Assembly: GCF_002102355.1 (NCBI RefSeq)
Contig: NZ_LQPT01000099.1
Location: 116,848-180,847, forward strand
DNA: 64,000 nucleotides
Source of the DNA: Mycobacterium sherrisii
Lineage (GTDB): Bacteria > Actinomycetota > Actinomycetes > Mycobacteriales > Mycobacteriaceae
Direction: 5' to 3'
The notes under the pieces are model-generated. The model had not been told where the DNA came from and did not search any database. It was given only the letters and a program-made list of their open reading frames with translations. The position numbers were made by a program, and so were the translations under genes. Below, piece after piece: positions 1 to 64,000 of this stretch (its first letter is position 1; each line of letters starts with the position of its first letter).

Positions 1-3000
1 CGCAGACCGCGGCGCGCTCGGCCGCACACAGCCGTTGTACCTGTTCCTCGACATCGCCGTCGGCGCCGGTGATTTCGGCGTACTGCCACGCCATCACCGG
101 CTGGGCCGGGATGATCTGGATCGGCTCGTCGAATTCTTGGGAGAACGACGCCGCGAGGTTGGGGTGGCGGTCGATCACTGTCTGCACCGCGTCGCGCAGC
201 CGCTTCTGGTCGAGGGGTCCGGTTACGGTGATGCCCAGCTGCACCGCGTACAGATCGTCGCCGGAGCCCTCCGCGATGGCGCTGTGGAACAGCAGGCCCT
301 GCTGCACTGGGGTCAACGGCAGCACGTCGGCGATCGGCATCCGCCGCGCCAACTCGTCGATCTGCTGCTGGCTCAACCGCGCCGGCGCGACATCCGACGG
401 CGTCAATCCCCCGCCGCCGGCGCGCACGTGTGCGCAGATGCCGGTCAGGGCGTCGAACCATAGTTGGCTGAGCCGGGCGATCTGGGTGTCGTCGAGCGCC
501 GACGGCGCCCAGGTCCAGTTGGCGTGCAGGTGTGGGCCGGCGTCGCTGTCGACGGTGCCGGCGTTGAGCTCCACGGTGTGCGCCAGCGGCATCGGAACCG
601 CCGCGGCCGCGGCCGCCAGCTCCAGGCTTTCCTGGCTGACCCGCCACAGGTCGTCGGACAGCTCGGCCGCGGAGGCGCCCATCCGGCCCAGGTAGTTGAA
701 CCCGATGACCGGGTCGGAATCATCAAGGGCGACATCGGGATTCAGGTACCGCAGCAGGCCGTAGGTCAAGCCGTCCGGAAGGGAGCGCAGCTGCTCCTTG
801 GCGTCCTTGATCACCGGGCCCAGAGCGGGGTCGCCGGCAACCACACGGGCCCACGACAGTCCACCGACGCTCAGCGCCACCGGGTATTTGGTGGTGAACC
901 AGCCGACGGTGCGCGACAGATCGACGTAGGCGTTCAGCTCTTCGTGGCGGCCGTGTCCCTCGACATCGATCCCGAGCGGTGTGCCGGATTTGCCCAGGAA
1001 TTCGGACCAGGCCAATCCGAACGCGATCAACAGAATGTCTTGCACGCCAGCGTGAAACACCGCGGGCACCTCACCCAGGAGCTGGCGGGTGGTCTCGACG
1101 TCCAGGTCCACCGCCAGACGGCCGGCGGTGGCGTGCGTGTCCGAGGCGGGTTGCACCGCCGGCAGCGGGGCCGGCGCCGACGCCACCTGCCGCCAGGCGT
1201 CCGCCTGGGCGACGACGGCTTCGGATCGGGCGTGCTCGTCGAGCAGGGCCGACCATCTGGCGAACGACGTGCCCGGGGCCGGCAACTCGATCTCTTGGCC
1301 GCTGTGGTGCTGGGCCCACGCAATATTGAGGTCTTCCAACAGGATTCGCCACGAAACGCCGTCGACGGCGAGGTGGTGGATGATCAGCGCCAGCTGCGAC
1401 GTGGAAGTGACCCATAGCGCGCTGAGCATCGCGCCGGTGGCGGGGTTCAGCCGCGACCGCGCTGCCACGAGCGCCTCGTCGGTCAGCACGTCGACGGAGT
1501 GCACCAGCGCGGCCGCGTCCACCGATCCGGCCTCGGGTACCCACAGCGACCAGCCGCCGACGCCGTCGTCGTCGACGCGCAGGCGCAACGTGGCATGCCG
1601 ATCCACCAGCGCCTGCAGCACCACTGCGACATCGGCTTCGCTCACGCCGGCGGGGGCCTGCACCACCATCGACTGGTTGAACTGCTCGATCGGCCCGTCG
1701 ACGCTCTGCAGCCAGCGGATGATCGGGGTCGCGACCACCTCGCCGAGGCCCTCGTCGACCGCGCCGATCTCGCCGGTGGCGACGCTGGCGACCAGGGCCA
1801 GCCGGGCCACGCTTTGTTCGACGAAGATGTCGCGGGGACGCAGCAACACGCCCGCCGCGCGGGCGCGGGCCACCACCTGCATCGACAGAATGCTGTCGCC
1901 GCCCAGGTCGAAGAACGAGTCGTCTACGCCGACCCGCTCGAGGCCCAGGATTTCGGCGTAGATACCGGCCAGCACCTCTTCGACCGCGGTGGTCGGCGGG
2001 CGGTAGGTGCCGCCGACGTTGTGGTACTCCGGCGCCGGCAAGGCGCGGGTGTCGAGCTTGCCGTTGGGCGTGAGTGGCAACGCCTTTAGCACGACGACGG
2101 CGGCGGGCACCATGTACGCGGGCAGCCGCTCGGCGAGCTTGGACCGCGCGGCGGCCGGGTCCGCGGTGCCGGTGATGTAGCCGACCAGACGTTTGTCGCC
2201 GGGACGGTCCTCGCGGGCGATGACGGCGGCCTGCTTGACACCGTCCAGCGCGGCCAACGCCGCCTGCACTTCGCCGAGCTCGATGCGGTAGCCGCGAATC
2301 TTGACCTGCTCGTCCGCGCGGCCAAGGTAGAGCAGCTGTCCGTCGTCGCCCCACGAAACCAGGTCGCCGGTGCGATACATCCGCTCCCCCGGGCGGCCGA
2401 ACGGGCATGCCACGAACCGCGACGACGTCAGACCGGCCCGTCGCACATATCCGCACGCGACTCCGGCGCCGGCGACATACAGCTCGCCGACCACACCGGG
2501 CGGTACCGGCTTCAACCATCGGTCCAGGACGAACAGCGCCGCACCGGGGACCGGCGAGCCGATCGGCACCGCGCTCGATCCCTCGACCAGAGGGGCGCTG
2601 ATCGCCACGCAGACGGTGGTTTCGGTGGGGCCGTAGCCGTTCACCATGACCCGGCCGGGCGCCCATTGGTCCACCACCTCGGGCGGGCAGGCCTCGCCGG
2701 CCACCACCAGCGCGGCCGTCTCCAGGCCTTCGGGCGAGAGCATCCCGACCGCCGAGGGTGTCTGGGTGAGCACGCTGACGTGCTCTCGAACCAGCAGGGC
2801 GTGGAAGTCGTCCGGCGAACGAGTCACCGTCTCCGGCACGACGACCAGCCGCCGGCCGCCGAGCAGCGCCGCCCAGATTTCCCACACCGAGAAGTCGAAA
2901 GACAGGGAGTGGCACTGCGACCACACACCGGTGCGCGGCAGCCCGGCGTCGAAGCAGGCGAACAGCTGCGTGACGTTGTGGTGCGTGACGGCGACGCCCT

Positions 3001-4834
3001 TCGGGGTGCCGGTGGTGCCGGACGTATAGATGATGTGGGCGATGTTGTCCGGGTCCGGCGCCGGCGGGGCGGTGCTCGGCTGGGCCGCAATCCGCGGATC
3101 GGCGATGTCGATGACGACCAGATCCTTGCCGTCTAACCGTGACACCAGGTCGGCGGTGGTGATCGCGGCCACCGGGGTGGCGTCGGCCAGCATGAAGTCC
3201 GTCCGCGCGGTCGGCAGCGCCGGATCGATCGGCAGGTACGCCGCGCCGGCCTTCAACACCGCGAGGATTGCGACGATCGCGTCGGCCGAGCGGGCGAATT
3301 GCAACGCCACGCAATGTCCGGGGCCGACGCCCTCGCTTGCCAGCAGGTTCGCCAACCGGTTGGCGGCTTCGTCGAGCTCGCGGTAGGTGGTGGATTGGCC
3401 CTCGAAGGTCACCGCCACCGCGTCGGGTGCACTCTCCACGCGTTCGGCGAACACCGCGGGAATCGACAGCTTGGCCTTGACGGGCTTGGTCAGCACCGCC
3501 CGGTTACCGATCTCGTCCAGGCGGGAGGTATCGGCGGCTTCCAGTGCGTCGATCGACGACAGCGGCGCCGAGGGGTCCTCGACCATCGCCAACAACACGG
3601 CCTGCAACCGGGCGGCCAGGTCGGCAACGGGGAAATTCGCGAAGGGTTGCCCGGGCCCGGCAATGCTGAGGTGCAGCTGATCGCCGGCACCGAGGAAGAA
3701 GAAGCCGAAGTGGCCCACCGGGCCGTGGTTGGTGTACCCGGCGTGCGCCGGGGCGCCGGCCAGGTTCAACGTCAGCCGCGACGGAATGAAGTTGACGCCG
3801 ACGCGGTTCGCGTCGGCCCGGGCGGCACCCTCACCTTCGAGCGTGTGCACCGGGAAGCGCTGGTGCTGCAGCAACTCGCGAATCCGGATGTCGACGTGCG
3901 CGACGAAATCGGCCACGGTCGACTCCGGCGAAGTGGACAACACCAGGGGAACGACGCCGGCGAGCATTGCGGGCAACGTCTTTGATTCGGGAGTTACCCG
4001 GCGGCTGACCGGAAAGTCGAGCACCACCTCGGACGCGTTTCCCGACCAGCCGCGAACCAGCAGCGCGCACGCGGCGGTAATCGCCGAATAACGACGTACC
4101 CGCAACTGTTTCGTCAGCTGTTGCATGCGTCCCACCACGGCCGGATCCAACTGCACGGACGCGGACGTCAAATAGGGGTCACGCTCGTCGGTCGCCTGGG
4201 GTAGGCGGTAATGGAATCCGCTTTCGGACGGCAGATGTTCCTGCCAATAGGCCAGGTCATCCTGGTAGTCGGCGGAGGCCTCGTAGCCGGACTCGCAATC
4301 GATCAGGTCCTGCAGCGAACCGAAGTAGGCGTCGGGGACGGGTTCACCGGCTACCAGTGCGGAGTAGATGGTGGCGACCCGGCGGCTGACCAGGGCCATC
4401 CCCATGCCGTCGACCGCGATGTGGTGGCAGCAGGCGAATAAATAGAATTCGGCGTCTTGCGTCTGAAAAAGCACGAATTTGAATAGCGGACCCGAGAATG
4501 GCATTGGCGTCCGTTGAATTGACGACGCCATTTCCCGGGCTTTTCGCACGGGATCGTCCGCGTCTCGTAAATCGTAAAAGCCCAGCTCGGTATCCGGGTA
4601 CTCGACGGCCTTTTGCAAAACGTGGCCGTCCGCTTCGAAGAACGACACCCGACCCGGTTCGGCCTCCGCGACGACCTGGCGGATCGCCTGCTCCAGCAAA
4701 ATCCGGTCGACGGCGCCCTCGATCCAGACCAAAAGTCCGAGCTGCCATTCGGTACCCGCGAAACCGGTTTCCTGCGAAAGCCAGATGTCCAGCTGCCCCC
4801 GCGTCAGCGGGTGTGCCCGCTCACCACGCTCCAT
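1..4834 (-). CDS. mps1: Glycopeptidolipid NRPS Mps1, N-terminal part (cut by window edge)
   Basis: About 1611 residues are visible before the reading frame runs off the left edge without a stop. Domains in order: a condensation domain (HHIAVDG near residue 137), an adenylation domain ([11 protein letters not shown] near 603; RGYRIELGE near 845), a carrier domain (FDLGGDS near 980), an epimerization domain ([10 protein letters not shown] near 1155; VGWFTTKYP and FNYLGR further on), then the start of a second condensation domain ([14 protein letters not shown] near 1510). Specificity positions read by alignment to GrsA give D-F-W-T-V-A-G-V-C, close to phenylalanine codes. A first module with an N-terminal C domain and an E domain fits the acylated D-Phe that begins GPL peptides. 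The start at 4834 ([14 protein letters not shown]) lies 44 bases after mbtH, so the two probably share a transcript. The mps1 assignment rests on module logic plus the neighbouring mbtH and mmpL genes. Confidence 0.9.
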
Positions 4835-4878
4835 GCGAGTCCCCCAAGGCTCCACCCGAGTCCGAGTACCCAGGCGGT

Positions 4879-5109
4879 TTACTTATCAAAACTCCGCCCC
4901 GCTGCCAGCCGGTCGCGCAGACTCTTCGGCCGAATGTCGGGCCAGTTCTGCTCGATGTAGTCCAGGCATGCCGCCCGGTCGGCTTCACCAAAAACCACCC
5001 GCCATCCGGGCGGAACGTCGGCGAACGTCGGCCACAAGCTGTGTTGCTCCTCATCATTGACCAACACGAAAAAACTGCCATTATCGTCGTCGAACGGATT
5101 CGTGCTCAC
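4879..5109 (-). CDS. mbtH: MbtH-like NRPS accessory protein
   Basis: A 76-residue protein starting [20 protein letters not shown], with the family signature [10 protein letters not shown] and a conserved C-terminal DIRPKSLR. MbtH proteins bind adenylation domains and are needed for folding or activity of many NRPS A domains. The GTG start at 5109 gives the usual family length and is preceded by GGAGA about five bases away. A longer TTG-initiated frame reaches 5193 but adds residues unlike the family. It is the first gene of the leftward operon, with mps1 directly downstream. Confidence 0.93.
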
Positions 5110-5678
5110 AGTTCTCCAGGCGTTCTCTCGATATAAGCGGGATCGCTCCAAACCATACTGGAGGCCAACAGGCTCGGTCGGGCGTTTGGACAAAGTTCCC
5201 GGTGTGATCTGTTAAGCACTCGTGACACCGCTTGGCAATTGGTTGCGGGGGCGCTACGCGGGGCGTTGGCGCCTGGGAGTGCAGTAACCTGCAGGGACGG
5301 CATGGGCTGTCTATTGCCTGACCAGGCTACGGTACAACCCGCAGTAAGACGAATGAGTTACGGTCAGGTTGCTCAATAGTTGCGGGATCTCAACCGCCCG
5401 GCGCGGGTCTCGACATGGGGCCCGGACGCCCCCGCAGCCGCTTGAGCCGAAGAATTCCGCAGCAACGTGCGTCGACGTTGCGGTCAATGGATCACGGATG
5501 CCGATCGTGAGGGCGCGATTTCGCGGCCTCGACTTTCACCGGACTTTGTTAGCTGGTGGCCAAGAACGCTGGTAAGTGGGCTGTTCGCGCAACATCGGGT
5601 AAGAATGTAATATGCGTCACCATTGTTCGGGACAATGATGCAGGCCACACGTTACCGGTGAGGGGATTCGGCACTTTG

Positions 5679-5693
5679 GTAACGTGCCGTTAC
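5679..5693. promoter_or_regulatory. Palindromic candidate operator GTAACG-N3-CGTTAC
   Basis: A perfect 6-3-6 inverted repeat lies 210 bases before mmpS4. A further GTTACC at 5651-5656 pairs with GGTAAC at 5678-5683. Spaced dyads of this kind are typical of dimeric repressors such as TetR proteins; the regulator is unknown. Confidence 0.35.
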
Positions 5694-5711
5694 GCAGGAA
5701 GCAGGAGTTAC

Positions 5712-5746
5712 GATCCGATATCGGGTTTCCAAAGATCCGATGTCGG
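5712..5746 (+). repeat. Tandem 13-base direct repeat GATCCGAT(A/G)TCGG
   Basis: Copies at 5712-5724 and 5734-5746 differ by one base and start exactly 22 bases apart, two helical turns. Each copy is wholly or nearly palindromic at its centre (CCGATATCGG in the first). Same-face spacing suggests cooperative binding of a regulator upstream of mmpS4. Confidence 0.4.
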
Positions 5747-5902
5747 AGCCGCTGACATGGTTTACTCGTCAAGATCTGGTTGCACTCGCCGAACGCCGCT
5801 CGTTTGAGATGACCGCCGCAGGTCTGGCAGGGTGCGACCGCGGTTTAGGTGAATGTCGAGCGGGTGACATAGCGAGTCCGGGAACGGGTTGAAGGGGGTG
5901 CG

Positions 5903-6496
5903 GTGGTCGAACACGACGTTCGAGCCCGGTCCGACGTCGCCGCCGAAGGCAGTGCCGACGCTAACGGGCCGTCCGGTCGTTTCGGACGGTTCGGTCGTCA
6001 ACCGTCGCCCGAGTCCCAACCGGTGAAGCCTTCCCGATCGAACCGCCGAAATGTCGGGGCGGGCGCACTCAGGCTGCTGGGTCGGCTGTGGATCCCCTTG
6101 CTCATCGTGGCCGTGCTTACTGCCGGCGGGTTCACGGTCTCGCGACTGCACGGCATCTTCGGCTCGGAGAAGCGCCAGTCGTATGCCGACACTCGGATCA
6201 AGGACAGCAAGCCGTTCAACCCCAAGCATCTGAAGTACGAGGTGTTCGGGGCCCCGGGCACGGTCGCCGACATCAGTTATTTCGACGTCAACGCCGACCC
6301 GCAGCACATCAACGGGGTCACGCTGCCGTGGTCGATGGATCTCTCCACTACGCTGCCCTCCATTGTGGGAAACGTTGTGGCACAAGGCGATAGCGACACG
6401 ATCGGCTGCCGCATCATCGTTGACGGCACCGTCAAGTCCGAGAAGGTCTCACACGAGGTGAACGCCTTCACGTACTGCGTGCTGACGGCTGCATGA
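5903..6496 (+). CDS. mmpS4: MmpS4-type membrane protein
   Basis: 197 residues: a polar, low-complexity N-terminus (1-58), one membrane segment (about 62-79, [16 protein letters not shown]) and an extracytoplasmic beta-rich domain typical of the MmpS family ([37 protein letters not shown] at the end). MmpS proteins partner with MmpL transporters; MmpS4 supports GPL production in other mycobacteria. The GTG start at 5903 follows AAGGGGG. The N-terminal extension makes it about 50 residues longer than the usual 140, so a later start is possible. Its stop overlaps the mmpL4a start (ATGA), which indicates translational coupling. Confidence 0.9.
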
Positions 6497-9390
6497 TTGA
6501 CCAAAACGTCGGCACACCGCGGCCCGCGCGACCACCGTTAATTGCGCGGGGAATCCACCGGTTTTCGGTACTCATCATCTTGGGCTGGCTGGGCCTTACC
6601 GTCTTACTGACCATCGGCGTTCCCCCCCTTGAGGTTGTGGAGCAACAGCATTCGGTCTCGCTGAATCCCGTCGGCGCCCCCGCTTTCAAAGCCATGGCCC
6701 GGTTGGGCCAGGACTTCAAGGAATCCAATTCCGGCGCCTTGGCGATGATCGTGCTGGAGGGCGACCGTCCGCTCGGCCAGGACGCGCACAACTACTACGA
6801 CGAATTGATCCGCCGGCTGGAAGCCGACACCAAGCACGTCCAGCACATTCAGAACTTCTGGGGCGACCCGGTCACCGCAGCGGCCGCGCAGAGCACCGAC
6901 GGTAAGGCCGCCTATGTGCAGTTGAACCTCGGCGGCAGTCAGGGCGCATCGGCGGGCGACGCCTCGGTGGAAGCGGTCCGAAAGATCGTCGCGAGCGTGC
7001 CGACGCCGCCAGGCCTGAAGGTCTACGTCACCGGCCCCGCCGCAACGGTCGCGGATATGAACAAGGCCGGCCAGGAAACGGTCACGACGGTCACCCTGGC
7101 GAGCCTCTCCGTAATCTTCATCATGCTGTTGCTCGTCTACCGCTCGATCTTCACCGTCATTCTGCTGTTGCTGATGGTTGGGCTGGAGCTGCAGGTATCC
7201 CGTGGAATGGTGGCGTTCCTTGGGTATCACGGCCTTGTCGGCCTGACCACTTTCGCGGTCAATCTGTTGGTCGCCGCGGTCATTGCCACGGGAACCGATT
7301 ACGGCATCTTTTTCGTCGGCCGATATCAGGAAGCCCGGCAAGATGGCGAAGATCGCGAGACTGCCTTCTATACCACCTTTACCAGCGTCGCCAAGGTCGT
7401 CTTGGCCTCCGGCCTCACGATTGCCGGCGCCGTTCTATGTTTGAGCTTCACTCGGCTCCCCTATTTCCAGCCGCTCGGCATTCCGAATGCGGTCGGCATC
7501 GCCGTCGCTGTCCTGGTGGCCATCACGCTGGGACCGGCGCTCATCGCCGCCGGAAGCCGGTTCGGGTTGTTCGAGCCCAAGCGGAAGATTCAGGTCCGGA
7601 GCTGGCGAAGAATCGGTACCGCGATTGTGCGCTGGCCAGTACCCATCCTCGTCGCGACGATCGCCGTCGCATTGGTCGGGCTGCTTACTCTGCCGGGGTA
7701 TAACCCGAGCTACGACGACCAGAAATTCATTCCGGCAGATATCCCTGCCAGCGTCGGAAGCACGGCCGCGGCACGACATTTTCCCGAGTCGCGAACCATG
7801 ATGCCCGAAATTCTTCTGGTCGAGACCGATCACGATTTGCGTAATCCGACGGACATGCTGGTGCTCAACCAACTAGCCAAGGGCGTTCTCGCGGTACCCG
7901 GCGTCTCCACGGTGCAGAGCGTGACCCGTCCCGAGGGAACTCCGTTGGCGCACACCAGCATTCCGTACATCATGAGCATGTCGCAGTCGACCCAGTTGAC
8001 CAACATGGCGTTCCAAAAGGACCGCATGGAAGACATGCTGAAGCAGGCCGAAGAGTTGGCCAAGATGATCGCGTTGATGCAGCGCATGCTAGGGCTGATG
8101 AAAGAACTAGTCGGCGTCACCCATGACATGGTCGGCAAGACGCATGAGATCCAGAAGGCGACCGCGGAGGTGCGAGACCATGTGTCGAACTTCGAAGATT
8201 TCTTCAGACCGGTGCGCAGCTATTTCTACTGGGAAAAGCATTGCTATGACATCCCCGTTTGCTTTGCATTGAGAAACATTTTCGATGCCCTCGACGGCGT
8301 TGACGAGGTGAACGACAAGTTCACCGAATTGGTGGGAGACCTCGATAAGCTCGACGTCCTTCTGCCCCAGTTGGTTATACAAATCCCGCCGATGATCGAC
8401 ACCATGCAGAGCATGCGGATGATGATGCTGACCATGCATAGCACCATGCAGGGCACCCTTGGGCAGATGGAGGTGAACGGCGGCCAGAACCCCAACGCGA
8501 TGGGCCAAGCCTTCGATAGCTCCAAAAACGACGACTCTTTCTATATTCCGCCGGGCATTATCGAAAGCTCCGACGCCTTCAAGCGTGTCATGAAAATTTT
8601 CTTGTCGCCCGACGGCAAGAACGCTCGAATGCTCATCTCGCAGAAGGGCGATCCGGCTACGCCCGAAGGGCTTTCCCGTGTCGAGCCGATCAAGACGGCA
8701 GCCGAGGAAGCGTTGAAGGGCACACCGCTAGAAGACTCGAAGATCTATCTCACCGGGACGGCGGCGGTGGTGAAAGATTTGGTTGACGGCGCCAAATATG
8801 ACCTATTGATCGCGGGCGTCGCCGCGCTGTGTCTGATTTTCATCATCATGTTGATCATGACGCGAAGCTTTATCGCCGCCCTGGTCATCGTGGGTACGGT
8901 CTTGCTCTCATTGGGCGCGTCGTTCGGCATGTCGATTCTGGTGTGGCAGTACCTGCTTGGGCTGCAAATTCACTGGACCGTGCTGTCGATGTCGGTGATC
9001 GTCCTGCTGGCCGTGGGGTCCGACTACAACTTGCTGTTGGTGTCCCGAATGAGAGAAGAACTCCACGCCGGCATACACACCGGCATCATCCGGGCGATGG
9101 CCGGCACGGGCAAGGTCGTGACAAATGCGGGGCTGGTGTTCGCGTTCACCATGGCCTCCATGGCGGTCAGCGACCTGCGCAGCATCGCCCAGCTGGGCAC
9201 CACGATCGGGATGGGACTGCTCTTCGACACGCTCGTGGTGCGCGCCTTCATGACGCCGTCGGTCGCGGCGCTGCTGGGGCGGTGGTTCTGGTGGCCGCAA
9301 AAAGTACGCACCCGGCCGGCCAGTCAAATGCTGCGGCCGTTGGGGTCTCGGCCGCTGGTCCGGTCGCTGCTGCTGAAAGAATCGCGGTGA
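6493..9390 (+). CDS. mmpL4a: MmpL4a-type RND transporter for GPL
   Basis: 965 residues with MmpL architecture: a first membrane helix (about 24-43), a porter loop, a helix bundle (about 200-375) carrying [16 protein letters not shown] near 267, a second long loop with a Met-rich helical stretch (about 515-570), then a second bundle carrying [12 protein letters not shown] near 842. The paired Asp-Tyr motifs are the proton-relay signature of MmpL proteins. The closely related MmpL4b follows. In GPL-producing mycobacteria the mmpS4-mmpL4a-mmpL4b set is required for GPL synthesis or export at the inner membrane. Confidence 0.92.
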
Positions 9391-9397
9391 GGCTCGC

Positions 9398-12334
9398 GTG
9401 ACCACAGAACCGATCCGCATCGAACAGTCCGAGCGGTCCGCGGAGAAGCCGCCGGTCGCCAAGGCACTTCGCAGGCTGTCGGCGCTCACCATCCTGGGCT
9501 GGGTGGCCCTGACGTTGCTGGTGACCTTCGCGGTTCCCTCACTGGAGCGAGTCGGCCGCGAGCACTCCGTGCCGTTGGCTCCCCAGGACGCGCCGGCGGT
9601 CCAGGCAATGCTGCGGATGGGCAAGGTCTTCAAAGAGTCCGACTCGGACAGCTTTGTCATGCTCGTCCTCGAGGGCCAGCACGAGCTCGGCGACAATGCG
9701 CACCGGTACTACGACAAGCTGGTTCGCGAGTTGCGAGCCGATACCAAACACGTTGAGCACGTACAGGATTTGTGGGGCGACCGGCTCACCGCCGCGGGCG
9801 CGCAGAGCGCCGATGGTAAGGCCGTCTATGTCCAGTTGAACCTGGCCGGAAACCAGGGCACCACGTTGGGCCAGGATTCGCTTGCGTCGGTCCGGGGCAT
9901 TCTTGCTAAGAACCCGCCACCGCCCGGCATCAATGCCTATGTGACCGGCCCGTCAGCGTTGTTCTCGGACATGCAGCAGGCGGGCGATAGATCCATCCTG
10001 AAGATGACCGCGGTGGGCGCGGTGATCATTTTCGTGGTGCTGCTCTTCGTGTACCGGTCGATCATCACCGTGATCCTGCTGCTGATCACCGTCGGTATCG
10101 AGGTACTCGCCGCTCGCGGAATTGTCGCGTTTCTCGGTGATCACAGTCTGGTTCAGCTGTCGACCTTCGCCGTGAACCTGCTGGTGGCCCTGGCAATGGC
10201 GGCCGGCACCGACTACGGCATCTTCTTCTTCGGCCGATATCAAGAGGCACGGCAAGCGGGTGAGGACCGAGAAACCGCGTTCTACACCACTTTTCAAAGC
10301 GTTGTTCCCGTTGTCCTGGGTTCCGGTTTGACGATCGCCGGCGCCATGCTGTGCCTGAGCTTCACCCGCATGCCGATTTTCCAGACGATGGGTGCGCCGT
10401 GTGCGCTAGGCATGGTCGTGTCCGTGGTGATCGCGCTGACGTTGGTGCCGGCGGTCATCACCATCGCGAGCGGTGTCGGGTTACTTGACCCCACCCGGGC
10501 CATCCGCTTCGGTCGGTGGCGCCGGATCGGCACGGCAATAGTGCGCTGGCCCGCGCCCATTCTGATCGCGACGATCGCCGTCGCCCTGGTCGGTCTGGTG
10601 ACATTGCCGGGCTACCAGACGAGTTACAACAACCGGCTCTACATGCCCGACGACATTCCCGCCAATGTCGGCTACGCCGCCGCCGACCGGCACTTCTCGC
10701 AAGCCCGCATGTTGCCGGAAATCGTGATGATCGAGTCCGATCACGATATGCGCAATCCTGCCGACTTCATCGTCCTGCACCGACTAGCCAGGGGAATTTT
10801 CAAGATTCCGGGGATCGCGCGCGTTCAGGGCATCACGCGCCCCGAAGGCACGCCGATCCAACACACGTCGATTCCTTTCATGCTGAGCATGCAAAACGCA
10901 GCCCAGACGCAAAATGTGAAGTACTTGAACGCCCGCATGGATGACATGCTGCACCAGGTCGCACTAATGGATGTTCAGCTCGCCTCGATGAGGCGTTTGT
11001 ACGAACTGCAGAAAGAACTCACCGCTCTCACGCACGATTCGATTGTCAAGACCGGCGAAATGACGCAGATCCTCTACGAGCTGCGGAATCGTTTCGCCGA
11101 TTTCGAGGACTTCTTCAGGCCAATCAAAAGCTACTTTTACTGGGAAAAGCATTGTTTCGACATTCCCATTTGCTGGGCGCTGCGAAATATTTTTGACACG
11201 CTCGACGGGGTGGACGAGCTGAGCGACAAGCTCGGGGATCTACTGGTGGACCTCCACAAGATGGATGTGTTGCTGCCGAAGCTGCTCGAGCAGTATCCGC
11301 AGATGATCGCGACCATGGAGTTCTTCAAAAAGACGACGCTGACGATGCACAGCACGATGTCCGGAATTCTCGGACAGGTGAACGTCGACAGCAAGGACGC
11401 CACCGCGCTCGGCCAGGCGTACGACGACTCCAAGAATGACGACTCGTTCTACCTGCCCCCGGATATTTTCAAGAACCCGGATTTTCAGAAGGCCATGACG
11501 CAATTCCTGTCACCGGACGGGAAGGCGGCGCGTTTCATCATCTCCCACAAGGGGGACCCGGCATCGCCGGAGAGCGTGGACCGCGTCGACAAGGTGCGAA
11601 CGGCGGCCGAGGAAGCGCTCAAGACGACTCCCCTGGAAGACGCCAAGATCTATGTCGCCGGAACCGCGTCAACGTTTAAGGACTTCAAGGACGGGTCCAA
11701 GTTCGACCTGTTGATCGCCGGAATCGGAGCTCTGTGCCTGATTTTCACGATCATGCTCATCATCACGCGCAGTTTTGTTGCGGCGCTGGTGATCGTCGGC
11801 ACGGTGGCCCTCTCCCTCGGCTCCTCGTTCGGGCTGTCAGTGCTGATTTGGCAGTACATCCTGGGCATCAAGCTGTACTGGATGGTTTTGCCGATGTCGG
11901 TGATCGTCCTTCTTGCGGTCGGATCGGACTACAACTTGTTGCTGGTTTCCCGCATGAAAGAGGAAATCGCCGCCGGCATCAACACCGGCATCATTCGCGC
12001 CATGGGCGGCACCGGCAAGGTCGTGACCAACGCTGGACTGGTGTTTGCCTTCACCATGTCGTCCATGGCATCCAGCGACTTGCGCATCATCGGTCAGGTC
12101 GGTACGACGATCGGCCTCGGCCTGTTGTTCGACACCCTGGTCGTGCGCTCGTTCATGACGCCGTCAATCGCGGCGCTGCTGGGGCGGTGGTTCTGGTGGC
12201 CACAGATCGTCCGACCGCGGCCGTCCAGTCAAATGTTGCGGGCCGAAGGCCCGCGCCCGTTAGTCCGCGCCCTGATAGGTCGGGAGTTCCAAGATGACGC
12301 CGCCACGGCCGAGATCCCGAGGCAGTCGGTCTAG
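9398..12334 (+). CDS. mmpL4b: MmpL4b-type RND transporter for GPL
   Basis: 978 residues, a full-length paralogue of the preceding gene with the same motifs ([16 protein letters not shown] near 270; [12 protein letters not shown] near 842) and the same second loop ([20 protein letters not shown], matching [20 protein letters not shown] in MmpL4a). It starts GTG seven bases after the mmpL4a stop. The strong similarity of neighbouring genes shows an old tandem duplication retained as a pair. The C-terminus has a short polar extension. Probably part of one export complex with MmpS4 and MmpL4a. Confidence 0.92.
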
Positions 12335-12413
12335 GCCGCAAAACCAGCATTCGTAGGCCGACGTCTTCGCTTTCAATTGGTAGAACTCCGATCGCTACGG
12401 CTGCGGTTGTGTT

Positions 12414-13232
12414 TCAAAACCACGGTTGCCCAGCAGATTCGGGGCCAAGTGGGAACTGAAGGACCTTGGGGAGTTCGGTAGTTAGCGGCTCACGTGTGAA
12501 TAGCAGATCGGCACCCGTATAGACCTCATTAATGACGGCTACAAACTTGTAGCCATAGTGCTCGGCCGCTGGCAGAATGCGTTGCACACCCTCAAGATCC
12601 AGCCAGGTCACTTCAAGAAAGAGATACTGCACGCTCGCCAGTGAGTCCCGGGCACCGCGTAGGACTGCGCCTTCCAGTCCCTGCACATCGATCTTTAGGA
12701 CGTCGATAGGTTGTATGGAGTGCTCAGCCGAAAAGGAATCAACCGAAACGCAGCCGATCGTCTCTTTCTCGATCTTGGTGGAGTCGAGAAATGCTGTTAC
12801 TGCAGAGATTTGCAAGCTGTTCGTCTGTTGCGAGTAAGGATTCACATATAGCGTCACCTCCCCATTCCGATCGGCGACAGCCAGTTGGTGAACGGTAATA
12901 TTGGGGGACGTGCAGTTCAACGCCAAGATAGGTTGCAGTTTTTGGGCAGGTTCGAACGCGTGTATGGTAGCGTTGGGAAATTTTCGGGCACAGAGCGCAG
13001 CGAAAATGCCGCAGTTAGCTCCGACGTCGAATATTGTCCTCGCGTCATGAATCAAGCCCACCATGCGCACAAGCTTGGACGTCGAATGGCGTGCGTGATA
13101 CAGCGCGGTTGGCTCTGAGTTCAGGTAATAGCTCTCTCCATCAACTTTGACACGCAAGGGCTTTCCACGCCGATCGAGCGAACGAAGCCTCAGCACGTCG
13201 ACCAAGGCATTCGCTCGATCGAATAATTGCAT
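12414..13232 (-). CDS. FkbM-family methyltransferase
   Basis: 272 residues starting MQLFDRANALVDVLRLRS. The SAM-binding motif I is FDVGANCGIFAAL, followed by HAFEPAQ; the family C-terminal signature DVLKIDVQGLEGAVLRGA is present. FkbM proteins are O-methyltransferases, common in glycan and polyketide clusters. The ATG at 13232 is preceded by GGGAGGG four bases away, a strong ribosome site; frames opening further upstream add a basic, non-homologous tail. It faces mmpL4b across a 79-base gap, and about 280 bases lie between it and divergent drrA. Substrate unknown; a GPL sugar or fatty acyl hydroxyl is likely from context. Confidence 0.8.
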   Translation of the reverse strand: MQLFDRANALVDVLRLRSLDRRGKPLRVKVDGESYYLNSEPTALYHARHSTSKLVRMVGLIHDARTIFDVGANCGIFAALCARKFPNATIHAFEPAQKLQPILALNCTSPNITVHQLAVADRNGEVTLYVNPYSQQTNSLQISAVTAFLDSTKIEKETIGCVSVDSFSAEHSIQPIDVLKIDVQGLEGAVLRGARDSLASVQYLFLEVTWLDLEGVQRILPAAEHYGYKFVAVINEVYTGADLLFTREPLTTELPKVLQFPLGPESAGQPWF

Positions 13233-13499
13233 TGTCCCTCCCGCGGATTTCGGACTATCTGACATTGGGATCGTAGGACGACCGTACGGCGGAACCGCCA
13301 TGCGCGCGCAATGTTGGTCGATCCTCCACTGTTCGCGGATCGCCGTGGGCCTCACTAGTCGGTTGATATTGGCGTGGGCCCTGACACGGCACGGTGCGGC
13401 CAATTTGGTTGCGACATGCATCTTTACCGGGCCACGCGCGGGCCTGAGAGCACACGAGGAACCATGTCGACCTAATCCTGCCAACTGTAAGCGTCCACC

Positions 13500-13520
13500 A
13501 TGAAATACTTCAACCTGTGA
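13500..13520 (+). other. Possible six-codon leader ORF overlapping the drrA start
   Basis: ATG AAA TAC TTC AAC CTG TGA ends within the GTG start codon of drrA (shared bases GTGA). No clear ribosome site precedes either start. It could couple translation of drrA or be chance. Confidence 0.2.
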
Positions 13521-14464
13521 GCCCGCTTGCGATAGAGGTCGATGACCTGACCAAAACGTTCGGGGAAACGACGCACGCCCTGCGCGGCGTGAGCTTTTCG
13601 GTTCCAGCCGGGACGGTCTGCGGCGTGCTGGGCCACAATGGCGCTGGCAAGACGACCACCATCAACATCCTGTCCACCCTGATCCGTCCGACCTCCGGCC
13701 ATGCCCTGGTCAACGGCTACGACATCGTGCGCCAAGCATCCGAGGTGCGTTCGAGCATCGGGATCGCCGGGCAATTCAGTGCGATGGACCCCTTGCTGAA
13801 CGGGCGCGAGAATCTGGTGCTGTTCGGCCGATTGCGCGGACTGAGCCGTCGTGCAGCCAAGGCCCGTGCGGATGAACTGATAGAGCAATTCGATCTCGTC
13901 GACGCGGCCGACAGGCGGGCGTCCACCTATTCGGGAGGAATGCGGCGCCGTGTCGACCTCGCCATCGCCTTGGTGGTGTTACCCGATGTACTGTTCCTCG
14001 ACGAGCCGACCACCGGGCTCGACCCGCGCAGCCGCCGTACGTTGTGGTCGCTGGTGGGTTCGATGACGCGGCAAGGCATTACGGTGCTGTTGACCACCCA
14101 GTATTTGGAAGAGGCCGATCTACTGAGCGACTCGATCGTCGTCATAGACCAGGGGCGGGTCATTGCCAGCGGCACCGCGGAGGAGCTCAAGCGCAGGGCC
14201 GGCTCCGGCTACTGCCAGGTCACCCCAGCAAATCCCGCCGACCTCAATGCGGTCGCGACCGCACTGACCGGGCTGCAAGGTATCGATGTCGACATCGACA
14301 CGAACTCGGTCTCGGTGCTGGCCCCGGACGGAGTGGCAACCCTCAGCGAGGTATTTCGCCGTGTCGATGCGCTCGGCATCGAACTCACCGACATCTCACT
14401 ACGCAAACCTTCACTCGACGAGGCTTTTTTGCACCTCACGGAACGAGCCGTCACACCATCATGA
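13517..14464 (+). CDS. drrA: DrrA-type ABC transporter ATP-binding protein
   Basis: 315 residues with Walker A GHNGAGKTT (39-47), signature YSGGMRRRVDLA near 138, Walker B VLFLDEPTTGLDP near 158, and the DrrA-type C-terminal domain after the ATPase. DrrA proteins energise two-gene membrane partners that export lipids or daunorubicin-like compounds. It overlaps drrB by ATGA, and drrB overlaps drrC by GTGA, so the three are one translationally coupled operon. drrABC is an established landmark beside the serovar-specific GPL genes of the M. avium complex. The GTG start lacks an obvious ribosome site. Confidence 0.9.
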   Translation: MSPLAIEVDDLTKTFGETTHALRGVSFSVPAGTVCGVLGHNGAGKTTTINILSTLIRPTSGHALVNGYDIVRQASEVRSSIGIAGQFSAMDPLLNGRENLVLFGRLRGLSRRAAKARADELIEQFDLVDAADRRASTYSGGMRRRVDLAIALVVLPDVLFLDEPTTGLDPRSRRTLWSLVGSMTRQGITVLLTTQYLEEADLLSDSIVVIDQGRVIASGTAEELKRRAGSGYCQVTPANPADLNAVATALTGLQGIDVDIDTNSVSVLAPDGVATLSEVFRRVDALGIELTDISLRKPSLDEAFLHLTERAVTPS

Positions 14465-15204
14465 GTGCCCTCGCTGCCTTGACCGAACGTTCGATGACCG
14501 GCTCGGTACGCGATGGCGGACTTATCTTCGAGGTGCTCTCCCCCGTCGCATATTTGGCGGGTTTCAGCGTGGCTCTGCACGGTCTGGTCGATACGGGTCA
14601 GATCAGCTATTCGCAGTATTTGGTGCCGGCCGTGGTGGTCCAATCGGTTGTCTTCGTCGCGCTGGTCACCGCGGACCGGGCGGCACGCGACCGCCTGACA
14701 GCGGTGGGTGAGCGGATCGCGGCATTGCCGATCCCAGCGGCATATCCCGTGACCGCGCGCATCGCGGCCACCCTGATGCGGGCCACGCTTGCCCTCGCGG
14801 TGGCCCTGATCGCCGGCTACGCGTTCGGATTCCGGATGACCGGCGGTCTTGGCTATGCGCTGGCTTTCGTGCTCATCGCGTTATTCCTATGCCTGGCTGT
14901 CGCTTTGGGAGCCGACGCCTTGGGATCGGCTTCGACGAGTTTGGAAGCGGTCACTCCCCTGCTGTTTGTGCCGCAAGTACTGCTCTTCATGTTGTCCACC
15001 GGCATTGCGCCCGAAAAGACCTTTCCCGAATGGCTGCGTCCCTATGTGCGCAATCAGCCGGTGTCCCAAGTGGCTGAGACGCTGCGCGGCATGGCCAGTG
15101 GACAGGTGAACGCCACCAACTTGGCGACCAGTCTCGCGTGGTGTCTCGGAATGATGGTGGTCTTCGGGGCTATCACCCTGAAGATGCAGAGGCGGGCCAG
15201 GTGA
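14461..15204 (+). CDS. drrB: DrrB-type ABC-2 permease
   Basis: 247 residues with about six hydrophobic segments and the ABC-2 permease pattern: FEVLSPVAYLAGFSVAL near the N-terminus, the FVALVTADRAARDRLTAVGERI intracellular segment, and LFMLSTGIAPEKTFPEWLRP followed by NQPVSQVAETLRGM near the C-terminus, the conserved region before the last helix. It begins within the stop of drrA (ATGA). Forms the membrane channel with DrrC; the cargo is likely a GPL or GPL precursor. Confidence 0.88.
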   Translation: MSALAALTERSMTGSVRDGGLIFEVLSPVAYLAGFSVALHGLVDTGQISYSQYLVPAVVVQSVVFVALVTADRAARDRLTAVGERIAALPIPAAYPVTARIAATLMRATLALAVALIAGYAFGFRMTGGLGYALAFVLIALFLCLAVALGADALGSASTSLEAVTPLLFVPQVLLFMLSTGIAPEKTFPEWLRPYVRNQPVSQVAETLRGMASGQVNATNLATSLAWCLGMMVVFGAITLKMQRRAR

Positions 15205-15992
15205 CGACACAACCCGGGATGCAAGGCTCGCTGCTCACCCAGAGCTGGGTACAGGCGGGGGTCCTGCTCACCCGATGGCGCCGCGACCAAGGTGTGCTGA
15301 TGGGATCGCTGCTGCTCCCGGTTTTCCTGCTCGTCGTTTACCAAGTGGTGTTGGGTGAACGGGTTCGTGCGGTCACCGGCGTGGACAGCGTGTACGGCCT
15401 GGTTCCGCTGTGCACGGTGCTGTCGGCAGTGTTCGGTGCGCTTGGCGGCGCCGTGGGCATTCAGATGGAACGTGATTGGCGGCTGCTCAGCCGAATGTGG
15501 GTGCTGCCGGTGCACCGGTCGAGCGCGTTGATCGGCCGCCTTTCCGCCGAAGCGGTGCGCGCGTTGGTGTCGACGGTGCTGATCACGGTGATCGGAGTGG
15601 CCATGGGGTTGCGCTTCGTGCACGGTTGGCCCTCCGCATTGTTTTACATTTTGATTCCGTCGATCGCGGTGACCGGATACACGGCGATGGTCATGGCTCT
15701 GGCCATTCGCACGAATGGCCGCACCGTGATGACGTGGTTGGTGGCGGTGACCGTCTCACTTGCTTTCCTGAATCCCGGCACCACCCCAATCGGGCTCTTT
15801 CCGCCGTGGCTTCAGCCTGTGGTCCGCGCGCAACCGATGTCGCCGCCCATCGAGGCGATGTGGGCGCTGGCCCACGGCGGATCACTCGTGCGGCCATTGG
15901 CGACAACGTTCGCCTGGACGGTCGTCCTGCTCGTGGTCTTCATTCCGATCGCGGTGCGTGGCTATCGGCGCGCCGCGGAATCCAGCGCCTAG
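15201..15992 (+). CDS. drrC: DrrC-type ABC-2 permease
   Basis: 263 residues, six predicted membrane segments, starting GTG (VTTQPGMQGSLL) inside the drrB stop. The conserved FPPWLQPVVRAQPMSPPIEA segment parallels FPEWLRPYVRNQPVSQVAE in DrrB, so the two permeases are paralogues. An in-frame extension upstream to 15138 lies within drrB and is unlikely to be used. Its stop is eight bases from the convergent stop of fcl and marks the border between the transporter block and the variable glycan genes. Confidence 0.88.
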   Translation: MTTQPGMQGSLLTQSWVQAGVLLTRWRRDQGVLMGSLLLPVFLLVVYQVVLGERVRAVTGVDSVYGLVPLCTVLSAVFGALGGAVGIQMERDWRLLSRMWVLPVHRSSALIGRLSAEAVRALVSTVLITVIGVAMGLRFVHGWPSALFYILIPSIAVTGYTAMVMALAIRTNGRTVMTWLVAVTVSLAFLNPGTTPIGLFPPWLQPVVRAQPMSPPIEAMWALAHGGSLVRPLATTFAWTVVLLVVFIPIAVRGYRRAAESSA

Positions 15993-16000
15993 CCCCGGAC

Positions 16001-16963
16001 TTACTGGCGGGCGACATCCACGTTTGCGCGATACCAGGCGATCGTGGACTGGATGCCTTCGCGCAGTGTGATTTTGGGCCGCCAACCCGATTCCCGTAAC
16101 ACGGAGACGTCCAGCAGTTTGCGCGGTGTGCCATCAGGTTTTGTTGGGTCCCAGCGTGTTTCACCGGTGTAGCCGACAGCGTCAGCAACCATGTCTGCGA
16201 TCTGGCTGATGGTGTGGTCGATGCCGGTTCCCACGTTGACATGGGTAGGCCCGTCGAAGCGTTCCAGGAGGTGCAGGCAGGCACTCGCCAGATCGTCGAC
16301 GTGGAGTAATTCGCGCTGCGGCGTGCCGGTCCCCCAGTTCGTCACCGTGGGGGCACCACTGGCCTTGGCCTCCTCGTAGCGCCGGATGAGCGCCGGTAAC
16401 AGGTGTGAGCCGGAAGGCGAAAAGTTGTCCTCTGGCCCATAGAGGTTGGTGGGCATTGCTGAAATCCATGCCAAGCCGTGCTGACGCCGAACCGCCTGCA
16501 CCTGAAGGATTCCGGCGATCTTGGCGATCGCGTAGGCGTCGTTGGTCTGTTCCAGTGGACCGGTGAGCAGTGCGTTCTCCGGAATGGGTTGCGGGGCGAA
16601 CTTCGGGTAGATGCACGACGATCCGAGGAACAGCAGCCGCGGTACTCGGGCGGCCACCGCGGCGTCGAGGAGGTTGACCTGAATCTGCAAGTTCTCCGAC
16701 AGGAAGTCGGCGGGATAGGTGTTGTTGGCCATGATGCCGCCGACGCGCGCCGCCGCGTCGATGATCACCTGCGGCCTCGTCTCCAGGATGAAGTCGAACG
16801 TCGCGGCTCGGTCCGTCAGGTCGAGCTGATCATGCGACCGCACAACAAGATTCGTGAAGCCCTCCGCCTCGAACGTGCGGACCAACGCGGATCCGACCAG
16901 CCCGCGGTGCCCGGCGATGTACACGGGTAGCGCGCGGTCCAGGGTGCCGATTGACGTCTCCAT
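16001..16963 (-). CDS. fcl: GDP-L-fucose synthase-like epimerase/reductase
   Basis: 320 residues, extended SDR fold: nucleotide motif GHRGLVG (18-24), FLGSSCIYPKFAPQPIPE with the catalytic Ser near 115, and Y144-x3-K148 (YAIAK). These match Fcl/WcaG enzymes, which epimerise and reduce GDP-4-keto-6-deoxymannose to GDP-L-fucose. The ATG at 16963 lies eight bases after the gmd stop, so the two genes form one transcript. The pair parallels M. tuberculosis gmdA-epiA (Rv1511-Rv1512). The product could feed fucose residues or, with altered stereochemistry, another 6-deoxyhexose such as the 6-deoxytalose of GPLs. Confidence 0.88.
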   Translation of the reverse strand: METSIGTLDRALPVYIAGHRGLVGSALVRTFEAEGFTNLVVRSHDQLDLTDRAATFDFILETRPQVIIDAAARVGGIMANNTYPADFLSENLQIQVNLLDAAVAARVPRLLFLGSSCIYPKFAPQPIPENALLTGPLEQTNDAYAIAKIAGILQVQAVRRQHGLAWISAMPTNLYGPEDNFSPSGSHLLPALIRRYEEAKASGAPTVTNWGTGTPQRELLHVDDLASACLHLLERFDGPTHVNVGTGIDHTISQIADMVADAVGYTGETRWDPTKPDGTPRKLLDVSVLRESGWRPKITLREGIQSTIAWYRANVDVARQ

Positions 16964-16971
16964 GCCGGTGC

Positions 16972-17994
16972 TCAGCTCCAGCCGGGAAGGGTCGGCTTGT
17001 CGATCCATGGTCGGCCGTCGCAGTCGAGTGCGGCGATGTCGGCGTCCACCATGATCCGGGCGAGTTCGCCCGTGTGCACCGATGCCTTCCATCCCAGCGA
17101 CTGGGCGGCCTTGGTCGAGTCGCCGATCAGCGAGTCCACTTCGGTGGGCCGCAGATAGCGATCGTCGAACTTCACGTGCTTCTGCCAGTCGAGCCCGGCG
17201 TGCTCGAATGCGGTCTGGGCAAAGTCGCGCACCGAATAACTGCGCCCGGTCGACAGCACGAAGTCCCCGGGTTCGTCGGCCTGCAGCATCCGCCACATCC
17301 CTTCGACGAACTCCGGCGCATATCCCCAGTCACGCACGGCATCGAGATTGCCTAGATACACCTCGGATTGCACGCCGGCCTTGATCCGGGCTACCGCGCG
17401 CGTAATCTTTCGAGTCACGAATGTCTCACCGCGCCTTGGCGATTCGTGGTTGAACAAAATGCCGTTGACTGCGAATAATCCATACGCTTCGCGGTAATTG
17501 CGGGTGACCCAATAGGAATAGACCTTTGCCGCACCGTACGGTGACCGCGGGTAAAAGGGTGTCTGCTCGTTCTGCGGCGGCGGGGATGCGCCGAACATCT
17601 CCGACGACGACGCCTGGTAGAAGCGGCAGTCGACGCGGGACAGGCGGACCGCCTCCAGCAGGCGGATCGATCCCATCCCCGTGGTGTCGCCGGTGTGTAC
17701 CGGTTCGTCGAAGCTGACCCGCACGTGCGACTGTGCCGCCAGGTTGTACACCTCGTCGGGGTCAATCGTGCTCAGCAAGGTCACCAACCGGGTCCCATCG
17801 GTCAGATCCCCGTAGTGCAAGAACAATCGTGCGTCCGGTTGGTGGGGGTCGACGTAGAGGTGGTCGATCCGGGACGTGTTGAAGGTGGAGGCTCGGCGGA
17901 TGAGCCCGTGGACCTCGTACCCCTTGGCGAGCAGCAACTCGGCTAGGTACGAGCCATCCTGCCCGGTGATCCCGGTGATCAGCGCTCTCTTCAC
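16972..17994 (-). CDS. gmd: GDP-mannose 4,6-dehydratase
   Basis: 340 residues with the NADP motif TGITGQDG (7-14), [10 protein letters not shown] (about 126-135), and the catalytic YGAAK (Tyr153, Lys157). [17 protein letters not shown] and the late [11 protein letters not shown] are Gmd-specific. The enzyme converts GDP-D-mannose to GDP-4-keto-6-deoxy-D-mannose, which the adjacent Fcl would reduce. It is the first gene of a leftward two-gene operon; about 180 bases separate it from the divergent FkbM gene at 18174 and must hold both promoters. Confidence 0.93.
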
Positions 17995-18173
17995 TGGACT
18001 CCTGCCTCTGTTGGTCCACGCTAGTCACAGCTAGCATTCGATCGTCGCTGCGCCTTCATAGTAGATGTCGGGCTGCGCGTGCACCGCGAACCAGGCGGCG
18101 CCGAGACTACCTCCCACGTCCACCAAAACGGTAGAGTGCGAGCCGTGCGATTTCCCGGAAGGCGACGGCTAAA

Positions 18174-18941
18174 GTGAAAATGATTCAGCAAACTGCGGCA
18201 AGCATTAGGACCCGCGTCAACGAGTATTTTTACAAACGCCGACTTCCCTTCGTCGCGACCGTGACGGAATTCGATGCCGCTGGCGTGCGGTTCGAGATTA
18301 GCAATCTCGTGGAAACCTTCCGCGTGCTCGAGCATGGCGGCGAGACGGAATACACCGCCGCGATGCTCGCCGACCTGTGCCCCGACGACGTATTGTTCGA
18401 CATCGGCGCCAACATCGGCATGGTCGCACTCCATGCCGCGAAGATCTGCCGCACCGTTGCTTTCGAGCCCGACCCCGCCATCCAACGTCGACTCACGGTC
18501 AATAGCAACCTCAATCCTGATCGGAGTTTCGCGGTCGAACCGATCGCCGTCAGCGACGCAGACGGCAGCGTTTTGCTATATACCGACGGCGACGACGGCA
18601 ACAGTCCAAGCTTGGTTCATCAGCGTGGTGAAAGTGGCAGCGTCCCCGTCACCGCTCGGTCGTTGGATAGTCTCATGGCCGAGGGCCGACTACCGCGCCC
18701 GACTGTGATCAAGCTTGATGTTGAGGGCGCCGAGATCCTCGTCTTGCGAGGGGCTAAGCGGTTGTTAACTGGACCGAACCGACCTCGGGCTCTGTTCATC
18801 GAAGTCCACGACACGTTCCTTCCGGGGTTCGGTTCGTCGGCCGAAGAGGTAAATACGCTGCTCAAAAAATTTGGGTACAGCAACGCCACCTACCGATCCG
18901 AGCGCTGGGACCAGACACATCTGATCTTGCACGCCTCATGA
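18174..18941 (+). CDS. FkbM-family methyltransferase
   Basis: 255 residues. Motif I is FDIGANIGMVALHA, followed by AFEPDP, and the FkbM signature VIKLDVEGAEILVLRGA appears later. A GTG start at 18174 (or ATG at 18180) follows GGAAGG. Expected to be a SAM-dependent sugar O-methyltransferase. It is divergent from gmd, and its 3' end overlaps the convergent FkbM gene by six bases. It is a different subgroup from that neighbour, so this is not a recent duplication. Confidence 0.8.
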   Translation: MKMIQQTAASIRTRVNEYFYKRRLPFVATVTEFDAAGVRFEISNLVETFRVLEHGGETEYTAAMLADLCPDDVLFDIGANIGMVALHAAKICRTVAFEPDPAIQRRLTVNSNLNPDRSFAVEPIAVSDADGSVLLYTDGDDGNSPSLVHQRGESGSVPVTARSLDSLMAEGRLPRPTVIKLDVEGAEILVLRGAKRLLTGPNRPRALFIEVHDTFLPGFGSSAEEVNTLLKKFGYSNATYRSERWDQTHLILHAS

Positions 18942-19706
18942 CTCGGCCCAGCGGCGAATGCGCATCCGCCTGACGGCGGATTGCCCTGCCCGTTCAATGG
19001 ATTCGAGCAAAGACGGGTCGACTGCGATGAGGTTGCCCCACGTATCACCGCCAAGCTCGGTCGGGTATCGCGCGAAACGTCGCCACGTATGCCGAACGCC
19101 GTACTGGGTGATCGGTTCCCACTCCGAGACCACGATGGAGTAGCCCTGCTGCTGCAAGAATCGTGCGATGTCGTGCACGTCGTAGCCCAATCGGGTTGTC
19201 TTGTTGTCCTCGAACTCACACACCACGGCCTTGGGATGCAGCGTGTCCCAGGGGAATGTGCGCAGCACGAACAGGTCGAACCCTTCGGTGTCGGTCTTCA
19301 GGAAATCGACTTGCTCGATGCCGTGCTCCCGGATGTAGGTGTCGAGCCGCACGGTTCGCACCGTGGTGGTCGGCGTATGAGTCGAGTGAAACGGCGACAG
19401 GGTGCTGATGCCCGTCGAAACGTCACTGGTAAACAGCTGGACCTCGTCACCGTCCCGCTCGGATATCGCGCGCGGATCGATGGTCAGGTTCGGAAAGCGC
19501 TTGGACAGGATCGCACGATTGGCCGGGTCGGGTTCAAACGCGTAGACCGTCCACTTGCGTACCAAAAATGGTGCGGCCGAATACCCTTGGTGCGCTCCCA
19601 CGTCGAGCATGGTCCCCGGCGTCCTGCCGATGGCATAAAACACCATCCCGACCTCGTCGAGATCCCACGGTGGCAACACTCGCCGCGCCAATGCCTTCAA
19701 AACCAT
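18936..19706 (-). CDS. FkbM-family methyltransferase
   Basis: 256 residues, with motif I MLDVGAHQGYSAAPFL, then YAFEPDPANR and the signature VDFLKTDTEGFDLFVLRTFP. The family usually has Lys-x-Asp-x-Glu-Gly here, and this is intact. It lies 49 bases downstream of the DUF115 gene on the same strand, so it is probably the last gene of the CMP-sugar operon and may methylate the residue that operon adds. The ATG at 19706 follows AGGTGA. Confidence 0.8.
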   Translation of the reverse strand: MVLKALARRVLPPWDLDEVGMVFYAIGRTPGTMLDVGAHQGYSAAPFLVRKWTVYAFEPDPANRAILSKRFPNLTIDPRAISERDGDEVQLFTSDVSTGISTLSPFHSTHTPTTTVRTVRLDTYIREHGIEQVDFLKTDTEGFDLFVLRTFPWDTLHPKAVVCEFEDNKTTRLGYDVHDIARFLQQQGYSIVVSEWEPITQYGVRHTWRRFARYPTELGGDTWGNLIAVDPSLLESIERAGQSAVRRMRIRRWAES

Positions 19707-19755
19707 CTGTTCACCTGTCTGCGAATCCCCTGTGGTTGACGTCCCACCCGACCCG

Positions 19756-20544
19756 TCATGTATTGAGGGCCTCTTCGAGGGAAAGCTTGGGAAACACCGT
19801 CAACGCGCCGTCGACGGTCGCGTCGACTATGCGCCGGCCGTCCTCCTCGAATGCCTTGCGGGCCAACCGGTATGCGATCTCAGAGTTCTCCAAATCGGGC
19901 AATTGCCATTTGAACCCCTTGGGGAAATACTGCGGGTCGAAATGGCTGGCGTCCGGTCCGGTCGACTCGACCAGTTGGTTGGGGGTGCCGCTTACGGCGA
20001 AGCGGTGATCGACGCCGATCAGTATGACCTCAGAGAAGCCCATGTAGTAGGCGAGCTGCATCGCCACGTAGGTGACCGTATAGCCTTCCCACACTCCGCG
20101 GGCGGCATCACGCGAGAAGTACGGCCACAACCCGACGATCGTGTTGAGAAACGCAGTATTGGTTGCGCCGTCGAGGAATTCGCGGTTCAACGCGGTGGTG
20201 AACAGGGGTGCCTTGATCTTGCGAAAGTCATCGGCACATTGTTCAACCACATGCCGATTGATGACGACATGGAAGCTCGTCTCGAATCCGAGTTCGTCGA
20301 ACATCAAGTAGATGCGGTTGAGGCCAAACGTGTACTCGTCCCGCAACAGCCCCATGTTCGTGTTCTTCAGGCTGGGACCGTTGCCGATGATGACGCACCG
20401 GTCACCGCGATGAATCCCGCTGAACTGGCGTATAAATGCGTGGTTTGCCCGGCCTGCAGAGGTCAATGTGTCGTTCAACCAGTATTGCGTGCTCGCGATG
20501 GAGCGGGTCAGGATGCGGGCGGAGTGCTCACGAAACATGTTCAC
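19756..20544 (-). CDS. DUF115 / GT42-like putative glycosyltransferase
   Basis: 262 residues. The core motif VIIGNGPSLKNTN (about 51-63), then FGLNRIYL (73-80), a helix-strand block at 157-180 ending LIGVDH, and Asp-Ala-Ser-His-Phe at 198-202. These run in the same order as the motifs of GT42 sialyltransferases such as Campylobacter CstII (GNGPSLK, CNQFYF, a GID motif, NSHY). DUF115 is also the core of Maf flagellin glycosyltransferases, which use CMP-activated nonulosonic acids. The start is GTG at 20544 with GAGGAG upstream. It is the fifth gene of a tight operon whose second gene encodes a CMP-sugar synthetase. A role as the transferase for that CMP-sugar is inference. Confidence 0.65.
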   Translation of the reverse strand: MNMFREHSARILTRSIASTQYWLNDTLTSAGRANHAFIRQFSGIHRGDRCVIIGNGPSLKNTNMGLLRDEYTFGLNRIYLMFDELGFETSFHVVINRHVVEQCADDFRKIKAPLFTTALNREFLDGATNTAFLNTIVGLWPYFSRDAARGVWEGYTVTYVAMQLAYYMGFSEVILIGVDHRFAVSGTPNQLVESTGPDASHFDPQYFPKGFKWQLPDLENSEIAYRLARKAFEEDGRRIVDATVDGALTVFPKLSLEEALNT

Positions 20545-20559
20545 TGAGTGCCGATCTCC

Positions 20560-21282
20560 TCACTCGGATCCCAGACGGGCGGTGGCCCCGCCGTCGACCA
20601 CCAACACCGTTCCGGTGATGAAACGCGCGTCGTCGCCGATCAAGAACGACACCGCTCCGGCGACGTCGCCGGGCTCCCCGATGCGCTGAAGCGCCGTGCG
20701 CTGGCGCAACAGTTCTTTGCGTTCCTCGGCGGTCTCCCCCCAACGCGCGAACCCCTCGCGTAGCTTCGCCGTGTCGATTGCTCCAGGCGCGATGGCATTG
20801 ACGCGGATACTCGGCGCCAAATCCATGGCCGCAGAACGCACCCACCCCTCCAGCGCGGCCTTTGTTGTGGCATACGCCGTGATGCCACCGGTGGTGGCCC
20901 GACCATGCACGCTGCTGATGACGACCACCGAACCATCGTTCGCGGCCAGGCTTTCGCGCGTGCCCGAAACCAAGGCATCGACAGCAAGCACATTGACCCG
21001 CAACGCATTCGCCCACTCATCGAACGGCGTGTCCCCCGCCCCCGCAATCGGCTGCACCGCGCCGTTGTGGACGACCGCTTTGAGCTCGTAATCGCTGCCC
21101 AGCCGCCGGCCCAGCTGTACCAGCTGCTCGGACTCCCCCAGGTCGACCTGCAAATGCAGATCGGCCGCCGGCGCGACATTCCTGTCGATACCGATCGCAA
21201 GGTACCCGTCTTTGCGCACGCGTTCGCACAGGGCGGTACCGATCCCCCCGGCGGCGCCGGTGACGATGATCGCGGCGCTCAC
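20560..21282 (-). CDS. Short-chain dehydrogenase/reductase
   Basis: 240 residues, classical SDR: TGAAGGIG (8-15), NNAG position read as HNGA near 72, Ser123/124, Y137-x3-K141 (YATTK), and a C-terminal GTVLVVDGG. It overlaps the upstream dehydrogenase by four bases (ATGA). SDRs next to CMP-sugar synthetases (PtmA with PtmB in Campylobacter) occur in nonulosonic-acid gene sets, so oxidation or reduction of the acid sugar precursor is plausible. The substrate cannot be told from sequence. Confidence 0.75.
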   Translation of the reverse strand: MSAAIIVTGAAGGIGTALCERVRKDGYLAIGIDRNVAPAADLHLQVDLGESEQLVQLGRRLGSDYELKAVVHNGAVQPIAGAGDTPFDEWANALRVNVLAVDALVSGTRESLAANDGSVVVISSVHGRATTGGITAYATTKAALEGWVRSAAMDLAPSIRVNAIAPGAIDTAKLREGFARWGETAEERKELLRQRTALQRIGEPGDVAGAVSFLIGDDARFITGTVLVVDGGATARLGSE

Positions 21283-22211
21283 CGGATCAGCTCCTCTATC
21301 AGGAAGTCGACCGCCGTGGCGCTTGCGCGCACCACACCCTCGCGCGTGTTGGATCCGTTGTGCGCACCAAGCACAACATTGGGCAGCGTCCGAAGCTCAC
21401 TGTCGAGCGGCAACGGCTCGACCTCGAACACGTCGAGCGCCGCCCCCGCGAGCCGGCCGTTCTTCAGCGCCTCGATAAGATCTTTCTCCACGACGACGGG
21501 ACCGCGGGCCACATTGACCAGAAAAGCGTCCGGACGCACTAATGCGAGACGCTCGGCGTTGACCAGGCGTAATGTCTGCTGCGTCAACGGACACGCCAAA
21601 ACAATGAAACGGCTTGTTGCCAAAAGCTTCTCGAGCTGGACGATCGGCACGTCGGACTGGGCGGCATCGATGAGCGGGTCGTGGGCAACGACATCCATGT
21701 CGAAACCCTTTGCCCGCTTGGCGATTTCACGACCAATCGCACCGTAGCCCACGATTCCGAGCTGCGCGCCGGCAAGCGTGACACCCTCGAACTTCGGCCA
21801 TTCACCACGGCGTACGGCAGCGTCCACCGCGATGTAGCCGCGAACCAGGTTCAGGATGTAGCCGAACGCCGCATCAGCGACCTCCTGACCAAATACCCCC
21901 GGGGTGTTGCGTACCGTAACTCCACGCTCACGGGCGGCCTCATGATCAACGGAGTCCATGCCGATCCCCCAGCGGATCACCGTCTTCAGGTTGGGGGTTC
22001 CGTCGAAGAACGTGCGGTCGAGTTCGTCATCGCCGGCGATGATGCCGACCAAACGGTCACCGTACTCGAGCAGCTCGGCAGCGCTGAATTGTTGGCGCCC
22101 ACCCAGATCGGGCGCCAGCACGTCATAGCCGAGCTCCTCGATCCGGTCGCGGTGCCGCGGCAGCTCGATCTGCATCTGCCGGCACGTCACGAGGATCAGC
22201 GGGGCGCTCAT
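21279..22211 (-). CDS. D-2-hydroxyacid dehydrogenase
   Basis: 310 residues, SerA/GyaR/VanH superfamily. NAD motif LGIVGYGAIGR (151-161); catalytic Arg236 in NVARGPVV, Glu in VFEVEP (262-266), and His284 in LGAHNGSN. The enzymes interconvert 2-keto acids and D-2-hydroxy acids. It overlaps both neighbours by four bases, which puts it in the middle of a coupled pathway rather than in general serine metabolism. It might make a hydroxyacyl substituent or act on a keto-acid sugar precursor. Confidence 0.8.
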   Translation of the reverse strand: MSAPLILVTCRQMQIELPRHRDRIEELGYDVLAPDLGGRQQFSAAELLEYGDRLVGIIAGDDELDRTFFDGTPNLKTVIRWGIGMDSVDHEAARERGVTVRNTPGVFGQEVADAAFGYILNLVRGYIAVDAAVRRGEWPKFEGVTLAGAQLGIVGYGAIGREIAKRAKGFDMDVVAHDPLIDAAQSDVPIVQLEKLLATSRFIVLACPLTQQTLRLVNAERLALVRPDAFLVNVARGPVVVEKDLIEALKNGRLAGAALDVFEVEPLPLDSELRTLPNVVLGAHNGSNTREGVVRASATAVDFLIEELIR

Positions 22212-22882
22212 GTGCGAATTCCATTGGTTTCGGCGAGGGCGGCCGCCAACAGGAAATCGTCTTCGTTGTCGATGTCCACGGCCTCCAGCGGAGCCATCTC
22301 CACCGTGCGAGGATGCGCACCGATGCGAGTTCCTCGTTCACGCAACAACTCCGGGGTGAAGATGAAGAAACAAGAATTCTCGATGAACAGCGGCGGCAGA
22401 TCCTGCGTCCGCAGTAAAACCGACGGATCGTGATTGACGGGCCGCATTTCGCCGTCCCAGAGGCGAGCCTGCAGACGCGTCACACTGAACACCGAGTCGT
22501 ATTCGGGATGCGAGGATTGAAATAGTTTCAGCGCCGCCGACACCGTGCTGGACTTGAGAAACGGATTGGTCGAGTGGGTCTGCAGCACCACGTCGGCAGC
22601 GACCTGCTCAAGCGTGTTCAGGAGCACGTCGTTCATGGCGATGTTGCCGTCGCGCAGCTGCTCCGGGCGCAGCAGCACCTGCACCTGCGGGAAGTGTTCG
22701 GCGCAGTCCTTGATGATGAAATCACTGTCGGTGTCGACGACGATCAGGTCGATCTCGGGCACCGCAACCAACGTCCGGACGACGTGGTGGTACAACGGAA
22801 TTCCCGCCAGCGGGCGGTAGTTCTTCCCGGGGACGCGCTCACTGTTGTGGCGCATCGGAACGATCGCGACGGTGCGGCTCAT
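22208..22882 (-). CDS. CMP-acid-sugar synthetase (acylneuraminate cytidylyltransferase family)
   Basis: 224 residues. The N-terminal CTP-binding motif is IVPMRHNSERVPGKN (7-21), the equivalent of IPARxGSKxIPxKN in NeuA/KdsB/PtmB. QTHSTNPFLKSS matches the LQPTSPLR region, FIENSCFFIF the NGAIYI region, and the metal/sugar segment EAVDIDNEDDF ends the protein. Members transfer CMP from CTP to the anomeric hydroxyl of a 2-keto-3-deoxy sugar acid, or to related acids and phosphonates. It overlaps the dehydrogenase gene by ATGA and follows the GT2 gene by 21 bases. No synthase for sialic acid, legionaminate or Kdo is in the window, so the acid remains unknown. Confidence 0.78.
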   Translation of the reverse strand: MSRTVAIVPMRHNSERVPGKNYRPLAGIPLYHHVVRTLVAVPEIDLIVVDTDSDFIIKDCAEHFPQVQVLLRPEQLRDGNIAMNDVLLNTLEQVAADVVLQTHSTNPFLKSSTVSAALKLFQSSHPEYDSVFSVTRLQARLWDGEMRPVNHDPSVLLRTQDLPPLFIENSCFFIFTPELLRERGTRIGAHPRTVEMAPLEAVDIDNEDDFLLAAALAETNGIRT

Positions 22883-22903
22883 TGCTCCCTAACGGTCGGT
22901 GAT

Positions 22904-23884
22904 TCAGGAGTCTTCGGAGTAGACGATCTTGCGACCCGGCGCGGGCGCGGGCTCACTGCTTTGCGATTCGGCCGGATAGTAGAAGCGCTCCAACAACCGC
23001 GCCGATACATGGTCGGGCTCCCGAAAGCCTTGCCATGCCCCGATGAACTGAGCGAATCGAAACTGCGGGATGCTCAATGCGTTACTGCGCCACAGGTTCG
23101 CCTTCACCGCGTCCCGGTAGTCGCTTGCGATGTTCGTCAGCGCAAGACTTAAGGCCCGCGGCAATGACATTTCCGACCCTTTGACGATCCGGGCATAAGC
23201 CATCGCCTCGCGCCGATACCGATTGCGAATGGTGCTCCATGTCTCCTCGTGCACATGCACCACCGGCGCATCCGCGACGTAGGCGATCTTGTACCCCTTG
23301 TCCAGGGCCTTCTTGGCGAAGTCGAGGTCTTCAAGGCCGGTGAGAGTCTCGTCGTAGTGCGTTTCCTCCCACACTGACCTCAAAACCGCTGCATTGGCGT
23401 TGTTACTGAACGGGTGGCCCTGGTCCCAGATGTTCTGGTTTGGAAACCATTTCAGCATCACCCGCGATTCGGAAAACTTGGTCCGCTGATCACCGACTTG
23501 GCGCCCGTAGGCAATGGCCACGCCTTCGCGCTCGAAGGCGCCGACGATGTGCTCCACGTAGGTGTTGTAGACCGGATACACGTGCGCCGACGCAAACAGC
23601 AAGATGTCGCCCGTCGCCACTGAGCAGCCTCTGTTGAGCGCACGCCCAAAAGAGAATTCATTTTTCGCGATGTGCACGATGGTGCAACCGGCGGCTTCGG
23701 CGATCGCAACCGTATCGTCCGTGGACCCCGAGTCGACCAGGATGATCTCGTCGAGTTTGACGGTCTGCTGCTCGAGTCCCTTCAGCAACCGGCCGATGTG
23801 TTTTCCTTCGTTCAAGGCGCGGATCACCGCCGACACCCGGCGCCGCGAACTGTTCTCACTCATCGCTGGCGAGCTTGCCCCCAT
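22904..23884 (-). CDS. Family 2 glycosyltransferase
   Basis: 326 residues with a GT-A fold start VSAVIRALNEGKHIGRLLKGL and DSGSTDDT near 52. Where most GT2 enzymes show an Asp-x-Asp, this one has FASAHVYP, a variant seen in rhamnosyltransferase-like GT2 proteins; the acceptor-side GLEDLDFAKKAL and a C-terminal helical region are present. A second Met at 23863 is a possible start. It is the first gene of the tight operon with the CMP-sugar synthetase. It probably adds a neighbouring sugar; donor unknown. Confidence 0.75.
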   Translation of the reverse strand: MGASSPAMSENSSRRRVSAVIRALNEGKHIGRLLKGLEQQTVKLDEIILVDSGSTDDTVAIAEAAGCTIVHIAKNEFSFGRALNRGCSVATGDILLFASAHVYPVYNTYVEHIVGAFEREGVAIAYGRQVGDQRTKFSESRVMLKWFPNQNIWDQGHPFSNNANAAVLRSVWEETHYDETLTGLEDLDFAKKALDKGYKIAYVADAPVVHVHEETWSTIRNRYRREAMAYARIVKGSEMSLPRALSLALTNIASDYRDAVKANLWRSNALSIPQFRFAQFIGAWQGFREPDHVSARLLERFYYPAESQSSEPAPAPGRKIVYSEDS

Positions 23885-24091
23885 GTCGATTGCCGTCTGT
23901 CTGCGAAATTACTGTCGTCCGAGGTGCTGTCGGCTTGGGACCATACCGAAGAGAGCGGGCCGCGGTACATCCCCCGTTCCGGCGCCCGCAAGGTCGTGCG
24001 AATTCCTCCTGGAGCAGCATCGTGGCGTAACGATACTCGCAGGTGACAGAATTCGAGGCCGTTGTAGAGCACAGGCGGAGGTTGGTTGACG

Positions 24092-24958
24092 TCACCCGGC
24101 AAATGCGGCGACAACGGCGCCTTGCACCTGGGTGTGAACGGTAAATATGCCGCCGGCAGAAGGCTCCTCATGGTCAGCCAATCCCTGGCGTGAGGTGGTG
24201 ATGAATAGCAGGTCGCGGTCCTTGCCGCCAAACGCGCATGAACTGACCTGGCTCACACCGGGCACGCCGATCGTCTCGACCAGCTGGCCCGCCGCGTCGT
24301 AATGGATGACGGCACCCCCGCCCCATAACGCAATCCAGAGCCCATCGTCTTCGTCGATGGCCATGCCATCGGGATATCCCGCTGCGTCATCAAGGTGCAA
24401 GTGGGGGCGCCGACCAGACCACACACCCGTGTCGGCGTCGACGTCGAAGACATCCACCCGCCTCGTCGGGGTGTCGATGTAGTAGGCACGAGTACCGTCC
24501 GCCGACCACTGCACACCGTTCGAGATCGACACCGGTGATAGCAGCTCGACGACCTCGTGCTTGGGCGTCAGCCGGTAGACAGCCCCCGCACCTGGTCGTT
24601 CGTCGTAGGCCATGGTGCCGATGACGAAGCCGCCGGCCGGGTCACATCCGCCGTCGTTGGTCCGCACGTTCGGATCGTTGGTGATCGTCGCGATTGGTTC
24701 ATAGCTAGACAGGCATTCATCGGCACCGAAGACGCCGCGTTCGGTGGCGATCACGAAGCCGCCAGCTGTGCGGCGCCTGATTACCGTGACGACCGGGCTC
24801 GGCCCCTGAAAGCGGGTCACGCTACCGGATGAATCGAGCGAAACGATCTCGCCTGCGAGCACGTCCATCGACAGCAACCGACTCGATGGCGCATCCCAAA
24901 AGGGCCCTTCACCGTGGTAGGCCACCGGCGAAGTTACCCGTTCGGCGGTGCGCGCCAC
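24092..24958 (-). CDS. SMP-30/gluconolactonase-family protein
   Basis: 288 residues, six-bladed propeller. Metal-site positions are visible: Glu in HGEGPFWD, Asn in VRTNDGGCDP, Asn in SNGVQWSADG and Asp in AGYPDGMAID. The family hydrolyses sugar lactones and related esters. The start is GTG at 24958, 12 bases after the upstream FkbM gene, so these two are co-transcribed; about 200 bases separate it from the GT2 gene downstream. It may open a sugar lactone in the acid-sugar pathway, or be unrelated. Confidence 0.75.
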   Translation of the reverse strand: MARTAERVTSPVAYHGEGPFWDAPSSRLLSMDVLAGEIVSLDSSGSVTRFQGPSPVVTVIRRRTAGGFVIATERGVFGADECLSSYEPIATITNDPNVRTNDGGCDPAGGFVIGTMAYDERPGAGAVYRLTPKHEVVELLSPVSISNGVQWSADGTRAYYIDTPTRRVDVFDVDADTGVWSGRRPHLHLDDAAGYPDGMAIDEDDGLWIALWGGGAVIHYDAAGQLVETIGVPGVSQVSSCAFGGKDRDLLFITTSRQGLADHEEPSAGGIFTVHTQVQGAVVAAFAG

Positions 24959-24970
24959 AGGTATTGGCGC

Positions 24971-25732
24971 CTAAAGCTCGTACGCGGCGCGAATCGCCTC
25001 GGCGACCGGTCCGACCGCGCCACGGCGCAAGAAGACGCAATCGTTCTGCGAATCGAACGTCCCGTGTGGCGGATACTCCTTCACCAGGCTGAAGCCCAGT
25101 CCGTCGGCAATCTCCTCAACCTCGGGTCGCAGCGCTATCCCTTCGTACAGCGGGATTTTGAATAGCTCCAGGTGCAAGGCAAAGCAGTCTCCACCAGCGA
25201 GATAGTTGGCCGCTCCTTCTAGAATTTGACGCTCGGCACCCTGCGCATCGATCTTTAAAACGTGATACCGCTCGGGGCGTTCGGCTAACACGGTGTCTAG
25301 TGTCGTGCACTGAATCTCCTCAGTGTGATCCAGGCGCACACGTTCAAACCAAGTTTCGGCGAGATGGGATGGCCCAATGCTGCGTAGCCTCTCGAAGTTC
25401 TCACGGACGTAGTCGGAGTTTGCACGAAACAGTGACGACCCGTGGCCAGCCTGGCCGGAGTAGACGTAAAAGGGCAGCGTAGCCGGTTGGCTCCACAGAG
25501 CAGCGTCAATGGTCACCACCTGAGGTTGCTCCTCGCGCGGATCTCGCGGCTCGAATTTAAGGACGCGGCTAACAAGGTCGGATCGCTGATGCCATGGGTC
25601 CGGCAAATCGCCGACCGAGCCGACGTCGATCAGTCCGACGACACCTCGGCCGCCGCGATTGATGACGCCGTATCCGCGCACCCTGTCGATCGCGCTCTGC
25701 GCGAGGCGGTAGACGGATTCGAGCGTCCCCAT
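24971..25732 (-). CDS. FkbM-family methyltransferase
   Basis: 253 residues starting MGTLESVYRLAQSAIDRVR. Motif I is GLIDVGSVGDLP, with LKFEPRDP after it, and the signature HVLKIDAQGAERQILEGA. The ATG at 25732 follows GAGGAGG; reading frames opening upstream add non-homologous residues. The N-terminal half is shorter than in the other FkbM proteins here and resembles the subgroup that carries YSGQAGHGSSLF. It heads the leftward run of genes that continues to 18936. Confidence 0.78.
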   Translation of the reverse strand: MGTLESVYRLAQSAIDRVRGYGVINRGGRGVVGLIDVGSVGDLPDPWHQRSDLVSRVLKFEPRDPREEQPQVVTIDAALWSQPATLPFYVYSGQAGHGSSLFRANSDYVRENFERLRSIGPSHLAETWFERVRLDHTEEIQCTTLDTVLAERPERYHVLKIDAQGAERQILEGAANYLAGGDCFALHLELFKIPLYEGIALRPEVEEIADGLGFSLVKEYPPHGTFDSQNDCVFLRRGAVGPVAEAIRAAYEL

Positions 25733-25990
25733 GCGTCCTCCTCTGTCAGGCCACGCCTGATTGCACGTCCAAGGCCAAAGTCTGGCACGAACAGAAAGTT
25801 CCCCGCAGGCAATGCTGACATGCGTCCTAGTCCGGTCCGACCGGCGCCTCGCCGGGACGGACGGAATGGACCGGTCACATCGGAACCGCGTCACCGGACC
25901 ACCGAAAAAATTTCGACGGTGATGTTACGATCGCCGAGTGAGCGAAACTAAATCGCGCCAAATTGTCTGGAAATGCACGATCAGTAACGC

Positions 25991-26956
25991 ATGATGCAAA
26001 AAGTCCGAAAATTTTGTTTCTCGCTGATCGATTTTGCACTGATTCCGATCGCCGCAACCGCGTCGCTCGCGCTGCGCGCCATCCGCCAGACTGGATTTTC
26101 GCGTATGCCAATGACCTTGCGAGTGTTCCGAAAAGTGGGAATCTATCCGGTCCTCGATCATTACTACGAGCCGCTGTTCAACCCCGACCATCTCCGCAAA
26201 CCGCTATCCGAAGATCGCGAGCTGCTCGGCATCGACTGGAACGTCGACGAGCAATTAGAACTGCTGCGAAAATTTCACTTCAATGACGAATTGCTGCGAT
26301 TTCCGCTAGACCGGCAGGCCGACCAGGAATTTTACTACCGGAACGGCTTCTTCGAATCCGGTGACGCCGAGTACCTCTACAACATGATCCGGCTCTTCAA
26401 GCCCAAGCGCATCTTCGAGATCGGCAGCGGCCGGTCGACCCTGTTGGCCGCCAGCGCGCTACGGGCCAACCGCGCCGAAGATGCCGGTTACCGTTGCGAA
26501 CACGTCTGTATCGAACCGTACGAAGTCGACTGGCTTGAGCAACTGGGCGTGAACGTCATCCGCAAGCCGGTGGAGCTGATGGACACGTCGTTGTTCACCC
26601 AATTGGAAGACAACGACATCCTCTTCATCGACTCGTCGCACATGATCCGGCCGCAGGGCGACGTCCTGTTCGAGTACTTCGAGATCCTGCCAATCCTCAA
26701 ACCCGGTGTGCTGATTCATATTCACGACATCTTCAGCCCGAAGGATTACCTGGACGAGTGGATCCAGTCGGTGTGCTTCTGGAACGAACAGTATCTGCTC
26801 GAGGCCTTTCTGAGCTATAACTCAGAGTTCAAAATCATTGGGGCACTAAACTTTTTGAAGCACCACTACCCAAACGAACTGAGCGCGGCCTGCCCGGTAT
26901 TGCGGGAACAGTTCGAATCCCGCGAGCCCGGCTCGTTCTGGCTCAGGCGGGCGTAG
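25991..26956 (+). CDS. Class I SAM methyltransferase with N-terminal hydrophobic segment
   Basis: 321 residues. A hydrophobic N-terminal helix (about 7-30) could anchor it to the membrane. Motif I is RIFEIGSGRSTLLAA (about 137-151), followed by CIEPYE, DILFIDSSHM and GVLIHIHDIF, typical of Methyltransf_24-like sugar O-methyltransferases. It is divergent from the FkbM gene at 24971 with about 260 bases between, and its stop is 14 bases from the convergent GT2. Substrate unknown. Confidence 0.75.
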   Translation: MMQKVRKFCFSLIDFALIPIAATASLALRAIRQTGFSRMPMTLRVFRKVGIYPVLDHYYEPLFNPDHLRKPLSEDRELLGIDWNVDEQLELLRKFHFNDELLRFPLDRQADQEFYYRNGFFESGDAEYLYNMIRLFKPKRIFEIGSGRSTLLAASALRANRAEDAGYRCEHVCIEPYEVDWLEQLGVNVIRKPVELMDTSLFTQLEDNDILFIDSSHMIRPQGDVLFEYFEILPILKPGVLIHIHDIFSPKDYLDEWIQSVCFWNEQYLLEAFLSYNSEFKIIGALNFLKHHYPNELSAACPVLREQFESREPGSFWLRRA

Positions 26957-26970
26957 TCAACCGGCGTCGC

Positions 26971-27741
26971 TTATCGTCGGAATACGAAAGCCAAGGCCGC
27001 GAAGTAGTATTCGCATCCTCTCAGGTAGACGCGCGACACGCTGCGCCCGCCGAAGGGGTAGCGGCCGTGCATGTCCCACATGCGGCGTAGGTCATTGAAG
27101 ACCTCACTGGGAGCGCGATTCGTCCCGACCCCGGTGGTGTCGAAATCGCAGAGCACGCGCCGAAGCGTGATTGGCTCACGCAGTAACGCAGCACGAAGGA
27201 TGAACTCCTGGTCGGCGGCGATCCCGAAATCGAGGTCGTAGCCGCCCAACCGTTTGATCAGCGACGCTCCGTAGAACGAGGCTTGATGCGGGACAACCTG
27301 CCAACCGGCAAGGAACTTGCGGAGGCTGAACGGCATGGGGCTGCGCACCCGCCCCAGGCCGACGAGATTGTCCATCCCGTACCCCCACACCTCGCGAACA
27401 GGCCCCCGATCCGAGATCGCGTTGATGGCATCGGCCACCGCGTCGGGATCGGGGAAGCAATCGCTGGAATGCATGAACCACAACACATCTCCCGAGGCCC
27501 GGGCGATGCCCTGATTCATCGCGTCATAGCGGCCGCCGTCCGGCTCCGACTGCCAGTAGGCGAAAGCCGGCTCCACCCCGGACAGATATTCGACAACCTC
27601 CTCGCCGGACCCGCCGTCGATGACGATGTGCTCGATGCGCCCCGAATAACGCTGGGCTCGCACACTGTTCACGGTGCGTTTGAGCCCGTCGAGGTCCTTG
27701 AAGGTAATCGTTATCACCGACACGGTCGGAGCTGATGTCAC
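26971..27741 (-). CDS. Family 2 glycosyltransferase
   Basis: 256 residues. Begins TVSVITITFKDLDGLKRTV; DGGSGEEVVEYL and a nucleotide-metal region WFMHSSDCFPDP, then GVVPHQASFYG-type acceptor region (VVPHQASFYGASL) and DFGIAADQEFILR. The layout matches WcaA-like GT2 enzymes of polysaccharide loci. It faces the methyltransferase at 25991 and is divergent from 28106. Donor and acceptor unknown. Confidence 0.8.
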   Translation of the reverse strand: MTSAPTVSVITITFKDLDGLKRTVNSVRAQRYSGRIEHIVIDGGSGEEVVEYLSGVEPAFAYWQSEPDGGRYDAMNQGIARASGDVLWFMHSSDCFPDPDAVADAINAISDRGPVREVWGYGMDNLVGLGRVRSPMPFSLRKFLAGWQVVPHQASFYGASLIKRLGGYDLDFGIAADQEFILRAALLREPITLRRVLCDFDTTGVGTNRAPSEVFNDLRRMWDMHGRYPFGGRSVSRVYLRGCEYYFAALAFVFRR

Positions 27742-28105
27742 CGGTCCCCCCCTCGTGCAGCTCTCGCCGCTCGACGTGACAACACGATCCCAACCTCCTA
27801 CGCGCCTGCATCCTGAAAGAACCGCGCCGGTGCGTCGGCCCGCCCCGCACGTCCCCCATGACCTCGGTGGAAAGCCTTGCTGATCCCGGCATCGATCACC
27901 TTAAACCGTGCTCGACGCGAAAATCCGCGGGTTGCTGAAACCGACCCATCCGTGCCCGATCATGGCGAAACCAAACAGCCGTGCCTGCGCTGCCCGACCT
28001 GTAGGGTGATCGCGTGGGTCCGATCGCGAGGGCCTGATCCGAACGAGAAGCGACTTGTGCCCATCAGCCGGCTAATTGAGCGATCAGGAGGTGTTGAAGG
28101 TCACG
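27742..28105. other. Divergent intergenic region without a recognisable gene
   Basis: About 360 bases between a leftward GT2 and a rightward methyltransferase. Short frames exist but lack ribosome sites and any family features. It must hold both promoters. AGGAGG at 28086-28091 is the likely ribosome site of the rightward gene. Confidence 0.5.
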
Positions 28106-28804
28106 ATGTTTGGTCTCTTCCGGAAGATTCTGCAGGACAAAGTCGACATCATTGATCAAGCATTCACATCTCTGAACATCGAGTCGTTCGCGGACCTCGG
28201 TGGCGTATGGCGGGTGGAAGGCGGCTACACCTTCCACGCCCTCGACAAGCACAACATCAAAGATGCCGCGTTGGTCGATACGCATCCGACCGAAAAGGTC
28301 ATCGCCAAAGCCAAGAAGTATCCCCAACTCCGCCTGATCAAAGGCAATTTCGGCGACCCTGCCATTGCTGATCAGGTTGGCAAGGTCGACGCGGTGCTGC
28401 TGTTCGACGTGCTGTTGCACCAGGTGGCCCCCGATTGGGACAAGATCCTGGAAATGTACGCCAAGAACGTGCGCGCCCTGGTGATCTACAACCAGCAATG
28501 GACCGGCCCGGGAAGCAACGTGCGGTTGCTGGATTTAGGTGAAGACGAATACTTTCGCAATGTCCCACACAATCCGCGTCAGGAAAACTACAAGGACCTG
28601 TTCGGGAAACTCGACCAGATTCATCCCGACCACAACCGGCCTTGGCGCGACGTGCACCACATCTGGCAGTGGGGAATCACCGACACGGACCTGGAGGCGA
28701 AGGTCGACGAACTCGGGTTCACATTGCTGCACAAGAAGAATTGCGGAAGGTTTGGCCGACTACCGAATTTCGAGAATCACGCCTTCATTTTCGCGCGTCG
28801 GTAG
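28106..28804 (+). CDS. Putative SAM-dependent methyltransferase, degenerate motif I
   Basis: 232 residues from the ATG at 28106 (MFGLFRKILQDKVD). Earlier in-frame starts exist (TTG 28076, GTG 28091), and the AGGAGG at 28086 fits either the GTG-proximal codons or, loosely, the ATG. A Rossmann-like pattern is visible: FADLGGVWRVEGGYTF, AALVDTHP, LIKGNFGD, VDAVLLFDVLLH. Motif I is atypical (LGGVWRVEGG rather than GxGxG). HHIWQWGITD and NHAFIFARR close the protein. It overlaps the convergent GT2 by 20 bases. Function is inferred from fold only. Confidence 0.6.
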   Translation: MFGLFRKILQDKVDIIDQAFTSLNIESFADLGGVWRVEGGYTFHALDKHNIKDAALVDTHPTEKVIAKAKKYPQLRLIKGNFGDPAIADQVGKVDAVLLFDVLLHQVAPDWDKILEMYAKNVRALVIYNQQWTGPGSNVRLLDLGEDEYFRNVPHNPRQENYKDLFGKLDQIHPDHNRPWRDVHHIWQWGITDTDLEAKVDELGFTLLHKKNCGRFGRLPNFENHAFIFARR

Positions 28805-29876
28805 CCGCGTCCTGCTCGCCGAGCGGTCGCAGGACATTTCCACTGTCCTGTGGCTGCCGGTATTGAAGGCTGAAAGGCCACACATCCACCATCCCTTTCG
28901 CGTGCGGCGCCACCAGGGCGAACCGGCGCCACCACTGCTTACGTCGCTGCGAACGCGGCGCCCAGCGGTACTTCATCGCAAGCTCGGCCATGCGCGGGTA
29001 TTTCGAGATCGTTTCCTCGAGCAGCGCGCGCCCTTCGGCACCGGGGACGTTGCCGATCTGGCGCAAGATCCAGTCCGCCATCGCCGCGATGAGTTTCTCG
29101 CGCTCGGGGTCGTCGGGGAAAAGGTCGAGCATCGCGTCGAACGTCGCAGCGTGCCCCGCGCCCAACGTCAGCCAGAATTTGGGCGGATCCGCAACTTGGT
29201 TGTGCCACATGCCCTTTGAATGACGACGGTAGACGGACATGGTGTCGGGCAGCATCCCGATGTCGCCGCGGGCCGCGTGGCGTACGTGCAGGTACCAGTC
29301 CAACGGCATCACGTCGGCGGGGATGTCGTCGTAGCGCTCGAGACGACGATAGACAACGGAGTTCGTCTGAATGAAGTTCATCAGCAGCAGGGCGTCGACG
29401 GTCAGGTTGCCGCGCAAATGGGGCGGTGGGAACTTCGAGTCCTTCGCGTAGCCGTCTTCCCAAACCACGCGCACGGGGTGGAAACACACCGTGGTCCCCG
29501 GGTGGCGGTCGAGGAAAGCGACCTGCTTTGCCAGTTTGAGCGGGTCGGTCCAGTAGTCGTCTGCTTCACAGAGCGCGACGTACTCGCCTCGGGCAGCAGA
29601 CAGCGCCCCGGTCATATTCCGGTTGAGACCCAAGTTTTCAGGCCTGAAGATCGGCCTGAACAGGCGCGGATATTTTTCGGCGTACTCCCGGATGACCGAC
29701 GGTGTGGAGTCGGTCGAGGCATCGTCGGCGACGATGATTTCTACCGGGAAATCCGTCCGCTGCGCCAGAAAGCTGTCGAAGGCCTGGCGAGCGTAGCCCT
29801 CCTGGTTGTGGGTGGTCGCCACGATGCTTACTTTGGGGCTCACTTTCGGCGAAGTCGCCACCGGACCGTCGGTCAC
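28785..29876 (-). CDS. Family 2 glycosyltransferase
   Basis: 363 residues with KVSIVATTHNQEGYARQAF, ADDASTDSTP and the acidic motif ALCEADDYWTDPLKL; a conserved MPLDWYLHVRHA lies in the acceptor region. This matches GT2 enzymes of the YfdH/SpsA type that build polysaccharide side chains. The C-terminal 100 residues are helical and basic, with WWRRFALVAPH possibly sitting at the membrane. Overlap of 20 bases with the convergent methyltransferase gene. Confidence 0.8.
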   Translation of the reverse strand: MTDGPVATSPKVSPKVSIVATTHNQEGYARQAFDSFLAQRTDFPVEIIVADDASTDSTPSVIREYAEKYPRLFRPIFRPENLGLNRNMTGALSAARGEYVALCEADDYWTDPLKLAKQVAFLDRHPGTTVCFHPVRVVWEDGYAKDSKFPPPHLRGNLTVDALLLMNFIQTNSVVYRRLERYDDIPADVMPLDWYLHVRHAARGDIGMLPDTMSVYRRHSKGMWHNQVADPPKFWLTLGAGHAATFDAMLDLFPDDPEREKLIAAMADWILRQIGNVPGAEGRALLEETISKYPRMAELAMKYRWAPRSQRRKQWWRRFALVAPHAKGMVDVWPFSLQYRQPQDSGNVLRPLGEQDAATDARK

Positions 29877-30184
29877 TGCGAATCTCCTTCCGCTAGAGCG
29901 CCGTCACGAGTCATCTCGCACCCGCATGAAGTATGGCAGCAGGTTTGCCCACGAACCCGTAGACGCAATGAGCCGCGTGAATACCCCGTGAGCGCGGGAG
30001 CCGTGTGGTTCAATGGCCGAGACGATTGGCGCGACGCGCGCACCACGCGGTTGCGGTGCCCAGCAAACGATCCGGGGCCGCAGTTCGCCTGTACCGGCAG
30101 TTGGGCGCCGACCTGTGACCACTTACTGAAGTCGGCGTCCGCGGGCTAGATTCCACCGAGCTGGACGAGATCGGAGAGGTGTTA
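29877..30184. other. Intergenic region without a recognisable gene
   Basis: About 300 bases between divergent genes. No ORF with a plausible start was found. GGAGAGG at 30173-30179 serves as the ribosome site of the methyltransferase to the right. Confidence 0.45.
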
Positions 30185-31012
30185 GTGGGGATTCGCAGAC
30201 GTCTGATCGAATTCAAACCGGCCCGCACGGCGTTCAACGCCGCCACCTATGTGCTGTTTCAGGCCCGGCTTTTTGTGGTGACGCTTCGTGAACGCGGCAC
30301 GGACGCGGCGCAGGAACCCGTTCCGCCGGCAAAAATCCGATGGCGGGTGCACGGCACGCTCGACAAGGAATCGTATGTGGCGGTCGGTAAGTTACTCGCG
30401 CAGAACATCCGCGATCTTTCCGAGGCCGCCGGGCAAGACTTTTCCTCCTGCAAGGACATCCTGGATTTCGGCAGCGGCTGCGGAAGGGTTATCCAGAATT
30501 TCCGTAGCGAACCGCGCCCCTACACGCTGTACGCAACCGATATCGATCCGGAGTTGGTCGCGTGGGGCCAAAGCAATCTCGACGGGATCAATTGGAGTGT
30601 CAACGCGCACCGACCGCCGCTGCCATTCGACGAGGACTCCTTCGATTTGATTTACGGGATCTCCGTCTTCACCCACCTCGACGAAGACTTTCAGAATGTC
30701 TGGCTGGCCGAGCTGCAACGAGTCGCCCGACCCGGATCGACGCTGATCTTGACGGTCCACGGCGAACATGTCTTGAAGGGCCTGCGGATGCTGGACGAAT
30801 CCTACCTGGATGAGATCAAAGAACGTGGGATACTGTTCTTCAACTGGGCGAACGGAAAGCTCAAAGTGGACGGGTTTCCGGATTTCTACCAGACCGCGTT
30901 CCACACCAAGGACTACGTTTATCGCGAGTGGTCCAAATATTTCGACATCGTCGACTATGTAGAACGCGGGATCGGTAACTACCAGGACGCTGTGGTCCTG
31001 CGGAACCGGTGA
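30185..31012 (+). CDS. Class I SAM methyltransferase (Methyltransf_11/25 type)
   Basis: 275 residues. An N-terminal amphipathic segment precedes motif I ILDFGSGCGRVIQNF (about 93-107), then ATDIDPELV, LPFDEDSFDLIYGISVFTHL (motif II/III region) and RVARPGSTLILTVHGE. These are standard features of small-molecule and glycan methyltransferases. The GTG at 30185 sits a few bases after GGAGAGG; GTG 30179 is an alternative. It is followed 118 bases later by the first GT1 gene on the same strand. Confidence 0.75.
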   Translation: MGIRRRLIEFKPARTAFNAATYVLFQARLFVVTLRERGTDAAQEPVPPAKIRWRVHGTLDKESYVAVGKLLAQNIRDLSEAAGQDFSSCKDILDFGSGCGRVIQNFRSEPRPYTLYATDIDPELVAWGQSNLDGINWSVNAHRPPLPFDEDSFDLIYGISVFTHLDEDFQNVWLAELQRVARPGSTLILTVHGEHVLKGLRMLDESYLDEIKERGILFFNWANGKLKVDGFPDFYQTAFHTKDYVYREWSKYFDIVDYVERGIGNYQDAVVLRNR

Positions 31013-31131
31013 ATCGTCCCTGCCGACGGGTGCACCGAAAAGCAACGCGAACGGCCGACCGGCAACAGCTCGAGCAAGAGATAATGGCCTTCGACGTCGC
31101 CGGACCACCCGACCCCGGAAGCAGGTGAGTT

Positions 31132-32388
31132 GTGAAGTTTGCCCTGGCGAGCTACGGGACCCGCGGCGACATCGAACCCAGCACCGCCGTCGGGCGCGAA
31201 TTGCGACGCCGCGGTCACGACGTCCGCCTGGCCGTTCCGCCCAACCTGGTGGGCCTGGTCGAGTCGGCCGGGCTGGAGGCGGTTGCTTACGGGCCGGATC
31301 AGCAAGAAGGGTTCTGGGATGTCGATTTCCTGCGCAAGTTTTGGAAGGTCAACGAGGTAATCGCCTCCTGGCGCGAGGTCCAGGAACTCTTGGCGCAGTC
31401 TTGGGCGGAGATGAGTACCACGCTGGTCCGGCTCGCGGACGGGGCCGACCTGCTGTTCACCGGGCCCGGTTTTCCGGGGGTGCCCGCCAATGTGGCCGAG
31501 TACTACCGCATTCCGCTGGCCAGCATGCATTACTTCCCAATGCTGCCGAACGGTCAGGTCGCTCCGGGTGTGCCGGCGCCGCTGGTGCGCGCCGCCGTGC
31601 GGGCACTCGACTGGCCGCAGCGGTTCGTCACGAAGCGAGCCGAGGACGCGCAGCGCCGAGAATTGGGTCTGCCGAAGGCCACGGGCCCGGCACCTCGACG
31701 GATCACCGCGCGCGGAGCGCTGGAAATCCAGGCCTACGACGAGGTGTGCTTTCCGGGCCTGGCCGCCGAATGGAAGAAATGGGGCGATCGACGCCCCTTC
31801 GTCGGCACGTTGACGATAGAGATGGCCACCGACGCCGACCAGGAGGTTGCGTCCTGGATCGCCGCCGGGACACCGCCCATCTTCTTCGGGTTCGGCAGCA
31901 CGCCGGTGCGATCGCCCGTCGAGACCATCGACATGATCGGCGCCGCCTGCGCGCAGTTGGGCGAGCGCGCACTGGTTGCTTCCGGGCAGACCGACTTCAG
32001 CAATGTCCCGCAGTTCGACCATGTCAAGGTGGTCGGCCCCGTCAACTACGCGAAAGTTTTTCCCGCCTGTCGCGCGGTGGTGCACCACAGTGGGGCGGGC
32101 ACCACGGCCGCGGGTTTGCGTGCCGGGGTGCCCACCCTGAGCCTGTGGAGTCTGGGCGATCAACGGATCTGGGCGGGCCAAATCAAACGGTTGAAAGTGG
32201 GTACTGCCCGGCCATTTTCGGCCACAACCCGGGAAACCTTGGTCACCGACTTGCGCGAAATCCTCGCCCCGGACTGCGTCGCACGCGCCCGCCAGATCGC
32301 AACGCGGATGACGACAGCCGCCGAAAGCGCCACCAAGACAGCCGATCTCCTCGAGAACTTCGCCCGCGTGCCGGCGACGAGCAACTAG
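31132..32388 (+). CDS. GT1 glycosyltransferase, GPL type
   Basis: 418 residues, GT-B fold of the MGT/UGT type found in GPL loci (GtfA, GtfB, RtfA). The start MKFALASYGTRGDIEPSTA is the signature N-terminus. The donor-site motif is VHHSGAGTTAAGLRAGVPTL, differing at two positions from the HHGGSGTTAA of the other three copies here. GSTPV replaces GSMPV in the nucleotide-binding loop. Start is GTG at 31132. It is followed 24 bases later by a second GT1 in the same direction. Which sugar it adds cannot be told from sequence. Confidence 0.87.
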   Translation: MKFALASYGTRGDIEPSTAVGRELRRRGHDVRLAVPPNLVGLVESAGLEAVAYGPDQQEGFWDVDFLRKFWKVNEVIASWREVQELLAQSWAEMSTTLVRLADGADLLFTGPGFPGVPANVAEYYRIPLASMHYFPMLPNGQVAPGVPAPLVRAAVRALDWPQRFVTKRAEDAQRRELGLPKATGPAPRRITARGALEIQAYDEVCFPGLAAEWKKWGDRRPFVGTLTIEMATDADQEVASWIAAGTPPIFFGFGSTPVRSPVETIDMIGAACAQLGERALVASGQTDFSNVPQFDHVKVVGPVNYAKVFPACRAVVHHSGAGTTAAGLRAGVPTLSLWSLGDQRIWAGQIKRLKVGTARPFSATTRETLVTDLREILAPDCVARARQIATRMTTAAESATKTADLLENFARVPATSN

Positions 32389-32412
32389 ACGACTGGAAGG
32401 CTAAGCTGCGCA

Positions 32413-33687
32413 ATGAAATTCGCCCTGGCCAGTTATGGAACGCGCGGTGACGTCGAACCCTCCGCAGCTGTGGGCCGCGAGCTTGCACGGCGGGGCCATG
32501 AGGTCTGCCTGGCCGTCCCCCCCGGGCTGCTGGACTTCGCCGAGGCCGCAGGTCTGTCCGCCGTCTCGTACGGACCCCCGATTGAAGAATTCTTGGACGA
32601 GGATTTCCTGCGCAACATGTGGACGGATTTCTTGCGCAGCGCGTGGACAATTCACGGGCCGATCAACCTCGTGCGCAAAATATGGGAGCCCATCAACGTA
32701 CACTGGGCGCAGGTGAACAAGACGCTGCTGGCCCTGGCGGACGGAGCCGACCTGCTGTCCACCGGAATCAATTTCGAGCAAGCCGCCGCCAACGTGGCCG
32801 AGCACTACGACATCCCGCTGGCCACCCTGCATCACTTCCCGATGCGGGCCAACGGCCAGCTGGTCCCCACTTTTCCGGCGCCGCTGGTCCGGTCGTCGAT
32901 GACCGCGATCGAATGGCTGTTTTGGCGCTCGACGAAGAAGGTCGAAGACGAGCAGCGCCGCGAACTCGGCCTCCCCCCTGCGACATCGCGCTCCCAACGC
33001 CGGATCGCCGACCGCGGATCCCTGGAGATCCAGGGTTACGACGCGGTGTGTTATCCCGGTCTGGCCGCCGAATGGGCGAAATGGGGTGGTCACAGGCCCT
33101 TCGTCGGTGCCCTGACGATGGAACTGGCCACCGATGCGGACGACGACGTGGTGGCGTGGATCGCGTCGGGAACACCACCCATCTGCTTCAGCTCGGGCAG
33201 CATACCGGTCGAATCTCCCACCGAGATGGTGGAGATGATCGCCGAGACCTGCGCGCTGTTGGGCGAGCGCGCCTTGGTGTGCTTCGGCGGCACGGACTTC
33301 GCCGACGTTTCGCCTCCAGACCATGTGAAGCTGGTGGGACCGGTGAACTACGCGACCATTTTCCCGGCGTGTCGGGCGGCCGTGCACCACGGCGGTTCGG
33401 GCACCACGGCCGCGAGCCTGCGGGCCGGAATTCCCACGCTGATCCTGTGGAGCTCGGCCGATCAACCGTATTGGGGAGCCCAGGTGAGGCGATTGAAAGT
33501 CGGTGCTGCCCGGCGGTTTTCGGCGACCACCCGGGCGACGCTGCTGGCAGACCTGCGGGAGATCCTGGCGCCGCCGTACGCCACCCGTGCTCGCGCACTC
33601 GCGACCCAGCTGACCGCACCCGCCGACAGCATCGGCCGCACCGCGGATCTGTTGGAGGGCGCGGCCAACCGGAAGTCGTTCGGCTAA
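32413..33687 (+). CDS. GT1 glycosyltransferase, GPL type
   Basis: 424 residues, paralogue of the preceding gene: N-terminus MKFALASYGTRGDVEPSAA, donor motif VHHGGSGTTAASLRAGIPTL, FSSGSIPVESPTEMVEM. The ATG at 32413 follows AAGGCTAAG. The 3' end overlaps the convergent methyltransferase by four bases. Members of this family in the M. avium complex transfer 6-deoxytalose or rhamnose onto the lipopeptide; this copy is not assignable to either. Confidence 0.87.
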   Translation: MKFALASYGTRGDVEPSAAVGRELARRGHEVCLAVPPGLLDFAEAAGLSAVSYGPPIEEFLDEDFLRNMWTDFLRSAWTIHGPINLVRKIWEPINVHWAQVNKTLLALADGADLLSTGINFEQAAANVAEHYDIPLATLHHFPMRANGQLVPTFPAPLVRSSMTAIEWLFWRSTKKVEDEQRRELGLPPATSRSQRRIADRGSLEIQGYDAVCYPGLAAEWAKWGGHRPFVGALTMELATDADDDVVAWIASGTPPICFSSGSIPVESPTEMVEMIAETCALLGERALVCFGGTDFADVSPPDHVKLVGPVNYATIFPACRAAVHHGGSGTTAASLRAGIPTLILWSSADQPYWGAQVRRLKVGAARRFSATTRATLLADLREILAPPYATRARALATQLTAPADSIGRTADLLEGAANRKSFG

Positions 33688-34493
33688 ACCGATCCTTGCG
33701 CCGGCTTGATCAGCAGCCCCTGGCCGGTCGGCAACGAACAGATCGGCACGCCCAATTCCACTGCCAGCGCATCCATCGCGGCGCGCTGCTCGTCGCGTCC
33801 GCGGTTCGCATAGTCATCCAACAGGACGAAGGCACCCGGAGTGAGGCGCGGCCAGAAATGGCGCAGCGCGGCGACTTCGGGTGGGGCACAGTTCATGTCG
33901 ATATGCAGGTAAGCCACCGCGCTGGCCTCGACCTGGTCGAGCGTCTCCGGAACCGCACCGACGATGATGCGGTGGTTCTGCCACTGGGCGAAATTGGCCC
34001 GGACGCCGTCGACACCGCTGACGTACATGCCGTTGCGGAGCTTGGACTGGCTGCGCTCGACCTCCCCCGATTGACGTTCGGCGTCTGTGACAAAGCGCGG
34101 ATCGATTCCCGCGAAGGTGTCCAGCAGATAGAACGTCTTGCCAAGCCGGTCCCAGTCCAGGTGCTCCATGATGGCGCTGCTCAAGAACCCATAGCTGACG
34201 CCACATTCGACGAAGTCGCCGTCCAGCTTGCTCGCGTTCTCCGCCGCCCACAGGCCGACGTGCACCCGCCATTGCCACTGATACCAATCCGGGTCGGGCA
34301 GGGCACGCGCGCCGCGCTGGTAGGCGCGCTGGAAGGCCGGGTTCTCGAGGAACGCATCGTTGTGGAAGCTGATCAGCCCGTCGCTCGCATAGACATCGGG
34401 CAGCAGGGCGCGCGCGAGCCAATATTCGGTGCGCACCCACCACATCAGTAGTCGAGTTTTAGCGTCTAGACCGGTTGCCACGGCGGCAACCAT
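33684..34493 (-). CDS. TylF/MycF-type O-methyltransferase
   Basis: 269 residues. Motif I DGDFVECGVSYGFLSSAIM, the FYLLDTFAGID block, VAYLHIDMNCAPPE and GAFVLLDDYANRGR match TylF-family macrocin O-methyltransferases, Mg-dependent enzymes acting on sugar hydroxyls. YLHIDMNC replaces the usual LDGDLYEST, so the metal site differs from the two near-identical copies further right. It is the last gene of a leftward set with 34647, 35681 and 37187. Confidence 0.8.
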   Translation of the reverse strand: MVAAVATGLDAKTRLLMWWVRTEYWLARALLPDVYASDGLISFHNDAFLENPAFQRAYQRGARALPDPDWYQWQWRVHVGLWAAENASKLDGDFVECGVSYGFLSSAIMEHLDWDRLGKTFYLLDTFAGIDPRFVTDAERQSGEVERSQSKLRNGMYVSGVDGVRANFAQWQNHRIIVGAVPETLDQVEASAVAYLHIDMNCAPPEVAALRHFWPRLTPGAFVLLDDYANRGRDEQRAAMDALAVELGVPICSLPTGQGLLIKPAQGSV

Positions 34494-34646
34494 AACACTG
34501 GCGCTTACCGCGCCTGCGCCGAATCGGACGGGTTGCTAGTGCGATACCGAATTGCAAAACCTGTTCTTGGGCACGGTTTTTAGCCGACCGGCCGGTGCCG
34601 ATCGTGCGGGTGAAGAGCAATTCCCGCTGCTACCGTTGCGGGATGG

Positions 34647-35453
34647 TTACGGCTTTCGCCACAGCACGCCCGTGCCGTCGATTTCTTGGATTTCCGCGGT
34701 GATCCCGTGCTTGTTCCGGTAGTCGGCGACCGCCTGCTCGCACGGTTTCAGCGCGTGGTAGTCGTCGATGATGCAGAAGCCCCCGGACGATAACCGCGGA
34801 TACAGCGCATCCAACGCCTGAATCGTCGACTCGTACAAGTCGCCATCGAGCCGCAACACCGCGATCTGCTCGATCGGAGCGTCGGCCAACGTATCCTTGA
34901 ACCACCCCGGCACAAAACGCACCTGATCGTCCAACAACCCATAGCGTTCGAAGTTTGCCCGGACCACCGATTCGGGGATTCCCAGCACATTGGCATGCCG
35001 ATCCAGTCGAATCCCTTTGTCGGCCTTGTAATTCACCGTATCCGGCGGCGGCACGCCCTCGAACGAATCACACAGCCATACCCGCCGCGTCTGGTCGCCG
35101 TAGGCCGCCAGCACCGCGCGCATCAAAATGGACGCCCCGCCGCGCCACACGCCGCACTCGACCAGATCCCCCGGCACGTCGTCGGCCAACACGGTCTCGA
35201 CGCAATGCTGCAAGCTGGTCAACCGCTGCATCCCGATCATCGTCAACGCATCCGCCGGCCAATCCAGGCCGCGATCCCGCGCGTACGCGTTGAACGGCCG
35301 CTTCCGCACCAGCATGAAGTTGCGCGTGTTGAAGATGGGTCGTCCCAGCCGATACCACCCCACCGGCACCAGCTCGTCCTGACCGTAGCGTGTCAGGTCG
35401 CGACGGAGCAGATCAAGATAGGCAGACCGCGCGTCGGTTTCCGTCACGGTCAA
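34647..35453 (-). CDS. TylF-type O-methyltransferase, copy A
   Basis: 268 residues. Motif I is GDLVECGVWRGGASILMRA, followed by WLCDSFEGVPPPD; metal-binding acidic residues lie in RLDGDLYEST and CIIDDYHAL. The enzyme family 3-O-methylates deoxyhexoses (TylF, MycF; MtfB/C/D in GPL clusters). It differs from the gene at 38487 at only about 25 of 268 residues by ungapped hand alignment, with most changes in the first 60 residues, around 150-170 and after DDYH. About 230 bases separate it from the GT1 upstream. Confidence 0.87.
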   Translation of the reverse strand: MTVTETDARSAYLDLLRRDLTRYGQDELVPVGWYRLGRPIFNTRNFMLVRKRPFNAYARDRGLDWPADALTMIGMQRLTSLQHCVETVLADDVPGDLVECGVWRGGASILMRAVLAAYGDQTRRVWLCDSFEGVPPPDTVNYKADKGIRLDRHANVLGIPESVVRANFERYGLLDDQVRFVPGWFKDTLADAPIEQIAVLRLDGDLYESTIQALDALYPRLSSGGFCIIDDYHALKPCEQAVADYRNKHGITAEIQEIDGTGVLWRKP

Positions 35454-35680
35454 ATCTGTCCCTTTCCTCGCATACCACTACTCCCAGTCATGGCGCCTAG
35501 ACGCCCAGCCACGCAACCAACGCGGTTCACGATTTCCTGTCAACCCCCAACCGCGGTTCGAGACATCGTCTACACCGAACCCACAGCATGGTAGCTGAGT
35601 GCCCGGCTGACGTTGGCGGAATCGAGGGCTGAAGTGCGATTACCAAAGCCGGGATGGGTCGCGACTAGCAATCTCCGACG

Positions 35681-36982
35681 TCAAAGACGCGCGCGTTGGC
35701 GCCGGACGGGAAAACGCCCTGCCTGACCAAACCGCTCGAGCAAGTCGGCGGCGCGGGTCACGCTTTCCTGCGCCGTGGTCATCCGCGTGGCCAGTTCGCG
35801 GGCACGAAGGGCGTACTCGGGGGCGAGGATCTGGCGCAAATCCTCGACGAGTGTTTCCTTGGTCGTCGCGGAAAAGCGGCGGCCGGCGCCCACTTTCAGC
35901 TTCTTGAGGTGGCCGCCCCAGAAGGGTTGGTCACCGGCGGTCCATAAAATCAGCGCGGGGATTCCGGCGCGCAGTCCGGCCGCCGTCGTGCCCGACCCGC
36001 CGTGGTGCACCACCGCACGGCAGGACGGGAAGGTCGTCGCATAGTTCACCACGCCCACCACCTTGACGTGGTCGAAGTGCGGCACGTCGCTGAAGTCGCT
36101 CCAGCCGGCACAGATCAGCGCCCGCTCGCCGAGCTCTGCGCAGGCCGCGCTGATCATCTCGACGGTGTCGGCCGGCGACTCGGTGACCGGCATGCTGCCG
36201 AAGCCGAAGCAGATCGGCGGTGTGCCCCCGGAAATCCACGACAGCACGTCGTCGTCGGAGTCGGTCGTCAGACCCATCGTCAGCGTGCCGACAAAGGGCC
36301 GCCGATCCCCCCACTTCGACCATTCGGCCGCCAGTCCCGGGAAGCACACCTCGTCATACGCCTGAAGTTCCAGCGACCCGAGATCGGCGATCCGGCGCGG
36401 TGACGACGACGTCGTCTTCGGTAGGCCCAACTTGCGGCGCTGCTCGTCCTCGGCCTTCTTGTTCATCCGCCACACGAGCCAGTCGTACGCCGTCATGCCG
36501 GTGCGGACCAGCGGCGACGGCAGGTTCGGAATGAGTTGCCCGTTGGGGCGCATCGGGATGTAGTGCAAAACCGCCATCGGGATGTCGTAGTACTCCGCCA
36601 CGTTGATGGCGAGGTCCTGATACAGCTGGCCGGTGAAAAGCACGTCTGCGCCGGCCGTGAGCGCGGTGAGCGTCGTGCTCATGTCGGTCCACGCGCGCAG
36701 TACCGGCTCCCACGCCTCGCGCACCATTTTGATCGGGCCGCGGATGGTCCAGAACTCGCGGCGCAGATCCGACCAGAAGTTACGCAGGAACTCGTCGTCC
36801 CAGAAGGCCTGCATGTCCGGCCCGTAGGACACCGCGGAGAGCCCCGCACCCTCCGCCAAGCCAATCAGATTTGGCGGGATTGCCATGCGGACTTCGTGGC
36901 CTCGGCGCAGCAGTTCCCGCCCCGCCGCCAGCGAAGGCTCTACATCACCACGAGTTCCGTAACACGCCAGAGCAAATTTCAT
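35681..36982 (-). CDS. GT1 glycosyltransferase, GPL type
   Basis: 433 residues, start MKFALACYGTRGDVEPSLA. Nucleotide loop GFGSMPVTESPADTVEM, donor motif VHHGGSGTTAAGLRAGIPAL. Carries LPKTTSSSPRRIADLGSLEL, as in other GPL glycosyltransferases. It has a short basic C-terminal tail (RFPVRRQRARL) lacking in the other copies. It lies about 200 bases downstream of a second GT1 in the same direction. Confidence 0.87.
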   Translation of the reverse strand: MKFALACYGTRGDVEPSLAAGRELLRRGHEVRMAIPPNLIGLAEGAGLSAVSYGPDMQAFWDDEFLRNFWSDLRREFWTIRGPIKMVREAWEPVLRAWTDMSTTLTALTAGADVLFTGQLYQDLAINVAEYYDIPMAVLHYIPMRPNGQLIPNLPSPLVRTGMTAYDWLVWRMNKKAEDEQRRKLGLPKTTSSSPRRIADLGSLELQAYDEVCFPGLAAEWSKWGDRRPFVGTLTMGLTTDSDDDVLSWISGGTPPICFGFGSMPVTESPADTVEMISAACAELGERALICAGWSDFSDVPHFDHVKVVGVVNYATTFPSCRAVVHHGGSGTTAAGLRAGIPALILWTAGDQPFWGGHLKKLKVGAGRRFSATTKETLVEDLRQILAPEYALRARELATRMTTAQESVTRAADLLERFGQAGRFPVRRQRARL

Positions 36983-37186
36983 CGCGAGGCTAGCTCTATC
37001 ACCTTCCCGCCGACCTAGGCAAGCTCACAGTAGCCTGTTTACGACTGGTTCACACCGATCTTCCGCATGTCACACAGCCACGAAAATTTGCCGGCGGTGT
37101 CGCCCTCGTCGACATCAGCCGATGTAATACGAACGCCAAAGGCATTCTGTCCATTTGATACTCGGTGGCCACGCCGGTGTGGGCGG

Positions 37187-38455
37187 TTAGGCCACATGCT
37201 TTGCGCGGGCGAAGCTCTCCACGAGATCGGCGGCAGCGTTCACGCTGTCGGCGGGCTTGGTCATCTGCGCAGCGAGCGTTCGCGCGCGCGTAGCATACTC
37301 CGGTGCGAGTATCCGGCGCAGGTCCGCGACGAGCGTGTCGCGGGTGGTGCTCGAAAATCGGCGAGCAGTACCAACTTTCAGCCGCTTGAGCTGTGCACCC
37401 CAGATCGTCTGATTAGGGTCCATCGAGAGAATCAACGTCGGAACGCCCGCGCGCATGCTGGCGGCCGTGGTTCCCGAGCCGCCATGGTGGACGACGGCGC
37501 GGCAGCCCGGAAACACCTTCGCGTAGTTGACCGCCCCGACCACCTTGACGTGGTCCGAGTGCGGAACACCGCTGAAATCACTCCATCCGGCACAGACCAA
37601 GGCCCGCTGGCCCAACTCCGCGCAAGCGCCGCTGATCATCTCGATCGTGTCGGCCGGCGATTCCACCGGCATGCTGCCGAAGCCGAAGCAAATCGGGGGT
37701 GAACCGTCGGCGATCCACGACGCGACCTCGTCGTCGATCTCGGTGGTCAACTCCATGGTGAGGGTGCCGACGAAGGGACGGTGACCGTTCCATTTCGCCC
37801 ATTCTTCGGCCAATCCGGGAAAGCACGCCGCGTCATAACCCTGAATTTCCAGCGCATCTCGCGCGGCGATTCGTCCCGCGGACGGGCCGGTCGCCTTGGG
37901 CAGGCCGAGCTCGCGCCGTTGCGCGTCCTCGACCTTCTTGCTCAGCCGCCACGTGAACCAGTCGAACACCCGCATCGCGTATCGCGCCAACGGCGCGGGC
38001 AGAAACGACACCACCTGGCCGTTGGGCCGCATCGGCACGTGATGCAGCGTGACCAACGGAATGTCGTAATACTCAGCCACATTGGCCGCCGGCTCTTGGT
38101 AGCTCAGGCCGGCGAACAGCAGATCGGCATCCTGCGCCAGCGCCACCAGCGTCGTGTTCATTTGCGTCCAGCACTGGTCGCTGAGGTCCCACATCTCGCG
38201 CCACAACCTCTTGATCTGGCGGACCCGCCAGAACCTGCTGAAAAACGAGGTCCACAAGTTGCGGTACACATCCAGCCAGGTTCGTGTGTCGAGACCGTAG
38301 GAGACCGCCGGCAGCCCCGCCGCCTCGACGAAGTCCATCAAGTCGGGCGCAACCGCCATCTGCACGTCGTGTCCCCGGCGCTGCAGTTCGCGGGCGACCA
38401 CCAGGGACGGCTCGACATCGCCCCGGGTTCCGTAATTTGCCAGCACGAATTTCAT
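37187..38455 (-). CDS. GT1 glycosyltransferase, GPL type
   Basis: 422 residues from the ATG at 38455 (MKFVLANYGTRGDVEPS), which aligns with the other GT1 starts; an open frame continues upstream into the neighbouring gene but is not conserved. Donor motif VHHGGSGTTAASMRAGVPTL; loop GFGSMPVESPADTIEM. It lies 31 bases after the TylF-type gene at 38487, so the methyltransferase and glycosyltransferase are co-transcribed and probably act on the same sugar. Confidence 0.87.
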   Translation of the reverse strand: MKFVLANYGTRGDVEPSLVVARELQRRGHDVQMAVAPDLMDFVEAAGLPAVSYGLDTRTWLDVYRNLWTSFFSRFWRVRQIKRLWREMWDLSDQCWTQMNTTLVALAQDADLLFAGLSYQEPAANVAEYYDIPLVTLHHVPMRPNGQVVSFLPAPLARYAMRVFDWFTWRLSKKVEDAQRRELGLPKATGPSAGRIAARDALEIQGYDAACFPGLAEEWAKWNGHRPFVGTLTMELTTEIDDEVASWIADGSPPICFGFGSMPVESPADTIEMISGACAELGQRALVCAGWSDFSGVPHSDHVKVVGAVNYAKVFPGCRAVVHHGGSGTTAASMRAGVPTLILSMDPNQTIWGAQLKRLKVGTARRFSSTTRDTLVADLRRILAPEYATRARTLAAQMTKPADSVNAAADLVESFARAKHVA

Positions 38456-38486
38456 TGTGGTTCCGGGCCTTACGGTTGTGCCAGGG

Positions 38487-39293
38487 TCAGGGCTTGCGCC
38501 ACAGCACGCCCGTGCCGTCGATCTCCACGATCTCGGCGGTGATCCCATGCTTTTGCCGGTAATCGGTCACAGCCTGCTCGCACGCACTGAACACATGGTA
38601 ATCGTCGATGATGCAGAAGCCCCCGGACGACAACCGCGGATACAGCGCATCCAACGCCTGAATCGTCGACTCGTACAAGTCGCCATCGAGCCGCAACACC
38701 GAGATCTGCTCGATCGGGGCGTCGGCCAACGTATCCTTGAACCACCCCGGCACAAAACGCACCTGATCGTCCAACAACCCATAGCGATCGAAGTTCGCCC
38801 GGACCTCGGTCTCCGGCACGCCCAGCACCCTGGCATGCCGGTGCAGCCGAATCCCTTTGTCGGCCTTGTAATTCACCGTATCCGGCGGCGGCACGCCCTC
38901 GAAGGAGTCACACAGCCACACCCGCCGCGTCTTATCTCCGTAGGCCGCCAACACCCCACGCATCAAAATGGACGCCCCGCCGCGCCACACGCCGCACTCG
39001 ACCAGATCCCCCGGCACGTCGTCGGCCAACACGGTCTCGACGCAATGCTGCAAACTCGTCAGCCGCTGCATCCCGATCATCGTCAACGCATCCGCCGGCC
39101 AATCCAAGCCCCGATCCCGCGCATGCGCGTTGAACGGCCGCTTCCGCACCAACATGAAATTGCGCGTATTGAACAGTGCCCGCCCCAGCCAGTGCAACCC
39201 CACCGGCACCAGCTCGTCCTGACCGAAACGGGTCAGGTCGCGACGGAGCAGATCGAGATACGCGGACCGCGAGTCGGTCTCCGCCACGGTCAA
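38487..39293 (-). CDS. TylF-type O-methyltransferase, copy B
   Basis: 268 residues, close duplicate of the gene at 34647 with the same catalytic segments (GDLVECGVWRGGASILMRG, RLDGDLYEST, CIIDDYH). Changes cluster at WYR to LHW near residue 33, ESVV to ETEV near 165 and ALKP to VFSA near 237, positions that could alter the acceptor. Long stretches of the two genes are almost identical at the DNA level (for example 34790-34900 and 38630-38740), which points to a recent duplication or gene conversion. First gene of a leftward unit with the GT1 at 37187. Confidence 0.87.
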   Translation of the reverse strand: MTVAETDSRSAYLDLLRRDLTRFGQDELVPVGLHWLGRALFNTRNFMLVRKRPFNAHARDRGLDWPADALTMIGMQRLTSLQHCVETVLADDVPGDLVECGVWRGGASILMRGVLAAYGDKTRRVWLCDSFEGVPPPDTVNYKADKGIRLHRHARVLGVPETEVRANFDRYGLLDDQVRFVPGWFKDTLADAPIEQISVLRLDGDLYESTIQALDALYPRLSSGGFCIIDDYHVFSACEQAVTDYRQKHGITAEIVEIDGTGVLWRKP

Positions 39294-39513
39294 GATTGCC
39301 CCTCTCCTCGCATACCACCATTCCTCCCAGCCCAGGAGCCTAGACGCCAGACCACGCCCGCAACGCGTTTCACGGATTTTCCGTTATCGTCGCGACGCCC
39401 GCGCTTGCCGGAATGCACTGGGCAAACCACTGGGCAGGCACGTCCTCGGCTCTGGTCACGCGCAAGCAAAGATACCGATCGCTGCCAGGAAACGTAAATC
39501 CCGCGCCAAGCGC

Positions 39514-40623
39514 CTAGCGGGCCGGCTTCAGCTTCCCCAAGCCGGTGATCTCGAGGCTCACCGACTTGCGTGAGCCAACGGCACCGAGCAGGAAGAGCAT
39601 GTCGCCCAGCGGCGCCCCCAGCCAGAACCGCCAGAACGGCTTGCGGAAGCATATTGAGGCGAACCGACCCTCCCCCAAGAGCCAGAAAATCGGGATCGCG
39701 ACGGCGTAGTAGAGCAGCCGCATCCAGCGCGACTGGACCATCTCGATATTCATTTCCATCATTTCCAGGCCCCACGCGCGGTAATTCCATTCCAGCTCGT
39801 AACGGCTCTGGAACTCGTAGAACGCCCGCATCTCGCCATTGGTGACCAGATACTCGTCAAAAACGAGGATGGACCCGGGAACGAAGCGCTCCTTGCAGGT
39901 TTCCAGCGCGTGCAGGCAACTCTCGTAGGTGTCCAAGTCCATGTGGAACAGCCTGATCGGGGCGCCCGGATGCTCGGCCAAAAACGGCGCCAACGTGTCA
40001 TAGGTGCTGCCCTTGATGAACTGCACTTTCCGGCCGAGTGCGGCCGGCAGGCCGTCTTCCTGGAACACCACCCCGGTGTCGCGGATGAAGCGTTGCGCGA
40101 ACGGGTCGGACAGCGAGAAGGTGCCCCGTTTGACGACTTGGTCTTCGAGTTTCCAGTCTTCGACCAGGCCTTCGAAGCTGTCGAAACCGTAGACCATCCG
40201 ACCGCTGGCATCCGATATGAGCCGGGTGGACCAGCCGATCCAGACACCGAGGTCGAGCAACAGTTCATCGGAATCTCCGAGGGTCGGCCCGGCCAGGGTC
40301 GACGCCTCGGTCAACAGGGTGTGCCCGCGGATCCGGCGCTTGCGCAGCTCGGCCATGGTGCGGCGGATGAATGCGCGGTAGCCCTCGTCGTAAACCCGGA
40401 TGTCGCGCGCATACAGGTTGGGGATGTAGCGATCACGCCCCGGATACACCAGGCGCGCGCCCAAAAGCACCACAACGAGTGCGCCCAGCACCAGGGCAAG
40501 GATCGGCACGAAAAAGCACGCGACCGCGGTGATGACGGCGAAGGCAGCCAGGGTCGTCTTCCACAGACGATGAACGGTCGTCCGATCCACGGTCTGCCTG
40601 TCGACCGCCACACCACCACCCAC
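39514..40623 (-). CDS. Membrane-anchored TylF-like methyltransferase
   Basis: 369 residues. Two hydrophobic stretches at about 24-58 precede a TylF-like catalytic domain: LLLDLGVWIGWSTRLISDA (motif I), YGFDSFEGL, IRLFHMDLDTYESCLHALE (metal-site Asp residues) and GSILVFDEYLV. A further hydrophobic segment, LLYYAVAIPIFWLL, lies near 305-320. Membrane anchoring of this family is unusual and suits a lipid-linked acceptor such as a GPL. It is separated by about 220 bases from copy B downstream and by about 180 bases from the epimerase upstream. Confidence 0.75.
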   Translation of the reverse strand: MGGGVAVDRQTVDRTTVHRLWKTTLAAFAVITAVACFFVPILALVLGALVVVLLGARLVYPGRDRYIPNLYARDIRVYDEGYRAFIRRTMAELRKRRIRGHTLLTEASTLAGPTLGDSDELLLDLGVWIGWSTRLISDASGRMVYGFDSFEGLVEDWKLEDQVVKRGTFSLSDPFAQRFIRDTGVVFQEDGLPAALGRKVQFIKGSTYDTLAPFLAEHPGAPIRLFHMDLDTYESCLHALETCKERFVPGSILVFDEYLVTNGEMRAFYEFQSRYELEWNYRAWGLEMMEMNIEMVQSRWMRLLYYAVAIPIFWLLGEGRFASICFRKPFWRFWLGAPLGDMLFLLGAVGSRKSVSLEITGLGKLKPAR

Positions 40624-40802
40624 CGGTTCACCTCCCTGTTCTCGGGCTAGAGTAAGTCGAACCAGCCCGATTTATTAATGAATCACACGAATACGTGAAC
40701 AGGTGCGCGTCCCTCGCCGGGCGCTGCCGATTCTGCGCAAGATGTCCGCGACGCGAAGCCAGGTTTGGCGCGGGCCCCGCTGTGCGGCCACCAATTCGGT
40801 CG

Positions 40803-41894
40803 TTAGGTGGGAAAGCTTGCCGTTGAAGGTGATTCGAGCCGCTCGCCGATCCAATCCAGGAGCACCCGCAAGCCGTCGTCGAGCGACCATTTAGGGCGCC
40901 AGTGCAGCTCGCTTTGCGCGGGCCCGATATCGCAACTCGCCGAACGCACGTCTCCGTCCCGGAATTGCGCGGTGACAATGGGTTCCGGAGCGCCGAACGT
41001 TGCGGCGATCTTGCGGGCCAACTCGTGGATCGTCGTGGCAATCCCCGACCCGATGTCGAGCCGACGCGAGCCCGTCGCCGGATTCTCGACGGCGGCGAAG
41101 AGCGCGTCGACGACGTCCTCGATGTAGACAAAGTCGCGGACGATCCGGCCGTCTTCATAGACGTCGGACGGGCGCTGTTCGCGGGACACCTGCGCGAAAA
41201 AGGGGACCACGCCGGTGTACGGATTGGTCAGCGACTGGCCCGGCCCGTAGACGTTTTGCAGGCGCAGCACGCTCAAGTTGGTATCGTGCGCGGCCGACCA
41301 GGACGCCAAGATGTGCTCCTGTGCCAGCTTGGTGGCGGCATAGATGTTGGACGGCCGCGGCTCGGTGCGCGCCGCGCAGCTGGCCAGCGCGACCGCAGGC
41401 TCGCCATCCGGGCCCGGCGGATCCCACACGCCCGCCGCCAGCTGGGCGTGGCTGCGCGGGCCCGGGTAGAAGACCTGCGAGCCGGCTTGCCAGGCGCCCT
41501 CGCCGTAGACGGCCCGCGAGGACGCCAGCACCAGCTGCTCGGGCACCAATCCGGCACGGCTCAGCGCGTCGACCAGCTGGGTGGTCCCGACCACGTTCAC
41601 CGAGCCGTGGCGCGTCGCCTGGGACAGCGATTGCGCGGTTCCCGTCTCGGCGGCCAGGTGGACAACCTGGTCAGGGCGGAAAAGCCGGAGCACCGCGTCG
41701 CAGTCCGGCCCATGGGTCACGTCCCCGGTGAACAGGCGCACAGCGGACGGCAGGTCCGGTGCTTGTCCTGCCGCATGCACCTGCGGGTGCAGGACATCCA
41801 TGGCCGCGACGTCGTAACCCGCCTCGACCAGTCGATGCGACAGCGCGGAACCGATGAATCCCGCTCCACCGGTGATCAGCACGGTTGTTGACAC
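40803..41894 (-). CDS. NAD-dependent epimerase/dehydratase
   Basis: 363 residues, extended SDR: TGGAGFIG (8-15), VHLAAETGTAQS, LASSRAVYGEG, YAATK catalytic pair, and VLRLQNVYGPGQSL. It resembles UDP-glucose 4-epimerase-type enzymes, with an insertion after VYGEG (about 130-180) that is rich in Ala and Gly. It supplies an altered nucleotide sugar for the glycosyltransferases; the precise sugar is not predictable. It lies at the right border of the variable region. Confidence 0.8.
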   Translation of the reverse strand: MSTTVLITGGAGFIGSALSHRLVEAGYDVAAMDVLHPQVHAAGQAPDLPSAVRLFTGDVTHGPDCDAVLRLFRPDQVVHLAAETGTAQSLSQATRHGSVNVVGTTQLVDALSRAGLVPEQLVLASSRAVYGEGAWQAGSQVFYPGPRSHAQLAAGVWDPPGPDGEPAVALASCAARTEPRPSNIYAATKLAQEHILASWSAAHDTNLSVLRLQNVYGPGQSLTNPYTGVVPFFAQVSREQRPSDVYEDGRIVRDFVYIEDVVDALFAAVENPATGSRRLDIGSGIATTIHELARKIAATFGAPEPIVTAQFRDGDVRSASCDIGPAQSELHWRPKWSLDDGLRVLLDWIGERLESPSTASFPT

Positions 41895-42043
41895 GAGCCG
41901 GCATCTCCCTGTGGTCCGCGGAGCAAATGGTTCACCGGCGCTGCCGGGAATTGGTCGGGGTCGATCATATCGATGACCTGCCCGGTCATTGGCCAGGATC
42001 CGACAATATTCTGCAAAGACTTAGCGCCGCAACGACTTCGGCC

Positions 42044-43330
42044 TCAGCCGGCGACGGCGTCGGCTTCCACGAACGGTGCCCCGAATTCGGTTATCGGCCG
42101 AAAGCCGCCTTTGCGGGCCTTGGCCACGCCGATGCGCAGCAGGTTGCCCAGCGTCGCCACGCCGGAGTGGTCGAGCACCAGGAACGGCGACAACAGCCGG
42201 TTGTGCACGAACGAGAACGCCAGACCGGACGACGGATCGGCCCAGCCGAACGAACCGCCCATTCCGACGTGTCCGAAGCCGGGCATCACGTTGCCGAACG
42301 GAACGGTGTGGTAGCCGAGGTGGAATGACAAGGGCATGATGATGTTTCGGTCCCTCTTCAGGCTGCGCCGCCCGGTCAGGCCCGCGACAATGTCGCGCGA
42401 CAGGAACCGGCTGCCGTCGATCTCACCACCGTTGGCGATGGCGCCGTACATCCGCGCCAGCGCGCGGGCGGTCGCCACGCCGTTGGCCGCGGGCATTTCG
42501 GCGTCCAGCAACGGGATTTCGCCCTGCACGGCGGCCATCACGCCGCGGAAGTACAGCGACCGGAACCCGCCGGAGAGCTGCGTGGCGACCTTGCGCGCGG
42601 CGTAGCCGATGATCGGATTTCCAATCACGTTCTGCGGCATGATGATTTCGGCGACCCGTGTCGGCGCGCCGGCGGGCGGCCGGCCCAGGTGCATGCCGTC
42701 GGTGCCCAACGGCGCGGCCAACTCTTCGCGGATCAGCTGGCGCATGCCCTTGCCGGTGACGCCGCGGGCCAGGCCGGACATCAGCCAGCCGAAGGTGAGC
42801 GCGTGGTAAGCCGGTTTGCCCAGCAGGCGCCCGGGCGACGCCGCGGCGAGCCGTTCTTCCATGACGCGGTGGTCCAGCAAGTCTTCCTGGGTCGCTCCGC
42901 GCAGGCTCGACAGGCCGCCGCGGTGCCGCATCACCTCACGCACGGTGAGCTTCGCCTTGCCGTTGGCGGCGAACTCCGGCCAGTACTCGGCGATCGGGGC
43001 CTCGTAGTCGATCAGCCCCCGATCGGCGAGGCGGTGGATGACGGTGGCGGCCATGCCCTTGGTCGCCGAGAACACCATCGGCGCCCGGTCTGCCGTCCAA
43101 GGCACCCGCCCGGCACGGTCTGACCAGCCCGTCCACACATCCACGACCGGTTGACCGTCGAGGTAAACCGCCAGCGCTCCCCCGCCGAACCGGCGGCCGG
43201 GGAACATGCTGGAAAAGCCACGAACGACGCACGAGAAGTTCGGGTCCGCCGCGCCGAACACACGATGACCTGCGTCACGGACATCGTGGGAGGGGTTCGC
43301 GCGGTGATCGACCCCGTTGTCTACCGTCAC
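42044..43330 (-). CDS. lipL: Serine beta-lactamase-like esterase (LipL-like)
   Basis: 428 residues, class C beta-lactamase fold. The catalytic SxxK is FSATKGMAATV, the Tyr motif lies in PAYHALTFGWLMSGL, and HVGMGGSFGWADP closes the site. Length and position next to meaB match M. tuberculosis lipL (Rv1497, 429 residues), an esterase. It is downstream of meaB with a 64-base AT-richer gap (43331-43394) that may carry its own promoter. It marks the start of conserved chromosome. Confidence 0.85.
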   Translation of the reverse strand: MTVDNGVDHRANPSHDVRDAGHRVFGAADPNFSCVVRGFSSMFPGRRFGGGALAVYLDGQPVVDVWTGWSDRAGRVPWTADRAPMVFSATKGMAATVIHRLADRGLIDYEAPIAEYWPEFAANGKAKLTVREVMRHRGGLSSLRGATQEDLLDHRVMEERLAAASPGRLLGKPAYHALTFGWLMSGLARGVTGKGMRQLIREELAAPLGTDGMHLGRPPAGAPTRVAEIIMPQNVIGNPIIGYAARKVATQLSGGFRSLYFRGVMAAVQGEIPLLDAEMPAANGVATARALARMYGAIANGGEIDGSRFLSRDIVAGLTGRRSLKRDRNIIMPLSFHLGYHTVPFGNVMPGFGHVGMGGSFGWADPSSGLAFSFVHNRLLSPFLVLDHSGVATLGNLLRIGVAKARKGGFRPITEFGAPFVEADAVAG

Positions 43331-43394
43331 AATTTTGAATTTACTTTGAATCGGGCGGGCACAAGGGCAAACACCGGATTAATTTACCTTTCCG

Positions 43395-44384
43395 TTAGCG
43401 CGACGCTGCGTCCAGTATTTGCTGGGCCGCTAGCGCAGGTGTCAGTTCACCCGCCTTGACCCGACGTTCCACATCGGCGCGCATCGCGCGCACCGTGGGG
43501 TTGGAGAGCACCCGATCCAGGACGGTGTCGCGGACCATCTGCCAGGTCCAGTCGACCTGCTGCGCCCGGCGTCGATCTTCGAACTCGCCGGCCTCGGTCA
43601 GTACCTTACGATGTCGTTCGACGGTGTCCCACATCTCGGCCAGACCACTACCTTCCACCGCGCTCATCGTGAGAACCGGTGGCCGCCAAAGGGTTTCGCG
43701 TGGGTAGATCAACCGGATCGCCGACGACAGCTCCCGCGCGGCCTTGCGCGCCTCCGGCAGGTGCGCGCCGTCGGCCTTGTTGACCACCACGATGTCGGCC
43801 AGTTCCAGGACGCCCTTCTTGATTCCCTGCAGTTGATCGCCGGCGCGTGCCAACGTCAGCAGCACAAACGTGTCGACCATGTTCGCCACGGCGACCTCGG
43901 ATTGTCCGACGCCCACCGTTTCGATCAGGATCACATCAAAACCGGCCGCTTCCAGCAGAATCACCGTCTCGCGGGTGGCCTTGGCCACCCCACCCAACGT
44001 GCCCGACGTCGGGGAGGGCCGGATGTAGGCGTCGGGGTGTGCGGCCAGCCGCGACATCCGGGTCTTGTCGCCCAGGATCGAGCCGCCGGTGCGTGTCGAG
44101 GACGGATCGACCGCCAGCACCGCGACCCGGTGGCCGCGATCGATCAAATGCATGCCCAGCGCCTCGATGGTGGTCGACTTACCCACTCCCGGAACACCGG
44201 TGATACCCACCCGATGCGCATTCCCGGAGTCGGGCAGCAGATTCAGCAGTAACTGCTGGGCTTGCTCACGGTGATCGGCGCGGGTGGACTCCAGCATCGT
44301 GATGGCCCGGGGCAGCGAGGCGCGATCACGGCTGCGAATGGCCGTGGCCAGTTTGTCGACCGTGGCGCCGGTTGTCGATGCCAT
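43395..44384 (-). CDS. meaB: Methylmalonyl-CoA mutase-associated GTPase MeaB
   Basis: 329 residues with P-loop GITGVPGVGKSTT (60-72), VLAVDPSSTRTGGSILGDKTRM, ETVGVGQSEVAVANMVD and the base motif VVNKADG. MeaB/ArgK GTPases load and protect adenosylcobalamin in methylmalonyl-CoA mutase, encoded just upstream (mutB, mutA). Corresponds to Rv1496. The M. tuberculosis mazE4-mazF4 pair that separates it from mutB is absent here; only 129 bases lie between. Confidence 0.92.
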   Translation of the reverse strand: MASTTGATVDKLATAIRSRDRASLPRAITMLESTRADHREQAQQLLLNLLPDSGNAHRVGITGVPGVGKSTTIEALGMHLIDRGHRVAVLAVDPSSTRTGGSILGDKTRMSRLAAHPDAYIRPSPTSGTLGGVAKATRETVILLEAAGFDVILIETVGVGQSEVAVANMVDTFVLLTLARAGDQLQGIKKGVLELADIVVVNKADGAHLPEARKAARELSSAIRLIYPRETLWRPPVLTMSAVEGSGLAEMWDTVERHRKVLTEAGEFEDRRRAQQVDWTWQMVRDTVLDRVLSNPTVRAMRADVERRVKAGELTPALAAQQILDAASR

Positions 44385-44417
44385 CTACCCTGCCGGCTCT
44401 ACGTAGCGGGTGCCGTT

Positions 44418-44501
44418 GTGCCCGCCTTCGAGCGACAAATCGCGCGTGGGCGGGCAGCTGTCGCCGCCATCGGATCCGAGTTGTCGCTCGAAGGCGGGCA
44501 C
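44418..44501. repeat. Perfect 21-base inverted repeat between meaB and mutB
   Basis: Arms at 44418-44438 and 44481-44501 are exact reverse complements (core GCCCGCCTTCGAGCGACAA), separated by 42 bases. The spacer holds a GCGTGGGCGGGC run. It may act as an RNA hairpin in the mutAB-meaB transcript or be a small mobile palindrome. It fills the place of mazEF4 in M. tuberculosis. Confidence 0.8.
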
Positions 44502-44513
44502 TAGAGGTGTCAT

Positions 44514-46775
<2,262 letters not shown>

Positions 46776-46779
46776 CGTG

Positions 46780-48651
46780 TCATGCCCCCAACCGAGTGAG
46801 CAGATCCGAAAGCGCTTGGATCGCATTGATTTTGGCCGTCAGGTAGGCGTCGGGCCGGTGCTGCGGCGCAACGTCGGCGACCGCCTTTTCCGGTCCGGCC
46901 AAATACACTTGCGACACCCCCGCGGCGCGCGCGGCGGCGACGATTCCGGCCACTTCGGTGCCGTAGCGCCGGTCGGTGCCGCAGATCACCGCCGCGGCGG
47001 GCGAGCCGGCCTGCGACACCGCGGCCGCGACACCGTCGGCATCGACAGTCCCTGGATTGACCGCCTCGATGCCGCCGGAGGCCAGCAGGTTCGCCGCGAA
47101 CGTGGCGCGGATGTTGTGCTCGGCCAGCGGGCCCAGCGGCAACAGCAGCGTGGTCGGCCGCGCACCCGTACGCGCCAGGAAGGCGTCCGAACGATCACGC
47201 AGCGCCTCGAACCCCGCGGCGTAGCGCTGCAAGTTCCCGACGTCCGGTTGGCCGATCGAATCACTGTGCGGCAGTGCGGGTTCGGCGAGGTTGGGAAATT
47301 CGTTGACGCCGGTGATCGCGGTGCGACGGTGCGCGATGTCGTCGGCGCGGCGCGCCGCGACCTCGGCGATCTGCCCGGCCAGGTAGTGGCGCGCGTCGGC
47401 GAAGCCGCCGCGCGCCTCGATAACCTGGAAGTGCTCCCAGGCCTGCTTAGCCAGCTGCGCAGTCAGATCTTCGACGTACCAGGAACCGCCCGCCGGGTCC
47501 AGAACCCGGCCGACGTGCGACTCCTCCAGCAGCAGCAGCTGCGTGTTGCGGGCGATGCGTCGCGCGAAACTCCTTGCGGTGCCCGGGAAACCGCCCGGGA
47601 TCGCGATGTCGAACGGGAACACCAGCACGCTGTCGGCGCCGCCGACGCCGGCCCCGAAGGCGGCGAGCGTGCAGCGCAGCATGTTCACCCAGGGGTCGCG
47701 CTGGGTCATCATCGGCAACGACGTCTGCGCATGCACGATCGCCCGACCGGTGTCCGGCTCGCCGACGACCTCGCCGACACGCGCCCACAGTTGACGCACC
47801 GCACGCATCTTGGCGATCGTCATGAACTGGTCGTCATCGGCGGCCAACCGGAAACTGATCTGACCCAGCGCCTGGCCGACCGGCAGCCCGGATTCGGTCA
47901 GCACCCGCAGGTAGGCCACCGCCGCCGCGACGCTGCCGGCCAGCTCCCAAGACGCGTTGGCCCCCAGGTTGTGCAACGCCGGTCCGTTTACCGTGATGGC
48001 CCGCACGCCGCGCTCTCCGGCCGCACGCGAGGCGACCGCGACGACGTCGTCGATCGCCGGGGCGCCGCGCCCACTCAGCGCGGCGGTCAGCGGGTCGGCA
48101 CCCAGGTCGACCGACAAGGTCGCGCGCTGGTCGGGCTCGACGGCGGCCACCAGGGCGAGCACCGCGGCACTGGCCGCGGCGTAGTCGGCGCCGGCGTCGA
48201 CGATGAGCGGCGCCATGCTCAGGTAAACCCCCGCCAGCAGCGCCTCGAGCTCGTCGGGCGCGACACCGCCGTCGCCGACCCGGATGAGCAGCGCGGAGAC
48301 GCCCTCGCCCAGGGCGCCGAGTATCGCGGCGTTGGCTTCGGCGGCCCCGGTTGCGGCGCTCGGAAAGATCTCGACGACCTTCCAGCCGGACTTGACGTCG
48401 CGGAACGGGTCCCCGCCGCGCAGGTAGGGCCACTCCCCGGGCAGCGCCGGCTCGGGCAACTCGTCGAAGGCGGTGTAGAGCGGACGGACGGCGAAGCCGT
48501 CGTAGGTCGGGATGTCCAGCAGATGTTCGGGCTCTTGCCCCAACTCGGCGGGTTCCTTGCGGGTGCTCTTGGCAAGCACACCGGCAACCGCGGTGCGCCA
48601 GCGCTCGCGAACCTGTTCCAGGCCGGCGAGCTCGGGTACATCAATGGACAC
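46780..48651 (-). CDS. mutA: Methylmalonyl-CoA mutase small subunit
   Basis: 623 residues from GTG 48651 ([15 protein letters not shown]), which aligns with the M. tuberculosis start and follows AGGAG by six bases; an ATG 30 bases further upstream is possible. It has the mutase barrel but no DxHxxG cobalamin motif, as expected for the non-catalytic subunit. First gene of the mutA-mutB-meaB-lipL unit. Corresponds to Rv1492 (615 residues). Confidence 0.95.
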
Positions 48652-48852
48652 CGACTGCTCCTGTTTTCGCAGCTGTGGCAACGTTGTTTGAGGTTGCTCG
48701 GGATATGCGACTCGCTAATCAGGCTAATTGATTGACCCCGCCGCTAAAAAACCGCTCGGCGCCGCGATCGGGCCGCGCACGGGGCCGGTGGGCGGCGAAA
48801 CGCCAGGCTCGGGATACGGGTTATTCATGTGCGGCCCGTAACGTGGCATGCC

Positions 48853-49608
48853 GTGACGGGTCCCGCCACCCCCAAAACCGCCGGCACGCTGCGCACTCTG
48901 GCGCGCGCGCTGGGAATGACCGCGCGCGGGCTGTCGCGGCCCCGCGCCCTGGCCGCAGTGGTTGGGATCACAGTCCTGATCGCGGTGGCGCTGTGGGTTC
49001 CGCTGCCCAGCGCGGTGCAGCTGCGCGACTGGGCCGAATCGGTCGGCCCGTGGTTCCCGCTGGCGTTCCTGGTTGCGCACATCCTGGTCACCGTCTTCCC
49101 GATCCCGCGCACCGCGTTCACCCTGGCCGCGGGTCTGCTGTTCGGGCCGGCCCTGGGCGTGCTGATCGCCGTGGCGGCCAGCACGGCCAGCGCGGTGCTG
49201 GCGCTGATCCTCGTCCGTGCCGCCGGGTGGCGGCTCAACCGGCTGGTGCGCTACCGGGCCATTCACCGCGCCGACGAGCGACTGCGCGAGCGGGGCTGGG
49301 TGTCGGTGCTGTCGTTGCGGCTGATTCCTGTCCTGCCGTTTTCGGTGGTCAACTACGCCGCCGCCGCGTCGGCGGTGGCCCTGGCCCCGTACACGCTGGC
49401 CACGCTGGCCGGGCTGCTGCCGGGCACCGCCGCGGTGGTGTTCCTCGGCGACGCGCTGGCCGGGCACCCCAGCCCCCTGCTCTTTGTGTTCTCGTTGTGC
49501 ACCAGCGCCCTGGGACTGACGGGTCTGTTCCGGGAGGTCCGTCACTACCGTCGGCAGCACCCGTCGCGGCCCGACGACCCGGCCGCCGAGCCGGCCGTCG
49601 TCAGCTAA
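48853..49608 (+). CDS. TVP38/TMEM64-family membrane protein
   Basis: 251 residues with about six hydrophobic segments. The family core FPIPRTAFTLAAGLLFGPALG and SLRLIPVLPFSVVNYAAAAS are present; RLIP and the G-rich loop are typical of DedA/TVP38 proteins, which are implicated in lipid transport. Similar to Rv1491c throughout. Several GTG starts are possible (48829, 48853); 48853 gives the length closest to the relative. Ends in the terminator-like hairpin at 49607. Confidence 0.82.
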   Translation: MTGPATPKTAGTLRTLARALGMTARGLSRPRALAAVVGITVLIAVALWVPLPSAVQLRDWAESVGPWFPLAFLVAHILVTVFPIPRTAFTLAAGLLFGPALGVLIAVAASTASAVLALILVRAAGWRLNRLVRYRAIHRADERLRERGWVSVLSLRLIPVLPFSVVNYAAAASAVALAPYTLATLAGLLPGTAAVVFLGDALAGHPSPLLFVFSLCTSALGLTGLFREVRHYRRQHPSRPDDPAAEPAVVS

Positions 49609-49640
49609 CTCCCAACGCACGGTTGAGTGCGTCGGGAGTT
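49607..49640 (+). terminator. Hairpin after the TVP38 gene
   Basis: A 14-base stem with one mismatch (AACTCCCAACGCAC against GTGCGTCGGGAGTT) and a six-base loop begins at the stop codon. There is no T-run, which is common for mycobacterial terminators. Confidence 0.55.
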
Positions 49641-49658
49641 GCCTGAAAGATCTACTCA

Positions 49659-50651
49659 ATGGAGAGGCTTTACGCCCAGCAGTTGGCGAGTTTCAGCGTG
49701 CAGCCGTCGCGCACCGGCCTGCTGATGCTGCTGCTGGGCGCGTTCGCCTCGGTGGCCGTCGCGGTGCTGTCGTTCGTGCTCGACCGCATCAAGCTGCATC
49801 GCGTTCCGGGCGGGGCGGTGCTGGCCGCCCGCGCCGCGATCCCCTACACACCGGCACCCCGGCCCCGGGCCCATGCCTCGAAGTTGACGATCGCGGCCGC
49901 AGTCGTCGCCGCGATCTGCATCGTGGCCATCTGGCTGATGCCCAAGAACATCGGCTATGTGTCCGATCCCATCCCGGTACCCGACCCGACGCCCATCGCG
50001 CTGCCCGCGGCCGGTGCGGCGGGGCCGGGCAGCGGCATCTACGTCGAATACGGCGACGGCTCCGGCGGAATGGGTTGTACCGCAGGGTTTTTGGTGCACA
50101 CCAGCACGGGCGCGGCGGGCATCTTGACCGCCGGGCACTGCAACCGGCCCGGCACGCCGAGCAAGGTGTGGATGAACCTCGGCGGCATCCTCCCCTACGC
50201 AACGATCGGCACGTTCGTCAAGACCGTCAGCGAAGGGGTGCACAGCGAACAGCACGACATCGGCCTGATCGTGCTCAGCGACCATGTTCCACAAAGTTCG
50301 GCCGTCGCTGCCACGCTGCCGATCACCGGGGTCACCGGCGATCTGGCGATCGGCCAGCAGTTGTGCAAGTTCGGCATGAGCAGCGGCGAGGCCGAATGCG
50401 GACAGATCCTCGACGTCACCGAAAGCAAGGTTACGTTCGCTGCGGGCGGCCAATGCGGCGATTCGGGCGGCCCGGTCTATCTGATGCGCGGCGACGGCAC
50501 CGCCACCGCCGTCGGCATCGACATCCGCGGCAGCAACCCCGCCAGTCCCAATGCGGGCTGCCTGGCGCCCGCGAAGTATTCCGTGGCCGAGCTCGTGCAG
50601 CCCTGGCTGGACCGGTGGCAGCTGACGGCCGTGACCGCGCCACCGCACTGA
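49659..50651 (+). CDS. Membrane-anchored trypsin-like serine protease
   Basis: 330 residues. Two membrane segments (about 20-41 and 76-94), a Pro-rich linker, then a chymotrypsin-fold domain with the catalytic triad His160 in TAGHC, Asp200 in EQHDIGLI and Ser269 in GQCGDSGGP. Cys140 pairs plausibly with Cys161, and Cys266 with Cys293. The domain should face the periplasm. I recognise no characterised mycobacterial orthologue. It starts 18 bases after the hairpin, with ATG 49659, and is convergent with the small gene to its right (one base between). Confidence 0.8.
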   Translation: MERLYAQQLASFSVQPSRTGLLMLLLGAFASVAVAVLSFVLDRIKLHRVPGGAVLAARAAIPYTPAPRPRAHASKLTIAAAVVAAICIVAIWLMPKNIGYVSDPIPVPDPTPIALPAAGAAGPGSGIYVEYGDGSGGMGCTAGFLVHTSTGAAGILTAGHCNRPGTPSKVWMNLGGILPYATIGTFVKTVSEGVHSEQHDIGLIVLSDHVPQSSAVAATLPITGVTGDLAIGQQLCKFGMSSGEAECGQILDVTESKVTFAAGGQCGDSGGPVYLMRGDGTATAVGIDIRGSNPASPNAGCLAPAKYSVAELVQPWLDRWQLTAVTAPPH

Positions 50652-50652
50652 C

Positions 50653-51012
50653 CTACCGGGTGCGGGCGGGCCCCTTGACCGTCATCGCGGCGAACAGCGC
50701 CAAGAACACCGCGGCCGGCAAGCCGTTGACGACCTTGTCCCGTACCCGCACGTGCGCGCCCGCCGCCAACACGAAGTACAGCGTCAGCATTGCCGTCGTC
50801 AGCCTCGCCAGAGCGGGGAAGCGGCCGACCGACGCCAGGCCGACCGCCGCGGCGGCCTTCACCACCGGGAACACCGGCCGGATGTTCTCCGGGACGCCCA
50901 CGTCGTCCAGCGTCTTTTTGACCGGAGCCACCTGCATACCGCACGCCACCGCGTCGACGGCGTGGAACGCCGCGAGGGCCGCATAGGTTTTCGGCGAAGT
51001 CAAAACGCTCAT
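50653..51012 (-). CDS. Small DoxX-like membrane protein
   Basis: 119 residues with four hydrophobic helices (about 8-25, 48-64, 70-84, 96-112) and the pattern of DoxX-like proteins. Its length and position match M. tuberculosis Rv1489 (118 residues). Function unknown. It is transcribed with the SPFH and NfeD genes or from its own promoter; 18 bases separate it from the SPFH stop. Confidence 0.7.
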   Translation of the reverse strand: MSVLTSPKTYAALAAFHAVDAVACGMQVAPVKKTLDDVGVPENIRPVFPVVKAAAAVGLASVGRFPALARLTTAMLTLYFVLAAGAHVRVRDKVVNGLPAAVFLALFAAMTVKGPARTR

Positions 51013-51030
51013 CCAGCAATCCTAGTGCCG

Positions 51031-52173
51031 CTACCGGGTCAATTCCGGCGGCGCTCCCGGCCGGCCGTCGACCGGCTGGCGCGCTATCGCCTCCGCCTTG
51101 GCCACCGCCTGCGCGATCGCCGGATCGCTTTCGGTGGAGAACCAGTCGGCGACGTCGGCGTCGTCGTCGGCGCTGTGCTTGGGGGCGTCGTCGACGGGCG
51201 ATGGCTGGAACCGGAACACTCCGTCCTCGCCCGGCGTGCCCAGCAGCTTGGTGAAGCCCTGTAACGCCGCGCCGAAGTCGCTGGGCACCACCCAGACCTT
51301 GTTGGCGTCACCACGCGCCATCTCCGGCAGCGTCTGCAGGTACTGGTAGGCCAGCATTTCCGGAGTGGGCCGGCCCGCCTTGATCGCCGCGAACGTCTTC
51401 TCGATGGCCTTGGCCTGTCCTTGCGCCTGCAGGTAGGCCGCGGCCCGTTCCCCCTGCGCGCGCAGCATCCGGGACTGGCGGTCGGCCTCGGCGGCCAGGA
51501 TCGCGGCCTGCTTGGCCCCCTCGGCGGCCAGGATCTGTGCTTGCTTGGCGCCCTCGGCCTGCTTGATCGCGGCCTCCCGGGTGCCCTCGGCGGTCAGGAT
51601 CATCGCCCGCTTCTCCCGGTCGGCTTTCATCTGCTTTTCCATCGATGCCTGGATCGACGGCGGCGGGTCGATGCTGCGCAGCTCCACCCGGGCCACCCGA
51701 AGCCCCCAGCGCCCGGTGGCCTCGTCCAACACGCCGCGCAGCTGCGCGTTGATCTGATCGCGGGAAGTCAGGGTCTGCTCGAGGGTCATGCCGCCGACGA
51801 CGTTGCGCAGCGTGGTCGTGGTGAGCTGCTCGACGCCAACGATGTAGTTGCTGATCTCGTACACGGCCGCCTGCGGAACGGTGACCTGGAAGTAGACGAC
51901 GGTGTCGATGTTGAGCGTGAGGTTGTCCTCGGTGATCACCGGCTGCGGCGGAAACGACACCACCCGCTCACGCAAATCCACCCGCGCGCGGACGCGGTCG
52001 ATGAAGGGCACCAACAACGTCAACTGGCCGCTGACGGTGCGGCTGTACCGACCCAGCCGCTCGATCACCGCGGCCTCGGCCTGCGGGATCAACGCCACCG
52101 ATTTGGCCACCACGATGATCGCAAAGATCACCAGGACGGCCAGCAACACCAAACCCGCAACCGCACCTTCCAC
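51031..52173 (-). CDS. SPFH/Band 7 (stomatin-like) membrane protein
   Basis: 380 residues. One N-terminal membrane helix (about 5-25), SPFH domain (IPQAEAAVIERLGRYSRTVSG, LLVPFIDRVRARVDLRE, FPPQPVITEDN), then a helical Ala/Glu-rich stalk with repeated AAEGAKQAAILAAE units (about 215-255). Corresponds to Rv1488. SPFH proteins form ring assemblies on membrane microdomains and usually pair with NfeD proteins, as here 48 bases upstream. Confidence 0.9.
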   Translation of the reverse strand: MEGAVAGLVLLAVLVIFAIIVVAKSVALIPQAEAAVIERLGRYSRTVSGQLTLLVPFIDRVRARVDLRERVVSFPPQPVITEDNLTLNIDTVVYFQVTVPQAAVYEISNYIVGVEQLTTTTLRNVVGGMTLEQTLTSRDQINAQLRGVLDEATGRWGLRVARVELRSIDPPPSIQASMEKQMKADREKRAMILTAEGTREAAIKQAEGAKQAQILAAEGAKQAAILAAEADRQSRMLRAQGERAAAYLQAQGQAKAIEKTFAAIKAGRPTPEMLAYQYLQTLPEMARGDANKVWVVPSDFGAALQGFTKLLGTPGEDGVFRFQPSPVDDAPKHSADDDADVADWFSTESDPAIAQAVAKAEAIARQPVDGRPGAPPELTR

Positions 52174-52221
52174 CGGAGTTCCTTTCTCTCGCAGCGTGTT
52201 CGCAGCGCTTGTGGCCGACGG

Positions 52222-52650
52222 TCAATGTTTCAAGACGACCGCCGTGGCACCGTCGATGTGCACGACGGTGACCGATTCCCCCGGTTCGTAGACATCGTCA
52301 TCGTTGAACGGTCGCGCCGTCCACACCTGGCCGTCAAGCTTGACCTGGCCTTCGTCGCGGGCGACCCGGCCCAGCACCAGGGCCTTCTTGCCCTCCAGCG
52401 CCTCGACTCCGGTCGGCAACGACTTCGGCGTGACCCGCTGCCGCAACGCCGGCCGGACCAGCACCACCAGCAGGACCGACACCACGAGGAACACCGCGCC
52501 GTCGGCCAGGATCGGCCAATCGGTGAGCCAGGCCGTCCCGGCCGCGGCCAGCGCGCCGCCCCCCAGCATCAGCAAAAACATGTCGCCAGTGAGCGCTTCG
52601 GCACCGGCCAGGGCCAGTGCGAAGATTAGCCAACCCAGCGCGATCGCCAT
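52222..52650 (-). CDS. NfeD-like membrane protein
   Basis: 142 residues from ATG 52650 ([20 protein letters not shown]). Membrane helices in the first 80 residues are followed by an OB-fold domain ([36 protein letters not shown]). Matches Rv1487 (144 residues). Partner of the SPFH protein encoded next; the two are co-transcribed. Confidence 0.88.
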
Positions 52651-52706
52651 GCCGTCAGAATACGCGCGATCCGCCTTTGCCGGACCAAACAACTACACTG
52701 CGCATC

Positions 52707-53645
52707 ATGTGGTGTCCCAGTGTTTCGCTGTCCCTGTGGGCTAACGCCTGGCTCGCGGGCAAGGCCGCGCCCGACGACGTGTTGGACGCGTTATCTCTTT
52801 GGGCGCCAAAGCAATCCGTCACCGCGTATGATGCGGTCGCCGCCGGTCACACCGGGCTGCCATGGCCCGATGTGCATGACGCCGGGACGGTCACGCTGTT
52901 GCAGACACTGCGCGGTGCCGTCGGCCGGTCGACGTGCCCGGGTTCCGCCGGCACCCCGGCGCCCGCGCGGGGAACGATCAATGTGGTGTTGCCGGTGCCC
53001 GGCGACGTGCGCGGCCTGGCTCCCGGCACCCAGTTCGAGCGTGACGCGCTGGCGGCCGGTGAGGCTGTGATCGTCACCAACGCCGACGATCCCGCCGCCG
53101 CCGTCGGCCTGGTCCCCGAGTTCTCCTACGCCGATTGCGACGACGACGACGAGGGCGGTGCACCGGAGCTGTGCGCGCTGGGGTGGACGGTGTACTCGCT
53201 ACCCGGCGCGCCGGTGTTGGACCATCACGAGCTCGGCGATGCCGAATACTCGCTGCGGTCGGCCGTGCGTTCGGCGGCCGACGCACTGGGCGCCATCGGG
53301 CTGGGAGCGGCCAGCGCCGTCGACGACCCGCGAGGTTTGGTCGAGCAGCTGCTGGAATCCGCACGGCAACACCGGGTTCCCGACCACGCACCGCGGCGGG
53401 CACTGCGGGTGCTGGAGAATGCCGCGCACGTCGACGCGATCATCGCGGTCAGCGCCGGGCTTACCCGGTCCGACTCATCCGAGCGGTTCACCGCGCCGGT
53501 CGCGGCCGGGCTGGAACCCCTCGGCACGCAATCCGCATCCGAGGCGCGCATCGCCGGCGATGCGCTGCGACCGTTGACCGGGGTGGTGCGGTCGGCGCGG
53601 ATAGCCGCGGTCAACGCGATTCTGCACTCGGCCTGGGCCGACTAA
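52707..53645 (+). CDS. Conserved hypothetical protein (Rv1486c-like)
   Basis: 312 residues from ATG 52707 ([18 protein letters not shown]). No catalytic motif is recognisable; the sequence is Ala-rich and probably soluble, with an acidic segment CDDDDEGG near 155. Position and N-terminus match mycobacterial Rv1486c. It is divergent from nfeD with a 56-base gap, and its 3' end overlaps the convergent hemH by four bases. Confidence 0.8.
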
Positions 53646-54679
53646 CTGCGCTGTCCCGCAACGCAATGCGGCGGGCGGCAGCCCTGTCCGTCGACGCTGG
53701 CGAGGCAGCCGGGTACCGGGTCGGGACCGCTCACCCGCTCGGGTGCGCGGCCATACCGTAACTCGTCGATCAAGTCCACGGCCAACTGCGCGAATCGCGG
53801 GTGCGCGTTGGGCGTTGCGGCCCGCACCAGCGTCATGCCGGCCGTCTCCGCCTGCGCTCGCAGCTCTTCGTCGAGATCCCACACCACCTCGATGTGGTCG
53901 GCCACGAAGCCGACCGGGCACACGATCACGGCCTTGGTGCCCGCTTCGGCCAGGGCGGCCACCTGGTCTTCGACCTCGGGTTCCAGCCACGGCACCTGGG
54001 GTGGCCCCGACCGCGACTGCCAGGACAGGTCGTACTCGGTGTATCCGGCCGCGGTCGCGACCAGCCAAGCGGCGTAGGCAACCTGGCGGCTGTATAACCG
54101 CGGGCCCATCCGTTCGTCGGCGGCCACCGGAATCGAATGGGCCGTGAAAAGCAGTCGGGCGCCGGCTTGTTGCTCGGGCGTCAACGCGCCGGCGGCCGCG
54201 CGGATGGCGTCGGCGAAAATCTGCACGAACCGCGGATGGTCGAAATAGGGCCGCAGCTTGACCAATTGGGGCGCATCGGGTCCGGCGGCCTGGCGGGCGC
54301 GGGCAATGTCTTCGACGTACTGCGTGCAGCTGGAATAGCCGCTCCACGCCGAGGTGGTGAACACCGCCGCACGGCGAATGCCGTTGTCGCGCATGGCCGT
54401 CACCGTGTCCTCGACGTACGGTTCCCAGTTGCGGTTGCCGAAATACACCGGCAGGTCCAGGCTCCGGTTGGCAAGCTCGTGTTCCAGCTGGGCGATCAGT
54501 GCCCGGTTGATGCCGTTGATCGGCGAGACGCCGCCGAAGTACATATAGTGCTCGGCGACATGGTCGAGCCGTTCCGGCGGCACATCGCGCCCACGGGTGA
54601 CATTCTCCAGGAACGGCCGTACCTGTTCGGGGCCCTCTGGCCCGCCGAAGGACAGCAGCAGGACGGCGTCGAATTCCAT
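53642..54679 (-). CDS. hemH: Ferrochelatase / coproporphyrin ferrochelatase
   Basis: 345 residues, beginning [31 protein letters not shown] carries the metal-site His, and [19 protein letters not shown] is the second family motif. Cys residues at about 118, 325, 334 and 339 are consistent with the [2Fe-2S] centre of actinobacterial enzymes. It inserts iron in the heme pathway. It follows inhA by six bases, as hemZ (Rv1485) does in M. tuberculosis. Confidence 0.93.
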
Positions 54680-54685
54680 TGCTGT

Positions 54686-56284
<1,599 letters not shown>

Positions 56285-56338
56285 GCCTTGCCTTGACGAC
56301 GCCGAAATCACCCGCCGGTTGCACCGCAAACCTGCGTC

Positions 56339-57163
56339 CTACAGCCCGCGCTGGATCAACCAGGACAGGATGCATTCGGCGACCACCGGCCAGCGGGGTT
56401 CGAGCATCATCTCGTGCCCGATCCTCGAGATGATGCTGGGCTCGGTGCGGTAGTACGCCGCCGTGGCAACGACGTCGCGGGGCGGATACATCACGTCGTC
56501 CTGTCCGCCGACCACCAGCACGGGAGCACCGATCCGAGCTCTGCGCAGCAGCGCCGCCGGCCCCATGTCGACCAGCAGCGCCCGGGTGCTTTCGGGTTGC
56601 ATCCGGTCGACCGCCGCCGCGATCGCCGTCTCCGGCATGTCCTCGCCGAAAAACAGCTCGCGGGCTCCCCTCGTCGAGCGCCCGCACAGGTCGGACACGC
56701 GGCCGGTGAGGCTGAATTTCGTGGCGCGGCCCGGGTGCCGGCGGAGCATCCGCAGCAGCGTGCGCACGTGGCCGCGCGGCGGGGCCGACGCCAGCAGCAC
56801 CGCTGCCGGGGCGGTGTTGCTGACCAGATACTTCTGCACCACGAAACCGCCCATCGAATGCCCCACCAGAATCGGGCGCGGGGTCAGCGTGTCGACGACC
56901 GATGCCAGGTCATCGACGTAGTCGGATATCGAGCACAGCCGCAGCGGCTTGTTCGTGACGCTGTCGCCGTGCCCGCGCAGACTCGGGGCTAGGACGCGGA
57001 ATCCCCGTTCTGCGAAGAAGTCCAGGATGTGTTCGTCCCAGCACCATCCGCCCTGAAAGGCGCCATGGACGAACACCAGCGGGTGCGGGTGCGCCTCGGT
57101 GGGCTGACCCTTCGCAATCACTGCGAGCAATCGACACTCCTCACGCACGACAAACGCGGCCAC
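56339..57163 (-). CDS. Alpha/beta hydrolase
   Basis: 274 residues. LVFVHGAFQGGWCWDEHI (oxyanion region), LVGHSMGGFVVQ with the nucleophile Ser, GGQDDVMYP with the Asp and RIGHEMMLEP with the His form a complete triad. Typical of lipase or C-C hydrolase-like enzymes; substrate unknown. It lies 68 bases upstream of fabG1, not in the M. tuberculosis arrangement I recall, and is divergent from the DUF559-type gene. Confidence 0.8.
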   Translation of the reverse strand: MAAFVVREECRLLAVIAKGQPTEAHPHPLVFVHGAFQGGWCWDEHILDFFAERGFRVLAPSLRGHGDSVTNKPLRLCSISDYVDDLASVVDTLTPRPILVGHSMGGFVVQKYLVSNTAPAAVLLASAPPRGHVRTLLRMLRRHPGRATKFSLTGRVSDLCGRSTRGARELFFGEDMPETAIAAAVDRMQPESTRALLVDMGPAALLRRARIGAPVLVVGGQDDVMYPPRDVVATAAYYRTEPSIISRIGHEMMLEPRWPVVAECILSWLIQRGL

Positions 57164-57276
57164 GCTTCACTATTCGGCAGCGGCTCCGCCCACGACTTGC
57201 TCGCCCGCGCAGGACTCTTGCCCGTCCGCGCCCGATGTCCAGTGGTCGTGTCGGTGGCGCTCGGCACACTTCCGGC

Positions 57277-58119
57277 ATGGTCGAGCCGTTTCTGGGCAGC
57301 GAGGCCCGGGCCGCGGGCACGCTGACGCACTATCAGTTGCGGAGCCGCTACGTCGCGCTGCACAAAGACGTCTATATCTCGCGCGATGTCGAGTTGACCG
57401 CGCGATTACGCGCCAAAGCGCTGTGGCTTCGCTCCCGCCGCCGCGGCATTCTGGCCGGTTACTCGGCTTCGGCGCTGCACGGCGCCAAATGGGTCGGCGC
57501 GAGTCTGCCCGCCACCGTCATCGACACGAACGCGCGCCGCGAACCCGGTATCCAGGTCTGGGAGGACCGCATCGAGGCCGACGAGGTCTGCATCGTCGAC
57601 GGCATGCGGGTGACCTCTCCGGAGCGAACGGCGCTCGACCTCGCCAGCCGTCTCCCCCAGGACGTCGCCGTCGCCGCGGTCGACGCTCTCGTTCAGGCAA
57701 CCCAGCTCAAACTGGCCGACGTCGAGCAACTGGCGGAGCGCTACCGCGGCCGCCGTGGCATGAAGGCCGCCAGGGCCACTCTGGACCTCGTCGACGGTGG
57801 GGCGCAGTCGCCGAAGGAGACCTGGCTGCGCCTGCTGTTGATCCGCGCCGGATTCCCGCGCCCGCAGACACAGATTGCGGTCCGCAACGAATTTGGTTGG
57901 GCCGAAGCATTTTTGGACATGGGTTGGGAGGAGATCAAGGTCGCGGCCGAATATGACGGCGGACATCACGCCACCAGCCGTTACCACTACCGCAAGGACA
58001 TCCGCCGGCACGAGAAGCTGTCGAATAAGTACGGATGGATCGTGGTCCGCGTCGTTGCGGAAGACCACCCCAACGACGTGATCCAGCGGGTACGGGAAGC
58101 GCGGGCCTCGCGAACCTAA
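57277..58119 (+). CDS. AbiEi/DUF559-type protein with endonuclease-like C-terminus
   Basis: 280 residues from ATG 57277 (MVEPFLGSEARAAGTLTHYQ). The N-terminus has a winged-helix-like start found in AbiEi-type antitoxins; the middle carries SPERTALDLASRLP. The C-terminus, EYDGGHHATSRYHYRKD followed by GWIVVRV, has the spacing of Vsr/DUF559 PD-(D/E)XK proteins. Such genes are multi-copy in mycobacterial genomes. No toxin partner is adjacent. It ends in a 15-base inverted repeat. Confidence 0.7.
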   Translation: MVEPFLGSEARAAGTLTHYQLRSRYVALHKDVYISRDVELTARLRAKALWLRSRRRGILAGYSASALHGAKWVGASLPATVIDTNARREPGIQVWEDRIEADEVCIVDGMRVTSPERTALDLASRLPQDVAVAAVDALVQATQLKLADVEQLAERYRGRRGMKAARATLDLVDGGAQSPKETWLRLLLIRAGFPRPQTQIAVRNEFGWAEAFLDMGWEEIKVAAEYDGGHHATSRYHYRKDIRRHEKLSNKYGWIVVRVVAEDHPNDVIQRVREARASRT

Positions 58120-58168
58120 CCGGGTGGCGAAATTCACGACGGAAAGTCGCACTCCGGTTAGGTTCGCG
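58109..58168. terminator. Inverted repeat between convergent genes
   Basis: Arms CGCGAACCTAACCGG (58109-58123) and its exact reverse complement (58154-58168) surround a 30-base spacer. The left arm contains the stop codon of the DUF559-type gene, and the right arm lies just beyond the end of the VWA gene. Suits a bidirectional terminator, though no T-run follows. Confidence 0.55.
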
Positions 58169-58183
58169 GGGAAAGGGAATTGG

Positions 58184-59191
58184 TCAGTTCGGCAGGCGAC
58201 GGTTGATCAGCAGGGCCGCCAGGGCGGCCAGCGCCAGCACCAGCGCCCCCAGCCGCAGCCAGCCCACGCTGGCATCGCCCTTGATGGTCTCGTACCCGAT
58301 CTGCTGCTGCAAGGAGGCGTAGACGGCCTTTAGCTCCGCCAAAGTGGCTGCGTTGTAAGAGTTTCCGCCGGAGAGTTGGGCGACTTTCTTCAGCGTCTCG
58401 TCGTCGACCGGCACCGGCTGGCGCTGGTCGTTGATCTCCACGAAGCCGTAGGGGGTGCCGAACGAGATCGTCGAGATCGGCACGCCCTGATCCTTGGCGG
58501 TCCGCGCGGCGGTGAACGCGCCCTTCGGGTTGTCGGGGTTGGTCGGCATCGTCTCCTTGCCGTCGGAGAACAACACGATGCGCGCCGGCGGCGGCTTGTC
58601 GCCGCCGCCGATGACCGCTCCGACCGTGGCGATGGCCTGCAGCGCGGTGAAGATGCCCTCCCCGGTGGCGGTGCGGTCGGCGAATTGCAGCTTGTCCAGG
58701 GCGACCTTGGTCGCATCGCGGTTGGTCGTCGGCGACACCAGCACGGTCGCGGTCCCCGCGTAGGCGATCAGGCCCAGGTTGATGCCCGGGGTGAGCTCGT
58801 CGGCGAACTGCTTGGCCGCCTCTTGCGCGGCGGCCATCCGGTTGGGTTCGACGTCGGTGGCCCGCATCGACTGCGACACGTCGATCACCAGCATCACCAC
58901 CGCCCGGTTGCGCGGGATCCGCACATCGTTGGTGGGGCCCGCCATCGCGACGGTGAGCAACACCAGCGAGGCCACCAAGAGCATGGCCGGCACGTGCCGC
59001 CATTTGGCGGGCCGTTTGGGGGCCACGCTTTCCAGCAGCTCCATGTTGGCGAACCGCAGCATCCGCCGTTGGCGGGCCAGCTGCATCACCACATAGAGCA
59101 CGACCAGCCCGGCGACGACGAGCAGGAACAGGAACCACCACGCGTGAGCGAACCCGGACAGCGACATTGCGCCGAGCAGAGGCACCGTCAC
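58184..59191 (-). CDS. VWFA-domain membrane protein (Rv1481-like)
   Basis: 335 residues from GTG 59191, equal in length to Rv1481. Membrane helices at about 15-37, 67-84 and near the C-terminus (308-328); the VWFA MIDAS motif is DVSQSM (104-109). It overlaps the DUF58 gene by four bases. The moxR1-DUF58-VWFA gene set forms a MoxR AAA+ chaperone system; its client is unknown, and the ripAB genes next to it suggest envelope work. Confidence 0.92.
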
Positions 59192-60146
59192 TGGCGCCCC
59201 GCCAAGGCCCCGCGCCGTCGGGACTCCACGAAGCGGACGATGTCGGCGATCCAGTCGCGGTCGGTGCGCAGCGTCAAAACCGGTGCGTCGCAACCGCGAA
59301 TCGTGCGGGCCACGTCGGCGCGGTGCGCCGCCGCCGCCTTGGCGAAGTCGTCACGGAGTTGCGCGTCGACGGTGAACTCGCGGGTCAAGCCGGTCTCGGC
59401 GTCCTGCAGCACAACGTCCCCGACGTCGGGCAGTTCGATGTCCCGGGGGTCGAGCACCTCGATGGCCAGCACCTCGTGCCGGGCCGCGATCGCGCGCAGC
59501 GGACGCATCCAGTTGATCGGCCCCAGGAAGTCGCTGATGATCACCGCCATGCCGCGGCGGCGCTCCGGCCGGCGCAACGCGTCGATGGCGACCGCCAGGT
59601 CGCCACGCACCCCCACCGGCGCCTTGGGCATCGTCGCGATGGTGCGCAACAGCGTCTGTTCGTGCTGACGCCCGGACCTGGCCGGCACCCGAACCGTGGT
59701 GGCGCCGTTGGTGATCAGCGCACCGAGCCGGTTACCGCCGCCGCTGTTGAGAAACGTGATCGCCGCGGCGGCGGCCACCGCCAGGTCGCGCTTTTCGCAG
59801 ACCGTGGTGCCGAAGTCCAGGCTGGCCGACATGTCGACCACCATCCACGTCTCCAGCTCGCGGTCGGCGATCATCTGCCGCACGTGCGGGTGGGTGGTGC
59901 GCGCGGTGACCGCCCAGTCCATCCGGCGCACGTCGTCGCCGGGCTGGTATTCGCGCGACTCCCCCGGCTCCGAACCGGGCCCGGGAATCAGGCCAAGGTG
60001 ATCGCCGTGCAGCACGCCGTCCAGCTTGCGCCGGACGGTGAGCTCGAGGGTGCGCAGCGCCGCCGACAATTTCGGGTCGTCGATCTGTCCGCGCTGAAAC
60101 GACGGCGGATGCAGCGCCGCGGGCTTGGCGGCGGGTTTTGCGTAAG

Positions 60147-60150
<4 letters not shown>
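59188..60150 (-). CDS. DUF58 domain protein (Rv1480-like)
   Basis: 320 residues with the DUF58 signature [22 protein letters not shown], then [10 protein letters not shown] in a VWFA-like second half. Overlaps moxR1 and the VWFA gene by four bases each, so the three are translationally coupled. Works with the MoxR ATPase. Confidence 0.9.
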
Positions 60151-61274
<1,124 letters not shown>

Positions 61275-61390
61275 CACATCCCTTTCTCGGTCCCGCCGAC
61301 AAAGCTTCGCCGTGCCCTGGTCCAACTATTCCAGGCCGCTGGGAATCCGTCGACGCCACGCGGCGCGGGGAGCAAATCAGCGCCCCCGGG

Positions 61391-62122
61391 TCAGTACTCG
61401 ATGATCCTAGTCAGGTACGGCGTCATGCCGGGCTTGCGCACGGGGCTCACGGTCACCTTGCCCGCGCTGCCGGAGGCTTCCAGCATCTGCCCGTTGCCCA
61501 GGTACATGGTGACGTGTTGGCCGCCGCCCGGGCCGTAGAAGATCAGATCGCCGCGGCGCGCCTCGTTGGGCGGGATGTGGCGACCGGCGTTGTACTGGTC
61601 ACCGGAGAACCGCGGGATCAGCACGCCGACGCCGGCGAATCCGTACCGCATCAGGCCCGAGCAGTCAAAGCCGGTGATGTTGGCGCCGTCGCCGACGCCC
61701 TTGCTCGGGCCGTCCAGCGAGCCGCCGCCCCACGAGTACGGAACACCCATCTGGGAGCCCATCCGCTTGATCACGTACTCGATGGCCTGCCGGCCGTAGA
61801 CCCGCGGGATCTTGCCGCCGGGGTTGGTGGGAGTGGCCGCGGCGGGGGCGGGATCGCCGAGGATGTTGATCCCCAGGCCACCGAGGAATTGCCGGCCCAG
61901 GTCCATCGTGGTCTGGGTGGCCTGGGCGGTGGCCTGCAGCGAGGCGTTCGCCACGGCCAGCGGGTCGCCGGGGGCGCCGGCACTGATGGTCGCCGGCAGC
62001 GTGGGGTCCCACGCGGGATCGGCGTTGGCCACGGGAGCCGGGGCGGCGACAGACAACATCAGCCCGGCCACCACGGCGGTGAGCCAGGCCAAGTTGATCA
62101 TGCGAAAACGCTTGTGCCGCAT
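61391..62122 (-). CDS. ripB: Peptidoglycan endopeptidase RipB
   Basis: 243 residues. Signal peptide (1-33, cleavage probably after PVANA), linker, then NlpC/P60 domain with YGRQAIEYVIKRMGS, Cys in GFDCSGLM and His in GGQHVTMYLG. Cleaves peptide stems in peptidoglycan. Corresponds to Rv1478 (241 residues), nine bases after ripA. Confidence 0.94.
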   Translation of the reverse strand: MRHKRFRMINLAWLTAVVAGLMLSVAAPAPVANADPAWDPTLPATISAGAPGDPLAVANASLQATAQATQTTMDLGRQFLGGLGINILGDPAPAAATPTNPGGKIPRVYGRQAIEYVIKRMGSQMGVPYSWGGGSLDGPSKGVGDGANITGFDCSGLMRYGFAGVGVLIPRFSGDQYNAGRHIPPNEARRGDLIFYGPGGGQHVTMYLGNGQMLEASGSAGKVTVSPVRKPGMTPYLTRIIEY

Positions 62123-62131
62123 AGCTCCTCG

Positions 62132-63550
62132 TTAATATTCGATGTAGCGAACCACGTACGGTGTCATGCCGCTGGTACGCACCGGCGCAACGCGGACCTT
62201 CAGTCCGATGTCGGGCGCCTCGAGCATCTGGCCTTGACCGAGATAGATGGTCACGTGCTGGCTGCCGCCCGGGCCGTAGAAGATGACGTCGCCGCGGCGC
62301 ATCTGGGAAGACGGGATCTTGCGGCCCAGGTTGTACTGCGAGCCGGAGTAGTGCGGCAGCTTGATACCGACCCCGGCGAACGAGTACAGGACCAGACCCG
62401 AACAGTCGAAGCCGGTGATCCCGGCGCCGGAGTCGATTCCCTTGCTGGGCCCGGCCGCGTTGCCGCCACCCCAGGAGTAGGGCACGCCGACCTGCGAGAG
62501 GCCGCGGCGGATCACGTATTCGGAGGCCTGCCGGCCGTAGACCCGGGGGATGCGGCCACCCGGCGAGGCGTTGGTGATGCCGGTGTCGTCGGGCCGCAGG
62601 ATGCCGAGCTGCTGCAGGAAGCCCTTGCCCATCTGGGCGGTGACCTGCGTGGAGGTGGCCGAGATTCCCAGCACCTGGTTGATCACCGCGACCGGGTCAC
62701 CCGGGACGTTGGCACTGGGCACCATCGGCAGGGTGGGGTCCCACCCGTCCCACCGGCGCCCACCCGAGATGGACGGCCCGGCCGGGGCTCCCGGATCCCA
62801 GCGATCGCCGGTCGTCGGCCCGCCGCCCTCCGACCAATGCGCCGACGCCAGCTGCGCCTGCTGGAGTTTGGCTTGGGCCTCGTCCCGCTCGGCGGCCAGC
62901 CGGGCGATCTGGTCGCGCTGCTCGTCGAACTTGCGCTTCGACTCGGTGAGCGCGGCGACGGCCGCGTCCTGGCTGGCTTTCGCGTCGGCGGCGGCCGTTT
63001 CGGCCTTCTGCTTGGCCAACCGCGCCGCGGACTCCCTATTAACCTGCTCGGTCCGCGCCCGCTGCAGGTTGTCCATCACCGTCTGCGTGCTCGCTGTCAG
63101 GGTCCGCGAGGCGGACTCGGTGGCGATGATGTCCTCGGGGCTTCGCGCGGTCAGGTAGCTGCCCGACGGACCGTTCATGTACATCGCCGCGGCGAAGGTA
63201 TTGAAACGGCGTTGCGCGGCGGCGATGGCCGCGTTGGCGTCCTTGACCGACTGCTGGCTGACCTCCAGGTCGTGCTGGGCGGACGCGAGGTTGTCACGCG
63301 AGGACTCCACGTCGACCAGCGCCTTGTTGACGGCCTCCTGCTCACCCTGAATCTCGGCGCTCAGATCTTCCAGGCGCTGGTTGGCCTTCGCGACGTTGGC
63401 GATCAGCGCGCCGAGGCTGTCGGCGTTCGGATCACTGTGCGCCAGACCGGGGGTGGTGACGAGCAGGGCCACACTCAAGGCCGAGGGAATGAGCGGACGG
63501 ATCAGCCTGCGGAACGGTCGCGAAGCGGAGCCGCGGCGTGTAGGTCTCAT
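62132..63550 (-). CDS. ripA: Peptidoglycan endopeptidase RipA
   Basis: 472 residues, identical in length to Rv1477. Signal peptide (1-38), long coiled-coil inhibitory region (about 45-250), linker, then NlpC/P60 with YGRQASEYVIRRGLSQ, Cys in GFDCSGLV and His in GSQHVTIYLG. RipA hydrolyses D-glutamyl-mDAP bonds at the septum and is held inactive by its N-terminal region. The 5' side is intact, with ATG 63550. The upstream region carries GTCAC boxes, then an IS481 element. Confidence 0.95.
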   Translation of the reverse strand: MRPTRRGSASRPFRRLIRPLIPSALSVALLVTTPGLAHSDPNADSLGALIANVAKANQRLEDLSAEIQGEQEAVNKALVDVESSRDNLASAQHDLEVSQQSVKDANAAIAAAQRRFNTFAAAMYMNGPSGSYLTARSPEDIIATESASRTLTASTQTVMDNLQRARTEQVNRESAARLAKQKAETAAADAKASQDAAVAALTESKRKFDEQRDQIARLAAERDEAQAKLQQAQLASAHWSEGGGPTTGDRWDPGAPAGPSISGGRRWDGWDPTLPMVPSANVPGDPVAVINQVLGISATSTQVTAQMGKGFLQQLGILRPDDTGITNASPGGRIPRVYGRQASEYVIRRGLSQVGVPYSWGGGNAAGPSKGIDSGAGITGFDCSGLVLYSFAGVGIKLPHYSGSQYNLGRKIPSSQMRRGDVIFYGPGGSQHVTIYLGQGQMLEAPDIGLKVRVAPVRTSGMTPYVVRYIEY

Positions 63551-63646
63551 TCGACTTGGCTCCCCTTGGGCTCAACGCGGACGGCGGCGCCAGCCCCATT
63601 TTTCTCTACAGGCGCCATACACAACACAAGCATCATTTGCACCGTA

Positions 63647-63778
63647 CGTCACAGTGGTGCGCGGGGAAATGCTCGTCACAAATCGCAACCCACTACGTGC
63701 GTTTAATGTGACCGAACGGTTATCTGTCCGGTTTGCCGTGCGCTGTCACGCAATTCACTCGGCGACCGCCGATGTGAC
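63647..63778. promoter_or_regulatory. Cluster of TGTGAC/GTCACA boxes upstream of ripA
   Basis: CGTCACA at 63647-63653 and 63674-63680, TGTGAC at 63707-63712 and 63773-63778, and TGTCAC at 63744-63749. Sites of this kind are bound upstream of ripA by the response regulator MtrA in mycobacteria. The match here is to the core only. Confidence 0.4.
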
Positions 63779-63794
63779 GGATTCGGATGCTAGG

Positions 63795-64000
63795 TGTTGC
63801 GGGTCATGAGGTTGTAGACGCCGACACGGGTTGAGGTGTTCGGGGGACGGGTTCTTCGGCGGCAGGATGAGAAATCGCCAAACCCCTCGTCCTGACTACC
63901 GAAGGAACCCGTCCGTGACCCACGGTAATGCCCCGTTGTCCGTTGAAGGCCGTCGTCGACTCGTGGCCCGTTGCGCTGATCGTCCGATCGCTCACGTGGC
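63795..64000 (+). mobile_element. IS481-family insertion sequence, 5' end only
   Basis: The element starts around 63795 (TGTTGCGGGTCATGAG), though the exact end is not certain. A transposase frame opens at 63915. The rest of the element lies outside the window. It sits about 245 bases upstream of ripA. Confidence 0.7.
63915..64000 (+). CDS. IS481-family transposase, N-terminal fragment
   Basis: 28 residues are visible, starting VTHGNAPLSVEGRRRLVARC and continuing PIAHV, the characteristic N-terminus of mycobacterial IS481 transposases (helix-turn-helix). The GTG start at 63915 has GAAGGAACC upstream. Catalytic DDE residues would be beyond the window. Not a truncation that can be judged from here. 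Confidence 0.75.
   Translation, partial: MTHGNAPLSVEGRRRLVARCADRPIAHV

Follow-up and report, generated by a model that had tools for sequence, protein, structure and literature searches.

To our knowledge, CMP-activated sugar acids are made by condensation of PEP or pyruvate (NeuB, KdsA), and the locus described here raises the question of what could be made in Mycobacterium sherrisii by an operon that joins a NeuA/KdsB-type cytidylyltransferase (CT) to a DUF115 protein. The stretch of DNA that was analysed, hereafter the window, is 64,000 nucleotides long and carries this operon at 19756..23884. All five genes lie on the minus strand and encode, in order, a GT2 glycosyltransferase (22904..23884; PF00535, 83.2 bits), the CT (22208..22882; PF02348, 107.9 bits against a cut-off of 22.6), a D-2-hydroxyacid dehydrogenase (2HADH; 21279..22211; PF02826, 192.7 bits, and PF00389, 49 bits), an SDR oxidoreductase (20560..21282; adh_short_C2, 135.5 bits) and a DUF115/MptE-like protein (19756..20544; PF01973, 49.3 bits against a cut-off of 34.6). 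By ORF coordinates, the junctions are +21, -4, -4 and +15 bases, and third-position GC is 0.76-0.80 across the five genes. The earlier note had described five genes joined by 4-base overlaps or 15-21-base gaps, which the coordinates bear out, as the Pfam matches do its family calls for all five. Since the same gene order recurs in distant phyla, it is not a matter of chance. An SMP-30/gluconolactonase gene (24092..24958, minus strand; PF08450, 238 bits), a putative lactonase of the same pathway, and FkbM-type methyltransferase genes, both outside the five-gene interval, likewise recur beside the operon in relatives. One FkbM-type gene (24971..25894, minus strand; PF05050, 41.9 bits) possibly serves to O-methylate the added sugar and another (18936..19706, minus strand; PF05050, 81.2 bits) lies directly 3' of the DUF115 gene; the GDP-mannose 4,6-dehydratase and epimerase genes (16001..17994, minus strand, by Pfam) are recurrent neighbours of the cassette too.

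The surroundings are those of a glycopeptidolipid (GPL) locus. ORFs of 2556 and 3436 aa, termed NRPS-like from their size and carrier- and condensation-type motifs, occupy positions 103722-111392 and 111392-121702 of contig C99, the second ending inside the window, and adjoin the window's MMPL, GT28/EryCIII-type glycosyltransferase and TylF genes. The MmpL pair lies at 6493..12334 on the plus strand (PF03176, 749.5 bits for 9398-12334), and the gene at 6493-9390 has DNA matches in three genomes (G132, G164 and G039), adjoining the other MmpL gene. The GPL-type glycosyltransferases and the TylF methyltransferase (31132..36982, listed without strand; PF06722/PF03033 for 32413-33687, PF05711 for 34647-35453) are syntenic with the same three genomes. 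Two large NRPS genes (by motif and size), an MmpL pair, glycosyltransferases and methyltransferases are thus found together, and this content agrees with passages of PMC1885439 according to which GPL loci contain mps1-mps2, mmpL4a-mmpL4b, gtf and rmt. The earlier note had placed the operon inside a GPL locus, and on this point the NRPS-like, MmpL, glycosyltransferase and TylF genes and the synteny agree. It had also considered a CMP-activated acid on such a glycolipid to be new chemistry; acidity of a GPL would by itself be no novelty, since passages of PMC6801904 already describe pyruvylated GPLs in M. avium-intracellulare serovars 8 and 21.

The CT carries the motifs R..S.R..KN and DID and is the sole PF02348 match of the genome at E <= 0.001. 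All 18 matches of its profile to the PDB at that threshold are NeuA or KdsB, which agrees with its earlier designation as NeuA/KdsB-type. Judged by its sequence, it is a member of the CMP-ulosonate synthetase superfamily, and CMP-ulosonate synthetase activity is proposed for it. In the alignment, position 103 is His in every CT with an adjacent 2HADH, including that of the window, whereas three aligned NeuA chains and the CTs of two NeuB-linked loci (L106, L107) have Gln in the column of 1eyr residue 104; Gln there would define NeuA as a reading of these alignments. His103 was rejected as a marker of non-NeuB substrates because the CTs of two other NeuB-linked loci (L012, L109) carry His too. 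Phage records searched for the CT gave zero matches.

The DUF115 gene is the only PF01973 match of the genome at E <= 0.001. In the one fold comparison made, by VIA-align, its predicted fold matches Maf and CMP-using sialyltransferases (GT42/Maf fold) and is also common to pterin and thiamine pyrophosphokinases. By sequence, its profile matches CstII and Cst-I weakly, at 13-19% identity, and a weak alignment with CstII (domain E 0.014) covers GNGPSL and the following Asn. CstII and Cst-I belong to family GT42, CstII having a CMP-binding Asn pair and a catalytic His; H180 and H201 of the DUF115 protein are conserved. The NCBIfam model of the Kdo transferase WaaZ matches residues 143-181 locally (E 3.6e-8, 33 bits, the cut-off being 200). 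According to passages of PMC11339370, the PF01973 domain of Maf is Cst-II-like, and Maf enzymes use CMP-nonulosonates, two of them CMP-Kdo. The proposal that the DUF115 protein is GT42-like was thus upheld by fold, with a weak match in sequence. Reading such PF01973 proteins as pterin kinases is a minor rival only, and their public annotation as such looks misleading here. Another protein with a GTGPSL motif ('GT42alt', family c11) is found in eight of the 34 cassette loci, none of which has DUF115 in the stretch compared. It was not called a DUF115 relative because the profile match is of motif length only (probability 7.9) and its best PDB match, at E 0.58, is not meaningful.

Arthrobacter, cyanobacteria, one deltaproteobacterium and the archaeon Methanogenium also have the CT-2HADH pair together with GT2 and SDR. 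Variant cassettes are found in Bacteroidota and on plasmids of alphaproteobacteria, a lactonase-type hydrolase often lies alongside, and in many other mycobacteria the cassette lies within Wzy-type polysaccharide loci. Because it recurs in many polysaccharide loci, the cassette is not GPL-specific: it is a portable module and not the GPL-specific innovation once supposed. Of the earlier note, then, the observation of the genes stands and the interpretation survives in part, with the families, the fold and the GPL-type locus upheld and the donor and the GPL-specific novelty not. In three samples, every one of the 21 genomes or plasmids carrying DUF115 also has a CT of the same superfamily, the converse being less frequent: 7 DUF115 genomes all fall inside 11 CT genomes of 198, 8 all fall inside 10 of 244 cyanobacterial genomes, and 6/6 DUF115 plasmids have a CT adjoining 2HADH. 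The cyanobacterial 10 are from 30 genomes matching at 1e-20, by a cut set afterwards where the E values jump from 1.9e-43 to 1.8e-36. Hypergeometric values of 1.6e-10 and 1.6e-13 ignore the relatedness of the genomes. The CT matched 65 plasmid records; five neighbourhoods from that search were inspected and four from a second one, one record being in both. In 9 of 20 genomes or records chosen for having the CT, a DUF115 match is absent.

Neighbourhoods were compared in a table of 44 loci (45 listed, L045 being dropped for a CT below threshold), in which a gene counts as present where a protein similar to its single reference lies within the stretch of 6-20 kb; L031 and L037 are one genome, and L024 and L027 are short contigs. 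The table omits the more distant, NeuB-linked CTs (L012, L106, L107, L109), another CT (L108), loci from the same genomes as L022, L023, L028 and L025 (L098-L101), DUF115 neighbourhoods (L102-L105), short search loci (L001-L008, L046-L088) and later plasmid loci (L125-L128). 2HADH lies within 215 bp of the CT in 34 of the 44 loci and is absent near it in 10. With the diverse subset and the DUF115 copy of L011 picked by hand, CT and 2HADH distances correlate even in that subset (r 0.70) and CT and DUF115 distances barely do (r 0.14). Co-evolution of the whole cassette was rejected, since within the subset it holds for CT-2HADH only. In the 34 loci with adjacent CT and 2HADH, GT2 is found within 0-5.9 kb of the CT in 32, and DUF115 and its GTGPSL substitute are both absent from the stretches compared in 7. 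SMP-30 lies within 7.1 kb of the CT in 14/34 and a PF04199 cyclase-type hydrolase is present in 9/34, never both; neither was found in 11/34 (stretches of 6-20 kb). The SMP-30 gene overlaps the SDR gene by 4 bases in L018, FkbM is fused to DUF115 in L037, and GT2 is fused to the CT in L093, a fusion that makes GT2 as well as DUF115 a possible user of the CMP donor. Copies of the GDP-mannose 4,6-dehydratase and epimerase, 80% and 63% identical, stand beside an Arthrobacter cassette (L030). Other contents are seen as well: in Acuticoccus, an HpaI/GarL-type aldolase and a HAD phosphatase stand at CT-2HADH and SDR and lactonase are absent there; in Leisingera, SIS, IMPase and Gfo/Idh/MocA genes are found instead; and two Bacteroidota genomes (L104, L105) have DUF115 with no 2HADH or SDR beside it.

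PDB matches of the 2HADH include PGDH, glyoxylate reductase and 2-ketogluconate reductase, and at least 90% of 22 sequences have its R236, E265 and H284. The top three of 16 PDB matches of the SDR are named glucose 1-dehydrogenase or related, two of the three sharing one molecule name, and at least 90% of 19 sequences have its Y137 and K141. Both families are large and versatile, and such matches, including those of the SDR to aldose dehydrogenases as its best PDB relatives, can do no more than suggest reactions.

The cassette is probably responsible for forming an activated acidic sugar and attaching it, without the known sialic acid or Kdo enzymes. From families, fold, linkage, co-occurrence and the lack of NeuB and of any sign of KdsA in this genome, we propose a portable cassette in which a CMP-activated 2-keto sugar acid (ulosonate) would be made and transferred without PEP condensation, a proposal to which we give about even chances. 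The reactions, with their order and direction, would be as follows. The SDR, as an aldose 1-dehydrogenase, would convert an aldose to its lactone; SMP-30, or elsewhere the PF04199 hydrolase, would open the lactone to the aldonate; the 2HADH, as an aldonate 2-dehydrogenase, would oxidise C2 to give the 2-ketoaldonate, although the reductase direction may apply instead; the CT would form CMP-2-ketoaldonate; and the GT42/Maf-like DUF115 protein would transfer the 2-ketoaldonate from this donor. GT2 would add a partner sugar and the FkbM enzymes would O-methylate. Points against this scheme are the versatility of the SDR and 2HADH families, the loci and genomes that lack 2HADH, DUF115 or a hydrolase, the other gene contents of Acuticoccus, Leisingera and the two Bacteroidota genomes, the fold common to DUF115 and pyrophosphokinases, the GT2-CT fusion and the low correlation of CT and DUF115 distances. 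The putative acceptor in this strain is probably the GPL glycan. More tentatively, and with somewhat less confidence than in the cassette itself, this may be a further route to CMP-sugar acids, in which a whole aldose would become a 2-ketoaldonate that is not 3-deoxy, through dehydrogenase, lactonase and 2HADH and with neither PEP nor pyruvate, for a residue that would occur on the surface glycans of mycobacteria, GPL among them, and on those of cyanobacteria, Bacteroidota and an archaeon.

The donor could instead be the CMP form of a 3-deoxy-2-ulosonate or of a nonulosonate (of the Kdo, Kdn, sialic or legionaminic type) arising through an aldolase or an unrecognised synthase, a reading that we consider improbable. 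It is favoured by the CT superfamily, the Maf-like fold and the WaaZ match, by the aldolase adjoining the CT in Acuticoccus, by KdsA/KdsB genes about 7 kb from the cassette in Thalassovita and by the NeuB-linked, more distant CTs of the same superfamily. Against it, NeuB has 0 matches at E <= 0.001 in this genome of completeness 100, while 9 of 14 control genomes do match; the genome gives no sign of KdsA either, its two PF00793 pieces at contig edges being probably one gene, of which the larger piece is aroFGH (377 bits vs 173). NeuB occurs in 0/44 tabled loci, from which the four distant NeuB-linked ones are omitted, and in 0/26 loci tabled straight from the scan, and KdsA in 1/44. The CT has His103 in place of the Gln of NeuA chains and of NeuB-linked mycobacterial CTs, but NeuB-linked CTs of enterobacterial plasmids also have His. 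Given a genome that lacks NeuB and gives no hint of KdsA, a nonulosonic acid or Kdo, as the earlier note implied, is unlikely. PMC10433991, with the 4-deoxy-2-hexulosonic acid of K3 in its reference list, gives no more than a lead; the E. coli and Enterobacter plasmid loci found are NeuB-linked.

It is also conceivable, with a likelihood well short of even, that the glycan decorated by the cassette is not GPL but a separate polysaccharide or lipooligosaccharide, the operon being merely located in the GPL locus, which would be compatible with the 2-ketoaldonate chemistry. The cassettes of L020-L023, L025 and L027-L029 lie near Wzy/flippase-type, Wzc-like or sugar-transferase-like genes (some by Pfam, the rest, like the DUF4012-like family, named from sequence by eye), and 0/12 GPL-locus queries matched them. 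In the window and in G132, G164 and G039, by contrast, the cassette stands between or close to GPL glycosyltransferase and mps/mmpL genes, and Pfam runs on 20 proteins of the window turned up no Wzy-type gene. Least probable, and rather remote, is a scheme in which the CT activates a plain, glycerate- or lactate-like 2-hydroxyacid from the 2HADH and DUF115 transfers a nucleotidyl or phospho group and not a glycosyl group. The tight coupling of CT and 2HADH, the closest pair of the cassette, and the DUF115 fold of pterin and thiamine pyrophosphokinases would suit it, but the PDB and family matches of the CT are chiefly ulosonic acid enzymes, the nearest described activities in glycan loci are those of Maf and GT42, and the lactone hydrolase would be left without a clear role.

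The proposed 2-ketoaldonate cassette resembles several known systems in part. With the CMP-nonulosonate/Maf system of flagellin glycosylation it shares a NeuA-type CT and, according to passages of PMC11339370, a PF01973 domain of Cst-II-like fold; it differs in having no NeuB, in having 2HADH, SDR and lactonase and in its glycolipid or polysaccharide setting. From CstII and Cst-I the DUF115 protein differs by its low identity, and CMP-Neu5Ac is improbable as the donor. The Kdo-III transferase WaaZ shares the local match, which falls far below the cut-off, and this genome is without sign of Kdo synthesis. Unlike the 6-hydroxymethylpterin diphosphokinase MptE, DUF115 here is linked to a CT and polysaccharide genes. 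Genes similar to those of the mycobacterial GPL locus surround the cassette, whereas PMC1885439, with its table of the GPL genes of M. smegmatis, M. abscessus and M. chelonae, does not use the stem 'cytidylyl' once in its main text.

The cassette enzymes are small and soluble, plus one transferase, and form a directly testable set, and glycan-locus proteins that carry a pterin kinase annotation gain a likelier role. A cassette that crosses phyla with an activating and a likely transferring enzyme, yet with none for condensation, is a pointer to an activated sugar not recognised so far, and it hints at an acidic residue new to a surface glycolipid of mycobacteria.

The earlier note claimed a five-ORF operon, and this was confirmed at 19756..23884 on the reverse strand of the window, where all five ORFs have coding-like third-position GC and carry the Pfam names GT2 (22904..23884), CTP_transf_3 (cytidylyltransferase, CT, 22208..22882), 2-Hacid_dh (D-2-hydroxyacid dehydrogenase, 2HADH, 21279..22211), adh_short_C2 (SDR, 20560..21282) and MptE-like (PF01973, formerly DUF115, 19756..20544), with junctions of +21, -4, -4 and +15 bases. 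The genome contains a single PF01973 match and a single PF02348 match at E <= 0.001, both inside the operon. A third FkbM methyltransferase gene (18174-18941, 80.8 bits) lies beside it on the opposite strand. The GDP-mannose dehydratase and epimerase genes of the window (16001-17994) are 80% and 63% identical to those of an Arthrobacter cassette (L030, 11458-13448), and these neighbours seem, by sequence, to travel with the cassette.

The assignment of the CT to the NeuA/KdsB type held, all 18 PDB profile matches at E up to 0.001 being NeuA or KdsB. As judged by sequence, it is a separate subfamily; it scores 70.7 bits against PseF, where the cut-off is 205.7. Its position 103 is His, while three aligned NeuA chains have Gln, and this His is kept in every aligned CT with an adjacent 2HADH. 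It was rejected as a clean marker because two enterobacterial plasmids encode NeuB-linked CTs that also carry it.

The nonulosonic acid or Kdo donor that the earlier note implied is not borne out, at least by a known pathway. The nonulosonate synthase NeuB has no match in the genome (completeness 100), the same search being positive in 9 of 14 control genomes, and PF00793, sought as a sign of KdsA, matches two contig-edge fragments that are probably parts of a single gene, the larger fragment being an aroFGH match (377 bits). Two same-genus genomes, G184 (L106, 9284-11829) and G175 (L107, 5677-10557), have CT genes near NeuB (PF03102, 135 and 209 bits) and, unlike the window, possibly contain true nonulosonic acid loci. 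Enterobacterial plasmid capsule clusters (L012, 10367-11911; L109, 11367-12911) combine a CT, an inositol monophosphatase and a NeuB-family protein, which in L012 has a DUF115-like GKGPS motif in its N-terminal part (NeuB begins at 257).

The cassette is recurrent and not a one-off. A CT scan of genome contigs gave 27 loci, including mycobacteria, Arthrobacter, a cyanobacterium, Bacteroidota, a Chloroflexi bin, a deltaproteobacterium and Methanogenium, not all with the cassette. In the neighbourhood table, which omits four more distant NeuB-linked CT loci (L012, L106, L107 and L109), 2HADH lies within 215 bp of the CT in 34 of 44 loci and is not nearby in the other 10. These 34 loci contain GT2 (32), SDR (30), a PF01973 protein (19) or a GTGPSL-motif substitute (8), the lactonase-type SMP-30 (14; 24092..24958 in the window) or a PF04199 cyclase (9), never both hydrolases together, KdsA once and NeuB in none. 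Two Bacteroidota genomes keep 2HADH, SDR and PF01973 together (L102, L103) with the CT elsewhere (L032, L036), and two others (L104, L105) have PF01973 without 2HADH-SDR beside it. Gene fusions join GT2 to CT (L093, 4252-5973, 573 aa) and FkbM to DUF115 with a further C-terminal region (L037, 5748-8783, 1011 aa).

The GTGPSL-motif family occurs in cassette loci of mycobacteria, a cyanobacterium and an archaeon that lack DUF115 (L022, 14350-15543, and relatives; L042, 6189-7355; L090, 5119-6372), and the two members scanned have no real Pfam match. The Methanogenium cassette carries such a protein, and that genome has no match to P0001, the window protein used as the PF01973 query. The GTGPSL-motif protein is possibly an analogous transferase. 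PF01973-type proteins of glycan loci on rhodobacteral and related plasmids (L125, L126, L127) are annotated as 6-hydroxymethylpterin diphosphokinase MptE-like, which is probably misleading.

All 21 PF01973 carriers in the same genus, the cyanobacterial sample and the plasmids have a CT. Within the genus, PF01973 relatives occur in 7 of 198 genomes, all among the 11 with a CT at 56-100% identity; two further CT genomes (13 in total) are at 33-34%, near NeuB. Of 244 cyanobacterial genomes, 8 have PF01973, all inside the 10 with a CT at >= 38% identity, the two genes lying > 60 kb apart in G654. Among 72,556 plasmid records six have PF01973 relatives; five of them are also the top five records for the CT, and the sixth, from Leisingera, scores 32.4 bits, just below the cut-off of 34.6, and its own PF02348 gene adjoins 2HADH. 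The reverse relation is weaker, 11 of 20 genomes or records picked for their CT having a PF01973 protein, and among the 296 genomes of a phylum sample only that of the window yields a CT at E up to 1e-30. CT and 2HADH distances correlate at r 0.87 (0.70 in 12 diverse loci), whereas in the diverse set PF01973, GT2 and SDR reach 0.14, 0.25 and 0.34 with the CT, which argues that CT-2HADH is the stable heart of the cassette and the other genes are exchanged.

The 2HADH resembles PGDH, glyoxylate reductase and 2-ketogluconate reductase in its PDB matches and has a conserved Arg/Glu/His set (R236, E265, H284) with presumed roles; the best PDB relatives of the SDR are glucose 1-dehydrogenases. This suggests an order in which an aldose would be converted to a lactone, the lactone opened to an aldonate by SMP-30 or the arylformamidase-like PF04199 cyclase, the aldonate oxidized to a 2-ketoaldonate and the latter activated to CMP-2-ketoaldonate. 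The two hydrolases seem to replace each other, and a lactone-opening step would account for the swap. Other supply genes surround a CT-2HADH pair in Acuticoccus (a HpaI/GarL-type aldolase and HAD) and in Leisingera (SIS, IMPase and Gfo/Idh/MocA genes). Different lineages may therefore start from different sugars, and 2HADH could work in either direction.

No description of the cassette was found in the open-licence PMC literature by titles and abstract starts among the matches listed; its novelty is provisional because subscription papers are mostly outside this scope. The gene table of PMC1885439 is similar in content to the glycopeptidolipid (GPL) locus of the window, and a word search of the main text of that paper gave no cytidylyltransferase. 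Acidic GPLs as such are already known, via pyruvate ketals (PMC6801904).

The window contains an MmpL pair, GT28/EryCIII-type glycosyltransferases and TylF methyltransferases (Pfam on one or two of each), and its contig has two ORFs of 2556 and 3436 aa, the second ending inside the window, with carrier- and condensation-type motifs that we take to be NRPS-like. In three genomes of the same genus (G132, G164, G039) the cassette is flanked by counterparts of these GPL-type genes, and the end of one such glycosyltransferase is present in L019; the cassette is in GPL surroundings in the window and these three genomes, and probably in L019. In many other mycobacteria it occurs with Wzy-, flippase-, Wzc- and sugar-transferase-like genes, some named by eye. 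GPL is therefore a plausible candidate acceptor for the residue.
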